DNA from: an uncultured Thermoguttaceae bacterium
Lineage (GTDB): Bacteria > Planctomycetota > Planctomycetia > Pirellulales > Thermoguttaceae
Length of the DNA: 64,000 nt
Direction: 5' to 3'
Assembly: GCA_937951625.1 (NCBI GenBank)
Contig: CALFBP010000060.1
Coordinates: 62,001-126,000, forward strand
Below, piece by piece: positions 1 through 64,000 of the stretch (its first letter is position 1; each line of letters opens with the position of its first letter). Both the position numbers and the translations under genes were made by a program. The notes beneath the pieces are model-generated. The model had not been told where the DNA came from and did not search any database. It saw only the letters and a program-made list of their open reading frames with translations.

Positions 1-433
1 CGAGCTGAGCGGCATCCGCACCGAACTGATCACCGAGCTAGCCGATTACATGCGGTCGATCGGGATGCCTATTCCCGACAACTATCCGTTTGTGGGCCGC
101 TGCTTCAACACGACCTCGGCCGGGATCCACGCGGGCGGGTTGCGCCAGGACGAACGCATCTACAATATTTTCGACACCACCGCCCTGCTGGGCCGTCCGC
201 CGCGGGTCGCCATCACCGACAAGACCGGCGCCGATGGCGTGACCCTTTGGGTCAACGAGTTTTTCGGCCTGAAAGGTGCCGATCGCATCAGCAAGATCAA
301 GGTCCATAAGCTCGCCCGTTGGGTCATGGATCAGTACGAGGTCCACGGGCGATTGACCGCCATCAGCGATCAGGAACTCGAGGCCAAGACCCGCGAATTG
401 CTGCCCGAACTCTGGGCCAAGTTTCGCGGCTAA
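1..433 (+). CDS. isopropylmalate/homocitrate synthase family protein, C-terminal part
   Basis: Only the last 143 codons are in the window; the reading frame is open from base 2 and ends in TAA at 431-433. The segment NTTSAGIHAGGLRQDERIYN resembles the post-barrel region of the HMGL-like acyltransferases (2-isopropylmalate synthase, homocitrate synthase, Re-citrate synthase), which add acetyl-CoA to a 2-oxo acid. The following stretch with RPPRVAITDKTGADGV also fits. The end of the protein lacks room for the full LeuA regulatory domain, so a homocitrate- or Re-citrate-synthase-like enzyme is as likely as LeuA itself. The family is fairly secure; the exact substrate is not. Confidence 0.65.
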   Translation, partial: ELSGIRTELITELADYMRSIGMPIPDNYPFVGRCFNTTSAGIHAGGLRQDERIYNIFDTTALLGRPPRVAITDKTGADGVTLWVNEFFGLKGADRISKIKVHKLARWVMDQYEVHGRLTAISDQELEAKTRELLPELWAKFRG

Positions 434-605
434 AGAGCGTTCCCGCGGAAATAGCGAACACGACCTGCTTGTCCCGAGCGGCGCTGGGGGGCGACCTGTT
501 TCATCAGCCGCACATGCCAGAGCCTTAGCCGAGCGGGGCGTGCGATTGCTGTATGCAAGTTGATCCTAACACGCTCCCTCATCCCCGCCGTGAGGAAACT
601 TTCTC

Positions 606-3600
606 ATGAAGACTTCAGCGATCTTTGTTCGCCGCTCCGTGAACGGTCAGGCTGTGCCACGTCGTGGCGTGTGGAAGCTTTTGCCGGTCGCAGGAATCGC
701 CTTCGCGCTGTTTGGCGGGGAGGCCGCGGCGACGGACGTGGGGCTAGAGGAGGCATTTCGCACCCCGCCTCATGCCGCGAAGCCTTGGGCCTACTGGTGG
801 TGGCTCAACGCCAACGTGACCCGCTCCTCGATCACCCGAGACTTGGAAGAAATGAAACACAAGGGGCTGGGCGGGTTTTTGCTGTTCGACGTCACGGCCT
901 ACGGCCAACACTTGGTGCCGTCGCCACCGCGAAAGATCGAGTTCATGAGCCAGCCCTGGCGGGCGTTGGTCAAGCACGCCATGCAGGAGGCCCATCGGTT
1001 GGGCCTCGAGATGAGCATTAATCTCAGCACGTGTGGCGGGGCCCTTCGCGCCCCGTGGAAAACCGGGTCGCAGGCCCCGAAGGTCCTCGTCTGGTCCGCC
1101 GTGGACGTGACCGGCCCAAGGCGGGTGACGCTGGCGGTGGCGCGTCAGCGCGGGCCGGAGGCTTGGGACGCGGCCTTGGTGGCGGCCCGAATCCCAGCCG
1201 ATGCTCCAGCCCTTGCCGCCCCCCCAGAGGCCAATAAGCAGGAGATTCGGTTTTCCAACGATCCCGCGTCATGGCGGGAAGCGACCTTTCGCGGGTCAGG
1301 CCCGCACGCGGCCCACGACGCTAAAGCTGAGGCGATCACGGCCCTGGAGGTCGTCGATGTGACGGATCGCCTGGATGCTGGCGGCCGACTCGTTTGGGAC
1401 GTGCCCGAGGGGCGATGGCGGGTCTTCCGCTTTCTCTACACCGTTGCCAAGGACGCCGAGTCTGACGTCGACATGCTGGACGCCGCCGCCGTGGAATCTT
1501 TTTTCAACAAGATGGGCGGGGCGATTCTCGAAGACGCCGGTCCCCTGGTGGGCAAGACGTTGACCCATTTCTACAGCGTAAGCTGGGAAGGCGCCATCCC
1601 CACGTGGACCGTGGATTTCGATCGCCATTTTGAGCGTTATCGCGGCTACTCGCTGCGGCCCTACCTCCCGGTGCTCGCGGGGCTCACCGTCGGCAGCCCT
1701 GAGGTCTCCCAGCGTTTCCTCCGCGACTTCGGCCGCACCCTGGCCGATTGCTTCATGGACCATTGCTACGCCAAGCTGGGCGCGTTGTGCCATCGGGTGG
1801 GGCTGAAGTGGCACTCGGAGTCGGGCGGGCCCTGGCGTCGCGACACGCCCTTGTTCGCCTACGCCGACGCGCTGGAGTTCTGGGGCCGCAACGACATGCC
1901 GCAAGGCGAATTCTGGTGGCCGGGCAAGGCGGAGATCGGCCGCAGCAACGCCATTCAAGCCGCGATGGCCGCTCACATTTATGGCCGCCCCTTGGCCTCG
2001 ATCGAGGCCTTCACCCACATGATGCCGCATTGGTCGGCTTATCCCGCCGCGCTCAAGCCGGGGGCCGATTCCGCGTTCTGCGACGGCATCAACCGATTCA
2101 TTTGGCACACCTTTTCCGCCTCGCCGCCGGAATTTGGCAAACCCGGCATCGTCTACTTCGCCGGGACGCACCTCAACCCCAACGTCACCTGGTGGGAACA
2201 GGCCAGCGCGTTTTTGACCTATCTTGCCCGCTGCCAGGCCATGCTTCAACGAGGCCGCTTCGTGGCCGATGTCTGCTGCTACCGCAGCGACAAGAATTAC
2301 GTGATGTGGGACCGAGGCCCGAGAACACCCCGGCCGACGCTCGGGCTGCCCCCTGGCTACGCCATGGATTTAATCAACACGGAAGTCCTCTTGAAACGGC
2401 TTGCAGTCCAAGACGGTCAACTCGTCTTGCCCGACGGGATGAGCTACCGGGTGCTGTGGCTGGACCCGGCCGAAGAAGCCCTCCCGCCCGAGGCCCTGAA
2501 AAAGGTCCTTCAATTGGCCGAAGAGGGGGCGACCATCGTTTTGGGGCCTCGGCGGCCGCAGCGGTCCCCCGGGTTGAAAGACTATCCGGCCTGCGATGAA
2601 GAGGTCCGACGCCTCGCGGACGCGTTATGGGGGGCCGGGGCCGAGCGGCCTTCACGTCGCTCGCTCGGCAAGGGCCGAATTATCTCAGGAATGCCCATCC
2701 AACAGGCTCTGCAAGAAGAAAAGATCCTCCCCGATTGCGATGGACCTTGGGAATACCATCATCGCCGAGCAGATGGCGTGGACTTTTATTTCGTCGCTGG
2801 GTCGGGCAATGCCGAAAGCATCTTTCGCGTCCAAGGCAAGGAACCGGAAATTTGGGACCCCCAGACCGGCGCCATGCGCGACGCCGTCTGGTTTCGGACC
2901 ACCGAAGACGGTCGCACCATCGTTCCCCTAAGCCTTCCTGAGCACGGTTCGGTCTTCGTGGTTTTCCGGCGGCCGATTTCCGCTCCCTGCGTTACGCAAG
3001 TCATCGGTCCATCCAACTCGTGGGAAATCGAAGGCCGTACACCTTCTGGCATCCATGCGTGTTTCTGGCGCGAGGGCCGTTTTGTCTTCCGCACGTCGGC
3101 AGGAAAAGAGGTCGCCATCGAGGTCGAGGCGACCGCTCCTTCCCTGCGGTTGGAAGGGCCGTGGATGGTGCGGTTCGCCCCCGGCTGGGATGCCCCGGAC
3201 TCGATGGTGTTCGACCGCCTTGTTTCCTGGGACAAGCATTCCAATGCGGCCATCAAGCACTTTTCCGGCACGGCAACGTACCAGATTGCGTTCCAATGCG
3301 GGCCGTCGCAGGTCCGGGCATCGGCCCGACTCCAACTTGGCGATGTCAAGCACGTCGCCCGGGTGAGAATCAACGGAACAGACCTGGGGGTGATCTGGAC
3401 CAGCCCTTGGCAGGTCGATTTGAGCGGGAGGCTCCAAGAGGGCGAAAATCGCCTCGAAATCGACGTCACCAACCTGTGGGTCAACCGTTTGATCGGCGAC
3501 GCGGCTCTCCCCGAAGACCAACGCCGGACCAAAACCAACATCTATTTGCAACGCGGTGATCGCACGGTCAAACCGTACCAGGGCTACGGTTCCACGGATC

Positions 3601-3671
3601 CGCTGGTTCCGTCCGGCCTGCTGGGGCCGGTGCGCATCGAATTCGGCCACCGCCGCGAGATTCCACTTTGA
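606..3671 (+). CDS. secreted GH106-type alpha-L-rhamnosidase
   Basis: This 1021-residue protein starts at an ATG at 606. It has an Arg-rich N-terminus and a hydrophobic stretch at about residues 22-42 ending in AAA, consistent with a signal peptide. Close to the mature N-terminus, AYWWWLNANVT followed by a DLEEMKHKGLGGFLLFD segment is characteristic of GH106 enzymes, which remove terminal alpha-L-rhamnose from plant or algal polysaccharides. The C-terminus (about 930-1010) looks like a GH2-type jelly-roll sugar-binding domain, with RINGTDLGVIWTSPWQVDL and NLWVNRLIGD. Length fits the family (about 1000 aa). It stands alone on this strand, convergent with the large minus-strand operon. Substrate specificity within the rhamnosidases cannot be read from the sequence. 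Confidence 0.8.
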   Translation: MKTSAIFVRRSVNGQAVPRRGVWKLLPVAGIAFALFGGEAAATDVGLEEAFRTPPHAAKPWAYWWWLNANVTRSSITRDLEEMKHKGLGGFLLFDVTAYGQHLVPSPPRKIEFMSQPWRALVKHAMQEAHRLGLEMSINLSTCGGALRAPWKTGSQAPKVLVWSAVDVTGPRRVTLAVARQRGPEAWDAALVAARIPADAPALAAPPEANKQEIRFSNDPASWREATFRGSGPHAAHDAKAEAITALEVVDVTDRLDAGGRLVWDVPEGRWRVFRFLYTVAKDAESDVDMLDAAAVESFFNKMGGAILEDAGPLVGKTLTHFYSVSWEGAIPTWTVDFDRHFERYRGYSLRPYLPVLAGLTVGSPEVSQRFLRDFGRTLADCFMDHCYAKLGALCHRVGLKWHSESGGPWRRDTPLFAYADALEFWGRNDMPQGEFWWPGKAEIGRSNAIQAAMAAHIYGRPLASIEAFTHMMPHWSAYPAALKPGADSAFCDGINRFIWHTFSASPPEFGKPGIVYFAGTHLNPNVTWWEQASAFLTYLARCQAMLQRGRFVADVCCYRSDKNYVMWDRGPRTPRPTLGLPPGYAMDLINTEVLLKRLAVQDGQLVLPDGMSYRVLWLDPAEEALPPEALKKVLQLAEEGATIVLGPRRPQRSPGLKDYPACDEEVRRLADALWGAGAERPSRRSLGKGRIISGMPIQQALQEEKILPDCDGPWEYHHRRADGVDFYFVAGSGNAESIFRVQGKEPEIWDPQTGAMRDAVWFRTTEDGRTIVPLSLPEHGSVFVVFRRPISAPCVTQVIGPSNSWEIEGRTPSGIHACFWREGRFVFRTSAGKEVAIEVEATAPSLRLEGPWMVRFAPGWDAPDSMVFDRLVSWDKHSNAAIKHFSGTATYQIAFQCGPSQVRASARLQLGDVKHVARVRINGTDLGVIWTSPWQVDLSGRLQEGENRLEIDVTNLWVNRLIGDAALPEDQRRTKTNIYLQRGDRTVKPYQGYGSTDPLVPSGLLGPVRIEFGHRREIPL

Positions 3672-3728
3672 ACCCCACCGGGCCACCCAAACCGGCTTAT
3701 CGGCGGCGCCAGCCGATTGTCTAAGGCA

Positions 3729-4028
3729 TCAGAGTCGGCGAGGGCGCGGTCGCAGGATAGCCAGCGCTACAACCATCGGTACCAGCACAAGCAGCCAGCG
3801 TGGTCGCCATGCCAAGGCGAACAAGAGCACGGGCACTGTCCACAGGAGCCAGGGCGGCACGCGTTTGAGCTGGTCGTAAGCCAACCAGACCACGACCATC
3901 ACTCCACCGATTCGCCCCAAGGCTGCCTGCAATTCTTGCCCCGCGGGACCCGTCGGCGGCGAAACCCAGTACCAGCCTGCCCACAACAGCAAGACGATCG
4001 CAATCACGCCCACGGCATGGCGGCGCAT
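3729..4028 (-). CDS. small membrane protein, function unknown
   Basis: A 99-residue protein made mostly of hydrophobic segments: about residues 5-23, 40-52 and 60-90. It ends in a basic tail (RPRPRRL). The ATG at 4028 lies 2 bases after the TAA of the upstream HtrA-like/hydrolase gene, so translational coupling is likely and this is the last gene of the long minus-strand operon. A longer reading in the same frame runs back across the upstream gene, but the coupled start gives a sensible membrane protein. I do not recognise the family; a role as a membrane partner of the preceding HtrA-like protein is inference from position only. Confidence 0.55.
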   Translation of the reverse strand: MRRHAVGVIAIVLLLWAGWYWVSPPTGPAGQELQAALGRIGGVMVVVWLAYDQLKRVPPWLLWTVPVLLFALAWRPRWLLVLVPMVVALAILRPRPRRL

Positions 4029-4030
4029 GG

Positions 4031-6103
4031 TTAGATCCGATCCAGGGTGTCGATCCAACGGGCCAATACCGCCACATCCTCGGCGTTCAACTCGCGGGGG
4101 TCCGCGCCCAGGTCCTGGACGATCAACGAATAGTGCCACTTTCGCATTTGGGCAATCGTTTGACGGACCAAGTTTGCTGAGCGCGATCGGGCAGCCACGG
4201 CGAGGTAAAAGTCCACGCGTCGGGCGGGGTTTGGTTCGGGGATAGAGCCTTCCGCAAAAGCGTCCACCGCCACCACCCCGCGAACGAGCTGAGCATAGCG
4301 AAACCCTGCCGCGATCGCAACCGTACCGCCCGACTGGGAGCCGCACACCACGATCCGGTTCGCATCGACCGCATACTGCTCGGCAATCTTGGTCACCAGC
4401 GCAGGGATGAGGCGTGCCTCGCGGGTCTGCCATCGCACTGGCCCGGCTGACCGCGGAATCGCAAGAATCAACCGATCTCGCTCGCAGGATTCCTTCCAGA
4501 GCGTCACCATGGTCTCGGGCTTGACCTCTCCGGGCGGCGGCAGCCAAACAACGACCCCGCACGGCTGGTCGGGATCATACGTCTCCGGCACGAATACCCA
4601 AGCTGGTTCGCCCTGCTCCGCGTAGTCGATGCGGAGGAGGCCGACTTGAGGACGCGCGGCCGGTTGCCTGGTGCTAGGCTCGGAGCCAGGCGGGAGCGGA
4701 GCACTGGGAACAACGTCGGGAAGCGGCCCCAAAGTCAGGGCCAGTTGACGTTTCTCGCCTTTCCGTTCGATTTCCAGCGGAAGCACGTCTCCCGGCTCGT
4801 ACTCCAACAAACGCAAGCGCCATGCTGCCAAATCGCCAAGCGGCTTGCCACCCGCGGAGACGAGGATATCGCCCGGTTGAATGCCCGCTTTGGCTGCCGG
4901 GCCGTCGGGATAGACAAATCGTACCTTCACGCCCGAGGCCGCCGGTTTGTCCGCCTGCCGGGGACCGCGCATCGGCAAAATCCCCATGAAGGGGTGCTCA
5001 TAGGATTCGATCCGCTGCACGAGCTCCAATTCCCGTTCGATCCTTTCGGTTCCTCGCAGCGCGGCGATGCGGATTGGGTCGCCTGCGTAGCGACGGGCGA
5101 TCTCCTGTTTCACCTGCACGGCGGTTTCCACTTTTTTTCCGTCAATCGCCGTGATCCGGTCGCCAGCGCGAAAGCCCGCCCGATGGGCCGGCGAGCGCGG
5201 CCGGACCGCTGGGATCGTCGAGTCGGCCGTGAACAGACTCTCCAAAGGCCAGTGGATACCAGTGAGGCCAGGGTAAAGGTCGCTGCCGCGTTGCAGACGG
5301 GGCAAAAGTTCCAGGATCGTCTCCGCGGGCACGGCGAATCCGATGCCGGAGTCGTACCATTCGACACCCGCAATGGGGTTGGTTTCGGTCGGCGAGAGGG
5401 GGACGAGGACGCCCAACACCCGACCCTGCACGTCCACCAGAGGCCCCCCGTAGTTGTTCGGCGACACGGCGGCATCGGTCTGAATGGCCTTCCCCCAAAT
5501 CCGCTGTGTGGCGCTCAGCACGCCCACGGCCAAATTCGGCTGATCTGCCTCGAAGGCACGCCCGATCGCAATCGTCCATTGGCCCACGCGCATGTCGGCC
5601 AGGGGAACGATTTCGGGCACGGGGAGCGGGCGATCCGCGTCGATTTTCAATAAGACGATCATGCGGTTGTAGTCGGTGGCTATGAGCCTGGCGGCCTTGC
5701 GTGTGCCATCGGCGAGTCGCACGAGGATGGAGGCGGGGCGATGCACGAAGTTGAAAGCGCTGGAGACGATCGTCCCGTCGGCGCCCAGCACGAGTCCCGT
5801 GGTCGGCCCCATGCCAAACAGCCAGTCTCCCACGCGCTCCATGCCGCCTACGGTCTCGATGCGGACCACGCTTGGCGCCACTCGCTGGGCGGCTGCGCGG
5901 AAGGCCTGCTGTTCGCGGACCTCCAGGGCATCTCCCGCGTCCGCTGCGGCACAAGCCACCGAATTCAAGATCGCGACAGAAACAAGAAGAGCCGCGGCCG
6001 CGATGCTCCCGGTCACCGACTCCCACAGTCGCCGCGATTCGTGTTGCTCGACATGCATCCCCACAAAAGCCAGCTTCGAGGCAAACCGCCACACGATTCC
6101 CAC
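4031..6103 (-). CDS. catalytically degenerate HtrA-like/PDZ protein fused to an alpha/beta-hydrolase-like domain
   Basis: This 690-residue protein has an N-terminal hydrophobic signal/anchor (about 33-52), a trypsin-like HtrA fold (about 65-270), two PDZ domains (about 285-365 and 370-460), a Pro-rich linker, and an alpha/beta-hydrolase-like C-terminal domain (about 485-690). All three HtrA catalytic positions appear changed: the His position of TNNHVV is Phe117, the Asp position is Met148, and the Ser of GNSGGP is Tyr218 (SPNNYGGPL). The hydrolase elbow reads GSQSGG (588-593), with Gln where the nucleophile normally sits, so that domain may also be inactive. The start is a GTG at 6103 preceded by GGAAGG/AGG, 6 bases after the upstream stop; an internal ATG at 6058 is an alternative. 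It is probably a periplasmic binding or scaffold protein. Confidence 0.8.
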   Translation of the reverse strand: MGIVWRFASKLAFVGMHVEQHESRRLWESVTGSIAAAALLVSVAILNSVACAAADAGDALEVREQQAFRAAAQRVAPSVVRIETVGGMERVGDWLFGMGPTTGLVLGADGTIVSSAFNFVHRPASILVRLADGTRKAARLIATDYNRMIVLLKIDADRPLPVPEIVPLADMRVGQWTIAIGRAFEADQPNLAVGVLSATQRIWGKAIQTDAAVSPNNYGGPLVDVQGRVLGVLVPLSPTETNPIAGVEWYDSGIGFAVPAETILELLPRLQRGSDLYPGLTGIHWPLESLFTADSTIPAVRPRSPAHRAGFRAGDRITAIDGKKVETAVQVKQEIARRYAGDPIRIAALRGTERIERELELVQRIESYEHPFMGILPMRGPRQADKPAASGVKVRFVYPDGPAAKAGIQPGDILVSAGGKPLGDLAAWRLRLLEYEPGDVLPLEIERKGEKRQLALTLGPLPDVVPSAPLPPGSEPSTRQPAARPQVGLLRIDYAEQGEPAWVFVPETYDPDQPCGVVVWLPPPGEVKPETMVTLWKESCERDRLILAIPRSAGPVRWQTREARLIPALVTKIAEQYAVDANRIVVCGSQSGGTVAIAAGFRYAQLVRGVVAVDAFAEGSIPEPNPARRVDFYLAVAARSRSANLVRQTIAQMRKWHYSLIVQDLGADPRELNAEDVAVLARWIDTLDRI

Positions 6104-6109
6104 GCCGAC

Positions 6110-7162
6110 CTACCTTCCGCCCGGAGGCCGGGCTTCCAAAACCACGGACACGAGCTCTTGGCCCCGCAGCACAGTCACCGTCACGGGGTCGACCGCCGGG
6201 ATCCACTCCAGCTCAGTCTTCAAGGCCTTGCACGACGGCACCAAACGTTCATTGACGAATACGATAAGGTCGTCCGGACGGAGGCCGGCCACGGCCGCGG
6301 CCGACTCGGGGACCGTGGCTTCGAGGAACGGCGGGGTCCGCTCAACGACGTCGGGCACCAGAACCAGTCCGAGCAGCTCGGGCGTCAAGCCCCGCGTGGG
6401 CTTCTTAGAGGACGCTTCCTCACGCCGCAACACGAATTTGCCAGCGCGAATCTGCTCCACGCTGGGCCGCAGCTCGCCGATGGGAATCGCGTAGTTGAGC
6501 CAGGTGTTGTTCAAGGCATTGCGAAGCTCCTTGCCGAGCATGGCCACCAGCTCGCCGCGCCGCGTGACCAGGGCCCCACCCGCCGCCCCTGGGTTGTTGG
6601 TGGCCATATCGAGAATGTAGACGGGACCGCGATAGGGCGATTCAAACGCTCCCCGGCGTGCGTCGAGCCGGGTCTTCAACGAAACCGTGCCCTGTTGAAC
6701 GGTGACTGGTTCGTTGCCCACCGCCACCCCGAAGGCGTTGCTCAGAGCCAACACCCGCTCGCCTGCCTCCACCTCCACCGCCCGCGCAAGGTCGAAGTGC
6801 GGCAAGTCCGCGGCTTCCACCTTCAGGACGGCGACTTCCAGACGCGGATCCGCGCCGAGCAACTTTCCAGCGAGCTTGCGGCCGTCGGCCAAGCGGACGT
6901 CGATGGCGTCCGTGTCGAGCACATAGCTCCAGGCGGTCAGCACGTGGCCCTCGGCCGAGATGAGAAACCCGCTTTGATAATCTTCCATGCCTTGCGGGCC
7001 ACCGACGCCGTAGATTTTGACCATCTTGGGCTGCACCGCGGCGATGGTCTCGGGCAGGGATGGCCCCCGAGCAGTGCCCACGTTGCCCGCCTCCCCCGGG
7101 CTGACGCAAAGTAGCGTCACCAATCCGGCGATTCGCCAAACACGCCTTCGCCAAACGCTCAT
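6110..7162 (-). CDS. catalytically degenerate HtrA-like protein with PDZ domain
   Basis: A 350-residue protein with an N-terminal hydrophobic signal (about 9-22), an HtrA-type trypsin fold (about 35-235) and one C-terminal PDZ domain (about 265-345). The family signatures remain readable but all three catalytic residues are replaced: Ser79 at the His position (LTAWSYV), Glu109 at the Asp position (PRLEVAVLKV) and Ala194 at the nucleophile (NPGAAGGAL). The glycines of the oxyanion loop are kept, so the fold is probably intact while proteolysis is not expected. It sits between an intact HtrA-like gene upstream and a second degenerate one downstream, 6 bases before the latter's start. A regulatory or chaperone role for the active paralogue is inference. 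Confidence 0.8.
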   Translation of the reverse strand: MSVWRRRVWRIAGLVTLLCVSPGEAGNVGTARGPSLPETIAAVQPKMVKIYGVGGPQGMEDYQSGFLISAEGHVLTAWSYVLDTDAIDVRLADGRKLAGKLLGADPRLEVAVLKVEAADLPHFDLARAVEVEAGERVLALSNAFGVAVGNEPVTVQQGTVSLKTRLDARRGAFESPYRGPVYILDMATNNPGAAGGALVTRRGELVAMLGKELRNALNNTWLNYAIPIGELRPSVEQIRAGKFVLRREEASSKKPTRGLTPELLGLVLVPDVVERTPPFLEATVPESAAAVAGLRPDDLIVFVNERLVPSCKALKTELEWIPAVDPVTVTVLRGQELVSVVLEARPPGGR

Positions 7163-7274
7163 CGCACTACCCGTTCTCTTCCTCTCTATCGCAATCCTAT
7201 CGAACTTCGCGGCATTCTTCCATCCATCGTGAGTCCGTCGTCAATGCTCCGTCAATCTTACTTCCGTCGGCAGA

Positions 7275-9164
7275 CTAGGGTTCCATTGACTTGCCGAAGC
7301 CGAATTGGTCGATCGCAAAATTCGCGAAGCGTTCGTCGCCAAACCAAACCTCCATGCGGTGCGGCACTTGTCGTCCCTCGACAGGCCGATAATCGAACAA
7401 TCGGACCTCGCATGGATCGGCATGTTCCTCGGGAAACATCTCCAAGGCGAGGAGGATGCCGGTGGAGGGATCGAAGAGGAACCGACACTCCACGCCGGCG
7501 TGGGTTCCCACCAGCACATCCACCCGCTCGTGCCGCCCCATTAGCGGCATGGCGCCGTAATAGGCCACGTCGCCGAACTGTTCCGGGCCCGCCGTTGCCA
7601 GCCGTCGCCAAAGATAGAGTGAAGCAAAAAGACCGCCGCTTCCGTCCGGGTGAAGGGAACCAGCAAGCTCATCAGGCACCGTCCAAGTCGTTTCGCCAGA
7701 GGGAAGTTTCAATACGATTCGATCGTCGGCTAGCTCGAAGCGGTATCGGCCGCCGGTTTCCAGAGGGCCCGCGATGACCCAAGGGCCCGACGCCGACCCC
7801 AAGTCGCTGCTAGTAGCCCAAGCCTTCAGCACCCGATCCCGCTCCAAACGATTGAAATAATAATTGGCGTACCCCCGACGCTCCTCGAAGTGTTTTTGGA
7901 CAATCTCGGGCATCGGTACTGGCTCGGGCGGGGCGAGCGAGGGCACGTCCTCCGGAGGGAGCGGCGGAAGCTGCTGCTTGCCGCGCTTCGGCAGCTTGTC
8001 GCCTGGCCGCGAGGGCTGCTTCTCGTTGGGCTTGGGGATCGGCGAGGGCATGGACCGGCCCACCGCCGAGATCTTGCTCAACAGCTCCTCTTCCGTATGG
8101 ACTCCAGCGAGACGGACGAGGATGTCGCGGCGCGTTCCATCGCGGCGGAAGCTCAGCGGCGCCCGCCAGCCCTTTGGTAAAGTCCCGAGCACGTTCTTGA
8201 AGGCGTTGGGACTATCAATCGCGCGGCCGGCAAAGCTGACAATCTCGTCGCCATAGCGAAGGCCGCGGCGGTAAGCGTCGGAGGTATCGAGAATGTCGGT
8301 GATGACGACGCGACCTTCCACGTCGGAACCGACGGTTGCCCCCAGCGTGGCATGATCCACGATCCTCCCGCCCTTCAGGAATCCGAGAAAGTTTTTCACC
8401 TGATTGATCGAGATGGCATAGGCGATTCCCACATTGACGCGGCCCCGTTTCTCGAACGAGGCCCGGCCGTTGATGCCGATCAACCGGCCTTGGGCATCGA
8501 ACAGGGGACCGCCCGAGTTGCCGGGATTGATCGACGCATCGGTTTGCAAACAGTCCGCGTATTCCAAGAGGGTTCCCGAGGGGTGTTGGTAGCGGTGAAC
8601 GCCGGAGATGATGCCGTGCGTGAGGGTGGGCTGGAAATCGCTAGCCAAGAGGAAGGGGTTGCCCAGGGCGAAGCAGGCGTCGCCTACTTGCACTTGGTCG
8701 GAGTCGCCCATTTCCGCAGCGGGAAAATCCGAGCGGCCGAAGAGCTTGATCAGCGCCAGATCGCCAACGGGGTCGATGCCCACGATCACCGCGTCGTATA
8801 ACCGACCGTCGGCCATCCCACACTTCATGGCGTTGCCGCACGGTTTTGCCACGTGGAAATTCGTGAGGGCATAGCCGTCGGGTGAAATCACCACCCCCGA
8901 TCCACCGCCCCCGCCGGTCGGGGAAAGGATCGAAAGCACGGTGTCCTTGACCTTGGCCACCACGGCCACCCGCTCCGCCTCGGCTTGGAGCACGGCCGGA
9001 TCGACCGCCGCATTCGACCAGGAAGCCAAGACGAACCATGCGGCCAGGCCCACCACGGGGCCCTGGCGCCACCGCGCGGCCGCGATGTCTCGACCAACCA
9101 AGGCCCGACTATCCGCTCCTGCCGCCTGGCCGGTGGCTTTGGCAACGAAAGCCTCGTCTCTCAT
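7275..9164 (-). CDS. HtrA/DegP-like S1C serine protease with PDZ and extra C-terminal domain
   Basis: A protein of about 629 residues with an N-terminal membrane anchor or signal (about 36-52), a trypsin-like domain with an intact triad (His104 in LTNFHV, Asp135 in VGDLALIKL, Ser217 in NPGNSGGPL), and a PDZ domain at about 280-365. A Pro/Lys-rich linker leads to a C-terminal domain of about 200 residues that I do not recognise. Envelope HtrA proteases degrade or refold damaged proteins. The start at 9164 is chosen because its ATG overlaps the upstream stop as ATGA and has GGCGAG upstream; an ATG at 9185 would overlap further and has no ribosome-binding site. It is the only catalytically intact member of three consecutive HtrA-like genes. 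Confidence 0.85.
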   Translation of the reverse strand: MRDEAFVAKATGQAAGADSRALVGRDIAAARWRQGPVVGLAAWFVLASWSNAAVDPAVLQAEAERVAVVAKVKDTVLSILSPTGGGGGSGVVISPDGYALTNFHVAKPCGNAMKCGMADGRLYDAVIVGIDPVGDLALIKLFGRSDFPAAEMGDSDQVQVGDACFALGNPFLLASDFQPTLTHGIISGVHRYQHPSGTLLEYADCLQTDASINPGNSGGPLFDAQGRLIGINGRASFEKRGRVNVGIAYAISINQVKNFLGFLKGGRIVDHATLGATVGSDVEGRVVITDILDTSDAYRRGLRYGDEIVSFAGRAIDSPNAFKNVLGTLPKGWRAPLSFRRDGTRRDILVRLAGVHTEEELLSKISAVGRSMPSPIPKPNEKQPSRPGDKLPKRGKQQLPPLPPEDVPSLAPPEPVPMPEIVQKHFEERRGYANYYFNRLERDRVLKAWATSSDLGSASGPWVIAGPLETGGRYRFELADDRIVLKLPSGETTWTVPDELAGSLHPDGSGGLFASLYLWRRLATAGPEQFGDVAYYGAMPLMGRHERVDVLVGTHAGVECRFLFDPSTGILLALEMFPEEHADPCEVRLFDYRPVEGRQVPHRMEVWFGDERFANFAIDQFGFGKSMEP

Positions 9165-10345
9165 TTCAGCAATCTCGCCTCGCATAGATTTAGTAGATCG
9201 CCCACGTCGAAATCATCGCCAAAATCGACGAGAACAGCCAGCCGTCGCACGCCCGTCAAATCCACGTCGACCGCTCGAGGAGGGTCCGTTCCTGCCACTG
9301 CCATATCCAGCAAGACTCGCTGGTCACCCCGAATCACCAGCCGCACATGACCCAACGGGCGAGCAGCATCGTCGATCCCCACCACTGCCATGAATCGAGT
9401 AAATCGCTCGGGCAATTGGAACACCATTTCCGTGCGGCTGGGAATACAAAGTCCCTTCGCATAACGCTGACCTTGAATCTGGAGGGGGCCGCCGTGGAGG
9501 TTCTTGTCGAAGCGTGGGGCGAAAAAGGCCCTCCGCGATTCCAGTTCCCGGGCCAGACCAAAATAGGGCGTCCACTCGACGCTATCCGGCTTCAGATCGC
9601 TGAGATAGACCACCGTGTCCTGCCTGATCGTCAACAGGACCAAATCCGCCAACGACCTCCGCATCGCGATCCCTGTAGGGGTGCTCCACTCGATCGCGTC
9701 GCCCTTCACCGTGATCGACCGCACCGACCAGGTGGAACCCGTGCGATCGCTCAGGGTCCCGAGCGAGGCGGGCAATTCGCGGCCCGACGGATGATGAAAC
9801 ACCACTCCAAAGACCCTGCCCCGCCGAACCGGGAGGCGTTCTCCGTCCAACTCGAACTCCACGGTGTCTTCCGTGACACGATGGAGAATCCCCGCGTGGT
9901 AGTCCACCACGTCGCCCTTCTTTATCATCAACACGTCATGCGTCGCCGCCGCGGCCAAGATCTTTTCCCAGGCCACTGCGGGCGAGTCGCCGGGCGGGCT
10001 GAAGCGAACCAGCCGAATCGTCGCGTTGGGGACTTCCAAGGAATCGGCGCGAAGGAGCTTGACCCGGGTCGTTCCCCCCTCCATCGTCACGCTCTCCAAC
10101 GCCAAACGGGAATCATCGACCAGTTCAACGGAGATTGGGGGCGCGACCTTGTTGTCGAACGGAGGGCCGAAGCGGATCTCCGCAAGACGCTTCAGGTCCC
10201 AAGTTTTTTGGCCCTCATTTGTCTGGACTGCAATCTGCGAGGGGGTCAGTCGCGTTAAAACCCCACTGAGGCGTTCGCCGTTGACGGTTTGCACGGCGAC
10301 CTCGGGTTGAACCGCCGCCAAGAGACACGCGAGCAACATCCCCAT
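9161..10345 (-). CDS. secreted protein with C-terminal NPCBM-type domain
   Basis: A protein of about 394 residues with a short hydrophobic signal (MLLACLLAAV) and a beta-rich N-terminal region with recurrent G-x-L/I turns. The C-terminal domain (about 255-394) includes YAKGLCIPSRTEMVFQLP and RFMAVVGIDD, which match the NPCBM carbohydrate-binding-module-like family. That domain usually sits beside glycoside hydrolases, but here it is alone, so it may bind cell-surface glycans. The ATG at 10345 is preferred; a TTG at 10351 and an ATG at 10339 are alternatives. Its TGA overlaps the ATG of the downstream HtrA protease, which argues for coupled synthesis. Confidence 0.65.
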   Translation of the reverse strand: MGMLLACLLAAVQPEVAVQTVNGERLSGVLTRLTPSQIAVQTNEGQKTWDLKRLAEIRFGPPFDNKVAPPISVELVDDSRLALESVTMEGGTTRVKLLRADSLEVPNATIRLVRFSPPGDSPAVAWEKILAAAATHDVLMIKKGDVVDYHAGILHRVTEDTVEFELDGERLPVRRGRVFGVVFHHPSGRELPASLGTLSDRTGSTWSVRSITVKGDAIEWSTPTGIAMRRSLADLVLLTIRQDTVVYLSDLKPDSVEWTPYFGLARELESRRAFFAPRFDKNLHGGPLQIQGQRYAKGLCIPSRTEMVFQLPERFTRFMAVVGIDDAARPLGHVRLVIRGDQRVLLDMAVAGTDPPRAVDVDLTGVRRLAVLVDFGDDFDVGDLLNLCEARLLK

Positions 10346-10392
10346 AAACAATGTACCCCCTCGTGCATTGTACGCACATTGCCGACTTCGGA

Positions 10393-11478
10393 TTACCTTG
10401 TTGCCTCGCTGGCCAGCCTGCGGAAGTACTGTTCAATGATATCACGATAATGAGCGGGGAAGTCGCGACCAATCTGTTGGAGGGCCTCCTCACGTTGTTT
10501 CGGAGGCAGATCCCCCCACCCGCTTTGGTGCCCTATGTCGCGTTTTGTGACATTTCCCGGTCCTTTCCCCCCCATAGGGACACTATCTTGGGCGGGCCGG
10601 GTTGGTTGGACATTGCCTGCTCCCATGGACGCTTGTTGTTGCTGCTGGGCCGATTCCAACTCCTCAATCAGTTTGTCCAGGGACTTGACGACGCCGTCTT
10701 GGATTTCGCGGACCTTGGGTCCGGCCCGGCCCAAGTCCAACCGGCGTTGAATGTCCTCCATGCGCCGCGCGATATGATCTAACGACTCTTCTTTAAGATC
10801 CTTGAGATCGGCCTCCATAAGCCGGGCAATGGTGACATAACGGCGCGGGCACGAATCCGGCGCGTCCAACAAACGCGCCAAGGCGTCCGCCGCCACCTCC
10901 CGATTGAGAAGACGATGATGCACCACGGCCTGATAAAACAACAGCGTGGCGGGATCCACGACCTCCTCGGCCTGGATTCCGTCGAGTTGTTCCGCCGCTT
11001 CATCGAATAAACGTTGTTGGGCCAGCCACCGACCATACCAAACACGGAAGTTCTTGGCGATCCAGTCCGGCGTCTGCGGATCGACCAGCCAGCTCTGCGG
11101 AGGCAGCGTCCTTGGGGCCGCGGGCTGGGAACATAAGGCAACGAGTTTCTTCGCATTTTCGTCGATCAGCGCAACGGTGCGGATCAGACGTTCCAACACC
11201 TCGGTGGCGGACGGCGACTCACCCTTGACCTCCCAAATTGCCTCGGCCTTGGCCCGATCGGCTGGCGCGGGTTTTCGCTCAGTTAACCAGGCAAAGACCC
11301 GGTCGCGGACTTGCTCCACGCTGGGCGGGTGCCAGGTTCCCATCTCCAAACGAGGCTCCACCGCAAGACAAAGGCTTGCCCCAACCAGCAGCAGGAGAAG
11401 CCCAACGCCCTCGCCGCTTCCTCCACGATTGCAACAGAACAGTCCGCTCCGGCTGAGTTCCGCTATTGTCTGCCTCAT
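10393..11478 (-). CDS. secreted alpha-helical (TPR-like) protein of unknown function
   Basis: A 361-residue protein with a hydrophobic segment at about 25-42 (signal or anchor). Helical repeats follow at about 110-235 (WYGRWLAQQRLFDEAAEQL, ATLLFYQAVVHHRLLNRE) and resemble TPRs. Next comes a short Gln-rich coiled region (ESAQQQQQ) and a C-terminal motif GWGDLPPKQREEALQQIG with a following PAHYRDIIEQYFRRLA helix. I know this tail as a recurrent feature of uncharacterised planctomycete proteins found beside MoxR/VWA clusters. The start overlaps the preceding stop as ATGA, so it is translated coupled to the coiled-coil protein. A binding or scaffolding role in the envelope is inferred. Confidence 0.6.
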   Translation of the reverse strand: MRQTIAELSRSGLFCCNRGGSGEGVGLLLLLVGASLCLAVEPRLEMGTWHPPSVEQVRDRVFAWLTERKPAPADRAKAEAIWEVKGESPSATEVLERLIRTVALIDENAKKLVALCSQPAAPRTLPPQSWLVDPQTPDWIAKNFRVWYGRWLAQQRLFDEAAEQLDGIQAEEVVDPATLLFYQAVVHHRLLNREVAADALARLLDAPDSCPRRYVTIARLMEADLKDLKEESLDHIARRMEDIQRRLDLGRAGPKVREIQDGVVKSLDKLIEELESAQQQQQASMGAGNVQPTRPAQDSVPMGGKGPGNVTKRDIGHQSGWGDLPPKQREEALQQIGRDFPAHYRDIIEQYFRRLASEATR

Positions 11479-13250
11479 TGATTCTTCCCCAAACTCAAAT
11501 CGCGGGTAATGCGGAAAATCTGTTCCTGCCGCTCGGCGAGGCGTTTCAATGCCTCGATCAGGTCAGGCTGCTCGGCCTGTTCGCCCTGGATCAGCTTCGA
11601 ATACCGATCGGTCCGCAGGTTGACACGGACTTGAAGCGAACGAATCATGCGGAGTTCCGCCAGCAGGTCGATCAGGGGCGGGTCGGTCATCATGCCTTGG
11701 CCGAAAGGCGAGGCTTGCTGTTTCCGTTTTTCCTGGTCCTTGATTGCCTTTTTCAAGGCCTGGAGCATTTCGTCCAAGGCCGCGATCACGTCCTCTTCGA
11801 GGCCCTGGGTGATCTTGTCGACCTTGGCCGCGGACAGCCGATCGGCGATTTGCTGGATGTCCTGGCGGACCTGACCGACGGCTTCCGCCAACGCCATGGC
11901 TGAGCCGTCTTCGCGCAAAAGCGTCAAGGCCTTTTCCGCCTCCAAGTCGATTTCCGACTCGCGGCTGGCCAAACGGCTTGCTTGGATTTCATGTTCGCGA
12001 GTGCGTTCCTGCTGGGGGATCTTATCCAACCGTAGGGTGCCGTCTAGGACCTCCCGCTGCATCTGAAGCATTTTGCTGAAACGGGCCTCGAGCGACACAA
12101 GCACCCGTTGGATTTCTTCTTCGCGGAGTTGACGGAGAATCTGTTCCAAGGCACTGCGGGCCTGCTCTAATTCGCGGATGGCTTCCTCCTGTTGTTCCAA
12201 GGCCCCCTGGCGCTGGGCTTCCTGAAGCTTCTTCTCGGCCTCGCGCATCCGCGATTCGGCGGCCTCGAGCCGCTTGCGTGCGGGATGGTCTTGGGCCACC
12301 GGGGGAGGCTCGTTTGCCGGCGGTTGACCATCGGGCGAAGGCCCCCCTTGATCCTTGGCTGGGCCTTGGCTGGGCTTTGCTCCTGGCGGCGAGGAAGGCG
12401 ATTGCCCTTTTGGTGGAGCTGCTCCCTGGTCTTTCGCTTGGTCCTGTCCATTCGTGGGCTTAGGAGCGGGCGATTGCGCGGAGGGTTTGCCTTGGGACTC
12501 AGTTTTTGGCCCCGGGGGACCTGACTTCGGTTGACCGCCTTGCGATGGTTTTCCCTGCGCCCGGTCTTCCCCTGCGTCCTGCCCGTTGGGCGGCTTGGGA
12601 CCCTGATCTTCCTCGTTTTTCTGAATGTCTTTGGCGAGGCCTCCGGCCTTGTCGGCAATTCGGGCCTGCTCATCGGCGAGCGCCTTCGGCTCCCCGCCTC
12701 CGGCCGTGCGGGCTTGGACTTCTTTCTGCTGGTTGATAAGCGCCGCCAGCCGCTTGAGATAATCGCGGACGCGGGCCTTCTCCGATTGGAGGCGTTTGGC
12801 CCGGTTCTCGCTCAAAAGCAGATCCAGCAAGGCCATCAGATCTTTCTCGACCATTTGTTGGTTTTCCAGCGCGCGGCCCAGCTCGTCCTTGCGGAGCAGA
12901 TCGGCCAAGGTCTCCATTTGCACGCTGATCAGCCGCTCCTTACTCTGCGCCACGGCCTTGCGCAGAAGGGCCGCTCGGCGCGGGTCCGTGGCTGCGCTGA
13001 GTTCGGCCATCCGCAGCAGCATTTCCTCAAAACGTTTGAAGCGATCGCTCAAACGCTGCTGTTCCATCGCCAACTGGTCCGGGGCCGTGGCAGGCGGCTT
13101 CGGATCGTCCTGGGCCCATGCCCACGAAGGTCCCGCGAATACGACGGCCACGAGCAGCCGCGGCAGCCACGCGTATAATGTGCGTGCAGCCGTTCTTTGG
13201 ACCGCTGGGTGTACATGGCCGTTGGGGGGCCGAGCGAACTGGCGTTCCAT
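11475..13250 (-). CDS. secreted coiled-coil protein with Gln/Pro/Lys/Gly-rich linker
   Basis: A 591-residue protein with a signal-like hydrophobic stretch at about 28-46 ending in AWA. Long charged helices likely to form coiled coils cover about 60-185 and 330-570. Between them, about residues 215-325 form a low-complexity linker built from PNGQD, KPSQGG, PPKGQ and related Lys/Gln/Pro/Gly motifs. There is no enzymatic motif. GGAG lies 8 bases before the ATG, and the start is only 5 bases after the upstream stop, so the gene is tightly linked to the DUF4175-like gene. The downstream start overlaps its own stop. It probably acts as an elongated periplasmic structural protein; the function is unknown. 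Confidence 0.65.
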   Translation of the reverse strand: MERQFARPPNGHVHPAVQRTAARTLYAWLPRLLVAVVFAGPSWAWAQDDPKPPATAPDQLAMEQQRLSDRFKRFEEMLLRMAELSAATDPRRAALLRKAVAQSKERLISVQMETLADLLRKDELGRALENQQMVEKDLMALLDLLLSENRAKRLQSEKARVRDYLKRLAALINQQKEVQARTAGGGEPKALADEQARIADKAGGLAKDIQKNEEDQGPKPPNGQDAGEDRAQGKPSQGGQPKSGPPGPKTESQGKPSAQSPAPKPTNGQDQAKDQGAAPPKGQSPSSPPGAKPSQGPAKDQGGPSPDGQPPANEPPPVAQDHPARKRLEAAESRMREAEKKLQEAQRQGALEQQEEAIRELEQARSALEQILRQLREEEIQRVLVSLEARFSKMLQMQREVLDGTLRLDKIPQQERTREHEIQASRLASRESEIDLEAEKALTLLREDGSAMALAEAVGQVRQDIQQIADRLSAAKVDKITQGLEEDVIAALDEMLQALKKAIKDQEKRKQQASPFGQGMMTDPPLIDLLAELRMIRSLQVRVNLRTDRYSKLIQGEQAEQPDLIEALKRLAERQEQIFRITRDLSLGKNQ

Positions 13251-13255
13251 AACAG

Positions 13256-15586
13256 TTACTCCATCAGCTCGCGGAGTTTATCGCGGCGTCGCTGCTTGAT
13301 CTGGTCCTGGAGGGCCCGCTCCGACTGGAGAATCGACCTGAGCATCTCCACCGCTTCGTTGAAGTCCTCTAGCTCGATCATGCGGTCGAGCACTTGGCGC
13401 ATGACCGCAAGGATGGCATCGGTCTGCGCGATCGAGGCGGCCAAGGCCTGCTTGCCCGCCTGCGGCTCGGCCATCACCAGTTGAAGCCGATCGAGACGGC
13501 GGTCCCACTCCGGGAACATCTCGTCGGCCACCCGCCGCAGCGGCTTGGAAATGCCGTCTTCCAAACGGAGCTTGAGTTCTTCGGTGTCGATGCGGTTGTT
13601 GATCAATTCTTCGCGGATTTGGGCGAAGGCATCGGCGATTCCCGCCGTCTCGTAAGCGCTTTTCCGCCCGTTTTGCTGCGCCCATTGCACCTGGAGGAGT
13701 CTTTGGGTGGCCAAACGTTCGGGCGACAGCTCAGGCGCGGCGTTGGGCAATTCGCCCGGCTCGACCGCAGAGGCCCGCTCTGGCTTGGCTGTAGGCGACT
13801 GGGGTGGTTTGGCAGCCGCGGCCTCCTTCGCTGGCTCGGCGAACACCGGGGCCGCACCGGCCGAGAACGGCCTTCGTTCCCGCGCCGCCCCGGCCGACGT
13901 AAGCTCGAGCCGGGCCAGGGAGTCGCGGGCGTCTTCCACGTCTTTGATCAGGCTTTCGAATCGCTGGCGGAGCACCAATTCCCGCGATTGAAGCATCGTG
14001 CGGAGCTGTTCGGGCGTGACGACTTCCAGCAGCCAGCGGTCGCTGGCGCCGACATTCGGGGCGGGCCCTAGATCGAAGCGGTCCTCGGCCTTCACGCACA
14101 AGGCCAGTTTCTGGCCCGGCTTCAGGCCCAGGGGACGCACGTCAAACGCCGCGGCCACCCTTTGTTGGGTCGCGTTCCCCGGCGGCGAAGCGATTGGCTG
14201 AGTTTTCGCCTCACCTTCGTCGATCGCGTAATCGAACCAGATTCGGGCGAGGCCGTAATCATCCTCCGCGCGGCCCGACACGGGAATCGTCGCCTGCGGG
14301 GTTACCGCCGATCCGATCCCACGAAGTTGCACGGACACCTCGGGCCGGCGGTCTTCCAGGGCCGAAAGCACAAGCCGCACCGGCTCGCGGCTCTTGATCC
14401 CGTCGGTGTCGAAAAGGGTGAGCAGCAGGGCCGAGTCGCGTGCGAGCGGCGGGATGGGGAACGCGAATCGCCGGGGGTCTTCCGCCGAAGGATCGACGCG
14501 CTTGGCCGGCTGGCTAGAATCCTCCGACACCGTCTCCACCGAGACGCGCACCAGTGGTTTGTTGCTCCGGGCGTGTACAACGATCGCCGTGCCGACGGGC
14601 ACTTGCATCGGACCAGCCACCGGCAGCGACCGAGGCGCTCGATCCATGTATTTGGGAAACTCGCACTGCAACACCATTTCCACGATGGTGGGGTTATCGA
14701 CCACGTCGATGTGCAAACCGCGGATCGCCGCGTCGCCCCCTACGACATCGAACTCGATCGGTGCGAGTACGCCCCGAAAGGTATAGGTGTATTCTTGATA
14801 CTCATCTTGGCCGGGCAAGGCAGTGCCCACCCGAGTCATGGCCTTGCGAAGCCCGCCCGAGCCGCGGTAGCGGACCTCCACCACGTCGGGAACCAAGGGC
14901 ATGTCGAGGCGGGCCTTGACCACCAGTTCCAGGTCGGCCCCACGGGCCACCTTGGCCACCCCGCCGGGAAATCCTTCGACTTCCAATGCGCAGTTGCGGG
15001 GCCAAAGCTCATCCGACAACAGGACCACGCGACGGAGCCAAACCGCGGTCACTCCCGGGTAGATCGCCGCAAAAGCGAACAGGGTAAACAAAAGCACGGC
15101 GGTCGCCGCCAGGCTTTTCCGCAGCGGTCGATAGTCGAAGACCTCCGCAAGCCGCAGCGAGGCCAGCGACTGCTCCGCCCGACGGCATGTCACGGCCAGC
15201 AACTCAGGATTGCACTCCTCCGCCGCCTTGCCGCATGCAGCCAGGTCGACGGCCGTCAACAAACTGTCGGCAAAGTGCGGGAAGCGGCGCTCGAGCACCA
15301 TGGCCAGATTGCTATCGGAAATCCGCACGGCCAGCCGTCGGCCGATCAGGTTCCAAAAGGCGGCTACCAGAGCGACCGCCGCCGCTAGAAGCGCCACGGT
15401 GCGGACGGCCCGATCGGGCTCGAAAAACCAATCGGCGATCAAGCTGATCCACGCCGCTCCGCCGAGACACGCCCCCAGCACGCCAAGCCCGCGAAGCCAT
15501 ACATACCCGCGCAGCTTCCTCCGCAGCGCGTCGAGCGTCGCGCGGATGCCAGGCGAAATCTCAATGCGGGGAGGATTGCCGGTCAT
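13256..15586 (-). CDS. DUF4175-like membrane protein
   Basis: A 776-residue protein from the ATG at 15586. Two N-terminal membrane segments (about 30-50 and 60-80) are followed by the motif LAMVLERRFPHFADSLLTAV, typical of the DUF4175-like family. A third membrane segment lies at about 165-185, then a long beta-rich extracytoplasmic region, and a charged helical C-terminus (about 545-776). DUF4175-like genes accompany MoxR, DUF58 and VWA genes in several bacteria, as they do here. The longer in-frame start at 15652 adds only an unlikely charged extension. Its biochemical role is not known; the arrangement suggests a membrane platform for the coiled-coil proteins encoded next. Confidence 0.7.
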   Translation of the reverse strand: MTGNPPRIEISPGIRATLDALRRKLRGYVWLRGLGVLGACLGGAAWISLIADWFFEPDRAVRTVALLAAAVALVAAFWNLIGRRLAVRISDSNLAMVLERRFPHFADSLLTAVDLAACGKAAEECNPELLAVTCRRAEQSLASLRLAEVFDYRPLRKSLAATAVLLFTLFAFAAIYPGVTAVWLRRVVLLSDELWPRNCALEVEGFPGGVAKVARGADLELVVKARLDMPLVPDVVEVRYRGSGGLRKAMTRVGTALPGQDEYQEYTYTFRGVLAPIEFDVVGGDAAIRGLHIDVVDNPTIVEMVLQCEFPKYMDRAPRSLPVAGPMQVPVGTAIVVHARSNKPLVRVSVETVSEDSSQPAKRVDPSAEDPRRFAFPIPPLARDSALLLTLFDTDGIKSREPVRLVLSALEDRRPEVSVQLRGIGSAVTPQATIPVSGRAEDDYGLARIWFDYAIDEGEAKTQPIASPPGNATQQRVAAAFDVRPLGLKPGQKLALCVKAEDRFDLGPAPNVGASDRWLLEVVTPEQLRTMLQSRELVLRQRFESLIKDVEDARDSLARLELTSAGAARERRPFSAGAAPVFAEPAKEAAAAKPPQSPTAKPERASAVEPGELPNAAPELSPERLATQRLLQVQWAQQNGRKSAYETAGIADAFAQIREELINNRIDTEELKLRLEDGISKPLRRVADEMFPEWDRRLDRLQLVMAEPQAGKQALAASIAQTDAILAVMRQVLDRMIELEDFNEAVEMLRSILQSERALQDQIKQRRRDKLRELME

Positions 15587-15593
15587 GGAACAC

Positions 15594-15776
15594 TCAGCTT
15601 TCCGAGGGCGTGCCGTTTTTCGAGGGATGGATAACCACGTCGGGGAGCGCAAGGCATGTCGGCCCGGTCATGACCAGGCCCCCCGCCCGAGCGATTCCTT
15701 CCTCCCGCGGCGCGAGAGCAACGGCAGGCCCCGAGGCCGGCCTCGCCCCCTTTTTTTCCGTGCCGATTTCGGGCAT
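15594..15776 (-). CDS. possible 60-aa small protein between two operon genes
   Basis: A short reading frame fits the 205-base gap between the VWA protein and the DUF4175-like gene. Its ATG at 15776 is 15 bases after the upstream stop, AGGTGGGG lies about 8 bases before it, and its TGA is 7 bases before the next ATG. The predicted peptide (MPEIGTEKKGARPASG...) has no recognised motif or membrane segment. The placement is suggestive, but in GC-rich DNA a 60-codon frame can arise by chance. It needs conservation evidence before being trusted. Confidence 0.25.
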   Translation of the reverse strand: MPEIGTEKKGARPASGPAVALAPREEGIARAGGLVMTGPTCLALPDVVIHPSKNGTPSES

Positions 15777-15791
15777 GGGGTGTCCCCACCT

Positions 15792-18257
15792 TCAAGCCAA
15801 TTTCAACAACCGCCGGATCAACCATTCGCCGCATAGGAGACCACACAAGACAAACATCATCCCGCTTCGCCAAGGCCGCTCCGACAAGGGGTTCGGGCCG
15901 CTGGCGACGACGCTGATCCGCGTGCGGTCTTTCAAGTGCGCGACGAGGGGATCGTTCGCTTCCGGTCCCCAGGCCGCGTCCAACGAAGGATAAAACTTCC
16001 CCCCTGTTCCCACCGCGATGCGACTCAATAAGGCGTCGTTGCGTTGAGGGTTTTCCCGCTCCAGGTCCGGCAGACGGACGTGAATTCGCCGCACGAGGCG
16101 ATCGCGATCGCTTTCCGGCACCGGGAGTTCCAATCGATACACGCCCTCCTGAAGCACCGTCCAATGGCCGGTATACATTCCTTCTCGGCTGGCGTCGGGC
16201 CGCAACAACATGTTTTGGACGCCGCCGTTCGGTTGGATGACATCCACCATCACGCGGGGCGCTTGCAGTGGTTTGAGTTGGGCGTCGGTCAGTTGGGCGC
16301 GAATCTCGACGGTGGCCCCAAGCACGCAGCGATCCTTGTCGACCATCAGCATGCCGCGCTGGGATTGGCGGAGCAAACGCCCCTGGGCCACATGACGCAC
16401 AAGCCGCGTGTAGAATTGATCGAAATAGCTTTCGTCCACCATGCGCAGCCGCCACATTTCGCCGCTGCCCAAATAAAACACCCGTCCGGCCCCGTAAAAT
16501 TGGCCCACAAAATACGGTAGCGGAGGGCCGCCCTGTGTGGCCAGGGAATCGGAAAGTCGGGCGAAAACGGTAGCCCCGGCCTTCGGGCCGCGGATGGGCT
16601 GCACGCTGTAGACGCCTGGAAATGAGGCCCAGGCTTGCTGGTTGGCCGAGTCGGTGTCGGCAATCCAAAGGAATTCGGCCTCGCGTCCCTCGCGGGTGAA
16701 GTCCAAGGGTAGCGGGTCCCTTGAAAAGTAGGTTTCGCTTTCTGCCGAGGTGGCTTGGCGTGGGAATTCCACAGGATAGAGGGCGCGGATTTTTTCCATA
16801 GCAGGATTCTGCTGCCAACCGCGGACGGTCTGGCCGCTGTGGATCGGCCCTGCTACCAAGATCAGCCCACCGCCCTGCTCGCCGACCCAGGCTTCCAGCA
16901 ACTCGGTTTGGGCAGGCGTCAGGCTTTGCCAAGGCGGGTCGATGGCAATCACGCAGTCGTAGGTGAACATTTCCGATCGCGTGTCGGGAAACTGGTCCAA
17001 GATGCTGGCCGACTCTTGGGAAATGCCGGGCTTGCCGGTAGCGAGCAACACGTCGAGCACAGTCGATTTGTCGCGGTATAGAAGTGTCTTGAGAAACTGG
17101 TATTCCCGACTCGGCCCACCGGCAAACAACAACACGCGGTTCTTGCGGTCAACCACCTCGACTTCGACCTCGCTTTGGTGGTCGGCCGGGACGCGGGCGC
17201 CGCCGGGCGGCGTCAATCGCATCAGGACTTGGCAACGGCCGGTTCCCGACGGCGTCACTTGGAACTGCACCGGAGTCGCCGAGCCGTCGCCGCCCAGGAT
17301 CACTTGCCGTGTGTCGATAAGCTGCTCCGTCTTTTTTTCCAGGTCGCGCACAAGAAGTTCCACGGAAACGCTCTGGCCAGCCATCCCCTGGGCTTGAATC
17401 AGTCCCTTGACGGTGTACGGATCGCCCGGCTGGACCCGGTCTGGGGCCTCCAGTTCCTGTATCCGCACGCTCGCCGGCCGTTCGGCCGAGCCGACGCCCA
17501 CGGTAAAGATGGGGACTCGGGCCTCGCGGGCCAATTCCACGGCGGCGTCTGGCGAGGGGCCGGCGTTCTGGCCACCATCGCTGACCACGACAATGCCCGT
17601 TAGCGGCGATCCCCGCTCCTCCGAGAGGACCTGTTGCAACGACTGCCCAAGCCGGGTCTCCTTGCCCAAGGGCTTGAGCACCGCCTCCCAGTCGATGGCA
17701 GCCTCTTCCAGCGGACCCGCGTCGCCGCTCGGAGGATCGGTGGTTTGGAGTTCCCCCGGATCCATGGCCCCCGGCCCTTTTCGAGCGAAGGCCGCCACGC
17801 GACCCACAGTCTCGTCAAACCGCAAAACCACCACCTCGTGGACCCGGCGGAGCCGTTCGAGGAAATCGGTGGCCACCAAGGAGGCCGCCACCTGTTGCGC
17901 ACGCGTCACCGGGCTCCCCTTGCCGTTCGCCTCGGCCTGGAGGCCCATGCTCAAGCTGGTATCGACCAGAAGCACCACGCGCGAAGGATGGACCACTTCG
18001 TGCTCGCTCCGCCAACGAGGCTCCAGATACAACACGAGCAATCCGAACAAAACGGCGGTTCGCAGGCCGGTGAGCGTCCACCGCCAAAGCAGACCGAGTT
18101 CTTTAGCGTCGCGGCGGTACATCCAGCGAATGAAGCTGGCCAGCGCCAGAAAGGCGACGACCGGCACGATCCAATCGGCGTTCGACTGGATGCGGCCCCA
18201 CTCGAAGCGGATTCTTTCCGACTGTTCGGCCAGAGCTAACAACAGCCGCCAGTTCAC
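15792..18257 (-). CDS. membrane-anchored von Willebrand A domain protein
   Basis: An 821-residue protein with membrane segments at about 28-45 and 60-78, then a VWA domain from about 93 with the metal-binding motif DTSLS (D99, S101, S103) and the strand IVVVSDGGQN. The rest is beta-rich with a class I glutamine-amidotransferase-like fold feel (about 370-560), and a terminal hydrophobic helix near 790-815 (MMFVLCGLLCGEWLI). The start is a GTG at 18257 whose GTGA overlaps the stop of the upstream BatA-like gene, which indicates coupled translation. VWA proteins next to MoxR ATPases are thought to form metal-dependent complexes for maturation or envelope assembly; the specific client here is unknown. 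Confidence 0.8.
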   Translation of the reverse strand: MNWRLLLALAEQSERIRFEWGRIQSNADWIVPVVAFLALASFIRWMYRRDAKELGLLWRWTLTGLRTAVLFGLLVLYLEPRWRSEHEVVHPSRVVLLVDTSLSMGLQAEANGKGSPVTRAQQVAASLVATDFLERLRRVHEVVVLRFDETVGRVAAFARKGPGAMDPGELQTTDPPSGDAGPLEEAAIDWEAVLKPLGKETRLGQSLQQVLSEERGSPLTGIVVVSDGGQNAGPSPDAAVELAREARVPIFTVGVGSAERPASVRIQELEAPDRVQPGDPYTVKGLIQAQGMAGQSVSVELLVRDLEKKTEQLIDTRQVILGGDGSATPVQFQVTPSGTGRCQVLMRLTPPGGARVPADHQSEVEVEVVDRKNRVLLFAGGPSREYQFLKTLLYRDKSTVLDVLLATGKPGISQESASILDQFPDTRSEMFTYDCVIAIDPPWQSLTPAQTELLEAWVGEQGGGLILVAGPIHSGQTVRGWQQNPAMEKIRALYPVEFPRQATSAESETYFSRDPLPLDFTREGREAEFLWIADTDSANQQAWASFPGVYSVQPIRGPKAGATVFARLSDSLATQGGPPLPYFVGQFYGAGRVFYLGSGEMWRLRMVDESYFDQFYTRLVRHVAQGRLLRQSQRGMLMVDKDRCVLGATVEIRAQLTDAQLKPLQAPRVMVDVIQPNGGVQNMLLRPDASREGMYTGHWTVLQEGVYRLELPVPESDRDRLVRRIHVRLPDLERENPQRNDALLSRIAVGTGGKFYPSLDAAWGPEANDPLVAHLKDRTRISVVASGPNPLSERPWRSGMMFVLCGLLCGEWLIRRLLKLA

Positions 18258-20479
18258 GCACCACCTCCCAACACCTCAGCCCGCTGCCACGAAGGCGGAT
18301 GGTAACTGGCCGCATAGGCCAGCAGTTGTTCCGCGACCAACAGCACCGCCACGAAGCACAGCAAGGCCGTGCCCAAGTTGTATCCCCCTTGCTCGCCTTC
18401 CGCATATTCGTAGCGCGAAGCGAGCTGGAATTGATGCGGCACGCCGTCGAGTCGGGAAGCCAACTCGGGATAGTCGAGGACGCGAAGATCGCCTTCCGCA
18501 GGATCGACGTTCACCGCGAAACCGCGGACCTCCTCGCGTCCGTCGTTGCGGACCAAACGCGCCTCGTAGATTCCGCTGACGTCAGTGTTGACCAAGGTTG
18601 CCCTAAGCTGGCCGTTGGCGGCCGCCTCGGCCTCCTCAACGGTGGTGGGCGAAAGATCCTCGCGGGGCGTGATGAATCGCACTTGAGGCTCATACCGCGC
18701 GGCATCGAGGCTCAATTCGAGCGGCTGGCCCACCAGCCGGGGCGTCTCCGCGGTCGGCCGGGCGGTCAAGTACGCCTGGAGTTCGAGCATCGCCACGACG
18801 AAGCTGGGGTTGTCGCGGGCCCAATTGTTCCAAGTCGGCGCCGCTGTGGTCAGGAAGGCCACCACGCGTCCCCGGCCAAAACGCCGTTCCACCACCAAAG
18901 GCGCTCCGTTGCGCAGCCGCGCGATCACCGCGACGTCCGCCTCCGCCCCGGGCCGCCAATCCTTGGGAACCGAAAAGTATCGCCGCACGATCACCGACGT
19001 CAAGAAACTGTTTCGCGCCCCGGCGAACACTTGAAAGATCGGATGATCGGTCAATTGAAGGTCGGGGATGCGTTGCAAATAGTCAACGGGCAAGTCGACG
19101 GGCTTTTCCACCGGCAGCGGGAACAGTCCCTGGCCCTGCCGATGCCACTCGTCGTTGAGCACTTGGCTCGACGACCGCTCGCCAAGGAATATGCCCACGC
19201 CCCCGCCAGCGGCCACGTATTGTTCAAGCGCTGCTAAAGCCGAGCGATCCAGTCGATCGACATTCAGCAGATACACGGCCTGAAAAGGCTCCAAGGGATG
19301 GAGGGTCAGATAGCGGGGCGTCTCGATGCGGGGACTGATGCCGGTGTTCGCCGGGCCGCCAGGGGCGAACACCGCGCTGAGGTAACGGGCGTCGAGCGCC
19401 TCGGGATCGCCGTCGATCAGCAGCACGGGCACATGGGCCGGAACGTCGATCACCGCCCAGCGAAAATTGTCGTCTTGGACCGCGTCGGCCTCCAACCGCA
19501 CGGAAATCCGGTGCTCGCCGGCCGTGGCGAACCGCACCGGGAATCGCTCCTTCACCGCTTGGCGCGGGGGGATGCGGGGAATGCTCAGCGCCGGTTGGGC
19601 CTGACCGTCGGCCTCGATCAGCACGGGCACGTTTTCGACCGGCGTATCGCCGAAGTTCTCCACGGTGACTTCCATGAACAAGGGGACTCCGGCCGCGCGC
19701 GTGCCAGGGCCGGGCCTCAAATCGCGGACCGCGAGGTTGGGACGACTCCCCTGAACGCACTGCACCAGTCGCACCTCGACGCCCGCTGCCGTCCAGTCGA
19801 GGAGCATCTTTCGCAGCGGGCCGGGATCGTCCCACTGCCGGACGCGAAAGTCGGAAACCAAGTACACGATGCGGCGTTCCCCTTCCCCCTGACCCAACAA
19901 GTGGGCCACCGCCTCCATCGCCGCCAGCGGACCCACCGCGGTTTGCGATGGACGCAGGTCCGCCAGGCGGGTCTTGAGACGATCGGGAAACGTGCTGTCC
20001 ACGCGCTCTTCGAGGAAGTCCGGCTGCGTTCCCCGGACCGGCCGGCCGGCCTGGGAAAAGCGTTGGAGCGTGAACGTGTGGTCGCCCTCGCGCGCCAGGC
20101 TTTCGACCAACCGGCCCGTTACGGTCTTGGCTTGGTCGAAGGCGCTGGTGTCGTCCCAACGCTCCGACATCGAGAAACTATCGTCCAAGAGCACAATGTG
20201 GTGGGTCCTAACGCCGCCGAGCCACGCCCCCCAGCCGCTTTGCAGGACAGGCTGGGCCAGCATCAACACCACCGCCGCGATGGCCGCCATCCGCAACAAC
20301 AGCAGCAGAAGCTGCTGAAACACGATCCACGTGCGATGTTTTTTCTGGCTCGCCAGCAAGAATTCCATGGCCGCCCACGGCACGCGCTTCTGGCGGAGCA
20401 TGTTGATCCAGTGGATCAACACCGGCACGCCCACCAAAAGCAGGCCCCAAAGCAACGGATAATGAACAAAGGTCGTCAT
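18254..20479 (-). CDS. BatA-like membrane protein (double-transmembrane N-terminus plus VWA domain)
   Basis: A 741-residue protein. The first 80 residues hold two membrane segments separated by LRQKRVPWAAMEFLLASQKK, which matches the BatA/aerotolerance-regulator N-terminal family. A VWA domain begins at about 93 with the DxSxS motif DDSFS (D99, S101, S103). The middle and C-terminal parts are beta-rich, and a last membrane helix lies near 705-725. Bat proteins work with MoxR ATPases in stress tolerance in other bacteria. The gene follows the DUF58 gene after 149 bases and overlaps the next VWA gene by 4 bases. Two large VWA membrane proteins in a row suggest they form a pair. Confidence 0.82.
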   Translation of the reverse strand: MTTFVHYPLLWGLLLVGVPVLIHWINMLRQKRVPWAAMEFLLASQKKHRTWIVFQQLLLLLLRMAAIAAVVLMLAQPVLQSGWGAWLGGVRTHHIVLLDDSFSMSERWDDTSAFDQAKTVTGRLVESLAREGDHTFTLQRFSQAGRPVRGTQPDFLEERVDSTFPDRLKTRLADLRPSQTAVGPLAAMEAVAHLLGQGEGERRIVYLVSDFRVRQWDDPGPLRKMLLDWTAAGVEVRLVQCVQGSRPNLAVRDLRPGPGTRAAGVPLFMEVTVENFGDTPVENVPVLIEADGQAQPALSIPRIPPRQAVKERFPVRFATAGEHRISVRLEADAVQDDNFRWAVIDVPAHVPVLLIDGDPEALDARYLSAVFAPGGPANTGISPRIETPRYLTLHPLEPFQAVYLLNVDRLDRSALAALEQYVAAGGGVGIFLGERSSSQVLNDEWHRQGQGLFPLPVEKPVDLPVDYLQRIPDLQLTDHPIFQVFAGARNSFLTSVIVRRYFSVPKDWRPGAEADVAVIARLRNGAPLVVERRFGRGRVVAFLTTAAPTWNNWARDNPSFVVAMLELQAYLTARPTAETPRLVGQPLELSLDAARYEPQVRFITPREDLSPTTVEEAEAAANGQLRATLVNTDVSGIYEARLVRNDGREEVRGFAVNVDPAEGDLRVLDYPELASRLDGVPHQFQLASRYEYAEGEQGGYNLGTALLCFVAVLLVAEQLLAYAASYHPPSWQRAEVLGGGA

Positions 20480-20628
20480 GGAATAATTGGCCGTTCAGGC
20501 TGGGCGTCAGGCACGGCCCCGTCGGCACCGGCACAAGCTTCGCGAAATGGTCGGAATCGGGGGACGCATTATCGGTGATCGACAAACAGACCGCGAATCC
20601 CGGGAAACGGATAGCCGAAAACTGATTT

Positions 20629-21531
20629 CTAACTCCTTGTCTGGGTCGCCAAGCGATGGTTGAGGAACGTCGCCAGCGCCGCGCCCAATGACTGGCTGGT
20701 TCGGAGCATCGTATAGTCCACGTGCTGGCGGCTACATGCCCGGCGCACCTCCTCGAGATAGGCCTGGAGTGCGGTCAGGTAGCCCTCGCGCAACGCGCGG
20801 GGATTGCATTTCAAGTACAAAGGCACTTCCAATCCTTCGAACCGCGTGGGCCCGCTGAAGGGAAAATCCAGCTCGTCGTCATCGAGCACGTGGAACACCA
20901 GCACATCGTGCCCGCGGCTGCGCAACAGCCGAAGCCCTCGGGAAAAGCCCTCGCGATCGACCAATAAGTCGGAGACAATCGCCACCATGCCGCGGCGGGG
21001 ATAGGCCTCGGCCGCCTTGCGGAAGATCGGGGTCAGGTCCGTCTTGTGCCTGGGATCGCTGGCTTCCAGGGCCTGAACGATGGAATCGAGGTGGTTCCGC
21101 TTGGTCCGCTGGGGGACGATTTTCCGCGGCCCCTCGTCGAAGGTGAGGCAGCCTACCGCGTCCTGCTGGCGGAGGACGAGATACGCCAAGCTCACCGCAA
21201 CCGTGGCGGCATACTCGAATTTGGTCATGGCCCCCTTGCCGTACCGCATGCTGGCCGAGGCGTCGACCAAGAGCGTCAATCGCAAGTTCGTGTCCTCCTC
21301 GAACTGCTTGACGTAATAGCGGTCCTGTTTGGCCCAGACCTTCCAATCGACGTAACGAAGGTCGTCGCCCGGCGTGTACGGCCGGTGCTGGCGGAACTCG
21401 ACCGTCTGGCCGAAGTGCGGGCTGCGGTGCCGCCCCGACAAAAACCCCTCGACGACGTGCCGTGCGCGAAGATCGAGCCGGGCAATCCGCTTGAGGACGT
21501 CAGGACGCAAAAATCGTTTGGAATCGTTCAT
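20629..21531 (-). CDS. DUF58 domain protein (VWA-like)
   Basis: A 300-residue protein of the DUF58 family. The diagnostic segment [18 protein letters not shown] lies at about 51-68 and the MIDAS-like DASAS motif at 90-94, inside a VWA-like fold. DUF58 proteins are the standard partners of MoxR ATPases, and the MoxR gene is immediately upstream, overlapping by 32 bases. The ATG at 21531 gives the usual N-terminus ([19 protein letters not shown]); a GTG at 21552 would add seven unconvincing residues. No membrane segment is visible, so it is probably cytoplasmic or peripheral. Confidence 0.88.
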
Positions 21532-22558
21532 CGCGCGACAGCTCGTCCTCACGAGTCGGGGTGGCGTCCAGGATTTGTTGAATCACGTCGTCGGTGGTCA
21601 CGCCCTCGCTCTCGGCCGTAAAGCTGAGCACCAGGCGGTGACGCAGCACCGGCTTGGCCAGCTCGCGGATGTCGTCGACCGAGACGTGAGAACGACCGTG
21701 CCAAAGGCATCGGGCCTTGGCCCCGAGGATCAAGCATTGCACCGCCCGGGGGCCAGCCCCCCAACTCAATTGCTCCTCCACGAAGTCCGGGACACCAGGC
21801 TCGCGCACGCGAGTCTGCCGCACCAAGGCCAGGGCATAGCGGATCACGTGCGGGGCCACCGGCACGCTTCGTACAAGCTGCTGCACCTCGAGGATGTCTT
21901 CGGCGCTGAGCACCGGTTCCACCCGGTCATCCCACACCGCCGTGGTCCGCTCCGCCACTTGATATTCTTCCTCGAACGTCGGATAGCGGACGAAGACCTT
22001 GAACATGAAGCGGTCTTGCTGGGCTTCGGGCAGGGGGTAGGTGCCTTCCTGCTCGATGGGGTTTTGCGTGGCCAACACGAAGAACGGGTCGGCCAGTTTG
22101 TGCCGCACCCGGCCCACGGTCACCTGACGCTCTTGCATCGACTCCAACAGCGCCGCCTGGGTCTTCGGCGGCGTCCGGTTGATCTCGTCGGCCAGCACCA
22201 CGTTGGCGAACAGCGGGCCGGGCAGAAACCGGTATTCACGGCTGCCCGTGGAACGGTTCTCCTCAATGATTTCGGTGCCGGTAATGTCGGCGGGCATCAG
22301 GTCCGGAGTGAACTGGATGCGGCTGAAAGAGAGATTCAGCGCCCGGCTCAGCGTGCTGATCATGAGCGTCTTGGCCAGTCCCGGCACGCCTTCCAACAGG
22401 CAGTGCCCGCGACTCAACAACGAAATCAACAGTTGCTCGATCACTTGCTGCTGGCCAACGATCACCCGCGACAACTGGCCGAGGATCTTCTCCCGCGCAG
22501 CGGCCAGCTTCTCGATGGCCGCGGCGCCCTGGCCGCCCAGCGAATCGTACTCTGTCAT
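21500..22558 (-). CDS. MoxR-family AAA+ ATPase
   Basis: A 352-residue AAA+ ATPase with Walker A GVPGLAKT (57-64), Walker [10 protein letters not shown] (about 120-128) and the MoxR-typical sensor segment [22 protein letters not shown]. MoxR ATPases are chaperones that insert cofactors or assemble complexes together with VWA-domain partners, which are encoded directly downstream (DUF58 and two VWA membrane proteins). Length is normal for the family. The gene lies 104 bases after the terpene-cyclase-fold gene and overlaps the DUF58 start. It is cytoplasmic, and is probably the energy-providing component of the whole cluster. Confidence 0.93.
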
Positions 22559-22662
22559 GGAAACTCCTCAACGTCAGGCAATGCAAAAGGAGAGAAGGCG
22601 GCGCACTTGCGACGATTCGATCGAGGCTCTCTGCGTCCTTCGGATTTGTTACTCGTCGTCTT

Positions 22663-23760
22663 TCATCGCTGATAAATCGGCAACGCCGCGTTTTCCAACT
22701 GGAGGATCGTCAAGTTGATCGCCGTCGTGTAGACCGGTCCGATGTAGCCTTGGCTCCAGGAGCCGTCGGCATTGGCCTCTTTCACCAGCCGTTCGAAAAT
22801 CTTGGCACGGTAATCCTGCCACTTTTTGCCGCCTTCGCGGTAGAGTACTTGGGAATAATAGTAATGAGCGTAGTGCCAATGGCCGAAGCCTTCGTTGGCG
22901 ATGTTGGAGAGGTTTTTGTCGCAGTAGCGTTGGAGCCGCGGAACGAGCTCATCGTCGTATTCCCCGGCGTTGAATAGGCAGGCGATGGCCGCCGCCGTGA
23001 TCGCCGGTCGACCGCCGCCGCCCTTGATGTTGTATTGGACGGCGCCGTCGGGCAGAGTGCATTTGCGGATGTAGTTGACGGCCTTGTCGATGATCTCCTT
23101 GGGCACGACGATGCCCGCGTTGCGGCAGCCGCGAAGTCCCTGGACTTGGGTGATCGTGGTGGAACCCTCGTCGAATTGCTGGCCGTCGGCCGCGCTGACG
23201 TAACCCCAACCGCCGGCCTCGGTCTGGGCCTGGCCGCAAAACGTCACCGCCCGCGACAGCACGTCCACGAGCTGCTCGCGGCGTTCCAAGTCCTCTTCCT
23301 CGCCGAGCACCTGTGAGAGAAACAGCATGGAGAATCCGTGGCCGTAGGTGTAGCGGTCGTCGAGGTTCGGATCGCCGATCAATCCGTTGGGGCGGCTGCG
23401 GTCCACCAGATAGTTGACGGCCGCGCGGATGTTCGCGGCATACTTGCCTTGGGTGGTGGTCGAGCCCTCGCACAACAAGGCCACGCCAGCCATGGCCGTC
23501 ATGGCGGTGGGATAACGACCGCCATTGGCCGTCCAGTTCCCGCGCCGCGATTGGTGCGAGGCGAGCCATTCCAGCCCGCGCTGCACCACCCGTTGAACCT
23601 CGGCATCCCGCGGCGCTGCGGAGGTGCTTTGGCCCAACGTCAGCCACACGCCAACGGCGAGGATGGCCGCGGGCAACAGCACGAGGCCCTGGCTCAGCGG
23701 GCTGGACACGCGGCCAGTGCCCACCCTCTCCTGAAGCGAAGAGCCATCATTTCGGTCCAT
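22663..23760 (-). CDS. prenyltransferase/squalene-oxidase repeat protein, membrane-anchored
   Basis: A 365-residue protein with an N-terminal membrane or signal segment (about 24-44) followed by an alpha/alpha-barrel of the prenyltransferase/squalene-cyclase repeat type. Visible repeat landmarks are GLEWLASHQ, GGWGY and DGSWSQGYIG. No DxDD or zinc-ligand motif of the catalytic relatives is seen, so an enzymatic role is not supported; planctomycetes have many such secreted barrels of unknown role. The start is fixed at 23760 by a strong GGAGGG 5 bases upstream; an ATG at 23775 lies upstream of that ribosome-binding site. It overlaps the preceding gene by 14 bases. Confidence 0.75.
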   Translation of the reverse strand: MDRNDGSSLQERVGTGRVSSPLSQGLVLLPAAILAVGVWLTLGQSTSAAPRDAEVQRVVQRGLEWLASHQSRRGNWTANGGRYPTAMTAMAGVALLCEGSTTTQGKYAANIRAAVNYLVDRSRPNGLIGDPNLDDRYTYGHGFSMLFLSQVLGEEEDLERREQLVDVLSRAVTFCGQAQTEAGGWGYVSAADGQQFDEGSTTITQVQGLRGCRNAGIVVPKEIIDKAVNYIRKCTLPDGAVQYNIKGGGGRPAITAAAIACLFNAGEYDDELVPRLQRYCDKNLSNIANEGFGHWHYAHYYYSQVLYREGGKKWQDYRAKIFERLVKEANADGSWSQGYIGPVYTTAINLTILQLENAALPIYQR

Positions 23761-26700
23761 CGTTACCCTCCTCATCCTCTTCGAGCGGCAAGTTCAATGC
23801 CCGCCCCACTCCCCGTCGCAGGGCCTTCAACAAGGCCGCGGAGGGCGAGGGGGCCGATTTTTCCTCTTGCTGCGAAGCGGAAATCGGTTGGTCTGTAAAG
23901 TTCAGTTTGACGACTTGGCGCTGCAAATGGATCTCGACAACCTTTTTTTCCGGATCGCCGACCAGCCGCAAGTGCGACAAACCCTCGAAGCGTTCTTTTG
24001 GCCGAACGACTTGGCCAGTCCGCTTATCGACCGCCAGAATCGCGGTCTGCGGCTGGCTTGTTCCCGACCCGCGACGATCCTGCACGCCGCAGGCGAAGAT
24101 CAACGCTGGCAGCCGTGCTGGCTGATGCAGAACCAGATATTGATCTTGGACGGTCACCGGCTCGCGCCACAGGGGTTTACCGTCAGGGCTGAAGGCGTAA
24201 ATCTTCGCACGGCCGATCTGCACGCTGGGAACGCCTTGAAGTCCGTAGTAATGCAGTCCCGTCGGCCTGCTCCGCTCCAGTCCATTGAGCACCACCAGCG
24301 TCTGCTCCGGGGAGCGGAACACGTGCACATCGACCGCCGGCGCGCCGCCGTCGCAGTCGCCGTCCACCAGGACCCGACCATCGGCCAAATGCACCAAGGT
24401 GAAATGGCCGCGCGAATCGAGCACGCCGATCACTTCCTTGTCGTTTTCGAAAGGATAGATCTTGGCGTCGGCAGGAAATTTGCGCGGGGGCCAGACCTGC
24501 GCCCCGGTCCATGGGTCGACCGATTCCAGCACCGCTTCGGCGTTTCCCGCTCGCCAGGAAATCACAAATCGGCCGATCGTCGCCAAGCGCGCGGCAGGAA
24601 CTGGTCGCTCGCCCAGCTTCTGGCCGTCCGCGGCGCGCAGGACCGTCGCCACGTTCTGGTCCGGCGGCACGACCAGGACGTACTCATGATCCCCGAACAA
24701 CGTGCTCTCCGGACGGAGGTCCTCGCGGCTCCAAATCACTTCGCCAGTGAGCGGATCCACCCCGTAGAGCGCCTGGTATCGCTGATAACACACCAGTTGT
24801 TCGGAGACCACGGCCGGAATACTCACCGGAAACTGGGCATTTCCCCCGGCGGGGAAGGAGCCCATCGGAGGCACCCCGATAGGACCGCCCCGCCGCGAGG
24901 TTCGGCGAACGGACGTCTTCACCGGTTCTTCGAGGTCCTGAATCCAGAGCACCTTGGGTGAGCCCTGTTCGCCGGCCGCCGCCGTATCGATGGCCACGAT
25001 CTTGAATCCCACCGACAACAGCAGCAAATGGTCATGGACCGTGCAGCGGAGCAACGCCGAACTCATCGGAAAATTCTCCTGCCGCATCAGATTGCTGGTC
25101 GGCAAACGCCAACGAACCTTGCCCCAACCGTCACGGGCAATCAGCTCCGGCGGGTTCTGATGGAGTTCAACGGTCAGGTCGGAAAAGAACGGACCTCGCC
25201 CCTGATGGAAGGGGACCGTGGCCGAATAGAAGGCCATGGGAGGAGTGCTGGTTTGTCGGGTCCGCTCCACCAGGATCGCACCCGTCGGCCAGGACGCGGC
25301 GGGTTCCAAGCAGCGACGCACCGGGTCGTCTTCGCTTAAAGAGGCCACCAGTTGGCCGCCCGTCTTGCCGTCGCCGCACTCCACGTCGGCGAACTCGTCG
25401 CGTAGGCGGCGAAAGCACACCGCCGCGTCGTGCGGCAACTTCGCCTCGCGGAGCAGCAAGGCCAACTCCGCCAGGGCGGCGCCGGCCGCCCGGCGATCTT
25501 CCGAACGCATCGTCTGCCGCAGCAGCATTTCCGCCCGAAGCCAATGCTGGGATTCCCGTAGTTCGGCCGCCAATTTCGCTCGGGCTTCGTTGGCCAGCGG
25601 CAGCCTGCCGAAGTAGTCGAGGAACACCTGGAGGCTTTCCGCCGAACCGGATTGGACCGCCGCCTCGAAGCGGGTCTTCACCACCCGGTCCACCTCCGCC
25701 CGCACCGCCTCCGGCGCACTTTGCCACAGCTCACCCAAGCGCACCTGGACCCAGCGATCGCGCCGCAGCGAGTGCAAGGGGTCGATCGCGTCCATGTCCC
25801 GCTGTTGCTGATCCAAATCGACCAGTTTCAGGTAATGTTCCAGGGCCTTCTGAAACTGCTTGCTTTGCTCGAAGCCCGCCGCCATCAAACGCAACAAGGC
25901 AGCCTCGTGCCGCGGCTCATCCACCAGCCCGCGAATCTCCGCGGCGGCTGGCCAATAATGATCGAAATCGGTGCGCAAACCCTCCAGCAAGGCTTCGCGG
26001 AGCAGGCCCCGGACGGTCGTCGCCAGGGAGGCGTCCGCCAAACTTTCTGGTCGGGAGGACTGTACGTGCCGGAACGCGCGACGGAAACAATCCACGGCGT
26101 CGTGCAGCTTCCCTTCGTCCCAGAGGATCTCGCCGCGTCGGGCGAGGGCCTCGGGATCGTCGGACCGGGCGGCTAGCCGCTGATCGATTTGCCGACGGAG
26201 GGTATCGATCTGGAAGAATTGTTCAACGGCCCCCGCCCGCTGCGAAAGCACACGTCCCTTCCCGCAAACCAAGTTTCCGGGCACCACTCCCTGCCGCGAC
26301 GAGTAGGCATGGAGCACCCGGCCTGACTCCAAATCCACTGCGGCGATCTCACCACTGGAAAGCGGCAAATAGTAGCGGTCGCCGCTGGCGATCCCCACGC
26401 CTGACGGCGCGGCCCTGGGCGGCAGTTCTGATGCCGCAGGGGTCCAAGCGGGTGCTCCGTCGGCGAGTCTCAGCGCCCGAAGCCCGCGGCGGCCTAGCAA
26501 CACCACTTTTCCACGATGCACGCACGCCACGCGCAAACTATCCTCTCGCGGCTTTCGCCAGCGGAGTTTCCCGTCGACCAGGTTCAAACAGTGCAAGTCC
26601 CCGGAATCGACCGGAGTCACCAGAACGCGTCCCTCGGCGATGATGGCCTGGGATTGGGCCCAACGGTTGGCGGGATCGGGGTCACTGGGCGGAGCGAACC

Positions 26701-28483
26701 CGAAAAACATCGGACCCTGCCGCCCCTGCGCTGATTCTAAGGGCTTGTATGCGTATCCCCAGAGCAAGGATCGCGTCGCCGGCTCCACGGCCACCACCGA
26801 CTTGTTGGAGGTCGGGCAGACGATGATCCCATCGGCGTAGGAAGGCGAGACGCCGGATACCCTCCGCAACGGATCTTGGACGATGTCGCGATCCTGATCC
26901 AAAACGGCCAACTGCTGCGTCCATGCCGTGGCCCCGGTCTTGGCGTCGAAGACCAGCAAGCGGATCTCGCCTTTCAACTCGCCAATGGCATAGAGCTGGC
27001 CGCCGACAGGCAACGGCGCGCCGAGGAAGAATGTTCCCGCGTGAGGCAGGGCAAATTCCTCCGGCCCCCCGCCAACGTGCCAGACCAGCTTGCCTGTGGC
27101 CACGTCGTAGGCTGCCAGCCGATTGAACGGCTTCGGGTCGCTCGGCAGGATGCGACGGTTCGGCATGAACACGGTTCGCGGCGCGGTCACGCCCAGGTCC
27201 AGGGAAAGATCCTCAATGGCGAACACGCGTTGGCCGTCGCTGGACAAGCAGCCAAACGTCGCGTCGCCCCACAAGCGGTAACGCAATGCGGCTTGAAGAT
27301 CGAACCCCGCACCGCGGGCCCCTCCAAACACTGGATCGGATTGCACCGCATCGCCGACCGTCGCCTCGGTCAGCGACTCGAAGGGATCATCGCCGGGCGC
27401 TTCCCAAACCCGTTTTCCCGTGACAAAATCGACCGCCAACAGGTTCCTTGCGGTCCGCATCAAGACCACGTTGCCCACCGTCAGAGGCTGCAAGGCGGGC
27501 AGTGCCCACCGATCGGGGTCGCGATTGGCGTGTTCCAGTTGTTCAATTCGTGATTCGATGTGCGGATGCTCGGCGGTAGGAATGCGCCAGCAGACGCTCA
27601 GCAAAGGCGCGCTTGCCGCGACCGCAGCGTTCCGCGCAGGATTGCCGCCCGCCATGGACCAATCTTCCGACACAAGCCCACCCGCTGTACCCGCCGTCCC
27701 CGATCGACTCAGGGCCGCCACGACTCCGGAAATCGGGGAAATTGAGAACTCTTTTCCCCCGAGACGCACAACGGCCTGAGGAGCCAGCACAGCCAACTTC
27801 TCCAACACGGCCTGGGCTTTTTCCGGTTCCCCGGCGCGAAGCCAACTCGCGGCCAAGGCGGTCGATAAACCCGGCTCGAACTCGTTAGCGATGGGGCACG
27901 AGTCAGTCAGCCGCTTCAAGGTCATGGCCGCCGCCAAGGGGCTGCCCCGGTTCCATTGCTGCAAGCCCAATATAAAAGTGGCCTCGTATCCGGCCCTGGT
28001 GTGAAAAAACCGCCGCGAGACCTCGGCCAGCCTCTCCAGATCGCCCGCGGCCGCAGCCGCTGCAAGCATGGCCCGCGCGTTGGCGCCCCACTGAAGTTCA
28101 TAGATTTCCCGCCCCGCCGCAGGGAGGTCCTTGAGCACCCGAAGCGCCTCGGCCTTCAGCCCCACGTAGGTGCTGCCGCTTCCCTTGAGCCGAAGAAAGG
28201 CATCCTCGGGAGCATCGAGAATGGCGCTCAGACACTGCACGGCCTCGGTAAATCGTTGTTCGTCCCTGAGCTGACTCGCTCGGGAGAGCAATTGCAGCAA
28301 GCCGCGATCCGCCAAGGGAAACACGTTCTCTGCGGGGAGCGACTCCTCGCCCGGCTCATCAGTTTCAGCCGCCCGTTCAGCCGCCGCCTTGGCCGCCGCG
28401 AGGCTGTTGCCCAGCAAGACCGCAGAAAGCGCCAGCGAGGTAACCCACGGCAGGGCCCGATGCCATGCCCACCGCTGATCCAT
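23747..28483 (-). CDS. giant secreted PQQ-type beta-propeller/TPR protein
   Basis: A protein of 1578 residues with a signal peptide (about 8-31). The N-terminal TPR-like helices (about 55-220) are followed by propeller blades with the PQQ-repeat signature: AYDVATGKLVWHV, VFDAKTGATAWTQQ, CLNLVDGKLRWRK. A central helical TPR-like region (about 820-1060) leads into a second set of blades: GVDPLTGEVIWSRE, SVDPWTGAQVW, AVDKRTGQVV. The start at 28483 is chosen because a promoter ends at 28539; an upstream in-frame start at 28654 would precede that promoter. These propellers usually bind proteins or act as scaffolds in the envelope. As first gene of the long operon it is likely to be the most strongly transcribed. 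Confidence 0.8.
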   Translation of the reverse strand: MDQRWAWHRALPWVTSLALSAVLLGNSLAAAKAAAERAAETDEPGEESLPAENVFPLADRGLLQLLSRASQLRDEQRFTEAVQCLSAILDAPEDAFLRLKGSGSTYVGLKAEALRVLKDLPAAGREIYELQWGANARAMLAAAAAAGDLERLAEVSRRFFHTRAGYEATFILGLQQWNRGSPLAAAMTLKRLTDSCPIANEFEPGLSTALAASWLRAGEPEKAQAVLEKLAVLAPQAVVRLGGKEFSISPISGVVAALSRSGTAGTAGGLVSEDWSMAGGNPARNAAVAASAPLLSVCWRIPTAEHPHIESRIEQLEHANRDPDRWALPALQPLTVGNVVLMRTARNLLAVDFVTGKRVWEAPGDDPFESLTEATVGDAVQSDPVFGGARGAGFDLQAALRYRLWGDATFGCLSSDGQRVFAIEDLSLDLGVTAPRTVFMPNRRILPSDPKPFNRLAAYDVATGKLVWHVGGGPEEFALPHAGTFFLGAPLPVGGQLYAIGELKGEIRLLVFDAKTGATAWTQQLAVLDQDRDIVQDPLRRVSGVSPSYADGIIVCPTSNKSVVAVEPATRSLLWGYAYKPLESAQGRQGPMFFGFAPPSDPDPANRWAQSQAIIAEGRVLVTPVDSGDLHCLNLVDGKLRWRKPREDSLRVACVHRGKVVLLGRRGLRALRLADGAPAWTPAASELPPRAAPSGVGIASGDRYYLPLSSGEIAAVDLESGRVLHAYSSRQGVVPGNLVCGKGRVLSQRAGAVEQFFQIDTLRRQIDQRLAARSDDPEALARRGEILWDEGKLHDAVDCFRRAFRHVQSSRPESLADASLATTVRGLLREALLEGLRTDFDHYWPAAAEIRGLVDEPRHEAALLRLMAAGFEQSKQFQKALEHYLKLVDLDQQQRDMDAIDPLHSLRRDRWVQVRLGELWQSAPEAVRAEVDRVVKTRFEAAVQSGSAESLQVFLDYFGRLPLANEARAKLAAELRESQHWLRAEMLLRQTMRSEDRRAAGAALAELALLLREAKLPHDAAVCFRRLRDEFADVECGDGKTGGQLVASLSEDDPVRRCLEPAASWPTGAILVERTRQTSTPPMAFYSATVPFHQGRGPFFSDLTVELHQNPPELIARDGWGKVRWRLPTSNLMRQENFPMSSALLRCTVHDHLLLLSVGFKIVAIDTAAAGEQGSPKVLWIQDLEEPVKTSVRRTSRRGGPIGVPPMGSFPAGGNAQFPVSIPAVVSEQLVCYQRYQALYGVDPLTGEVIWSREDLRPESTLFGDHEYVLVVPPDQNVATVLRAADGQKLGERPVPAARLATIGRFVISWRAGNAEAVLESVDPWTGAQVWPPRKFPADAKIYPFENDKEVIGVLDSRGHFTLVHLADGRVLVDGDCDGGAPAVDVHVFRSPEQTLVVLNGLERSRPTGLHYYGLQGVPSVQIGRAKIYAFSPDGKPLWREPVTVQDQYLVLHQPARLPALIFACGVQDRRGSGTSQPQTAILAVDKRTGQVVRPKERFEGLSHLRLVGDPEKKVVEIHLQRQVVKLNFTDQPISASQQEEKSAPSPSAALLKALRRGVGRALNLPLEEDEEGNDGPK

Positions 28484-28538
28484 GCCTCGACTCCCAGTTC
28501 CAAACGCCTCGACCTGACGTAAATCCTTATATGAAAAA

Positions 28539-28567
28539 ATATTAGAAGATTTGCGGAGGAATGGCAA
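28539..28567 (-). promoter_or_regulatory. sigma70-type promoter of the 25-kb operon
   Basis: Read on the minus strand, TTGCCA (28567-28562) and TAATAT (28544-28539) are separated by exactly 17 bases. This gives a start of transcription near 28532 and a leader of about 50 bases before the ATG at 28483. The block is AT-rich compared with its surroundings. It is assigned by consensus match only. Confidence 0.5.
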
Positions 28568-28734
28568 GTGTTCCCCCCGTGCTCCGCGAAACCCCTGCAT
28601 TGCCTTGTACACTGCACCACCGGTCCGCAGTGGGCGAGGCATTGGCACCGCCATCTGCCACGAAATCGTTGTGCGTGGCGGCCGAAAAAAGGGTTCTTTT
28701 CCGAAATTTTCCCTGGTTTTGGGGCCTCCCCCGG

Positions 28735-28763
28735 TTGCATTTTTCCGAAAATCCCCGTTAAAT
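28735..28763 (+). promoter_or_regulatory. candidate promoter of the HU-like gene
   Basis: TTGCAT (28735-28740), a 17-base spacer and TTAAAT (28758-28763) lie 69 bases upstream of the HU-like start codon, in the 348-base divergent gap shared with the long operon. Both hexamers match the consensus at four of six positions, so this is a plausible but unproven site. Confidence 0.35.
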
Positions 28764-28831
28764 CACACGGTCCACTGTAACGGGCGGACGATTGGGCGTA
28801 ACTGGTATCTCACATGGAGGCATGACGAAAC

Positions 28832-29161
28832 ATGGCTAAAGCAGCACCTGGGGCGAAAAAACCTTTGAGCAAGAGTCAGGTCGTCGCGGCAGTCGCCGAG
28901 GCTTCGGGCGTGCCGAAAAAACAAGTGAAGGCCGTGATCGACGCCCTCACTGCCGAAATCAAAAAGGCACTTGGGCCGAAAGGACCTGGCGTGTTCAACT
29001 TCGCTGGCTTGATCAAGATCGCCAAGAAGAAGAAGCCCGCCACTCCTGCCCGCAAAGGCGTCAAAAATCCCTTCACCGGCGAAATCCGCGACGTGCCCGC
29101 GAAGCCCGCCTCTTGGAAAGTCACCGTGCGGGCGATGAAAAGCTTGAAGGCCATGATTTGA
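28832..29161 (+). CDS. HU-like histone-like DNA-binding protein
   Basis: A 109-residue basic protein of the HU/IHF family. An N-terminal Lys-rich extension (about 15 residues) precedes SKSQVVAAVAEASGVPKKQV, and the DNA-binding arm region has KGVKNPFTGEIRDVPAKP, which corresponds to the R-N-P-x-T-G-E motif of HU. It is longer than a typical 90-residue HU because of the charged extension and a Lys-rich arm (KIAKKKKPATPARK). It should bend and compact the nucleoid. GGAGG lies 11 bases before the ATG. It is monocistronic and divergent from the long operon. Confidence 0.9.
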   Translation: MAKAAPGAKKPLSKSQVVAAVAEASGVPKKQVKAVIDALTAEIKKALGPKGPGVFNFAGLIKIAKKKKPATPARKGVKNPFTGEIRDVPAKPASWKVTVRAMKSLKAMI

Positions 29162-29544
29162 ACTTGGCCGTCGTCGCCTTGCCACCCGCGACGTCTCGGC
29201 GTGGGCTGCCACGGCCGTCTCGCGGCGTGGACGCAGCTCTTCGCGCCGACATGGGGATGAGGGCAAGACTGGCCATGAGCACTGGCTGGGCTGGCTTTTT
29301 AGGCGACGTAATTACCCGACCTTAGAGGACTTGGGCCGGGCAGGACGGAGGGGTCGTCTGTCATGCCCGGTCTCCCTCGTGCTCAAGCAGGTCTCCAGCG
29401 TTGTTGTGGGCCCAAACCGCATCTCACGGGAAACTCTCCCCATGCGATTCAGGCTGCTTGCTTGCAGCCTCTCCAAAAGCCGGTCGTACGGCAATGTTGC
29501 CGAGCCCTGTTGTTTACCGCTCCACGACTGCGGTAACCGGGACG
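29162..29544. other. intergenic region between convergent genes
   Basis: This 383-base stretch separates the ends of the HU-like and hemerythrin genes and carries no convincing gene. It contains an inverted repeat, CCGGGCA (29336-29342) and TGCCCGG (29364-29370), and a near-palindrome, CGGCAA-TG-TTGCCG (29489-29502). Neither is followed by a T-run, so terminator function is possible but unproven. Confidence 0.4.
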
Positions 29545-29964
29545 CTACGTGCCCGCTGCATTTTCCTGCCCGTGGGCTTTCAAGAATGCGCCAAAGCGTT
29601 GGTCCACTTCTCGAATGTGCCGAATCAGCCAGTTGCTCAACAACGTGTTGACCGCCCCACTCAGCGCTGGAGTGATCCCCTCCTCTTCCAGGTCGCTCTC
29701 GAGACGGGAAAGGGTCTCACGCAACTCGGCGTGCTTGCGGCGATGCTCCTCGAGTTCTGGATACCGCTGGTCGGCCATGAACTTTTCCTCGGTCTGGAAA
29801 TGAAACCGAGTGTAGTCCTTGAGAAAATCGAACGTCTTGACTAGCTGCCGAACGCCTCCCGCCGAATGCATGGCCAGCGAAACGTCCCCCAATCGCCGAA
29901 ACCACTCCTGATGTTGCGAGTCGATCAATTCAATGCCAATCGAAAGACTTTCGTCCCATTCCAT
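29545..29964 (-). CDS. bacteriohemerythrin
   Basis: A 139-residue single-domain hemerythrin. All seven expected di-iron ligands are visible: His18, His55, Glu59, His74, His78, His116 and Asp121. The motifs are IDSQHQEW, HFQTEE, HRRKH and HIREVD. It binds O2 reversibly and may serve oxygen storage, delivery or sensing in the cytoplasm. The start is placed at the ATG at 29964 (MEWDESLSIG), the usual N-terminus. An ATG at 30048 would add 28 unusual residues and falls almost on the predicted transcription start, because a TATAAT lies at 30062-30057. It stands alone with no obvious partner. Confidence 0.9.
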   Translation of the reverse strand: MEWDESLSIGIELIDSQHQEWFRRLGDVSLAMHSAGGVRQLVKTFDFLKDYTRFHFQTEEKFMADQRYPELEEHRRKHAELRETLSRLESDLEEEGITPALSGAVNTLLSNWLIRHIREVDQRFGAFLKAHGQENAAGT

Positions 29965-30056
29965 GAAGGCGTTCCCGTAGAGCGGTCCCTCCTCGGGCCG
30001 GCAACCCCAGTGCGAGGAGCGCATCCCCCCGAGCAAAACTTTTCCCATAATTGCCT

Positions 30057-30062
30057 ATTATA
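30057..30062 (-). promoter_or_regulatory. candidate -10 box for the hemerythrin gene
   Basis: On the minus strand TATAAT reads perfectly at 30062-30057, placing transcription start near 30050 and a leader of about 85 bases before the ATG at 29964. No good -35 hexamer is found at the right distance; only a T-rich tract lies there. Confidence 0.35.
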
Positions 30063-30623
30063 AAGTTTGTCTGAACGAAAAAAACCCCAGCGTGGCGTTG
30101 GACCGCAAGCCAGACAGTTCGGGAGGGCCACGCACCGTACCGGTCGGAGGTAGCAAAACACGTAAACGGACGCGACGGAGCGCGTATCGAACTCAACGAA
30201 CCACGTGGTCCTCCCCTCGGGCCCGCGGGATAAGGCCCAATCTCTTCCCTCCCGAACTCGAAGCAACGCTTGCCGCCCGGGGGCCTTTTGCCAGCGAGAT
30301 TGTCCGCCAAAAATGGCGACGAGCGTTCAGGTGGGACCTGAATGTTGGTCGGACGGAGGGGCCGTGCCAAGGGCGGCTCCGTCTGCCCGACTCGCCAACG
30401 TCGGGCATTTTCCGCAGAATGGCGCGCGGGCCGAAGGATTTCTCTTCTGAGAACAGCCCACTGAAAAACGCTATCGACAAATTGAAGCTGGGCCACGCGG
30501 CCTCGTGGCCCCGGTGAAAAGCATCTTTAGGTGCCGATCTTGATTGAGACAGTCGTTGGCACCCCCGCCGCGCTGCCCGAAAAGTCGGCCGAGTTCCTCG
30601 CCCGAAAAGCGATCGTCGGCGAT
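30063..30623. other. intergenic region without a recognisable gene
   Basis: About 560 bases between the hemerythrin promoter and the end of the DUF1559 gene. Short open frames exist on both strands but have no recognisable motifs. A strong hairpin with stem GGGCCACG (30490-30497) and CGTGGCCC (30504-30511), loop of 6, lies about 110 bases beyond the DUF1559 stop. It could end that transcript, although no T-run follows. Confidence 0.4.
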
Positions 30624-31568
30624 TCAGAACGGGTTGCCGATGGGTTGGCCGTCGTTGATCACGCCGAGCAGTTGGTACACCCCCACCCGCCCCTGCGCAG
30701 CCGCGGCCAGGAAATCAGCGGGATTTCCGCTGTTGCCCGTGGGCAAGCCCGCGGCGTTGGAAGGGATGGTCTCGGAGATGAACCGCGCCGAGCCATCGAC
30801 GAAGCAGAACACCGCCCCGCCGGGATGATGGCTGCTGAACGCCCCGATGCTCGTGGGATGATTCAGCCGATCGGAGACGGCGGAACTGACCGTATTCATG
30901 GCCCCACCCCCGCCCGGGCCGCACCACGACGGCCACGTGGCGTCGTTCTGCTGGTTGGCCCCAAAAACCGTCCGTTCGCCCAAGGCGAAGGTGTTGCTCG
31001 TCCCGTCGGTCACGTCCTGAATCCGCGTGGCGCTCTCGGCGTAGAACACTCCATTGTTCCGCTTCGTCAGGTGGGTCGTTTGGGTGAAGCTGTAGAACCC
31101 GCGGCAGCAAGTGTAGTTGGCCGAGGCGACCTTCGGGTTCGGGAACCCCAAGTGGGTCCGCAGAGGTCCGATGGGCGACGAGGGGCAGCGGAACACACTC
31201 AGGTCGGTCTGGAGCAAGGGCAACAGGGCAGGATCGTTGACCACTTGCTCCAGCGTGTATTGAGTGACGCTGAGCTTGTCCCGCAACGGGCTTTGCTCGA
31301 TGTAAGGCATCAGAAACACGCCCCAGGCCCAGCCGCCGGGGGTCGTGCCGCTGAGGCCGGCCACCATGAAGCCCGGCGGAAAGCAGTTCAGCACCGAGTG
31401 GTAATTGTGCATCGCTAAACCGAGCTGCTTCAAATTGTTGGTACACTGCGCGCGGCGTGCCGCTTCCCGCGCGGCCTGCACTGCTGGCAGCAAAAGCGCG
31501 ATCAAGATTCCGATAATCGCTATGACGACCAAGAGCTCCACTAAAGTGAACGCTCGCCTTCGTAACAT
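30624..31568 (-). CDS. DUF1559 pseudopilin-like protein
   Basis: A 314-residue protein with a type IV pilin-like N-terminus: [18 protein letters not shown], then a continuous hydrophobic helix and [17 protein letters not shown]. This is followed by the DUF1559 domain ([14 protein letters not shown], with the C-terminal [17 protein letters not shown]). This family is hugely expanded in Planctomycetes, and members are thought to be processed by a prepilin peptidase and surface- or envelope-located. The ATG at 31568 has GGAG about 9 bases upstream; a longer start at 31640 would put 24 residues before the pilin signal, which is unlikely. It is a stand-alone gene. Confidence 0.92.
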
Positions 31569-31870
31569 TGCTTTTGCTCCGCCTTTGGCTGGCACTCCCG
31601 CCTTTGCGTCGCTTTCTGCCGATGCTCCAACGCTTCCCACCCGATCTTCTCACGGCAAGCGAACCGTTGTCAAGCGACTTGGGGCAACACGGTAAGCGAC
31701 AAAAGCAGGGCTGCGGAATGATGATCGGGCGACGCCCCAAAACCCAGGCGAGCGATGGCCCAGTCCGTGGAAGCAACAGACCCACTCGACACGCGCCCTC
31801 CTGGCCTTCCTTCTATTTGTCTGGTTTTCTTTCCCAGTCGCGGAGCTTTTTTTCCTGGACCACGGCGAAG

Positions 31871-32854
31871 CTAAAGAATCACGTCCTCGACAGCCGACCA
31901 CCAGCCCGAGGCGTAACGGTGGTAAGAGCCTCGCACGAATTCGCGAACGATCGTGGGCAGCCGCCAACCACCGTCAGTTCGCATGCTGAGGCGCGTCTGC
32001 CAAAACCGCACTTTGTTTTCCAAGTGTTCGAGGATCGCAGGGTTGGGCATCCGGTCGACGAGCGGCTGGAGCCTTTCCAGCGCGGCGGCGTAATTCTCCG
32101 CGGTGGCCGCATATACGGAAGGCCCTTCACGTTTGCGGCGGCGATATTTGGCCCACAGGCTCTGGGGCTTGCCGCCGATCTGTTGCGTCTCGTGCTGTCG
32201 ATAGTGGACCAGCGGTTCTTCGACGGCCCAACCGTTGCCGAGTGCTGCCAAAACCAGCGCGAACCAACCGTCATGCACCCACCCAAGAGGGATCGGCAGG
32301 AGCACGTCGCGATACTCCCCGCGGAAGGCCATGGTCATGCCGGTGGCCACGTTGCGGCGCAGGAGAATGTCGAATGCGTGACCTGCGTTGAAGCGTGCGC
32401 GATCCGGGGGATGAAACGGCAGGGCCTGCCACAACGTGGGACGCAACAGGCGACCTCGGGCGTCGATCAGCCGGGCATCGCTGATCGCAAAGGCGATGGC
32501 TGGCGCTCTTCCAGGGCCTTGCTTGAACAATTCCGTCAGACGGCGGATCTTGGACGGCAACCATATATCATCTTGATCTGACAAAAAGATGATCGCTCCC
32601 CGGCAAAGGCCCACCGCCTGAGCAAAATTGGCCGTGGAGCCAAGCGTTTGGGCGTTGACTTGTAGCCGCACTTCAAACGGGGCCGTGGCGGCAAACTCTC
32701 CAAGGATGGCAACGGTTTCATCGGTCGAGGCATCGTCGCACACGACCAACTCATCCGGCAGTTGTTCCTGCGCGGCGATGCTATGCAACTGCTCGGCCAG
32801 ATAGGCCGCGCCGTTGTAGGTACACATCGCAACCGAGACTTCGATGCGTCCCAT
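31871..32854 (-). CDS. family 2 glycosyltransferase
   Basis: A 327-residue GT2 enzyme with the GT-A nucleotide-sugar fold. The N-terminus VSVAMCTYNGAAYLAEQL, the CDDASTDET loop and the DxD-type motif in FLSDQDDIWLPSK are present. The DQDD version and the length resemble rhamnosyl- or related surface-polysaccharide transferases, which transfer a sugar from an NDP donor to a growing glycan. There is no membrane segment. A hairpin terminator lies between this gene and the ketosynthase-like gene upstream, so the two are probably transcribed separately. The acceptor is unknown. Confidence 0.85.
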   Translation of the reverse strand: MGRIEVSVAMCTYNGAAYLAEQLHSIAAQEQLPDELVVCDDASTDETVAILGEFAATAPFEVRLQVNAQTLGSTANFAQAVGLCRGAIIFLSDQDDIWLPSKIRRLTELFKQGPGRAPAIAFAISDARLIDARGRLLRPTLWQALPFHPPDRARFNAGHAFDILLRRNVATGMTMAFRGEYRDVLLPIPLGWVHDGWFALVLAALGNGWAVEEPLVHYRQHETQQIGGKPQSLWAKYRRRKREGPSVYAATAENYAAALERLQPLVDRMPNPAILEHLENKVRFWQTRLSMRTDGGWRLPTIVREFVRGSYHRYASGWWSAVEDVIL

Positions 32855-32882
32855 GCCGCCGCCGTTTCACTCATTCCGGTTT

Positions 32883-32911
32883 GCAAAAAGGGAATCGTGG
32901 ACCCTTTTTGC
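32883..32911 (-). terminator. hairpin terminator upstream of the glycosyltransferase
   Basis: GCAAAAAGGG (32883-32892) and CCCTTTTTGC (32902-32911) form a perfect 10-bp stem with a 9-base loop. The A-run and T-run lie within the stem, so it can act in both directions. It lies 226 bases after the stop of the ketosynthase-like gene on the minus strand. Confidence 0.5.
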
Positions 32912-33136
32912 CCCGCCTAACTCTTCTAGTACCAAAGCGTCACAAGCTCAGTAGGTCCAGTTGATGGTGAAGCCTTATGTTGGATGGTCTCTCGAAGAAA
33001 CCATGGCTGTCACGCTGACTTCAAGACATTTCCGGAGTTCGGGAGCCCTGGCACTGATCGACGGCGAGCCAGTCAGAGCCAAGGCACTCGGGCCTCAGAA
33101 ATGATAGCGGCTGGGCGAACCAATGTCCTTGAGTAA

Positions 33137-34456
33137 TCAATCTGCCCGGGCGACCAAGGCGACGCTTGCTTGTCCTTGAGGGGTGAAACTCAAATTCACG
33201 AAGCTGTTGCCCGAGGGCTGTGGCTGGCCGGCAGCCACGACCGCGATGGGGCAATCGGGGTCGGGGTCTTCGTAATTCAGCACGGGGAAGAGCTGGCCTT
33301 GTTGCAAGGCGAGGATGCCCGCAATCAATTCCACCATGCCGCTGCCGGCCCCAAGGTTGCCGAAATGGCTCTTCGGGGCCACCACCGGCACGGGCGTGGA
33401 GCGGTCGTGGAAGACGTCGTGGATGGCTCGGGCCTCTTCCATGTCGGCCGAACGCGTGCTCAGACCATGGGCGTTGACGAATCCAATCGTCTCGGGCGAG
33501 CGACTGGTGCGTTGGAACGTCATCATCAAAGCGTTGCGCAGGGCTTGGTAACGATCGGCCAAGCGGTCTCGGCCGGCGACGGAACTGGAGGCCCCGCCCA
33601 GGATCTCGGCATAGATGCAGGCTCCGCGAGAAACCGCGCGGTCGAAATCCTCGAGGACCACCGCCCCCGCCCCTTCGCCCAAAACCATGCCTGTACGGCG
33701 ACGATCGAACGGGCGACAGGCGCGCGTCGGATCGCCATCGCCCTCGGCCAATTCTTCTTGTTGTCGCGTGTGAATCGCTTTGATGGGATGGATGCGGGTA
33801 CCGGTGGCCCCGACAACCATGACCTCCGCTCGATCCTGAAGAATCGTTTGAAACGCCTCGACAAGGGCGACGTTGGCCGCCGCCTCGCGGAGCGTCAACG
33901 AATTGTTCGGTCCGCGCAAGTCATTGTACATCGCCAGATGGCAGGCCGGCATGTTCGGCAAGTACTTGAGCAGCCAAAGGGGGTTCATTTTCGGCAAACC
34001 GTCGGAGGCCCAGCGGGAGAAGTCGAACTGGCCCTCCTCGTCGAGGCAGGTCAGGATACTTTCTGTGAAGTCCTCGGGCATAGTGACCATGTGGTCGGTG
34101 CCGAAAGCGATTCCAACCCGCTCCGGATCGAAGCTGCCAGGGCTGAGGCCGGCGTCCGCCATGGCCTTTTGAGCGGCTGCGCACCCCATTTGGCACTCCC
34201 GGCACATTACCTTCAGGCCTTTACGGATCGCCTTCGATTGCTCTTTGCCAAGCGGCCCGAAGTCGTCGATCGCCCCACGGAAATCGCGGGCCTCGCCACC
34301 GAAAGGGACAGGCAACGCGTCCGGGGGCACCAAGGTCCAGGTCGCAACGCCGCTTCGGCCCGTGAGCAGCGCTTGCCAAAACGTCTCCTTGTCGCCGCCC
34401 AATGGGCTGACGATTCCCACCCCCGTGATCACGACCCGGCGCGACTGCCTACTCAT
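33137..34456 (-). CDS. beta-ketoacyl-ACP synthase-like protein lacking the active-site Cys
   Basis: A 439-residue protein with the full thiolase-fold layout of FabF/KS enzymes: VVITGVGIVSPLGGDKETFW at the N-terminus, the GMVLGEGAGAVVLE strand and FVNAHGLST with the first catalytic His (H330). The Cys of the usual TACxxG motif is replaced by Glu191 (GPNNSLTLREAAAN), and the second His of KSxxGH is Asn367 (KSHFGNLGAG). It therefore should not perform ordinary Claisen condensation. It may be a chain-length-factor-like or decarboxylating partner of another synthase, as in type II polyketide systems. No acyl carrier protein or second KS is in the window. A CxxCxxxC cluster (85-92) is also unusual. 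Confidence 0.82.
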   Translation of the reverse strand: MSRQSRRVVITGVGIVSPLGGDKETFWQALLTGRSGVATWTLVPPDALPVPFGGEARDFRGAIDDFGPLGKEQSKAIRKGLKVMCRECQMGCAAAQKAMADAGLSPGSFDPERVGIAFGTDHMVTMPEDFTESILTCLDEEGQFDFSRWASDGLPKMNPLWLLKYLPNMPACHLAMYNDLRGPNNSLTLREAAANVALVEAFQTILQDRAEVMVVGATGTRIHPIKAIHTRQQEELAEGDGDPTRACRPFDRRRTGMVLGEGAGAVVLEDFDRAVSRGACIYAEILGGASSSVAGRDRLADRYQALRNALMMTFQRTSRSPETIGFVNAHGLSTRSADMEEARAIHDVFHDRSTPVPVVAPKSHFGNLGAGSGMVELIAGILALQQGQLFPVLNYEDPDPDCPIAVVAAGQPQPSGNSFVNLSFTPQGQASVALVARAD

Positions 34457-35262
34457 AGAAAACTCCGATGTCCCACAACTCCACTCTTCGCCGGCCTGCC
34501 AGCCAACTCCTTTTTACCGAACTGCCAAAAAACAACATTCCCCGCAGATAACCATCAAAACTCGCGACGCTTGCTAGTTAATAAGCATCCTGAGGGCTTG
34601 GTCCATTGAGTTGATACGAATTGACGGGAGGAGTTTCAGACAATCCCACTTCAAGCACTTAATATCATCCCCCTGTTAGACGGTTTTGCAAAATGTGCCC
34701 GCAATATAAAAAGTTTTAAGTGTCCGGAAAAGGCGATTATGCCACCATATATAGCTGTGTTGTTGCGTGACCGTGGACTGGGGGGAGGCTCGTGGGCGGA
34801 CTGCTTTCTTGCCGCTCCCGACAGACAGGCAAAATAGGTAAAGTTGTCCCCTCGGAAGTTGACATCAGACGACGCCGCGTTGTGTTGGCTTACGGCTGGT
34901 CGATGACGACGGCGGGATTGAAGGCCTTCTGAAGCGCGTTGTTTCGCGCGCAAGCCGGCGCAGCCATGCCACTTCGGACTCGTTTCCGGGGCTTGCCGCA
35001 CGGGGTCAAGCGTTTTCGAGTTTCTATCGTTGTTAATTTCACAAATTCGCTAGATTTTTTCAACCCGTTATATGCGCGCATCCGAATACACCGTAGAATA
35101 TACGGCGAACCGCATATGGATCGGCTTTTTGGCAACGGGTGGCGAGGTCGCTTTTTGGGCAACGTCGGCCGAAACGTAAAGCCGCCCCGCGCTCCAAGCT
35201 CCGGGCATGGCAGCGTCAGTAGCGGAGATTGGTTTGGAATCTGGTTGACAGGAGAGCCTTGG
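34457..35262. other. intergenic region, AT-rich in part
   Basis: About 800 bases between the divergently arranged ketosynthase-like and lipoprotein genes. The part from 34560 to 34770 is clearly more AT-rich than the rest of the window and probably holds the ketosynthase promoter, but no hexamer pair at standard spacing stands out. Open frames here are antisense shadows or lack motifs. Inverted repeats near 35072-35117 are listed separately. Confidence 0.4.
35072..35117 (+). promoter_or_regulatory. candidate operator with two inverted repeats
   Basis: A perfect 10-base palindrome ATGCGCGCAT (35072-35081) is followed by ATATACGG (35098-35105), CGAA, CCGCATAT (35110-35117), which pairs at 7 of 8 positions. 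The tract lies about 150 bases upstream of the lipoprotein start. ArsR-family repressors bind imperfect inverted repeats in AT-rich promoters, and an ArsR-type gene ends this cluster, so this is a reasonable operator candidate. No binding evidence exists. Confidence 0.3.
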
Positions 35263-36156
35263 ATGAAGTGTTCGAGCCTGGTTGTGGTTGCAGTGTCGCT
35301 CGTTACCGTAGGCTTGGTGGGAGCTGCCCTGACGGGTTGTGGAAATAGCGTGGCGCAGGCGGATCGCAGCGGCGTCGCGGATTCAGGGGGCCCGTCCCTA
35401 ACGACCAGCGCCCTTACGAATCCCTCGGCGGCCGAGACGTCAGGCGGGAGCGGGAAGGGCATGGCCGCGATGAAGCAAGCGGCGGAGGCGGGCAAATACC
35501 TGTTCATCTTTTTCTCGAAAGAGGACGATGAGCAGACGCTCGCCATGCGGAAGGTGTTCGACTCGACCATGGAAAAGTTGACCGATCGTGCCCAATCGGT
35601 GGCGGTGCGAGTCACGGATTCCTCGGAGAGGGACATCGTAAACAAATTCGACCTCCGCCGCGCTCCCATGCCCCTGGTCCTAGCCGTGGCGCCAAACGGG
35701 GCGATCACCGGCGGCTTCGCCACCAAATTCGAGGAACGACAACTGCTCGACGCCTTCGCCACACCAGCCACGGAGAAAGTGATGAAGGCGCTCCAGGACG
35801 GCAAACTGGTCTTCGTCTGCGTCCAGAATGGCAAGACCAAATCGAATGACGAGGCCATGCAGGGCGTCCGCGATTTCAAGTCGGACCCCCGGTTTGCTCG
35901 CGCCACTGAGATCGTTACACTCGACCCAAGTGACAAGAGCGAATCCACGTTCCTTACAGACCTCAACGTATCCCCGGAAATCACGGAGGCCACCACCGTG
36001 TTCGTGCTCCCGCCGGGGCAAGCCATTGCTAGAATTGAGGGCCCAACAGACAAGGATGCCCTGGTGGCTCTGCTGAGCAGAGCCAGCGCTGGGTGCGGCG
36101 CGGGCGGTTGCGGGGCGGGCGGTTGTGGGCCCGGCGGCTGCGGGCCGAAGCGGTGA
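35263..36156 (+). CDS. lipoprotein with thioredoxin-like features and Gly/Cys-rich C-terminal tail
   Basis: A 297-residue protein with a lipoprotein signal: hydrophobic helix 5-22 and lipobox LTGC with Cys26. The middle (about 65-270) alternates strands and helices such as KYLFIFFSKEDDEQTLAMRK and RRAPMPLVLAVAPNGAI, reminiscent of one or two thioredoxin-like domains but without a CxxC motif. The last 20 residues place Cys at 278, 283, 288 and 293, each separated by Gly/Ala/Pro (CGAGGCGAGGCGPGGC), a likely metal- or thiol-binding tail. GGAG lies about 8 bases before the ATG at 35263. It precedes an ABC permease, ATPase and ArsR gene and probably works with them in the envelope. The family is not one I can name. 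Confidence 0.72.
   Translation: MKCSSLVVVAVSLVTVGLVGAALTGCGNSVAQADRSGVADSGGPSLTTSALTNPSAAETSGGSGKGMAAMKQAAEAGKYLFIFFSKEDDEQTLAMRKVFDSTMEKLTDRAQSVAVRVTDSSERDIVNKFDLRRAPMPLVLAVAPNGAITGGFATKFEERQLLDAFATPATEKVMKALQDGKLVFVCVQNGKTKSNDEAMQGVRDFKSDPRFARATEIVTLDPSDKSESTFLTDLNVSPEITEATTVFVLPPGQAIARIEGPTDKDALVALLSRASAGCGAGGCGAGGCGPGGCGPKR
36097..36141 (+). repeat. three 15-base units coding the Gly/Cys tail
   Basis: Three consecutive 15-base units (36097-36111, 36112-36126, 36127-36141) each encode Gly-Ala/Pro-Gly-Gly-Cys and differ at a few positions. The number of units could vary between strains by slippage or recombination. Confidence 0.75.
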
Positions 36157-36453
36157 TCCTTTCCTGGATGCTGCGTGGCGATCGTCGTGAATCTTTACCT
36201 CGGGTCCCGCGCGCCGGCTGAGCACAAGGGGAATCCGTCGGCGAGCCTCTGTTCAAGACTTGGCAACGAAAACCGTAGCAAAGGGTTGGTTGCCAGGCAG
36301 CAAACCGGCGACGCGCAGGGGTGTCCCTTCGTCTTTTTTCTGGAGCACTGAAACCCGAGGCGAACGCGGTTTGAGTAGCACTCTATTCCATTCCGCGATG
36401 TAAAAGAACCCGTCCTTAGTATCTGCGAACCCGACAAGAGAAAGTTCAGATTC
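36157..36453. other. gap between lipoprotein and permease genes
   Basis: A 297-base gap separates the lipoprotein from the permease. It is long for an operon and may contain a second promoter or an RNA structure, but I could not define either. Confidence 0.3.
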
Positions 36454-37665
36454 ATGAAAATGCGAACGCTCGTATTGCGCGAGATCTTCGAACGCAAGAG
36501 CCAGCTTGTGACCAGTTTTCTTGCCATTTTGCTGGGAATCACGGTCATCGTTTCGATCAAGAACATTACGTTCTATTCGGAAAAGGCCGTGGCCCGGGAA
36601 ATGGACTCCCTGGGGGCCAACGTCCTCATCCTGCCCAAGTCGTCCACGTTGCAGGACTACTACGCCGCGGACATGCAGGGCGAGACGATCCCGGAGGAAT
36701 ATGTCACGCGATTGGCGATGTCGGACCTGGCTGGACTGGACAATCTCTCTCCCAAACTGTCGATGCCCGTCGAGGTGCAGGGCGCCAGCTTCACGCTTAC
36801 CGGCATTCTTCCGAAGAGCGAGTTCCAGGCCAAAGCCGCCTGGGGCGGTGCAGGGATCTTCTCCCGGCCTGTCGGCTGCGGGGCCTCGGTCGGGATGATG
36901 GGCTCGGACGACAAAAAGACGCTGGCCCGAAAAAGGGTCATCGACAACCTGGAGGACAACGAAATCCTCGTGGGCGCTGACGTGGGCGCCAGGCTCAAAG
37001 TCAAGGAAGGCGACACGTTGAACTTGCTGGGCCGGACCTTCCACGTCACCGCGATCCTCCCTCAGACCGGCACCGTGGACGATTCCCGAATTTTTGCTCA
37101 CTTGCACGTGGTCCAAGACCTGTCGAACAAGGGACCCGTCATTAGCGCAATCGAGGTCATCGGCTGCTGCCAGGAGATATCCAAGGGTCTGGTGTCGAAG
37201 ATCAACAGCCTGCTGCCCGACGCCAAGGTGGTCACGATCACCCAGATCGCCGACGCGCAGATCAGGATCAACCGGATGATGGCGAATCTCTCGCTCATGT
37301 TCTTGGTGATCATTGTGTTCGTGGGCGGGGCAAGCATTGCCAACTACATGTACGCCAACGTCTTCGAGCGGCGGCGGGAGATCGGCACGCTGATGGCCTT
37401 GGGAGCCAACTCCGGCCTGGTGTTGCGGATTTTCCTATTCAAGGCCTTGATTTTGGGCGTAGCTGGCGGAATCGGTGGTTACGTCATCGGCACCATCCTC
37501 GCTGTGGTGCTGGGCCCGAAATTGGCTGGCGTGGTCGTTCTGCCCATGCCGCTACTGGCCCTCATGGCGGTTGGTGTGTCCGTCGCGCTGGCGTTGGTGG
37601 CCAGTTACTTTCCTGCTCGCCGGGCCGCCCGGCTCGATCCCTGCGCGACGTTCCAAGAGGTCTGA
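36454..37665 (+). CDS. FtsX/MacB-type ABC transporter permease
   Basis: A 403-residue inner-membrane protein with one N-terminal membrane helix (about 18-38) and a periplasmic core domain of about 230 residues. Three C-terminal helices follow (about 280-305, 330-355, 365-390), the topology of MacB/LolC/FtsX permeases. The C-terminal cytoplasmic ARRAARLDPCATFQEV tail is typical. These transporters move no solute through a channel; they use ATP to drive periplasmic changes or extract lipoproteins and peptides. Cys residues in PVGCGAS and VIGCCQE of the periplasmic domain are notable beside the Cys-rich partner proteins. The ATPase gene starts 19 bases after this stop. The substrate is unknown. 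Confidence 0.85.
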   Translation: MKMRTLVLREIFERKSQLVTSFLAILLGITVIVSIKNITFYSEKAVAREMDSLGANVLILPKSSTLQDYYAADMQGETIPEEYVTRLAMSDLAGLDNLSPKLSMPVEVQGASFTLTGILPKSEFQAKAAWGGAGIFSRPVGCGASVGMMGSDDKKTLARKRVIDNLEDNEILVGADVGARLKVKEGDTLNLLGRTFHVTAILPQTGTVDDSRIFAHLHVVQDLSNKGPVISAIEVIGCCQEISKGLVSKINSLLPDAKVVTITQIADAQIRINRMMANLSLMFLVIIVFVGGASIANYMYANVFERRREIGTLMALGANSGLVLRIFLFKALILGVAGGIGGYVIGTILAVVLGPKLAGVVVLPMPLLALMAVGVSVALALVASYFPARRAARLDPCATFQEV

Positions 37666-37684
37666 TTCCTGGGAGATTTGATTC

Positions 37685-38383
37685 ATGTTGAAGATGGAAA
37701 ATGTGAGCAAGATTTACCGACATCGCGGCCAGTCGGTAACGGCGCTCAACGGAGCGAATGCGGAGATTCGCGATGGGGACTTCGTTTCCATCGTAGGTCC
37801 GAGTGGCAGTGGGAAAAGCACCCTGTTGTTGATGCTGGGGGGAATGTTGTCGCCGTCGAGCGGTCGGGTCCTTCTGGACGGCCAGTCGATCTACGACCTG
37901 GACGCCAATGCCCGGGCCCAGCTCCGAAAGCAGAAAATCGGCTTCGTCTTCCAGACGTTCAACCTGGTGCCCTATCTGACGGCTTTGGAGAACGTCCAGG
38001 TCCCGCTCTTCCTCTCCAAGATCGACGAAAAGGAGCAACAGACTCGCGCGGCAGCGCTTTTGGAGCGCGTGGGCTTGGGTGACCGGATTCACCACAAGCC
38101 GAGCGAGCTGAGCATCGGGCAGCAACAGCGAGTGGCTTTGGCGCGGATGTTGGCCAACGATCCGGCCGTGATCCTCGCCGACGAGCCTACTGGCAACCTC
38201 GACCCCGAGACCAGCCAGCAAGTAATCGACTTCTTGGAAAACGTCAATGCCGAGGGGCGAACCATCGTGATGGTGACGCACGATCCCCGGGCAGCCGAGC
38301 GCGCCAAGCGGATCCTCAGACTGGATCGAGGGGCGATTGTGTCGGAGAAGGTCGGGAAAAACAGCCGTCACGTCGCCGCGTGA
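37685..38383 (+). CDS. MacB/LolD-type ABC transporter ATP-binding protein
   Basis: A 232-residue ATPase with Walker A GPSGSGKST (38-46), Q-loop in FVFQTFNLVPYLTA, signature LSIGQQQ (142-148), Walker B VILADEPT (about 162-169), D-loop NLD and H-loop His199. It belongs to the LolD/MacB/FtsE branch that pairs with FtsX-type permeases, one of which is encoded 19 bases upstream. The short spacing and shared direction make a two-component transporter nearly certain. The gene is followed by the ArsR-type regulator after 36 bases. Confidence 0.95.
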   Translation: MLKMENVSKIYRHRGQSVTALNGANAEIRDGDFVSIVGPSGSGKSTLLLMLGGMLSPSSGRVLLDGQSIYDLDANARAQLRKQKIGFVFQTFNLVPYLTALENVQVPLFLSKIDEKEQQTRAAALLERVGLGDRIHHKPSELSIGQQQRVALARMLANDPAVILADEPTGNLDPETSQQVIDFLENVNAEGRTIVMVTHDPRAAERAKRILRLDRGAIVSEKVGKNSRHVAA

Positions 38384-38419
38384 ACGGCTTTTTGGTGGTT
38401 GGAAGCGAGGAAGGCGGCC

Positions 38420-38857
38420 ATGCAGCGAGCCGAAATATCCAACGGAATCGACACGATGTTTCGGGCCTTTTCCGACCGTACCCGGCTGCGGATTTTGTGC
38501 CTTCTGCTTGACAGGGAACTGTGTGTCGGGGACATCGTCTCCATTCTCCAGGTACCACAGCCCAAAATCTCGCGGCACTTGGCTTATCTGCGAAAGGCTG
38601 GCCTGGTCACCGCGCGGAAGTCGGGCCTGTGGTGTTATTACTCGTTGACGCCCCCCCGGACATCCTTTCACCAGAAACTATTGTCCGGCTTGCGAGAGTG
38701 TTTTTCGGAAGTGCCCGAGATTCAAGCGGACCTGGCCCGCGCCGCGGAGATCACGCGTTCCGGCGGATGCTGTCCCAGGTCGGAATGCCCGGCCCTGCCG
38801 CTACCGCTGCGAAACAAAGACGCAGTCATCTTTGCCGACGTGCCTGCCGAAGGCTAG
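38420..38857 (+). CDS. ArsR-family metal- or thiol-responsive repressor
   Basis: A 145-residue winged-helix protein. MFRAFSDRTRLRILCLLLDRELCVGDI gives the ArsR helix pattern, with Cys35 in ELCV where ArsR/SmtB proteins place a metal ligand, and the recognition helix is in VPQPKISRHLAYLRKAGLV. The C-terminus carries CCPRSEC (Cys117, Cys118, Cys123). The start is the ATG at 38420, with AGGAAGG just upstream; a TTG at 38399 is less likely. It lies directly after the ABC genes and probably represses them until a metal, metalloid or thiol stress appears. The gene ends convergently, overlapping the glycosyltransferase stop by 4 bases. Confidence 0.88.
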   Translation: MQRAEISNGIDTMFRAFSDRTRLRILCLLLDRELCVGDIVSILQVPQPKISRHLAYLRKAGLVTARKSGLWCYYSLTPPRTSFHQKLLSGLRECFSEVPEIQADLARAAEITRSGGCCPRSECPALPLPLRNKDAVIFADVPAEG

Positions 38858-39984
38858 CCGGGTCCGCGTTGCTGAACGCAGGCCATCGACTCCCACAATG
38901 CCTCGTAGGCGGCGACCATCCGCTGGATGCTGAACGACTGCTCGACGCGCCGTCGGTTGTCCTGTCCGAGCCGTTCGGCGAGCTGCCGATCCGAGAGCAG
39001 ACGAGTGAGCTTTTCGACCAAGGTCGGGGTGTCGCCGAAGGCCACGGTTTGAGGCTCGGCGTTCTCGCCCAGCAATTCCCGAACGCCCTCGACGTCGGTG
39101 GCCAACACGGGGATGCGGCTGGCCATGGCCTGAAGCACCACGTTGGGCATGCCCTCCCAACGTGAGGGCAAGACAAGCACGTCGCTTGCTGCCAGGATTT
39201 CCGCCACGTCGGCCCGCCAACCCAGCCAATGCACACGGTCGGCCACACGCTGTCGCAGCGCTAGGTGTTCCAACGCCGTTCGCTGCGGACCGCGGCCGAC
39301 CACGACCAGCCGGGCATCCGGATTTCGCGGCAGCCATTGCGCAGCCGCTTCCAGCAACCACGTCAGGCCCTTCTGGGGTTCCAAGCGACCGACGAAGACC
39401 ACGACGCGACTCCCGCGCGGCACTCCAGCCTCGGACAGCGCGGCGGGCCGCGCGGCCGGATAATGTTCAAGATCCACTCCGTTGGGAATGACGGCCAGTT
39501 TGTCACGGGCCAAACCGCCCTGCTCCGCCGAAAAGCGGGCCACGGATTCACTCACGCAGACGTACTTCGTCACCCAGCGCGTGGTTAAACGGTCGAGCCA
39601 TAAGTGCCATCGGGACTGTCGCTCGGCCACGCGAATGCCGCAGACGACGTTTTTGACGCCGGCAGCTCGGGCGGCGATTCGGCCCGCGATGTTGGCATGG
39701 AAGAGAAAAGTTTGAACCAAATCCGGCTGGAATTGCCGGAAAAGTCGACTCAGTTTCCAAACGACGGCGGGAAAAGCGGCCACGTTGCGGGCGCCCAGGC
39801 AATGGACGGGGATGTCCTCCGCAACCAAGGGGGGGATGCAAGACGACGCCTCGTGCGCTGGCTCAGGGCCCAGGCAATAGACGGAGGGCGTGAAACGTGA
39901 GCGGTCCAAGCGAGTGGCCAGCGCGACCAGGGCCTGTTCTGCCCCGCCCACGTCCAGATCGGTGATGCACAGCGCAATCCGCAT
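38854..39984 (-). CDS. family 4 glycosyltransferase
   Basis: A 376-residue GT-B enzyme. The N-terminal half has LDVGGAEQALVALATRLD (GT4 acceptor domain start). The C-terminal donor domain shows VVFVGRLEPQKGLTWLLEA and VLPSRWEGMPNVVLQAMAS, with the E-x7-E type motif ending in TDVEGVRELL. It transfers a sugar from a nucleotide donor onto a cell-surface glycan or lipid, probably at the cytoplasmic face. It is transcribed divergently from queA and stands alone. The sugar and acceptor cannot be read. Confidence 0.9.
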   Translation of the reverse strand: MRIALCITDLDVGGAEQALVALATRLDRSRFTPSVYCLGPEPAHEASSCIPPLVAEDIPVHCLGARNVAAFPAVVWKLSRLFRQFQPDLVQTFLFHANIAGRIAARAAGVKNVVCGIRVAERQSRWHLWLDRLTTRWVTKYVCVSESVARFSAEQGGLARDKLAVIPNGVDLEHYPAARPAALSEAGVPRGSRVVVFVGRLEPQKGLTWLLEAAAQWLPRNPDARLVVVGRGPQRTALEHLALRQRVADRVHWLGWRADVAEILAASDVLVLPSRWEGMPNVVLQAMASRIPVLATDVEGVRELLGENAEPQTVAFGDTPTLVEKLTRLLSDRQLAERLGQDNRRRVEQSFSIQRMVAAYEALWESMACVQQRGPG

Positions 39985-40065
39985 AAAGTTTCATGGGCCC
40001 TGCCCCAATCCCGGTTCAATGCTTATACTCGGTTCAGCAGTGCCCGTAAAGCTCGCCAGGCAACC

Positions 40066-41112
40066 ATGTCGGAACTCGATCAATACGACTATGACTTGCC
40101 GCGCCATTTGATCGCGCAGTTTCCGCTGCCGCACCGTTCCGACGCCCGACTGCTGGTGGTGGATCGGGCCACGAATTCCTTAGCGCACAAACACGTTCGT
40201 GATCTCCCGGAGATCCTCTTGAAAGGGGATTGTCTCGTACTGAACGACGCCAGAGTGGTTCCCGCTCGACTGGTCGGTTATCGTACAGCCACAGGGGGTC
40301 ATTGGGAGGGTTTGTTCGTCGAATCGTCGGCCGAGGGCTTTTGGAAAGTGGTTTGCAAAACCAGGGGAAAGCTCACACCCGGCGAATCGATCACCCTGAT
40401 CAATGCGGAAGGCAGGGAAGATATCAGCTTGGTGCTCGTAGCGCAGCAACCTGAGGGGGCGTGGATCATCCGCCCTAACTCCAGTGAAGACGTGTATGCG
40501 CTTTTAGAACGCGTGGGGCGAGTCCCTTTGCCGCCATACATTCGTAAGGGGGAAATGGTAGCCTCCGACCGGCAGGCCTACCAAACGGTCTATGCCAAGA
40601 CCCCCGGTGCGGTCGCCGCGCCCACGGCAGGCTTGCATTTCACCACCGCCCTGCTCCAGAAGTTGAAAAACGAAGGTGTGGACGTGTGCTTTTTGACCCT
40701 TCGAGTGGGGTTGGGCACGTTTAGACCGATCGTCAGCGAGACCCTCGCGGAACATCGCATGCATGCGGAGTGGGGTCGGGTGGGCCCCGAGGCGGTAGCC
40801 AGGATCCAACTCGCCAGGCATCGCGGCGGCCGGGTGGTGGCCGTCGGAACTACCACCGTCCGCCTCTTGGAAACGGCCGCGCAAGACGGGGAACTCCGGC
40901 CTTTCGAGGGTATGACCGATTTGTTCATTCGGCCCCCGTATCATTTTCGGGCGGTGGATGCCCTGATGACGAACTTCCACCTGCCCCGCACCACCCTTTT
41001 GGTGCTAGTCCGAACGTTTGGCGGCGACGAATTGATTCGCCGCGCCTACGAAGAGGCGATTCGCGAAGAGTACCGCTTCTACAGTTACGGAGACGCCATG
41101 TTGATTCTTTGA
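40066..41112 (+). CDS. queA: S-adenosylmethionine:tRNA ribosyltransferase-isomerase
   Basis: A 348-residue QueA, the enzyme that transfers and isomerises the ribosyl part of SAM onto 7-aminomethyl-7-deazaguanine in tRNA, giving epoxyqueuosine at the wobble base of GUN anticodons. Diagnostic stretches are YDLPRHLIAQFPLPHRSDAR near the N-terminus, LNDARVVPARL, GAVAAPTAGLHFT and NFHLPRTTLLVLV. Length and start match the family. Downstream, the Nudix-like and cysteine-desulfurase genes follow on the same strand with short gaps and may be co-transcribed. A TATACT at 40024-40029 is a possible -10 box. Confidence 0.96.
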   Translation: MSELDQYDYDLPRHLIAQFPLPHRSDARLLVVDRATNSLAHKHVRDLPEILLKGDCLVLNDARVVPARLVGYRTATGGHWEGLFVESSAEGFWKVVCKTRGKLTPGESITLINAEGREDISLVLVAQQPEGAWIIRPNSSEDVYALLERVGRVPLPPYIRKGEMVASDRQAYQTVYAKTPGAVAAPTAGLHFTTALLQKLKNEGVDVCFLTLRVGLGTFRPIVSETLAEHRMHAEWGRVGPEAVARIQLARHRGGRVVAVGTTTVRLLETAAQDGELRPFEGMTDLFIRPPYHFRAVDALMTNFHLPRTTLLVLVRTFGGDELIRRAYEEAIREEYRFYSYGDAMLIL

Positions 41113-41191
41113 GCCGTCGCCGCAAGCGAGACCCGATGGGCTGCGACTTGGCGACGCCCGACACACTGGCTGCCACCAGGAGAAAACGCTC

Positions 41192-41812
41192 ATGGATTCG
41201 ATGGAGCACGTGCTCGTGGTATCGACCGACTTGTTTCGCCGCCTTGGATACTTTCAGGGCTTCACCAGCGAGGTCTCGCGTTATTTGCCGGAATTGCTTT
41301 CGCCCCGGCACACCACCTACCGTCCACGCGGCGAAGTGGAAATCGACCCGCATTTTAAACAGCTTATACCCTACGTGATTTTCGAATATCGTGGCGGCCA
41401 CGAGGGGCCGGAGGTGTTCCAGTACACCCGGGGCAATGGTCAAGGCGAGGGGCGCTTGCATCGAAAACGAAGCGTGGGTATCGGCGGCCACATCTCCACG
41501 CGCGACGCCGGATTCGGGGATTGCTCCTACGACGTGGGAATGCGCCGCGAGTTGGAAGAAGAGGTCTCGATCCAAACGCCGTATCAGGCGCGGTGCGTAG
41601 GGCTGATTAACGACGACCTGACCGAGGTCGGCCAAGTCCATTTGGGCATCGTCTATCAATTCCAAGTCGAGCGTCCCGCCGTCGTGCCAAGAGAGCCGGA
41701 CATCCTCGACAGCGGATTCCAACCAGTTCCAACGATTCTGGCCGAACTTGAGGCCTTCGAGACGTGGTCGCAACTGTGTGTCAAGGCGTTGTACGGTTCC
41801 GGCAGGACTTAG
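41192..41812 (+). CDS. Nudix-like hydrolase (annotated in relatives as phosphoesterase)
   Basis: A 206-residue protein with a divergent Nudix box: GIGGHIS followed by GMRRELEEEV, matching the G...REUxEE core, although the first Glu of the box is not in its standard place because of the spacing between the two halves. Nudix enzymes hydrolyse nucleoside diphosphates linked to another moiety. The N-terminal third (FQGFTSEVSRYLPELLSPRH) is specific to this subfamily. It lies between queA and the cysteine desulfurase, with 23 bases before the latter. The substrate is unknown. Confidence 0.7.
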   Translation: MDSMEHVLVVSTDLFRRLGYFQGFTSEVSRYLPELLSPRHTTYRPRGEVEIDPHFKQLIPYVIFEYRGGHEGPEVFQYTRGNGQGEGRLHRKRSVGIGGHISTRDAGFGDCSYDVGMRRELEEEVSIQTPYQARCVGLINDDLTEVGQVHLGIVYQFQVERPAVVPREPDILDSGFQPVPTILAELEAFETWSQLCVKALYGSGRT

Positions 41813-41835
41813 TTGGCTGGCCTCGAGGGATTGCC

Positions 41836-43044
41836 ATGGGCTCGGCTGAAACGGTGATCTACATGGACAATCACGCCACGACCCGGCTCGATCCCCGGGT
41901 CCTGGAGGCGATGTTGCCTTATTTCACCGAGCTCTACGGCAATGCGGCCAGCACGACCCACGTTTATGGCTGGCAGGCCAAGGAGGCCGTGGACGCCGCG
42001 CGGGAGACGATTGCCGCGGCGATTGGCGCCTCTGCCCGCGAAATCTATTTCACCAGCGGCGCGACCGAAAGCAACAATCTTGCCATCCGCGGCCTGGCGG
42101 AGCGGACGCCAGCCGATTGCCATCGCGTGGTGAGCGTTTGCACCGAGCATCCCTCGGTGTTGGACCCGATCGAAAAACTCGGCCAAAAGGGTTGGGAAAC
42201 GATCCTCTTGCCGGTGATCCAAGCCCCTCACGACCGGGCAGGCCTAATCGAACTCGACCAATTGGCTGCGGCCTTGCGCTCCAAAACGGCCCTGGTCAGC
42301 GTGATGTTGGCCAACAACGAAATCGGCGCCATCCAGCCCATCGAAGAAATCGCGCGAATCAGCCATGAGGCGGGCGCGGTGGTGCATACCGATGCCACGC
42401 AGGCCATCGGCAAAATTCCCGTGAATGTCGACGCCCTGGGCGTGGACTTGATGAGCTTTACCGCTCATAAGCTTTACGGACCGAAAGGGATCGGGGCCTT
42501 GTACGTCCGCCGCCGCTCCCCGCCGATCCGGATCGAGCCTTTGATCTATGGTGGGGGCCACGAACGCGGGCTGCGGAGCGGGACGTTGAACGTCGCGGGG
42601 ATTGTAGGCTTCGCTCGGGCGATCGAGTTGGCCCACCAAGACTTGGCCAACGAAAGTGTCCGCCTGCGCAATCTCCGCGACCAGCTTTACCAAGGATTGC
42701 AAGCCGCGATTCCCAACATCGCCCTGAATGGACCTGCGCTGAACCCACCAAACCAGCGTATCCCCGGCAACCTCAACCTCTCGTTTCCCGGAGTGGATGG
42801 TGAGACGCTTTTGCTCGCCCTGAAGGACGTTGTGGCGTTAAGCTCTGGCTCGGCATGCAGCTCGGCCAACCCAGAACCCAGCCACGTGTTGCGGGCATTG
42901 GGGTTGAGCGACCAGATCGCCCGCACCAGCATACGCTTCGGATTGGGGAGATTTAATACCTCTGAAGATGTGCTCCGGGTGACGCAAGCTATTGCCCGTG
43001 CAATCCACGACTTGCGGAGCATGGGCATCTACCCCCCACTATAG
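41836..43044 (+). CDS. cysteine desulfurase (NifS/IscS type)
   Basis: A 402-residue PLP enzyme that moves sulfur from cysteine to acceptor proteins for Fe-S clusters or tRNA thiolation. Seen: YMDNHATTRLDPRVLEAMLP at the N-terminus, the PLP-Lys segment SFTAHKLYGPKGIGALYV, and the persulfide Cys in ALSSGSACSSANPEPSHVLR. The ATG at 41836 gives the normal start; an upstream in-frame GTG would overlap the Nudix gene. An IscA-type gene follows after 201 bases, so this is probably the housekeeping sulfur donor for the local Fe-S module. No IscU or IscR gene is present. Confidence 0.94.
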   Translation: MGSAETVIYMDNHATTRLDPRVLEAMLPYFTELYGNAASTTHVYGWQAKEAVDAARETIAAAIGASAREIYFTSGATESNNLAIRGLAERTPADCHRVVSVCTEHPSVLDPIEKLGQKGWETILLPVIQAPHDRAGLIELDQLAAALRSKTALVSVMLANNEIGAIQPIEEIARISHEAGAVVHTDATQAIGKIPVNVDALGVDLMSFTAHKLYGPKGIGALYVRRRSPPIRIEPLIYGGGHERGLRSGTLNVAGIVGFARAIELAHQDLANESVRLRNLRDQLYQGLQAAIPNIALNGPALNPPNQRIPGNLNLSFPGVDGETLLLALKDVVALSSGSACSSANPEPSHVLRALGLSDQIARTSIRFGLGRFNTSEDVLRVTQAIARAIHDLRSMGIYPPL

Positions 43045-43245
43045 GTTGTCCTCAGGCTGTACCATCTCGCCAGAATTTGTTGGCGGTTCCGGGACCGCCG
43101 GACGCAGTAGGCGATGTTCTTGGATTTTAGTGCCCATTGGGATAGCATAATCATGGAACCGGGCTAATCTTCTTTTTGAGGTCCGACTTCCGAAAGTTCA
43201 GAATCTTGATTTGGAAACCAAAAACAATAGGAGCGCGAACCAGCG

Positions 43246-43578
43246 ATGCCAGTCATTCTTACCGAACGAGCTGCCGTCGAAGTGAAGCGAATCATGGACT
43301 CTCAAAAGGTCGAGCCGAACACCGTGTTGAGAATGGGCGTGGCTGGGGGAGGGTGCGCCGGTTTGGCTTATACACTCGGGTTCGACACGGAGTTCGATTC
43401 CCGAATCGATGTTCGTTACGAGCAGCACGGGGTGCCTCTGGTCACTCGAAAGAAGATAGCTTTGCACCTCGACGGGACGACCATCGATTTTCAGGACAGT
43501 CCGATGGGGCGAGGGTTCACGATCGACAACCCTAACTACCCCCGCGGTGGCGGTTGCCCTGGCTGCGGCGGACACTGA
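43246..43578 (+). CDS. IscA/ErpA-type Fe-S carrier with variant C-terminal Cys motif
   Basis: A 110-residue A-type Fe-S carrier. LTERAAVEVKRIM and GVAGGGCAGLAYTLGFD hold the first conserved Cys (37). The C-terminal pair is normally C-x-C followed by a Ser/Phe-rich end; here it is Cys104-x2-Cys107 in GGGCPGCGGH. The usual NPN loop is kept (IDNPNYPR). It receives or stores clusters made with sulfur from the desulfurase encoded upstream. AGGAG is found 12 bases before the ATG, somewhat far. Function as a carrier is likely; the altered spacing may change cluster type or metal preference. Confidence 0.88.
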   Translation: MPVILTERAAVEVKRIMDSQKVEPNTVLRMGVAGGGCAGLAYTLGFDTEFDSRIDVRYEQHGVPLVTRKKIALHLDGTTIDFQDSPMGRGFTIDNPNYPRGGGCPGCGGH

Positions 43579-43998
43579 GTCACTGGCCTTCCATCGGCTC
43601 GGCGCTTTTCGCCGTTGCTTTCTGGGGGCATCTGCGGCCCGCCGCTCGGGTTATCGGCCTGGTGGCACGGCTCGCGCAACGCGCTGAACCGTCGAGATCA
43701 CGTAAACAAGTTGGGCCGGACGTTGAAAAGCCCTTTCTAATTATGATTTCATCCGCGGTCCCCTGGCGCAAGGCACTTCGGCGCCAGTCGCGTTAGGTCC
43801 TGCTAGTGCCTTCCCTTAGCACCACAACTGACGCGAAAGATTCGCAAAATGACCGTCACCTGCCAGGGGACTGTGCTTTGAAAAAGCGTAACTTAGAGTA
43901 GGCAAACCGGCCCGGACCCTTGGAAACCCACGTGAGCCGAGTGAACGGACAGGGTCCCATGACAGCGGGGGCAGTGAAAGGATCCAGCGAGGTAGACG
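43579..43998. other. intergenic region with inverted repeats
   Basis: A 420-base gap before the DUF2339 gene with no gene of its own. A 5-bp hairpin CGGCG/CGCCG (43600-43604 and 43610-43614) follows the IscA stop. GGACCCT (43914-43920) and AGGGTCC (43951-43957) form a 7-bp inverted repeat about 45 bases before the next start. Their role is unknown. Confidence 0.35.
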
Positions 43999-46659
43999 AT
44001 GCGCGCTGAGGAATTCCTTCTCGCGCTGCTTGTGATCGTCGGGATTTTAACGGCCTTATTCATCCTCCCGATCACGATCGCGGTTCTCATGGCGAAGCTC
44101 TCGCGGCGGCAACGGGAGTGGATTGAGATCATGTCGCGTCAGCTCGATTCGCTTCGGGAAGAGCTGCGATTCCAAAAAAGCCTGCTCGAGCGGATGGTTG
44201 CGGAGGCATTCCCAGCGCGTTCGGCTGAGGAGCCGATTGAACGCGCGGACGAGTTGAAGCAGGGAGGCCCCGCCGAGGCCGGGGTTTCGCCGGAACCTCA
44301 GGGGGCTGCCGCCAAGGGCTTTGAGGTTCACGAACCAGGGGTATCTGTCTCGCCCGAGTCGGGGGCTGCCACGCCGTCAGAGATCGACTCGGGGGCTGCC
44401 ACGCCCACCGAGACGCTGGCGACTGCTGGGCCTGTCGGCGCCTCCGAATCATTCGCAGGCAAAGACGAATTATCAGGGGCGGCGGCAGCGGCCGCCGTGC
44501 TCGAACCGCCGCCCTTGATAACCCCGGGCAGTCCGGCCCCTGAACCCCACCGGCTCGAAATGGCCGCAAAGGAAATTCTGCTGAAAATCTGGAACTGGAT
44601 CATCGTTGGCGAGGAGCACCGCCCGGCTGGGGTCTCCCTGGAATACGCCGTCGCCAGCACGTGGCTGTTGCGCGTCGGTGTCGTGATCCTCGTGATGGCT
44701 ATCGGCTTCTTTTTGAAGTATTCGATCGAGCGGGACATGATCGGGCCCATGGGCCGTGTGGGATTGTCCGTTCTGGCCGGGATCGCTCTGCTTGTTGGCG
44801 GCTTGAACCTGCTGGGCCGAAAGTACCACGCCTTTGGTCAGGGACTCACTGGCGGCGGCATCGCCACGCTCTATTTCAGCGTCTTCGCCGCGCTCCATTT
44901 CTATCGGCTGATCGAGATGCCGGCGGCCTTCGGGCTGATGATCTTCCTCACCGTCTGCGCCGGGGGCATGGCAATTCGCTTCAACTCGATGCTTGTCGCC
45001 ATCCTCGGGATCATCGGCGGTTACGGCACGCCGATCATGCTCAGCACCGGCGAGGTCGACTTCGTGGGCCTCTTTGCCTACCTCCTCTTATTAGGCTGCG
45101 GTGTGCTGGGAATCAGCTACGCGAGACCTTGGCCCCTGCTGAATTACCTCAGCTTTGTTTTCACCTATGGCCTGTTCTTCAGCGCCTTGAATGCCAAGCC
45201 TTACGCCGTCGAGCATTTCTGGCAGGTGATGCCGTTTTTAAGCGGATTTTTCGTGCTGTTTTCGACCGCCATCTTCTCTTGCAACGTGGGCCAACAAGCA
45301 AGAGCCACGCTGTTGGAACCCATCGGGTTGTTGGTCAACGCCGGCATCTATTTCGCGACGAGCTACCCGTTGGTGGAGCAGGCCTACGGACACCGCGGGG
45401 TGGCCGTGGTGACGATAGCCTTGGCCGCCTACTACGCGGCCCACGTATGGTATTTCCTCGCGCGACGGCTCTTGGATCGCGAGCTGCTTTTTACCTTCCT
45501 CGGGCTGGCCGCGTTCTTTCTGGCGGTGACCATGCCCTTGCTGCTCTCGGCCGAGTGGGTCACCGTGAGCTGGGCGATCCAAGCCTTGGTCATGCTTTGG
45601 ATCGCGGGCAAGCTGCCCAGTGAATTTCTTCGGCACGTGGCCTATGGGCTGTATCTGATTGTGGCTGCCCGGTTCTGTTTCCTCGACTTGCCGGGCCAGT
45701 ACTCCGCGGAGCTGTTTCGTGCGACCGGCGTGTCTTGGGTCGAGTTTTGGTCGCTTGCGTTGCAACGCCTCACGACGTTGGGGATTCCCATTTTGACCAT
45801 GGCCGGGGCGTTCCGATGGCTCCTCTCGATGGGCGATTCTGGGACAGGCTTGGAACCGCCGCATGGCGTATCGGGCGGGAATCGGGGGCGTTGGCTCCTC
45901 CGCGTCACGGCCGTTGCGGCGATCCTGATGCTGTTCGCATTCCTGATTGCGGAGCTGAACGGAACCTTGCGCGACTTCCATTCACCCCGCGAATTGCCGA
46001 TGCTCGTCCTTCTCTGGGTCGTTCTCGGCGCCTTGTTGATCTATGAGTTTTTGGACCGGCCTGGCCGCCTCGTCTGGGTCGCCCTCTTGGTGTTCCTGGC
46101 CGCGCTTGTGGCTTATCTTTTCCTGGTCGATTTGTCGGGCGGGGAGGTCGAGCCGTTGCGGATTTACCGAGGCGACGCTCCCTTCCTTGGTGAGGCCCTT
46201 CGCCTGGCAGCTTTCGCCGTGATCGCGGTCTTGATCTATTTCGCATTACGGGTCTTGGCCGGCGAGGTTCAGCCCAGGAAGGCTGGACAAGCGCTGGGTG
46301 CGGCTGCCTTGGCGATGTTGTTCCTTTATCTTACCCTCGAAGTCCACTGTATCCTGGGCTTTTATCTGAAGGGCTTGCAGGCAGGCGGGGTGTCGATCCT
46401 CTGGGCGTTGTTCGCCGTGGGCCTGTTGCTGGCCGGAATCTGGAAAGACGTTCGGCCGCTGCGCTACACGGCTTTGGGGTTGTTCGCCGTGGTCGCTTGG
46501 AAAATCTTCTTTTCCGATCTGGCTCGATTAGACCAGATTGACCGCATCGTGGCCTTCGCCGTGCTCGGCGGATTGGTGCTGAGCGGTTCCTTCATCTACC
46601 TGAAGTACCGCCAGACCTTCGCGATCAAGGCGGAAACGTCGGAGGAACCGCGAACATGA
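43999..46659 (+). CDS. DUF2339 polytopic membrane protein
   Basis: An 886-residue protein. A short N-terminal membrane helix (about 6-28) and a coiled-coil stretch lead into a low-complexity cytoplasmic or periplasmic linker (about 75-190). About twenty transmembrane helices fill the rest, starting at [20 protein letters not shown] and including [20 protein letters not shown]. This is the DUF2339 layout. The next gene, a DUF3999 protein, overlaps by ATGA; these two families are commonly paired, so they probably form one envelope complex. No catalytic motif is evident and the function is unknown. Confidence 0.88.
44359..44405 (+). repeat. 30-base-period direct repeat in the DUF2339 linker
   Basis: TCGGGGGCTGCCACGCC occurs at 44359-44375 and again at 44389-44405, each coding SGAATP. 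A related GGGGGCTGCC lies near 44300. The repeats sit in the Ala/Ser/Pro-rich linker, so copy number could drift without harming the membrane domain. Confidence 0.7.
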
Positions 46660-48083
46660 GGTGCCCGAACCGCAAAAGCCTCCCATCGAAGAGCCGACCC
46701 GCCGCGACCGGCTGGGTCTTCCTTGTTTGCTTCGCTGCGACGTGGTTGGGGGCTTGGGTCGCCACGGCGGAAGAACCGAGCCGCTTCCGCTTTTGGCGCG
46801 AAATCGAGCGAACGGCGACCAAGGAGGAAGAAATCCTGGCCTTTGCGTTGGATAGCGAGATTTACGCGGCCACGCGCGACCGCCTGCCCGACCTCCGCGT
46901 CTTTGACCACAACCACAACGAGGCCCCGTTTCAGATCGAGCCAGACGTCGAATACGGCGAAAGACGGATCCGGCATTCGGCCCAGGTCCAAGGCCTCGCG
47001 CTCCGCGAACACGATAACGCCTTGGAGATTCGTTTCCATTTGCCCAAGGACTCGCCGCCTGCCGAAGGCTTGATCTTCCTCACGCAGCAAACGGATTACG
47101 AGCGCAAGATTCAGGTTTTCGGCTCCGACGACGGGACGAATTGGACACCTTTGGTCGCCGAAGGGACGATCTTCGACTATTCCCGTTACATGGATGTGAG
47201 CAACCGCGAAATCCCTTTGCCGCCGAACCGCTTTCGGCAATTCAAAGTCATCGTCAGCGACGCGGCCGACGAGCGGGAGTCGGCCTACAAGCAACTCTCG
47301 CGGACATTTCGCGGCGGGCAGGAAGAGGAACGACGGGAGGACATCCTCGTGCAGCGCCGTGCTTTTCGCATCGACCGCCTCGAGTGGTTTTGGCATACGG
47401 TCCAAGCTCATGTCCAAACGTTCAAAAGGGCCGAGTATCCGCTCCTCCGGTTCGAACAGCACACCGACACGACAACGAAGCAAACGATTCTCCAAGTCCG
47501 CACGCGCCGCGAGCCGCTCACGGGCTTCACCCTCCAGACCACCAGTCGGAACTTCCATCGCCGTGTCACGGTGGAAGTGCCGGTCAGTCGCGGGCCAACG
47601 ACCGATTGGCAGCCGATCGCCCAGGCCTCGCTGTTCCGTTTCCACTTCCGCGAGGTCCATCGCGAGAGCCTTGCGATCACGTTTCCCGAGCACCGGGAGG
47701 AAACCTACCGCATCGTGATCGACAACGAAGACAATCCGCCGTTGGAAATCACTGGCGTGAAGGCCGAAGGCAACGTCTACCGCGTGGTCTTTCTGGCCGA
47801 GGCAGGCAAGAGCTACCGCGTGTACTACGGTTCGGAAGGGGCCATGCCGCCCAAGTACGAGGCCGCCACGGTGTTGGCGACGATCCGCGAATCGTCGCCG
47901 CCGCGGATCGTGGGTCTGGGAAGCCCGATCGACAATGATGCCTTTCGTGGCGAACCGGACGTGACAGTCCGCAAGCTGCTCAACAACTGGATTTTCCTCG
48001 GCGCAGTGATTTGCCTGATGGTCGTTGTGCTCGCATGGGGTCTGGTCCGCACCGGGAAACGAATCGACCGCCTGCCCGAGTAG
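46656..48083 (+). CDS. DUF3999 protein, secreted with C-terminal membrane helix
   Basis: A 475-residue protein with a signal-like N-terminus (hydrophobic about 20-37 ending in TAEE). A beta-rich domain follows, with [20 protein letters not shown] and [19 protein letters not shown], the latter resembling a galactose-binding fold. A single C-terminal membrane helix (about 445-465, [20 protein letters not shown]) is next to a short basic tail. This matches DUF3999. The ATG overlaps the DUF2339 stop as ATGA, so the two are co-translated. The function is unknown. Confidence 0.85.
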
Positions 48084-48258
48084 CACGTTCTGGGCAGTAG
48101 CCCGGCGTGAGCAGGCCTGATCGTAAATCGCAACTTGCTTGCCCGTCGCGAACGATCCCGTGGCAAAACCGGACAGTAACGCCGCCGGTTCTGCGGCACG
48201 AGTCAACTGAAGCAGGCCCGCGCTGGCCTCCCGATCGGGCGCGGCGCTGCCGGTTTCA

Positions 48259-49401
48259 TCAAAATTGCTGGAGCAGTTCTAAAAACTTCCGGTCGAGTTT
48301 GTGGCCGTGAAAGTCTTCGTAGGCGACGTCCGTGCGTTCGCTATCCAAGATCCCGAAGCTGCCGCGGAAGTTCCATAAGGCCCAGCCCCAGCCGGCTTCC
48401 TTCCAGAGTTCGAGGTAGTCGCGTGCCCAGGCGAGCACGACGTCGTGCGGGGTCTTGTTGAACGCGCCCCATTCGCCCACCATCACGCCTACGCCCTTCG
48501 CTTGGAGCTCTTTCCAGGGCTCGATGCGTTCCTTGCGGAGCACTTCGCGGTCGATGGTGCGGTTGCCCTCCCGAAGCGGCCACGTCGGCTTGGGAAATCG
48601 CTCACCCTGGACCCAAGAGGCCTGGTAGTGGCTGATGGGCATGGGAAAATAGCCGCGCGTGGCTTGGGCGATGCCCAGGTCGGCCAGTTCGAAGACCGGG
48701 TCGCTGCCCCAAGAGGTGCCATCGGCAATCACCAGCCGCTTCGGGTCCTCCTTACGGATCGCGGCCACTACGCGGCGGACCACTTTGGCGTAGGCCGCCG
48801 CGGAAATTCGGGCAGGCTCGTTGACGAGGTTGAAACTCAATTGGCTAGAGGGAATCCCCGCGTAGCGCCGCGCGAATTGCGACCACTGGAAATCGAATTG
48901 TTTTTGGGCCTCCTCCGAGGTCCAGAGGTCGAGCTTCTCCGGGGGCTGGGCCACGGTGTAGCCGGGTGCGCGGTGCAGATTGAGCGACACGTGAATGCCA
49001 AACTTTTTTCCAAACTCCACCGCCTGATCGATCTGGGCAAGGACCTTTTCCTTCAGTTGGTAAGGGTCTTTGGAGTCGGTCCAGCAACGGTAGTCCATGG
49101 GCAGGCGGACGAAATCGAAGCCCCACTCTGCCATCCAGCGGAAATCGTCCTCGACGAACGGCTGGTTCCTACCCACGTTGAACTTCTCCAACAGATTGAA
49201 CCCCCGCCATCGCGGCAGGCGGCGGGCGAGGTCGTTCTCTGGCGAGGCGTTGCCTGGCGTCTGCCGGTCCCGACGCCGCGGTTGCCGAAGCAGAGGCTTC
49301 GAGGGAATCGTTTCCTCGCGACGCTCACCGGCCGCAGCGTCACCGGCCATGATTCCAAATATCCCCACGCCCGTGGCTCGGAGAAAATCTCGTCGCTGCA
49401 T
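48259..49401 (-). CDS. Tat-exported GH5 glycoside hydrolase
   Basis: A 380-residue enzyme with a twin-arginine signal (MQRRDFLRATGVGIFGIMAG). The GH5 cellulase-type TIM barrel shows the acid/base Glu195 in FNLVNEPARIS and the nucleophile Glu310 in GVMVGEWGAFN, with GFDFVRLPMDYRCW earlier. It retains stereochemistry and cleaves beta-1,4-glucan, mannan or a similar chain. The ATG at 49401, preceded by AAGGCG, gives a proper Tat signal; a longer in-frame start at 49443 would bury it. It is divergent from the ceramidase-like gene. Exact substrate is uncertain. Confidence 0.9.
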   Translation of the reverse strand: MQRRDFLRATGVGIFGIMAGDAAAGERREETIPSKPLLRQPRRRDRQTPGNASPENDLARRLPRWRGFNLLEKFNVGRNQPFVEDDFRWMAEWGFDFVRLPMDYRCWTDSKDPYQLKEKVLAQIDQAVEFGKKFGIHVSLNLHRAPGYTVAQPPEKLDLWTSEEAQKQFDFQWSQFARRYAGIPSSQLSFNLVNEPARISAAAYAKVVRRVVAAIRKEDPKRLVIADGTSWGSDPVFELADLGIAQATRGYFPMPISHYQASWVQGERFPKPTWPLREGNRTIDREVLRKERIEPWKELQAKGVGVMVGEWGAFNKTPHDVVLAWARDYLELWKEAGWGWALWNFRGSFGILDSERTDVAYEDFHGHKLDRKFLELLQQF

Positions 49402-49688
49402 GGTTTCGCCTTTCTTTTCGGTTGTGTAACAACTGCGAAACAACCTCGTTCGCGCATCGGGAAACGCCCTTTAACCTACGCCAGGCATTCGCGCTTGCCA
49501 AGACGGCGAGGCGGCGCCGCGGACGCGATCTCATGAAAAGGGCCTCGCTTTTCTTACGCTTCAGCGCGGTATAGAATCGCCGGGAACAATGCACTGCTGG
49601 AGCCGCTCGCCGCGTGGGCCTGTGCCTCGGCGCGGTGGCCGCGGTGCGTGCGAAGGACATTCTGAAAAACCCAGGTGGAGGTTCTCTC

Positions 49689-51041
49689 ATGCGATTAAAA
49701 GCGATCGTGCTGATCTTGCTGATGGCAGCAGCGCCAGTATGGGCCGCGGAGTTCAAGGCGGGGGTGGCTCGCAAGGTAATCACGCCCGAGGGACCGATCT
49801 GGATGTCGGGTTACGCAGCGCGAACTCATGCCTCGGAAGGCGTGTTGCACGACCTCTGGGCCAAGGCCCTGGCCCTGGAGGACGAAAGCGGCGGCCGCGT
49901 TGTGCTGGTCACGCTCGACGTGATCGGCCTGCCCCGCGAGGTGACGAACAAGATTGCTTCGCGCGTGAAACAAGAGCATGGGTTGGAGCGATCGCAGTTG
50001 GTGCTGAACTGTTCGCACACGCATTCCGGCCCTGTCATCTGGCCCAACCTGGCGACGATGTACGACTTGCTGACCCCGGCGGAGCGGGAAACCTTGATCG
50101 CTTATGCCCAGCGTTTGACTGATACGGTGGTGTCGCTCGTTGGCGAGGCGCTGGCGAATCGAGGCCCGGCATCGCTTTCGGCGGGGCGAGGCTCGGTGGG
50201 CTTTGCCATCAATCGGCGGCGTCCCGCCCAGGGCGGGCCCCAGATCGGCGTCAATCCTCAGGGACCGGTCGACCACGACGTGCCGGTGCTCAAGGTCGCG
50301 GGGGCCGATGGCAAGATCCGCGCCGTCGTCTTCGGCTACGCATGCCACAACACCACTTTGCAAGCCGGTTGGTACCAAATCAGCGGCGACTACGCCGGAT
50401 TCGCGCAGATCGAAGTGGAAAAGTCTTTGCCAGGGACCCAGGCGATGTTCATGATCCTCTGCGCCGCGGATCAGAACCCCGAGCCACGAGGCACCGTGGA
50501 ATTGGCGGAAAAACACGGCAAGAGCTTGGGTAGCGAGGTGGTGAGCGTGGTGTCGGGACCGATGATTCCCGTCCGGCCACCGATCCGCACGGCCTACGAA
50601 GAGGTCCCCTTGGCCTTTGCTCCACAAGATCGTGCCGTGTTCGAAAAAGAGGCCGAGTCCGGCGACCGATTCCGCAAACTCCGGGCCAAGGAAATGTTGG
50701 CAGCGATCGACGCTGGCCGCCCGATCCGCGAGTTGCCCTTGCCAGTGCAAGTGGTCCGCTTGGGCCGCGACGCTACCTTGGTGGCCCTCGGCGGCGAGGT
50801 CGTGGTGGATTACTCTTTGCGACTGAAGCGAGAATTGCCGGACGAGAACCTGGTCGTGGCCGGCTACACCAACGAGGTCCCCTGCTATATTCCGTCGCTT
50901 CGTGTGTTGCGCGAAGGCGGGTACGAGGCAGACTCGAGCATGATCTATTACGGCCAGCCAGGTCCATTCACCGAGGCCGTCGAAGACACTGTGATCGCGG
51001 CCTGCCGCCGCTTGCTCGAAGCGACGCGGATCACGCCATAG
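49689..51041 (+). CDS. secreted neutral-ceramidase-like hydrolase
   Basis: A 450-residue protein with a signal peptide (about 1-19, ending AWA). The N-terminal domain has the zinc-site motif of neutral/alkaline ceramidases, NCSHTHSGP (His110, His112 with Ser113), and GYACHNTTL later. These enzymes cleave the amide bond of N-acyl sphingoid lipids, but the short bacterial homologues have unproven substrates and lack the Ig-like C-terminal domain. GGAGG lies 8 bases before the ATG at 49689. The last 11 bases overlap the end of the convergent symporter gene. Confidence 0.82.
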   Translation: MRLKAIVLILLMAAAPVWAAEFKAGVARKVITPEGPIWMSGYAARTHASEGVLHDLWAKALALEDESGGRVVLVTLDVIGLPREVTNKIASRVKQEHGLERSQLVLNCSHTHSGPVIWPNLATMYDLLTPAERETLIAYAQRLTDTVVSLVGEALANRGPASLSAGRGSVGFAINRRRPAQGGPQIGVNPQGPVDHDVPVLKVAGADGKIRAVVFGYACHNTTLQAGWYQISGDYAGFAQIEVEKSLPGTQAMFMILCAADQNPEPRGTVELAEKHGKSLGSEVVSVVSGPMIPVRPPIRTAYEEVPLAFAPQDRAVFEKEAESGDRFRKLRAKEMLAAIDAGRPIRELPLPVQVVRLGRDATLVALGGEVVVDYSLRLKRELPDENLVVAGYTNEVPCYIPSLRVLREGGYEADSSMIYYGQPGPFTEAVEDTVIAACRRLLEATRITP

Positions 51042-52902
51042 GCGCACTTGGCCCCGTGTTGCTGGGCGAAGAGGCTGGCTCCGCGGACTCGTGGGGCGGC
51101 AGCGTGCGATACCATGTGAAGTAGAGCACGACAATGGCCACCGCGGCCACGGCGAAGGCGATGGTAGCCTCCAGATGCCAATGGCCAACAAGGTACATCG
51201 GCGCCAGGTAAACACCCAGGATCGCCGCCGCGCCCAAGCATGTGTTGAGCAGCGCTAGCCCAGCGCTTTCTGAGGGATCGTTTTCCTCAGCCTCGGACAA
51301 TCGGGCCTCGCGGCGGATGGGACCCCAACAGCCGAACGGTCGCACATTCCGGTAGAAGGAGATCAAAAGATCGCGGTCCGTCGGCGGCGTCGATAACGTG
51401 GCCACGATGGTGCCGAGTAGCGACAAAATGAGCACCGTAGGGAACGACACGTAAACCAAGTGCATGTTCCGCAGCCACCACCCCCAAAGCGGCAGGGCGC
51501 TGGCGGCGGCAAGGGTTTCGGGCGCAAGCCAATCGGCCAGCGTCGGCCCGAAGGGCACCAGGAGGGCCGCCAGCAGGCCGACGAACGTCCCGACCGCATA
51601 GCCCCAGCCGTTCGTCCGCCACCAATACCAGCGGAGCACATTGGGCACGGCAAACGCACCGCCCAAGGCCATCATGATCCAATCGAACACCTGGCGGATC
51701 GATTCGGCCTGAAGGCCGATCAGGATGCCCACGCCCACCAGGGCGAGCGTCGCCACGTAGCTGGCGATGATCTGATGCCGCGGACCGGCCTTGGGGAAGA
51801 CCAGCGGTTGCCAGAAATCGCGAACGATGTACGAGGCCCCCGCGTTGACCATCGCACTGAACGAGGCCATGAAGGCCGCCAGCAGCCCGGCGATGACCAG
51901 GCCGCGGAAACCAATGGGCATGTAGTCCTGGAGCACGGTGGGCATGAACTTCTCGGGATCGGAGACGTAGTTCGCGCCCGCCGAAATCGCCAACAGGGCG
52001 ATTCCCGTGGCCATGGCCCAACGCACGATGAGGAACACGCTCCAACCCGCGCCGACCAGGGCCGCATCGCGGGCGTCGCGCGCGGCCAGGAACCGCTGGA
52101 AGTCGGACATCTGGGCCGGTCCGCCGAAATTCAACAACAGCCCCTTCAATACCCAGACGATCACCAAGGCCCCGAACAACTCGTATCCTTGATAGGCGTC
52201 CGGCAGCGAGGCGGCGTTTTCCAATCGCCACGTGGGGAGGAGGGAGTTCCAGTCGCTAGGCAGGGCGGCCAGCGTGCCGGCGTCGAGCTTCATGTAAGCC
52301 AAGGCGGCGATCACGATCGACGCCGCGGTGAGGATCGCCGTTTGGATGATGTCGGTCACGACCACGCTGTAGAGTCCGCCTAAAAGCACGTAGAGCGTGG
52401 TCACGCCGAAAATCACCGCGGCGCAGGTTTGGGGGTAGGCCGGGAAATAGACCGAGACGAATTTCCCGATCCCCTCGAAGCCGTAGCCCAGGAAGGCCGC
52501 CAGCGTAACGACGGCCATCAGGGCGTAAGCGGTGCGGGCGGTGCGGCCGCCAGGGCCGTCGCCAAAGCGGGTGATCATCCACTCCGCACCCGTGATCACC
52601 CCCGACCGCCGTACCCACTTCCCCATGAACGACATGAAAAACGCGCCCATGAGGAAGCCCCACATCCAGTGGTTCCACATCGACTTGAAGCCGAACAGGC
52701 CGATCAGGGTGACGATCCACATCGTGCCCGTCACGTCGAAATTGCTCGACGCCCCGGAGATCGCCAAAGCCATCCAATGGATGCTCTTGCCGCCGAGGAA
52801 ATAGCTATCCAGTCCGCGAGCGGCTCGGGCCTGATACCAGAACCCAACCCCAATCACCAACACGAAATAGAGGGCAATGACCGCAATGTCGATAAAGTTC
52901 AT
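51031..52902 (-). CDS. sodium:solute symporter (SSS family)
   Basis: A 623-residue membrane protein with about 14 helices. It starts with IDIAVIALYFVLVIGVGFWY and has the SSS signature region YFLGGKSIHWMALAISGAS and VTDIIQTAILTAAS. SSS carriers import sugars, amino acids, vitamins or organic acids with Na+. The start ATG at 52902 overlaps the stop of the uroporphyrinogen-decarboxylase-like gene (ATGA), so the two work together, most simply as uptake plus processing of a methylated or carboxylated substrate. A longer upstream reading (to 53304) belongs to the other gene's strand region and has no membrane character. Confidence 0.92.
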   Translation of the reverse strand: MNFIDIAVIALYFVLVIGVGFWYQARAARGLDSYFLGGKSIHWMALAISGASSNFDVTGTMWIVTLIGLFGFKSMWNHWMWGFLMGAFFMSFMGKWVRRSGVITGAEWMITRFGDGPGGRTARTAYALMAVVTLAAFLGYGFEGIGKFVSVYFPAYPQTCAAVIFGVTTLYVLLGGLYSVVVTDIIQTAILTAASIVIAALAYMKLDAGTLAALPSDWNSLLPTWRLENAASLPDAYQGYELFGALVIVWVLKGLLLNFGGPAQMSDFQRFLAARDARDAALVGAGWSVFLIVRWAMATGIALLAISAGANYVSDPEKFMPTVLQDYMPIGFRGLVIAGLLAAFMASFSAMVNAGASYIVRDFWQPLVFPKAGPRHQIIASYVATLALVGVGILIGLQAESIRQVFDWIMMALGGAFAVPNVLRWYWWRTNGWGYAVGTFVGLLAALLVPFGPTLADWLAPETLAAASALPLWGWWLRNMHLVYVSFPTVLILSLLGTIVATLSTPPTDRDLLISFYRNVRPFGCWGPIRREARLSEAEENDPSESAGLALLNTCLGAAAILGVYLAPMYLVGHWHLEATIAFAVAAVAIVVLYFTWYRTLPPHESAEPASSPSNTGPSAPMA

Positions 52903-54158
52903 GATACCTCGGCTGGAGATGGCACGGAGCTTGTCGACGCCCTGGCGGTGTCGAGCATCGCGATCACGTTTTCCGGGGGGACGTCGGCCAGGATGTTGTG
53001 GACCTGTTGGAAGACGAAACCGCCGCCGGGGGCGAAGATCGCGATTTGCTCGCGGACGTGCTGGCGGACCTCGTCGGGGGTGGCGCGGGCGAGGACCAGG
53101 TGCGTGTCGCAGCCACCGCCCCAGAACGTGATGTCCCGACCAAACTGGGCTTTCAATGTCCGGCTTTCCATGCCGGTGCATGAGATCTGCACGGGATTGA
53201 TCGCGTCGAGCCCCGCCTCGATCAACAGGGGAAACAGCGGACCCACACCCCCACAACAATGCAGCATCACCTTGACGTTGGCCAGCTCCTTGGCCCGACG
53301 CCACATGACCGCGTGGCGGGGCTGGAAGAACTCGCGATACATGGCGGGCGAAATCTGCGGGCCACGTTGCGAGCCCAAATCGTCGCCGAAGAGAATGATG
53401 TCGATCGAATCGCCCACCAGCCGTAAAAAACGCTCCAGATTAGCCAAGTGGAGCTCGACGACGCGATCGAGAAAGGCGTGGGCCCGCTTCGGGTTTTCGG
53501 CAAGAAGCATCAGGAAGCGATCATTCCGGTAGAGGAATTGGCCCATTTCCAAGAGATTCCCGCCGAACAGGCCGATAATGGCGCGATCGGTTCGGGCACG
53601 GAGCCGACGTGCCCCCTCGGCCAGGATTTGATCGCCCTCCGGACCTGGCGGGAGCGGCCCCGGCGGGCTGGCCACCGCACACCAAATGGTCTCGTCCATG
53701 GCCTCGGGAATGTGATCGAGATCGTCGTTCTCCAAGAAGGGCCAATGGCATTGCTCGAAGTAGATCGCCCCATCGGGCATCCGGCCAATCGCCCGGCCGG
53801 TCTTGCTTCTTAAAACCCAGCCTCCCTCCACGCGCTCGGGCGCAGCCCAACGGGGCATCTGGCATGGGGTGCCGTCGGGCAACGTCCAATCCACCCAGTC
53901 CTCGTCCGCCAAGGCAAACCCCCTACCCATCTCGATTGTGTCCACGCCGAAGCGATCCAAAACGTCCTCGTCGACGATGGCCAATTGCTGGATGGGATCG
54001 TAGACGCGGATTGGCCGCTCAGGCAGTCCCAACGCTTTCCTCAGCTTCGCATAAGCGATGGCGGCGATGCCCGAGGAGCGGTGCCCGCTCAAGTCGATCG
54101 GCACGCGGTCCGGCTCCCGATGGTTCAATGCCATCAGCACGCGCTCTCGTGGGGTCAT
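52899..54158 (-). CDS. uroporphyrinogen decarboxylase-like protein (URO-D superfamily, methyltransferase type)
   Basis: A 419-residue protein of the URO-D superfamily. The N-terminus MTPRERVLMALNHREPDRVP is typical of the HemE-related methyltransferase branch (MtaA, CmuA). The central IDIILFGDDLGSQRGPQIS and the segment VMLHCCGGVGPLFPLLIEAG resemble the metal/cobamide-facing parts. It lacks the stricter HemE motifs, so heme synthesis is unlikely. Its stop overlaps the start of the symporter gene, and it has its own promoter at 54204-54231. Substrate is not known; one-carbon transfer or degradation of an imported metabolite is likely. Confidence 0.85.
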   Translation of the reverse strand: MTPRERVLMALNHREPDRVPIDLSGHRSSGIAAIAYAKLRKALGLPERPIRVYDPIQQLAIVDEDVLDRFGVDTIEMGRGFALADEDWVDWTLPDGTPCQMPRWAAPERVEGGWVLRSKTGRAIGRMPDGAIYFEQCHWPFLENDDLDHIPEAMDETIWCAVASPPGPLPPGPEGDQILAEGARRLRARTDRAIIGLFGGNLLEMGQFLYRNDRFLMLLAENPKRAHAFLDRVVELHLANLERFLRLVGDSIDIILFGDDLGSQRGPQISPAMYREFFQPRHAVMWRRAKELANVKVMLHCCGGVGPLFPLLIEAGLDAINPVQISCTGMESRTLKAQFGRDITFWGGGCDTHLVLARATPDEVRQHVREQIAIFAPGGGFVFQQVHNILADVPPENVIAMLDTARASTSSVPSPAEVS

Positions 54159-54203
54159 GGTCTCACCTATCTTGCTTCCTGGAATGGCGTTTGAAGCTCC
54201 CCT

Positions 54204-54231
54204 ATTATCGAAAGTTTGATCTCCGACTCAA
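54204..54231 (-). promoter_or_regulatory. promoter of the URO-D-like/symporter operon
   Basis: On the minus strand TTGAGT (54231-54226), a 16-base spacer and GATAAT (54209-54204) precede the start codon at 54158, giving a leader of about 40 bases that includes AGGTGAG. Confidence 0.45.
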
Positions 54232-54408
54232 CATCGTGCCCGGAAAATCTGGTGGCCCACATTTCCAGTCCTTTAGGCTTCCAGCCTTCCGCTTCCCGGT
54301 GCGAAAGCGAGTCTGCCGATGGCGAGGAACTCATCGGAGACCGCTGCGTCTGGAGTCGCGAGAGCAGCGTTCTGCGGTCAACGGCCGGGACCCGGCCGGA
54401 GGCCACGA

Positions 54409-54437
54409 TTGTCAGAAGCCGAGGATTCTACCATACT
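54409..54437 (+). promoter_or_regulatory. promoter of the Ser/Thr kinase gene
   Basis: TTGTCA (54409-54414), a 17-base spacer and CATACT (54432-54437) lie 35 bases before the kinase ATG. Matches are five and four of six. The gap between this and the divergent URO-D promoter holds no gene. Confidence 0.45.
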
Positions 54438-54472
54438 GAATCGATACGCAGCTTTTTCCCGCCGCAAAAGTC

Positions 54473-56040
<1,568 letters not shown>

Positions 56041-56044
<4 letters not shown>

Positions 56045-56069
56045 CAACGAACGCCCTGGGCGATAGAAA
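56041..56069 (+). promoter_or_regulatory. promoter of tRNA-Glu
   Basis: A perfect TTGACA (56041-56046), a 17-base spacer and TAGAAA (56064-56069) predict transcription start near 56076. The -35 box overlaps the TGA of the kinase gene, so the tRNA unit is packed directly behind it. Confidence 0.55.
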
Positions 56070-56075
56070 GATTTA

Positions 56076-56158
56076 TCCTAACAAAGTAATGAGGTTTTCA
56101 CCTCATGCAACGTTGGGTTGAGCCGCATCGAGCGGTGTGAGAGTCTAAACTGTTAGGA
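56076..56158 (+). other. folded leader upstream of tRNA-Glu
   Basis: TCCTAACA (56076-56083) pairs perfectly with TGTTAGGA (56151-56158). Inside lie two hairpins: ATGAGGT/ACCTCAT (56089-56095 and 56100-56106, loop of 4) and CCGC/GCGG (56123-56126 and 56132-56135). The closing helix begins at the predicted transcription start and ends 4 bases before the tRNA. It has no tRNA T-arm. It may be a pre-tRNA leader or a small RNA; the fold is inferred by eye. Confidence 0.35.
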
Positions 56159-56162
56159 AAAG

Positions 56163-56235
56163 GCCCCCATCGTCTAGTGGCCTAGGACATCGGGTTCTCA
56201 GTCCGAGAACGGGGGTTCGACTCCCCCTGGGGGTG
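56163..56235 (+). tRNA. tRNA-Glu (anticodon CTC)
   Basis: A 73-base tRNA. The acceptor stem is GCCCCCA (56163-56169) with TGGGGGT (56228-56234), with a G-U first pair. The D-arm sequence is GTCTAGTGGCCTAGGAC. The anticodon stem is TCGGG/TCCGA with loop TTCTCAG, giving anticodon CTC. The T-arm is GGGGG-TTCGACT-CCCCC. The discriminator is G at 56235 and CCA is not encoded. It has its own promoter and terminator and is not part of a tRNA cluster. Confidence 0.92.
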
Positions 56236-56267
56236 CTGTAAGGTTCGACCGCCACGTGGTTGTAGTT

Positions 56268-56302
56268 CACGCCCTTGGGTCCCAAGGGCGTGCGTCGTTT
56301 TT
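56268..56302 (+). terminator. intrinsic terminator after tRNA-Glu
   Basis: CACGCCCTTGGG (56268-56279) and CCCAAGGGCGTG (56281-56292) form a 12-bp perfect inverted repeat (a realistic stem is 9-10 bp with a loop of 5-7), followed by a run of five T at 56298-56302. Confidence 0.75.
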
Positions 56303-56451
56303 AGACCGCACTTTGGCAGTTTCAGTCGATGACCTCTGAGTTCGCGGTTCGATGAAAGCGTGAAGTGGCGGTGACTAGCTCGAAGCGACGGTAGACGGGA
56401 AAGGGTTGGGCTGGCGTCCGAGCAAGGGGGCGATTGTTTCCGGGAATAACG

Positions 56452-58002
56452 ATGTCGCGGGCGGCGGATGAGAAGATTCTGGTTCTCGATTTCGGTTCGC
56501 AATACGCGCAACTGATCGCCCGCCGGGTCCGCGAGCAACAGGTTTATTGCGAAATCGTCCGCCACGACCTTCCTGCCGCACGTCTTCGGCAACTCTCGCC
56601 CCGTGGGATCATCCTCTCAGGCGGGCCGGCGAGTGTCTACGAGGCCAACGCCCCGACGTGCGATCCTCACATCTTTCAGCTCGGCGTTCCCGTGCTGGGC
56701 ATCTGCTACGGGATGCAATTGGCCTGCCAGGCCCTTGGCGGCAAAGTGGCCAGCGCGCCGGCGCGGGAGTACGGTCGGGCCGTTTGTCGGGTGTTGCGAC
56801 CCAACGAGTTGTTCTGCGATGTTCCGCCAGAAATCCAAGTCTGGATGAGCCACGGTGATCAGGTCGCGGAGGTTCCCGCGGATTTTCAGCCGCTAGCCTC
56901 GACGCGCACCTGCCCCGTTGCCGCCGTCAAGCATTCCCGGCTGCCCGTTTACGGCCTGCAATTCCATCCCGAGGTGACGCATACCCCCCAAGGAAGCCAA
57001 ATCCTGACAAACTTCTTGACGCGCGTCTGTGGCTGCTCGCGAAGCTGGAGGTTGAGCGATTTCGCGGCCGAGACGATCGAGGCGATACGCCGTCGGGTGG
57101 GGGAGGGCCGGGTGATCTGCGGGCTTTCGGGCGGGGTGGATTCCTCGGTCGTCGCGGCCTTGCTCTCGGAGGCGATCGGACCTCGGGTGTCTTGCATCTT
57201 GATCGATAACGGACTGTTGCGTCAAGGCGAAGCGGAAACCGTCATCGACGAGTTCACCCACCATTTCAAGACCGATCTGCACGTGGTCCGCGCTGAGGAA
57301 AAATTCCTGGCCGCCTTGGCCGGCGTGGTCAATCCGCAAGAGAAGCGTCGCCGGATCGGCCATGCCTTCATCGAATGCTTCACGGCCGAGGCCCGGCGAA
57401 TCCCCAACGCCCGCTTCCTCGCCCAAGGGACCCTCTATCCCGACGTCATCGAAAGCGGCGGCGCCCAGGACAGCCCGGCCGCCACCATCAAGCTCCATCA
57501 CAACGTCGGCGGCTTGCCCGAAAACCTCGAGTTCGAGCTGATCGAGCCGCTGCGGGACTTGTTCAAGGACGAGGTCCGCAAGCTTGGGCTTCAGCTTGGC
57601 CTGCCGGAGGACATCGTCTGGCGACACCCCTTCCCCGGACCAGGACTCGCCGTGCGCTGTGTGGGCGAGGTGAGCAAGCCCCGGTTGGAGACCTTGCGTC
57701 GGGCCGACGCGATTGTGGTCGAAGAGATTCGCGCGGCGGGGCTGTATCGAGAGGTTTCGCAAGCCTTTGCTGTGCTCCTGCCCGTCCAAAGCGTCGGCGT
57801 GATGGGCGATGCCAGGACCTATGCCGACGTGGTCGCCGTCCGCTCGGTCAACAGCGAAGACTTCATGACCGCCGACTGGAGCCCCTTGCCTTACGACTTG
57901 CTCGCCAGAATTTCCACGCGGATCATCAATGAGGTGGCGGGCGTGAACCGCGTCGTGTACGATATCAGCTCGAAGCCGCCCGCCACGATCGAGTGGGAAT
58001 GA
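56452..58002 (+). CDS. guaA: GMP synthase (glutamine-hydrolysing)
   Basis: A 516-residue GuaA converting XMP to GMP with ATP and glutamine. The N-terminal class I amidotransferase has Cys85 (GICYGMQ) and His172/Glu174 ([10 protein letters not shown]). The ATP-pyrophosphatase domain has the PPi-loop [15 protein letters not shown]. The C-terminal dimerisation part shows [12 protein letters not shown] and ends with PATIEWE, as expected. GGGA lies 7 bases before the ATG at 56452; an upstream TTG at 56434 is less likely. No guanine riboswitch is seen upstream. Confidence 0.97.
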
Positions 58003-58076
58003 ACGGATCGAGTCCCCTCTTCCCCCGCATCGGCGGCGAAGCAGGTTGACCGCCGCGAAAGAACGAGGTGCGAGAC

Positions 58077-58421
58077 GTGTCTGGTCCGAGTCCGGAAAAC
58101 AAGCAACCCGAGCCGATGACCTTCGAGCAAGCCTTGGCGGCCATCGAGTCGATCGTCCAGGAATTGGAGGAGGGCCAGTTGGGATTGGAAGAAAGCCTGG
58201 CACGCTACGAACGGGGGGCGAAGCTCTTACGCCAGTGCCAAGTGCAGCTTCAGCAGGCAGAACGACGGATCGAACTGTTGACGGGCGTCGACGCCAACGG
58301 CCATCCGCTTTGCGAGCCCTTTGAAGAAACCGCTGAACCGCTGGAAACCAAGGCCCGACAGCGAAGCCGCCGCCGTTCGGCGGCGGGCAGCGGCGGAGAA
58401 CTCGCGGACGCGGAAGAATGA
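58077..58421 (+). CDS. xseB: exodeoxyribonuclease VII small subunit
   Basis: A protein of about 114 residues. The core MTFEQALAAIESIVQELEEGQLGLEESL with the following RYERGAKLLRQCQ is the XseB signature; it assembles around XseA to form exonuclease VII, which degrades single-stranded DNA. The C-terminal tail is longer and more Arg/Ser/Glu-rich than in E. coli. The start is a GTG at 58077 with GAGG 8 bases upstream; a GTG at 58068 and an ATG at 58125 are alternatives. The xseA partner is not in the window. It follows guaA by 74 bases. Confidence 0.85.
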   Translation: MSGPSPENKQPEPMTFEQALAAIESIVQELEEGQLGLEESLARYERGAKLLRQCQVQLQQAERRIELLTGVDANGHPLCEPFEETAEPLETKARQRSRRRSAAGSGGELADAEE

Positions 58422-58573
58422 GCGCTCGGCGAAGACGGTCGGGGCTGGGCTGTCGGCCGCAAGGCTTCACACGCCGCAGCGACGCCCGAACAACCCTGTC
58501 CCGCGCTAACTCCGCCTTTTCTTTCGTGATGGCCACCAGAAAGCAAACCCAAACTCTGTTGGAGGTGTCCCTC

Positions 58574-59497
58574 ATGTGGCGATCGTTTCTTCTTGGGTTC
58601 GTCATCGCTGGAGCCACTCCCGTTTTCGCGGACCCTCCGGAACTCGTTTTCAAGCCGGCGGGCGAGGGTTTGTATGATTTCAACACCGGGGCGTTTCAAG
58701 GCCGCTTGAAGGTCGATGGCAAGTACCAAGGAATCTACCCGATGGTACATCTCGACTCGAAAATGGAGTTGGTCCACGCCCCGGGGGTTTTCAGCTTTTA
58801 TCGGGTGCTGGGGAGGAACGAACGTTGGGGCGACGCCGCCCGCGATTGGCCCACGCAAACGCGGCCCCTGAAGGACGGCGCCGTGGAAGTCCACTGGCCA
58901 CCTGCGCCTGACCATCCGGTCGAGATCACTGGAATTTACCGTTGGAAACGCCCCGACACGTTGGACCTGGAAATCGCGTTCACGCCGCAGCGCGAGATCG
59001 CGGAGTGCGAGCTGTTCATGTCGTCCTATTTCACGAAAACGTTCCGCGCGTCGGTCTACCTGAGGGGCAGCGGCGACGAGCCGGCTCGTTGGGTCCCGGT
59101 GGACCGAACGCCCCGCTCAACCCGGCAGTACGTCATGTTTCCCCGCGACGAGGCCGCCGTAAAGCGGATCCAAGATGGGCGATGGAAGATCGGGTCGAGT
59201 CCCGTGGATTGGGAGATCGAACGCTCGATGGCCGCGGCGCTGATCCTCCGCCGCGACACCCGGCAGGGCTTGACGGCCGTGGTGATGAGCCCGCCTGGTG
59301 ATTGCTTCGCGGTGGCCAGCCCCTGGAACCCCGCCACGCCCGAGGCAGCCGGCTACCGCTCGATTTACCTGTCGCTCCTTGGCCGCGACCTTCGGGCCGG
59401 GGAGACGGCTCGGGCACGGTGTCGGTTGGTGATCGCCAAGTTGACCGACCAGGAAGCCCTTCAGCGGTACCAGGACTACCTTCGGGAACTGAAATAA
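58574..59497 (+). CDS. secreted protein of unknown function
   Basis: A 307-residue protein with a signal peptide (about 1-19, ending VFA) and a beta-rich mature part: YDFNTGAFQGRLKVDGKYQG, FSFYRVLGRNERWGD, IYRWKRPDTLDLEIAFTPQ. The pattern resembles galactose-mutarotase-like or carbohydrate-binding beta-sandwich proteins of Planctomycetes, but no named family or catalytic residue can be pointed to. GGAGG lies 8 bases before the ATG at 58574. It lies between xseB and the lemA promoter. Confidence 0.65.
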   Translation: MWRSFLLGFVIAGATPVFADPPELVFKPAGEGLYDFNTGAFQGRLKVDGKYQGIYPMVHLDSKMELVHAPGVFSFYRVLGRNERWGDAARDWPTQTRPLKDGAVEVHWPPAPDHPVEITGIYRWKRPDTLDLEIAFTPQREIAECELFMSSYFTKTFRASVYLRGSGDEPARWVPVDRTPRSTRQYVMFPRDEAAVKRIQDGRWKIGSSPVDWEIERSMAAALILRRDTRQGLTAVVMSPPGDCFAVASPWNPATPEAAGYRSIYLSLLGRDLRAGETARARCRLVIAKLTDQEALQRYQDYLRELK

Positions 59498-59545
59498 AAG
59501 CGGCAGGCGCCTCGGTGGCAAGCCTTTCCACCTGAACGAAGGGGA

Positions 59546-59574
59546 TTGTCGGGCTTCGCGAGGTGGCGTATAAC
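59546..59574 (+). promoter_or_regulatory. promoter of the lemA operon
   Basis: TTGTCG (59546-59551), a 17-base spacer and TATAAC (59569-59574) give a predicted start near 59582 and a leader of about 97 bases before lemA. Confidence 0.5.
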
Positions 59575-59678
59575 GGCGCCGAGGGATAGCGTGACTGCGC
59601 TTCGGCGGCAAGAAGTTCCCTGCATGACCGAATAGACGAGAGAAGGCTCGACGCACCTGGCGCCAAGGAGTTCCTAAC

Positions 59679-60278
59679 ATGCAGTCCTGGATCGTTGTCC
59701 TGGTGATTGTGGTAGTAATCTTGCTGTTGCTGATCGTAGTGGTCGGCATTTACAACAAGTTGGTCACGCTCCGCAACCGCTATCGCAACGCCTACGCGCA
59801 GATCGACGTGCAGTTGAAACGCCGGTACGACCTGATTCCGAATCTGGTCGAGGTGGCCAAGGGCTATTTGAAGCACGAGCGGGAGACGCTGGAGGCCGTG
59901 GTCCAGGCTAGAAACTTGGCGGCCTCGGCCGGGCAAAAAGCGGCCCAGCGGCCGGGCGATCCCGCGGCCATGAGCGCCTTGGCAGGCGCCGAGGGGGCGT
60001 TGGTGGGCGCCCTGGGTCGCTTGTTCGCCGTCATGGAGGCCTACCCCGATTTGAAGGCCAATCAAAACATGTTGGCCTTGCAGGAGGAACTGACCTCGAC
60101 CGAAAACAAGATCGCCTTCGCGCGTCAGGCCTACAACGATGCGGTGATGACGTACAACAATCAGCGCGAGGTCTTCCCCAACGTCCTTTTGGCGAACGCC
60201 ATGGGCTTCCTCGAGGCCCAGTTGTTTGAAGTCGAGCAGCCCCAGGAACGCGAGGCCCCCAAGGTCTCGTTCAACTGA
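59679..60278 (+). CDS. lemA: LemA family protein
   Basis: A 199-residue LemA with an N-terminal membrane helix (about 3-24) and the family core NRYRNAYAQIDVQLKRRYDLIPNLVEVAKGY, followed by coiled helices with NQREVFPNVLLANAMGF. LemA proteins face the periplasm and are often encoded beside an HtpX-like M48 protease, as here (6 bases upstream of it). AAGGAG lies 9 bases before the ATG. The function is not settled; it probably helps the protease or envelope quality control. Confidence 0.93.
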   Translation: MQSWIVVLVIVVVILLLLIVVVGIYNKLVTLRNRYRNAYAQIDVQLKRRYDLIPNLVEVAKGYLKHERETLEAVVQARNLAASAGQKAAQRPGDPAAMSALAGAEGALVGALGRLFAVMEAYPDLKANQNMLALQEELTSTENKIAFARQAYNDAVMTYNNQREVFPNVLLANAMGFLEAQLFEVEQPQEREAPKVSFN

Positions 60279-60284
60279 GATTCC

Positions 60285-62198
60285 ATGGATTTCTTCCAGC
60301 ACCAGGACGCTGCGCGGCGCCGCACGGCTTGGCTTATCCTCTTGTTCGTTCTCGCCGTGGTCGCCGTCGTTCTCGCGGTGTACGCCGTGTTCGCCGCCGC
60401 GGTGGGCGAGCCTTGGGACCCACGCTTGTTCGCGGCAGTGAGCCTCGGAACGATCGGCGTGATCACGGTGGGCAGCTTGTACAAGATCGCGCAACTAGCG
60501 TCGGGCGGGGAAACCGTGGCCTTGATGCTCGGTGGTCGGCGCGTGCCTCCCGACACGAGAGACTTGGCCGAAAGACGCCTGCTCAACGTGGTGGAGGAAA
60601 TGGCCCTGGCGGCGGGCTTGCCGGTCCCGCCCGTCTTCGTGCTCGACGATGAACCCAGCATCAACGCCTTCGCCGCTGGGCACGCCCCGCAAGACGCGGT
60701 CATCGGGGTCTCGCGCGGCGCGCTGATGTATCTCACGCGTGATGAACTCCAGGGCGTGATGGGCCATGAATTCAGCCACATCCTCAACGGCGACATGCGG
60801 CTGAACCTCCGCCTGATCGGCATCCTTCACGGGATTTTGCTTTTGGCGCTGATTGGCTACTACATCCTCCGTTATGGGCCGCGGTCCTCGGGACGGTCGG
60901 ACAAGAAGGGCGGAGGGGGAGCGGTTCTCTTGATCGGACTGGGGCTTTTGATCGTCGGCTCGGTTGGTCTGTTTTTCGCCAAACTGATCCGATGCAGCGT
61001 TTCCCGACAACGCGAATACCTGGCCGATGCCGCCGCGGTTCAGTTCACTCGCTATCCGGCTGGGATTGCCAGTGCCTTGAAAAAGATCGGCGGACTGAAG
61101 CAGGGTTCCCGAATAAGCCATCCGCAGGCCGACGAATGCAGCCACTTGTTTTTTGGCGACGCCTTTTTCGGATCGTTGTTCCATTTATTCGCCACACACC
61201 CGCCATTGGAAAAACGGATCGCGCGACTGGATCCTAGCTTCGACGGCACGTTCCCCAAGACGCGGCCTCTGGAGGAGACGGAGGCCGCTTTGGAGCCGAG
61301 CCCAGCGGTCGCGCTACCTAGCCGCCCCGCCGAGGCTGCGATTCCCGCCGTTGGCCTGGCCGCCACGGCTGACAAGCCACGAACAATCGCAGCGGATTCC
61401 GCTACGTTGCTCAGCCGCATCGGTCAAATGGATCCACAGCAGTTGATCCGCGCCGCGGCCCTCATCGAACAGATGCCGACGCAGTTGGCCCAGGCGGCGT
61501 CGGAGCCGTTCGCGGCCCGGGCCGTGGTCTACGCGATCCTGCTCGACCGCAAGGAACCGACGCGAAATCGGCAGCTCGAGCTGCTTCGGGCCCGACTTGA
61601 CGAACCGTGCTATCGCGTGTTGCTTCCCATCGTGCCTCTGGTCGACGAATTGGCAGAGGAAGTCCGCCTTCCGCTGGTGGAACGCACGATTCCCGCGCTC
61701 AAGCAGCTAGCTCCCGGCCAGTACACGGACTTCCGCCAAACCGTGGAAGCGCTGGTCGCAGCAGACAACAAGATCAATCTGACGGAATACGCCATTCGTG
61801 CCATGCTGCTGAGCACGCTCGACGTGCATTTCGGCCTCGCCAAGCCGCCCCGCATTCGGCACTATGCGATCCGCAGCGTGATGGAGCCGGTAGTCGTGGT
61901 CCTGTCTACGCTCGCCCATGCCGGACAATCGGACAACGTGGAAGCCCAGCGGGCATTTGGCCTGGGCATGCAGCAGTTGGGACGCGAGGCCGCCTTGCTG
62001 CCGCGGGAACACTGTACGCTCGCTCGCTTTGACGCCGCGTTGCAAGAGCTGGCCAAGGCGGCGCCGAAGATCAAGCGACCGATTGTCGCCGCCTGCGCGG
62101 CTTGTGTTGCCGCCGATGGGACGGTGACGGTCCGGGAAGCGGAGTTGCTCCGGGCCCTGACGAGCACCATCGGCTGCCCCATGCCCCCGTTGGCCTAA
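60285..62198 (+). CDS. HtpX-like M48 metalloprotease with TerB-like C-terminal domain
   Basis: A 637-residue membrane protease. Helices at about 14-40 and 50-68 are followed by the zinc motif HEFSH (His161, Glu162, His165), further membrane segments at about 170-200 and 210-235, and REYLADAAAVQF with the third ligand Glu. LEKRIARLDP is the usual end of the M48 domain. The C-terminal half (about 370-637) is cytoplasmic and helical, ending AACAACVAADGTVTVREAEL, which resembles TerB/tellurite-resistance domains. HtpX degrades misfolded membrane proteins. It is coupled to lemA. The TerB-like extension is much longer than HtpX of E. coli (293 aa). Confidence 0.88.
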   Translation: MDFFQHQDAARRRTAWLILLFVLAVVAVVLAVYAVFAAAVGEPWDPRLFAAVSLGTIGVITVGSLYKIAQLASGGETVALMLGGRRVPPDTRDLAERRLLNVVEEMALAAGLPVPPVFVLDDEPSINAFAAGHAPQDAVIGVSRGALMYLTRDELQGVMGHEFSHILNGDMRLNLRLIGILHGILLLALIGYYILRYGPRSSGRSDKKGGGGAVLLIGLGLLIVGSVGLFFAKLIRCSVSRQREYLADAAAVQFTRYPAGIASALKKIGGLKQGSRISHPQADECSHLFFGDAFFGSLFHLFATHPPLEKRIARLDPSFDGTFPKTRPLEETEAALEPSPAVALPSRPAEAAIPAVGLAATADKPRTIAADSATLLSRIGQMDPQQLIRAAALIEQMPTQLAQAASEPFAARAVVYAILLDRKEPTRNRQLELLRARLDEPCYRVLLPIVPLVDELAEEVRLPLVERTIPALKQLAPGQYTDFRQTVEALVAADNKINLTEYAIRAMLLSTLDVHFGLAKPPRIRHYAIRSVMEPVVVVLSTLAHAGQSDNVEAQRAFGLGMQQLGREAALLPREHCTLARFDAALQELAKAAPKIKRPIVAACAACVAADGTVTVREAELLRALTSTIGCPMPPLA

Positions 62199-62362
62199 AT
62201 ACCGTCCTCGCGGAGGCATTCCCCCCGGTTTTGTTGAGTCCGGTACCTTCCCGCACGCCGCGTGCGAACGGTCGCAGGTCGCCCCGGCCGAGAGTCCAGC
62301 GACCGATTGATCGCGGATTTTTTGCCGAGGCGTGCCCCCTCCTTCGGCCCTGGTCTGGGCTT

Positions 62363-62368
62363 TATAAT
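62363..62368 (+). promoter_or_regulatory. candidate -10 box before the bifunctional-nuclease gene
   Basis: A perfect TATAAT lies 58 bases before the ATG of the next gene, giving a predicted start near 62375. No convincing -35 hexamer is found at 16-18 bases. Confidence 0.35.
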
Positions 62369-62425
62369 GGAATAGAGGGCGTCTGGAAAAACCAATGCGC
62401 CGTCTCTGGACTTGAGGACGCGACC

Positions 62426-62839
62426 ATGCCTGTGTTGATGGAGTTATCGAGGATCATCATCAGCGAAATCAATGAAAATCAAGTCATTTACTTGAAGGAG
62501 ACGGACGGGAACCGGCAGTTCCCCATTCTGATCGGCATTTTCGAGGCCACCAGCATTCATCGCCGCGTCCGCGGCGAAACGTCGCCGAGGCCCCTGACCC
62601 ACGATCTGATCGTGAGCGTCATCGAGAATCTCGGCGCGGAGCTTCAGGACGTGGTCATCAGCGAGTTGCGCGATCACACGTATTACGCCAAGCTCCGTGT
62701 GCGGCACGATGGGGAATTGATCGAGATCGACGCCAGGCCCTCCGACGCCATTGCCGTGGCCGTCACCTGTCGACCCACGCTGCCGATCTACGTCAACGAA
62801 GAGGTGCTCAATGACGTGCTCGGCGAGCAGAACGACTGA
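62426..62839 (+). CDS. bifunctional nuclease domain (BFN/DUF151) protein
   Basis: A 137-residue protein of the DUF151/BFN family: MELSRIIISEINENQVIYLKE at the start, FPILIGIFEATSIHRRV in the middle, and IEIDARPSDAIAVAVTCRPT, the family hallmark, near the C-terminus. Plant and bacterial members have DNase and RNase activity. It starts at the ATG at 62426; longer in-frame readings run back through the upstream gene. It lies directly before uvrB, 164 bases away, which is compatible with a link to DNA repair but proves nothing. Confidence 0.9.
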   Translation: MPVLMELSRIIISEINENQVIYLKETDGNRQFPILIGIFEATSIHRRVRGETSPRPLTHDLIVSVIENLGAELQDVVISELRDHTYYAKLRVRHDGELIEIDARPSDAIAVAVTCRPTLPIYVNEEVLNDVLGEQND

Positions 62840-63003
62840 GGGCGAGGGCCTCTCGTGGATTGAATCGCGGCTAATGTGCGGGAGAGCCGATCGCGGCGGA
62901 GGAGGAGTGGGGCGCATCCGAAAAACCGCTGCGACGCCTGACCCATTGAGAGGCTGACAACGGTCCGGCCGCCTTTTCCTGCCCCATAAGCTCGGCTGCA
63001 ACG

Positions 63004-64000
63004 ATGGCCATGTTCCAACTCGTCAGTCCGTTCCAGCCTGCGGGGGATCAACCCCAAGCCATCGCGGCGCTTTGCGAGGGGCTGCGCCGCGGCCAGCGCG
63101 AGCAGGTGCTGATGGGGGTGACGGGTTCGGGCAAGACCTTCACCATGGCCCATGTGATCCAAGCCGCGCAGCGTCCGACGCTGGTCATGTCGCACAACAA
63201 GACCCTTGCCGCGCAACTTTACGCCGAGTTCAAGGAGTTCTTCCCTCACAACGCGGTCCACTATTTCGTCTCCTACTACGACTACTACCAGCCCGAGGCC
63301 TACATCCCCCAACGCGACATCTACATCGAAAAAGACGCCTCGGTCAATCAAGAGATCGACCGCCTGCGATTGGCCGCCACCAGCGCCTTGGTCAGCCGAC
63401 GCGACGTGATCATCGTGGCCAGCGTCTCGTGCATTTACGGCTTGGGTTCGCCCGAGGATTACCGGGCGATGATGGTCTCGCTGGCAGTCGGACAGCAGGT
63501 AGACCGCGACGAGATCCTGGCCCGACTGGTCGACATCCAATACGAGCGGAACGACATCGAGTTCGCGCCGGGCAAGTTCCGCGTGCGGGGCGATTGCATC
63601 GAGGTCTTCCCCTCCTACGAGCAGACGGCCGTGCGCATCGAGCTGTGGGGCGACGAGGTGGAGCAGCTTTCGATCATCCATCCCACCAGCGGCGAAGTGC
63701 TGGCCAGGCAGTCCGAACTGTTCATCTACCCCGCGAAGCACTTCGTGATGCCCGAGGAGCGGATCAAACGAGCGGTGGAGGAAATTCGCCGCGAACTTCA
63801 CGAGCGGCTGGAGGAGTTCAAGCGCCAAGGCAAGCTTTTGGAGGCCCAGCGCCTCAGTGCCCGCACGCGATTCGACATCGAGATGCTTCAGGAAGTCGGT
63901 TACTGTCCGGGGATCGAGAACTACAGCCGCCCGTTGTCGGGCCGCCCGCCGGGAAGCCCGCCCGACACGCTCTTCAGCTTCTTTCCCGACGACTTCCTGC
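63004..64000 (+). CDS. uvrB: UvrABC system protein B (excision nuclease helicase), N-terminal part
   Basis: The first 332 codons of UvrB, cut by the window end. Walker [34 protein letters not shown] and the damage-binding beta-hairpin region with [12 protein letters not shown] are all present, with further conserved [15 protein letters not shown]. UvrB verifies DNA lesions delivered by UvrA and prepares them for UvrC incision. The ATG at 63004 gives [20 protein letters not shown], the standard start. Confidence 0.97.

Follow-up and report, generated by a model that had tools for sequence, protein, structure and literature searches.

Recurrence of one active and two catalytically dead HtrA-like genes in Planctomycetota suggests a mixed protease complex

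The window, that is, the whole stretch of 64,000 nucleotides analysed here, carries three tandem genes of the HtrA family on one strand (htr1, htr2 and htr3), which close the end of a MoxR/VWA gene run. The features of the run are as follows.

4031..6103, minus strand: htr3, HtrA-like pseudoprotease (Trypsin_2, two PDZ and an alpha/beta-hydrolase-like C-terminal domain)
6110..7162, minus strand: htr2, HtrA-like pseudoprotease (Trypsin_2 and one PDZ)
7275..9185, minus strand: htr1, active HtrA-type protease (ORF; alternative start 9164)
7278..7922, minus strand: C-terminal domain of htr1, LolA/LolB/RseB-like fold (predicted model)
9161..10351, minus strand: NPCBM-domain protein (npcbm), directly upstream of htr1 (Pfam)
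10393..11478, minus strand: operon member labelled 'tpr' in this analysis (no Pfam match)
11475..13250, minus strand: operon member labelled 'cc' in this analysis, charged, coiled-coil-like (no Pfam match)
13256..15652, minus strand: 'tm4175', large membrane protein, presumably resembling DUF4175 (no Pfam match)
15792..18257, minus strand: vwa2, VWA-domain protein (Pfam)
18254..20479, minus strand: vwa1, membrane protein, which we take to be BatA-like
20629..21552, minus strand: presumably a DUF58 protein
21500..22558, minus strand: presumed MoxR-type AAA+ ATPase, judged by its sequence

The three consecutive same-strand HtrA-like reading frames of the initial annotation are found at their places, htr1 running from 9185 or 9164. 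With the start at 9164, htr1 overlaps the stop of the upstream gene in an ATGA. The gaps are 112 bp between htr1 and htr2 and 6 bp between htr2 and htr3. The scan of 3600-10500 finds no sigma-70-like promoter, and its terminator-like sites are no more numerous than in shuffles; hence, the borders of the transcription unit are neither backed nor ruled out. In the eight proteins from htr3 to vwa2, Pfam models detect trypsin, PDZ, NPCBM and VWA families together with weak matches. Beyond the initial annotation, the present analysis covers the operon context, the LolA-like domain of htr1, the probably degenerate hydrolase domain of htr3, a second type of trio and gene fusions.

All three proteins have the HtrA/Do (peptidase S1C) layout, with a chymotrypsin-fold Trypsin_2 domain followed by PDZ. 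Trypsin_2 is matched over nearly the full model with 115.6, 77.5 and 65.3 bits in htr1, htr2 and htr3 (cut-off 27.6), and Pfam PDZ domains are present in each, that of htr2 barely above its cut-off (23.5 vs 23.2 bits). None reaches the cut-off of the NCBIfam Do family TIGR02037 (416.2 bits; htr1 215.1, htr2 112.4, htr3 170.8), nor the equivalog cut-offs of MamE and MamO (800 bits each; best 131.5 and 53.3 bits, respectively). Judged by sequence, htr2 and htr3 are to be classed as HtrA homologues, not as HtrA peptidases.

In htr1 a signal-like N-terminus is followed by Trypsin_2 (residues 95-238), PDZ (287-358), a Pro-rich linker and a LolA-superfamily-like domain (about 422-636). The triad is His111/Asp142/Ser224, numbered from the start at 9185. 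His-Asp-Ser is read in 104 of 106 orthologue rows; two rows are truncated and in three (L174, L182, L183) the His is uncertain, as the aligned residue lies outside a clear motif. Other Trypsin_2 domains of the same genome keep the triad in 11/11 alignable cases, a twelfth match (C87), weak and partial, being left out for lack of an alignable domain. The predicted model of htr1 shares the protease and PDZ fold with DegP/DegQ (VIA-align Z 28), with Z 28.7 to 2z9i (rmsd 4.6, 277 aligned) and 28.6 to 3otp (rmsd 3.4, 283 aligned). Since the fold matches of the whole model are all HtrA chains, the C-terminus was folded separately. Its AF2 monomer model has a pLDDT of 88.9 and a pTM of 0.86. Foldseek ranks 1-5 are chains of the LolA superfamily (best E 2.9e-5), and VIA-align gives Z 13.0 to 3bk5 (rmsd 3.9, 178 aligned) and 11.6 to 3buu. 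Most of the top structural matches are Lol proteins, and one (4z48) is a DUF1329 protein. In the predicted model the C-terminus of htr1 is thus of the LolA-type fold, which it shares with RseB (Z about 6). E. coli, in contrast, has DegS and RseB as two distinct proteins, and its known HtrA assemblies are homo-oligomeric.

The triad places of htr2 read Ser79-Glu109-Ala194 and those of htr3 Phe117-Met148-Tyr218, exactly as numbered in the initial annotation, which also assigned the intact triad to htr1. His-Asp-Ser is read in 0/111 rows of htr2 and 0/113 of htr3, so that no orthologue with a restored triad is found. The nucleophile place of htr3 is Tyr in 110/113 rows, a column ranking 22 of 250 by conservation. 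In htr2 this place drifts (Ala in 63/111 rows), and the NPGxxGG loop is retained. The residue at the Asp place varies widely. As orthologues keep the loss and, in htr3, the same nucleophile replacement, the pattern is more than chance, and the earlier claim that the losses are selected stands. The dead domains also have conserved loops of their own, NNPGxxGG and NTWLNYA in htr2, SPxNYGGPL and YDSGIGFA in htr3.

A shifted alignment, against which the initial annotation cautioned, was considered and rejected. HMMER alignment to solved structures agrees with MAFFT throughout the triad of htr2, and in htr3 at Asp and Ser. At the His place of htr3, MAFFT puts Phe117, as does the pattern seen in relatives (TSxF/TNxH), whereas HMMER pairwise alignment puts Asn118 there, being made to Legionella DegQ, which carries one extra residue ahead of the motif; neither register gives His, and MAFFT and residue numbering concur. 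Sequencing error is not credible either, as more than 100 loci show the loss.

The C-terminal alpha/beta-hydrolase-like domain of htr3 (residues about 490-690) has GSQSG at the GxSxG motif in the window, but the nucleophile Ser is present in just 10/60 rows, and from sequence the domain appears mostly dead or degenerate.

The triplet recurs in other planctomycetes. The three genes are consecutive, among the genes recognised by our profiles, in 97 of 121 fetched loci, and npcbm immediately precedes htr1 in 87. Further neighbours (MoxR in 4 loci, duf58 in 20, vwa2 in 59) are bounded by the fetched length. At one locus (L163), npcbm and htr1 are separated by MoxR and DUF58 genes. These counts include near-identical genomes (e.g. 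L039/L100, L044/L076, L051/L095), two contigs of one genome (L070 and L083 of G002) and two separate trios of another (L065 and L081 of G044); L045, a duplicate of L057, is dropped, and L191-L193 stand outside. ORFs are taken from stop to stop, and the htr2 match of L063 contains one TAG. The orthologue thresholds are E<=5e-61 for htr3 (next 2e-47) and E<=5.1e-37 for htr2 (next 8.5e-33, a narrow gap).

In a sample of 392 Planctomycetota genomes htr2 and htr3 occur together in 80, htr3 alone in 1 and htr2 alone in 0. No htr1 orthologue is found in 8 genomes without htr2/htr3, where the best match has E 5.5e-45 versus <=1e-118 in two carriers. When htr3 stands apart from the trio, htr2 is still elsewhere in the genome (8/8 tested), and when htr2 lacks an adjoining htr3, the latter is elsewhere in 8/9. 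Over L039-L103, the domains match those of the window with a median identity of 72.5% in htr1, 61.1% in htr2 and 61.6% in htr3; among eight operon neighbours, the best-HSP median is 65% for duf58 and for MoxR (the latter from 2 loci) and lies between 35 and 49% for the other six. That htr2 and htr3 are functionless decaying duplicates, which the lost triads and the variable Asp place might suggest, we regard as close to negligible and reject: open frames retained phylum-wide, invariant non-catalytic columns across distant loci and co-loss speak strongly against it.

Several cases count against a fixed unit. htr3 stands without htr1 or htr2 beside it in 11/121 loci; hence, fixed linkage is not essential. 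Outside the sample of 392, one member is missing from each of two fragmented assemblies: G023 (assembly 79% complete) has htr1 and htr3, and a search with the window protein finds no htr2; G012 (550 contigs) has htr2 at a contig start and no htr3 is found. In G384 relatives of MoxR and tm4175 share a contig and the trio is absent, and in G028 the best MoxR match sits on a different contig from the trio.

A second trio (type B), in the order dead-dead-live, is read in other classes in 40 of 50 loci; as these were selected for scoring best against a profile derived from the trio, the fraction is not a genome rate. Its replacements are Thr-Glu-Asp and Phe or Tyr with Asp kept. Among the departures, L215 and L217 have a PDZ-only protein at the dead2 place, dead2 is not detected in L252 and L253, and L261-L263 carry a single active HtrA each. 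Around 30 type B loci, the conserved neighbours other than antisense frames and the HtrA genes themselves amount to a single family on the same strand, seen in 5 of them. The live members of both types group in the tree with support 98, dead3 with 90 and dead2, weakly, with 65; these are 'quick' trees with flagged long branches. Lineage-conserved replacements (Ser-Glu-Ala, Thr-Glu-Asp, Phe-x-Tyr) might also point to a new chemistry of the dead members. We consider this highly improbable, as no evident nucleophile-base pair seems to be available among the usual substitutes, and NCBIfam does not point to another activity of the trypsin-like domains.

Single-ORF fusions join htr1 to htr2 in 12 loci and dead2 to dead3 in another 12. 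That the one-live-two-dead trio recurs in far-apart lineages of the phylum is suggestive of a protease complex of mixed composition. In HtrA trimers such as DegS/DegP, the sensor loop L3 of one protomer reshapes the catalytic loops of its neighbour. We suggest, with rather better than even confidence, that the trio forms an obligate hetero-oligomeric HtrA and works in the envelope as a single proteolytic unit, in which the dead subunits regulate or feed the one active subunit. This draws on the conserved composition (consecutive trio, npcbm), the conserved death of htr2 and htr3 versus the preserved triad of htr1, identity medians that show purifying conservation and not decay, co-occurrence and co-loss with retention when genes are apart, fusions of both kinds, and the second trio with its tree groupings. 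The earlier proposal of a regulated complex is partly borne out, in that a working unit has indirect support from co-occurrence, co-loss and fusions. Counted against it are the solitary htr3 genes, the genomes G023, G012, G384 and G028, the type B departures, the weak dead2 grouping and the drift in htr2. The operon could also be co-inherited because its genes share regulation, with no complex involved, and fusion is common among adjacent genes.

The proposed mechanism is as follows. htr1 would be the sole catalytic subunit, with htr2 and htr3 as dedicated same-fold pseudoprotease subunits that fill the remaining protomer positions of the trimer. Their PDZ domains and dead yet structured pockets may bind substrate or signal and switch on htr1 in trans. 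The LolA/RseB-like domain of htr1 and the hydrolase domain of htr3 might add sensing of lipid, lipoprotein or peptide, and the MoxR-VWA proteins might act on the complex or its clients, in assembly or remodelling. We infer physical association of the three proteins and, with it, hetero-oligomerisation, the 1:1:1 stoichiometry of the trimer, activation in trans, the sensing functions and the part played by MoxR. More tentatively, and somewhat short of an even chance, the trio may be an ancient obligate heterotrimeric 1:1:1 HtrA, in which one protomer cuts and two dead sensors license it, the block having been duplicated or rearranged into two gene orders, one under MoxR-VWA control.

Alternatively, htr2 and htr3 could act independently in the pathway of htr1, as non-catalytic scaffolds or peptide- or metal-binding chaperones in separate homo-oligomers, like MamO beside MamE. 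We consider this unlikely, though a serious contender: the loops peculiar to the dead domains, the 8 tested genomes with the genes apart and the precedent of MamO, which has lost catalysis and serves as a metal-binding scaffold (excerpts of PMC4794232), fit it, but the two kinds of fusion and the near-perfect co-occurrence and co-loss fit stoichiometric association more easily. It is rather improbable that the dead members are dominant-negative or decoy inhibitors, which would keep htr1 off and be removed on a signal. The conserved Tyr in place of Ser might plug the pocket, and for trypsin domains that are inactive in MoxR-vWA conflict systems a role in dominant-negative regulation or peptide binding has been proposed (excerpts of PMC7159879), but no inhibitory segment is identified and the type B pseudoproteases carry quite different replacements.

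If the more tentative heterotrimeric reading holds, sensing and catalysis of an HtrA would be divided among paralogous subunits of one ring. The allostery of HtrA, in which the sensor of one protomer turns on its neighbour, has resisted dissection, since the enzymes studied in depth are homo-oligomeric. With catalytic and non-catalytic roles in separate genes, a natural system would allow each to be mutated alone. The trio is also a handle on the poorly understood planctomycete MoxR-VWA operons and on envelope quality control, and a bacterial case of pseudoproteases retained over the depth of a phylum.

In titles and abstract openings of the open-licence literature no description of a one-live-two-dead HtrA trio is found among the matches listed. 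The earlier statement that no named system has this composition holds to that extent, but MamE/MamO and plant Deg7, the closest precedents, do pair an active with an inactive member. MamE and MamO are an HtrA protease and a related pseudoprotease of one pathway, with independent origins reported in three taxa and selection keeping the pseudoproteases; they differ in having one dead partner instead of two, and MamO, unlike the pseudoproteases of the window, keeps His and Asp, has Thr for Ser and carries a TauE domain (excerpts of PMC4794232). Plant and algal Deg7 combines an active and an inactive HtrA domain, the latter involved in trimerisation of AtDeg7 (excerpts of PMC3473262). However, Deg7 is eukaryotic, a single chain with four PDZ domains, whereas the window has separate genes and two dead domains. 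In the MoxR-vWA 'ternary' conflict systems trypsin domains likewise accompany genes for MoxR and vWA, and the systems are defined by VMAP, iSTAND, FtsH or beta-propeller partners; 'HtrA' is absent from the excerpted text on them (PMC7159879). The window differs from these systems in its HtrA-PDZ proteins, signal-like N-termini and recurrent gene order. ClpP/ClpR is a ring protease that mixes active and inactive paralogous subunits. It differs from the HtrA trio in its unrelated fold, cytosolic location and ATP dependence.

The minus-strand gene run of the window begins near 28.6 kb and ends near 4.0 kb, and its last three genes, the tandem htr1, htr2 and htr3, each encode a Trypsin_2 domain with one or two PDZ domains. 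Open reading frames (ORFs) are stop-to-stop throughout.

7275-9185, minus strand: htr1, ORF with Trypsin_2 and PDZ
6110-7162, minus strand: htr2, ORF with Trypsin_2 and PDZ
4031-6103, minus strand: htr3, ORF with Trypsin_2 and PDZ

The names tpr, cc, tm4175, vwa1, DUF58 and MoxR, used for upstream genes of the run, are in part our own working labels and are to be taken as presumed assignments. At the head of the run lies the gene of a 1635-aa protein (23747-28654), whose repeats we take to be TPR- and PQQ/beta-propeller-like. Between it and MoxR sits the gene of a 370-aa protein (22663-23775), presumably resembling the prenyltransferase/squalene-cyclase repeat fold. The protein at 30624-31640 presumably has a type IV pilin-like N-terminus; proteins of this sort abound in planctomycetes.

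The catalytic triad places are occupied by His111, Asp142 and Ser224 in htr1, by Ser79, Glu109 and Ala194 in htr2, and by Phe117, Met148 and Tyr218 in htr3. The residues that the initial annotation had assigned to htr2 and htr3 are thus recovered with identical numbering. The register against solved HtrA structures agrees for all triad places except the His place of htr3, where Asn118, not Phe117, is paired with the His of Legionella DegQ. We favour Phe117, since relatives show the pattern TSxF; neither residue is His, whichever register is used. The host genome (4.59 Mb) has 15 Trypsin_2 matches, and the His-Asp-Ser triad is found in all 11 alignable of the 12 others.

Orthologues of htr2 were searched in 60 genomes (own and relatives), htr3 relatives sought in named genomes gave 12 loci, and the surrounding regions were then read. 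The genome data are rich in metagenome-assembled genomes (MAGs), and the sampling is of Planctomycetota. The set of window-like loci (type A) numbers 121, with one duplicate and three loci of the second arrangement (type B) excluded. The triad is present in htr1 in 104 of 106 rows (two truncated; His uncertain in three), in htr2 in 0 of 111 and in htr3 in 0 of 113. In htr2 the His place is Ser in 88 rows, the Asp place Glu (47) or Asp (25), and the Ser place Ala in 63; in htr3 these three places are Phe (94), Met (46) and Tyr (110), respectively. Even in the 36 rows of the most distant loci, Tyr persists in 34 htr3 rows and Phe in 29; most of these loci are from genomes of other classes, the others being some MAGs for which no class is stated and L081, which is the second trio found in a same-order genome. 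The Tyr column ranks 22 of 250 by conservation. Median identity to the window across L039-L103 is 61% for the dead domains and 72.5% for htr1; best-HSP medians of the neighbour genes are 35-49% for six and 65% for duf58 and MoxR. In a 132-row tree htr1, htr2 and htr3 each form one clade phylum-wide (support 97, 99 and 99).

The three genes are consecutive in 97/121 type A loci, npcbm immediately precedes htr1 in 87/121, and the order tpr-npcbm-htr1 occurs in 80/121. One of the loci, L044, is from Aeoliella straminimaris, which is in culture. Many loci with DNA fetched far enough have the wider order duf58-vwa1-vwa2-tm4175-cc-tpr-npcbm-htr1-htr2-htr3. Among the 24 exceptions to the consecutive trio, 11 are htr3 without adjoining htr1 or htr2, and in all eight genomes searched among those with isolated htr3, htr2 is present elsewhere. 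Ten of the remaining 13 stop at a contig end; the other three (L051, L078, L080) do not, and htr3 of their genomes is on a different contig. Nine genomes have htr2 without adjoining htr3 in at least one locus, and htr3 is elsewhere in eight of them; in G012, which has htr2, htr3 was looked for across the genome and not detected. The same-order genome G044 carries two type A trios, L065 and the far more divergent L081, the latter with its own vwa2-tm4175-cc-npcbm genes.

The members also co-occur. Of 392 phylum genomes sampled, 81 carry an htr3 orthologue (E<=5e-61), and 80 of these 81, with no others, carry an htr2 orthologue (E<=5.1e-37). The sole htr3 carrier of this sample without htr2 is G210, whose htr3 ends a 5.45 kb contig. 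Eight genomes lacking orthologues of both htr2 and htr3 were searched for htr1, which none of them has; it is present in both tested htr3 carriers, G023 and G059. G023 is a separate exception to the pattern: in this genome, an assembly 79% complete in 1,420 contigs, the window htr2 protein found no htr2. Of the eight genomes that lack the trio, seven are from the same family as the window; a tm4175 match is absent in six of these, and G024 gave only a weak one (5.6e-10). In the eighth, G384, tm4175 and MoxR relatives share one contig and the trio is absent; hence, the trio can be missing where the operon partly remains.

A profile built from three divergent htr3 relatives detected the type B arrangement in genomes of other classes. 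Its order is dead2-dead3-live, and the full trio is present in 40/50 loci read. Of the other ten, L194 and L206 begin at contig ends, the latter with no live member downstream. L209 was clipped by the flank, and its longer fetch, L233, has three trypsin-like genes. L215 (39-809) and L217 (1-1359) encode a PDZ-only protein at the expected dead2 place, dead2 was not detected in L252 and L253, and L261-L263 have a single active HtrA each. The triad is found in 48/49 live members (one cut; L261-L263 counted), in 0/40 dead2, 19 of which have Thr-Glu-Asp, and in 0/47 dead3, where the His place is mostly Phe or Tyr, Asp is retained in 47/47 and Ser in a few. In a 123-row tree, live members of types A and B group together (98), to the exclusion of seven further HtrA paralogues encoded by the window genome; the dead3 grouping has support 90 and the dead2 grouping 65, and the dead members as a whole split from the rest at 96. 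This fits one ancestral trio behind both types, with dead2 weakly resolved.

Four loci of one related group (L244-L247) have a distinct loss pattern, with Glu-Leu-His in dead2 and Cys or Thr, Asp and Leu in dead3. In L251 (2460-5711) dead2 and the live member share one reading frame, with dead3 between them in another, which would be a frameshift, an assembly error or an odd overlap. Five genomes (G100, G120, G153, G197, G258) combine a type A htr3 with a dead3 locus of type B; only G153 and G197 have the complete type B trio.

Fusions occur in both types. In 12 loci of type A a single ORF covers htr1 plus htr2 (L048, L049, L063, L079, L080, L164, L165, L167, L169, L170, L175, L189), and 12 loci of type B have a dead2-dead3 fusion (L213, L216, L218-L222, L249, L250, L256-L258). 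The htr1-htr2 fusions fit a physical association; fusion is also a common fate of adjoining genes.

The C-terminus of htr1, folded alone, gave a confident model (pLDDT 88.9) that resembles structures of the LolA superfamily (Z 13.0, rmsd 3.9, 178 aligned), and RseB and MucB are also among the matches, with Z of about 6. Not every orthologue has a recognisable domain of this kind: L046, L047 and L050 align poorly in this region (alignment A5). The C-terminus of htr3 (window 4031-4633) is alpha/beta-hydrolase-like, and such a domain is found in 59/115 htr3 ORFs. Its nucleophile is Ser in 10/60 rows, the window among them, and lost in most; therefore, htr3 looks doubly degenerate in most members with this domain.

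Activation in HtrA trimers proceeds across protomers. Since the trio is lost together and is fused in two different ways, its one live and two dead members are most simply read as a putative mixed oligomer. We suggest that the dead members would bind a ligand or substrate and switch the live member. The predicted LolA-like domain of htr1 suggests that lipoproteins or lipids may be involved.

Related systems are known. The protease MamE is accompanied by the pseudoprotease MamO, which binds metal through its protease domain and influences MamE regulation through its TauE domain (PMC4794232). In plant Deg7 an inactive protease domain reportedly takes part in trimerisation (PMC3473262). Among the matches listed from the open-licence literature, no description of a one-live-two-dead HtrA trio was found. 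Given these precedents and this search, the trio would be a variant of an already known kind, the HtrA protease with a pseudoprotease partner, rather than categorically new.

The function of Bat-type MoxR/VWA operons is unsettled: Leptospira biflexa with all bat genes deleted is reported to have no growth or oxidative-stress phenotype (PMC3557215). The putative link of the MoxR-VWA genes to the trio is read solely from gene order, and in G028 MoxR lies apart from the trio. MoxR or DUF58 relatives adjoin type B trios in L243, L259 and L260, and from these neighbours the MoxR link may extend to the type B trio.
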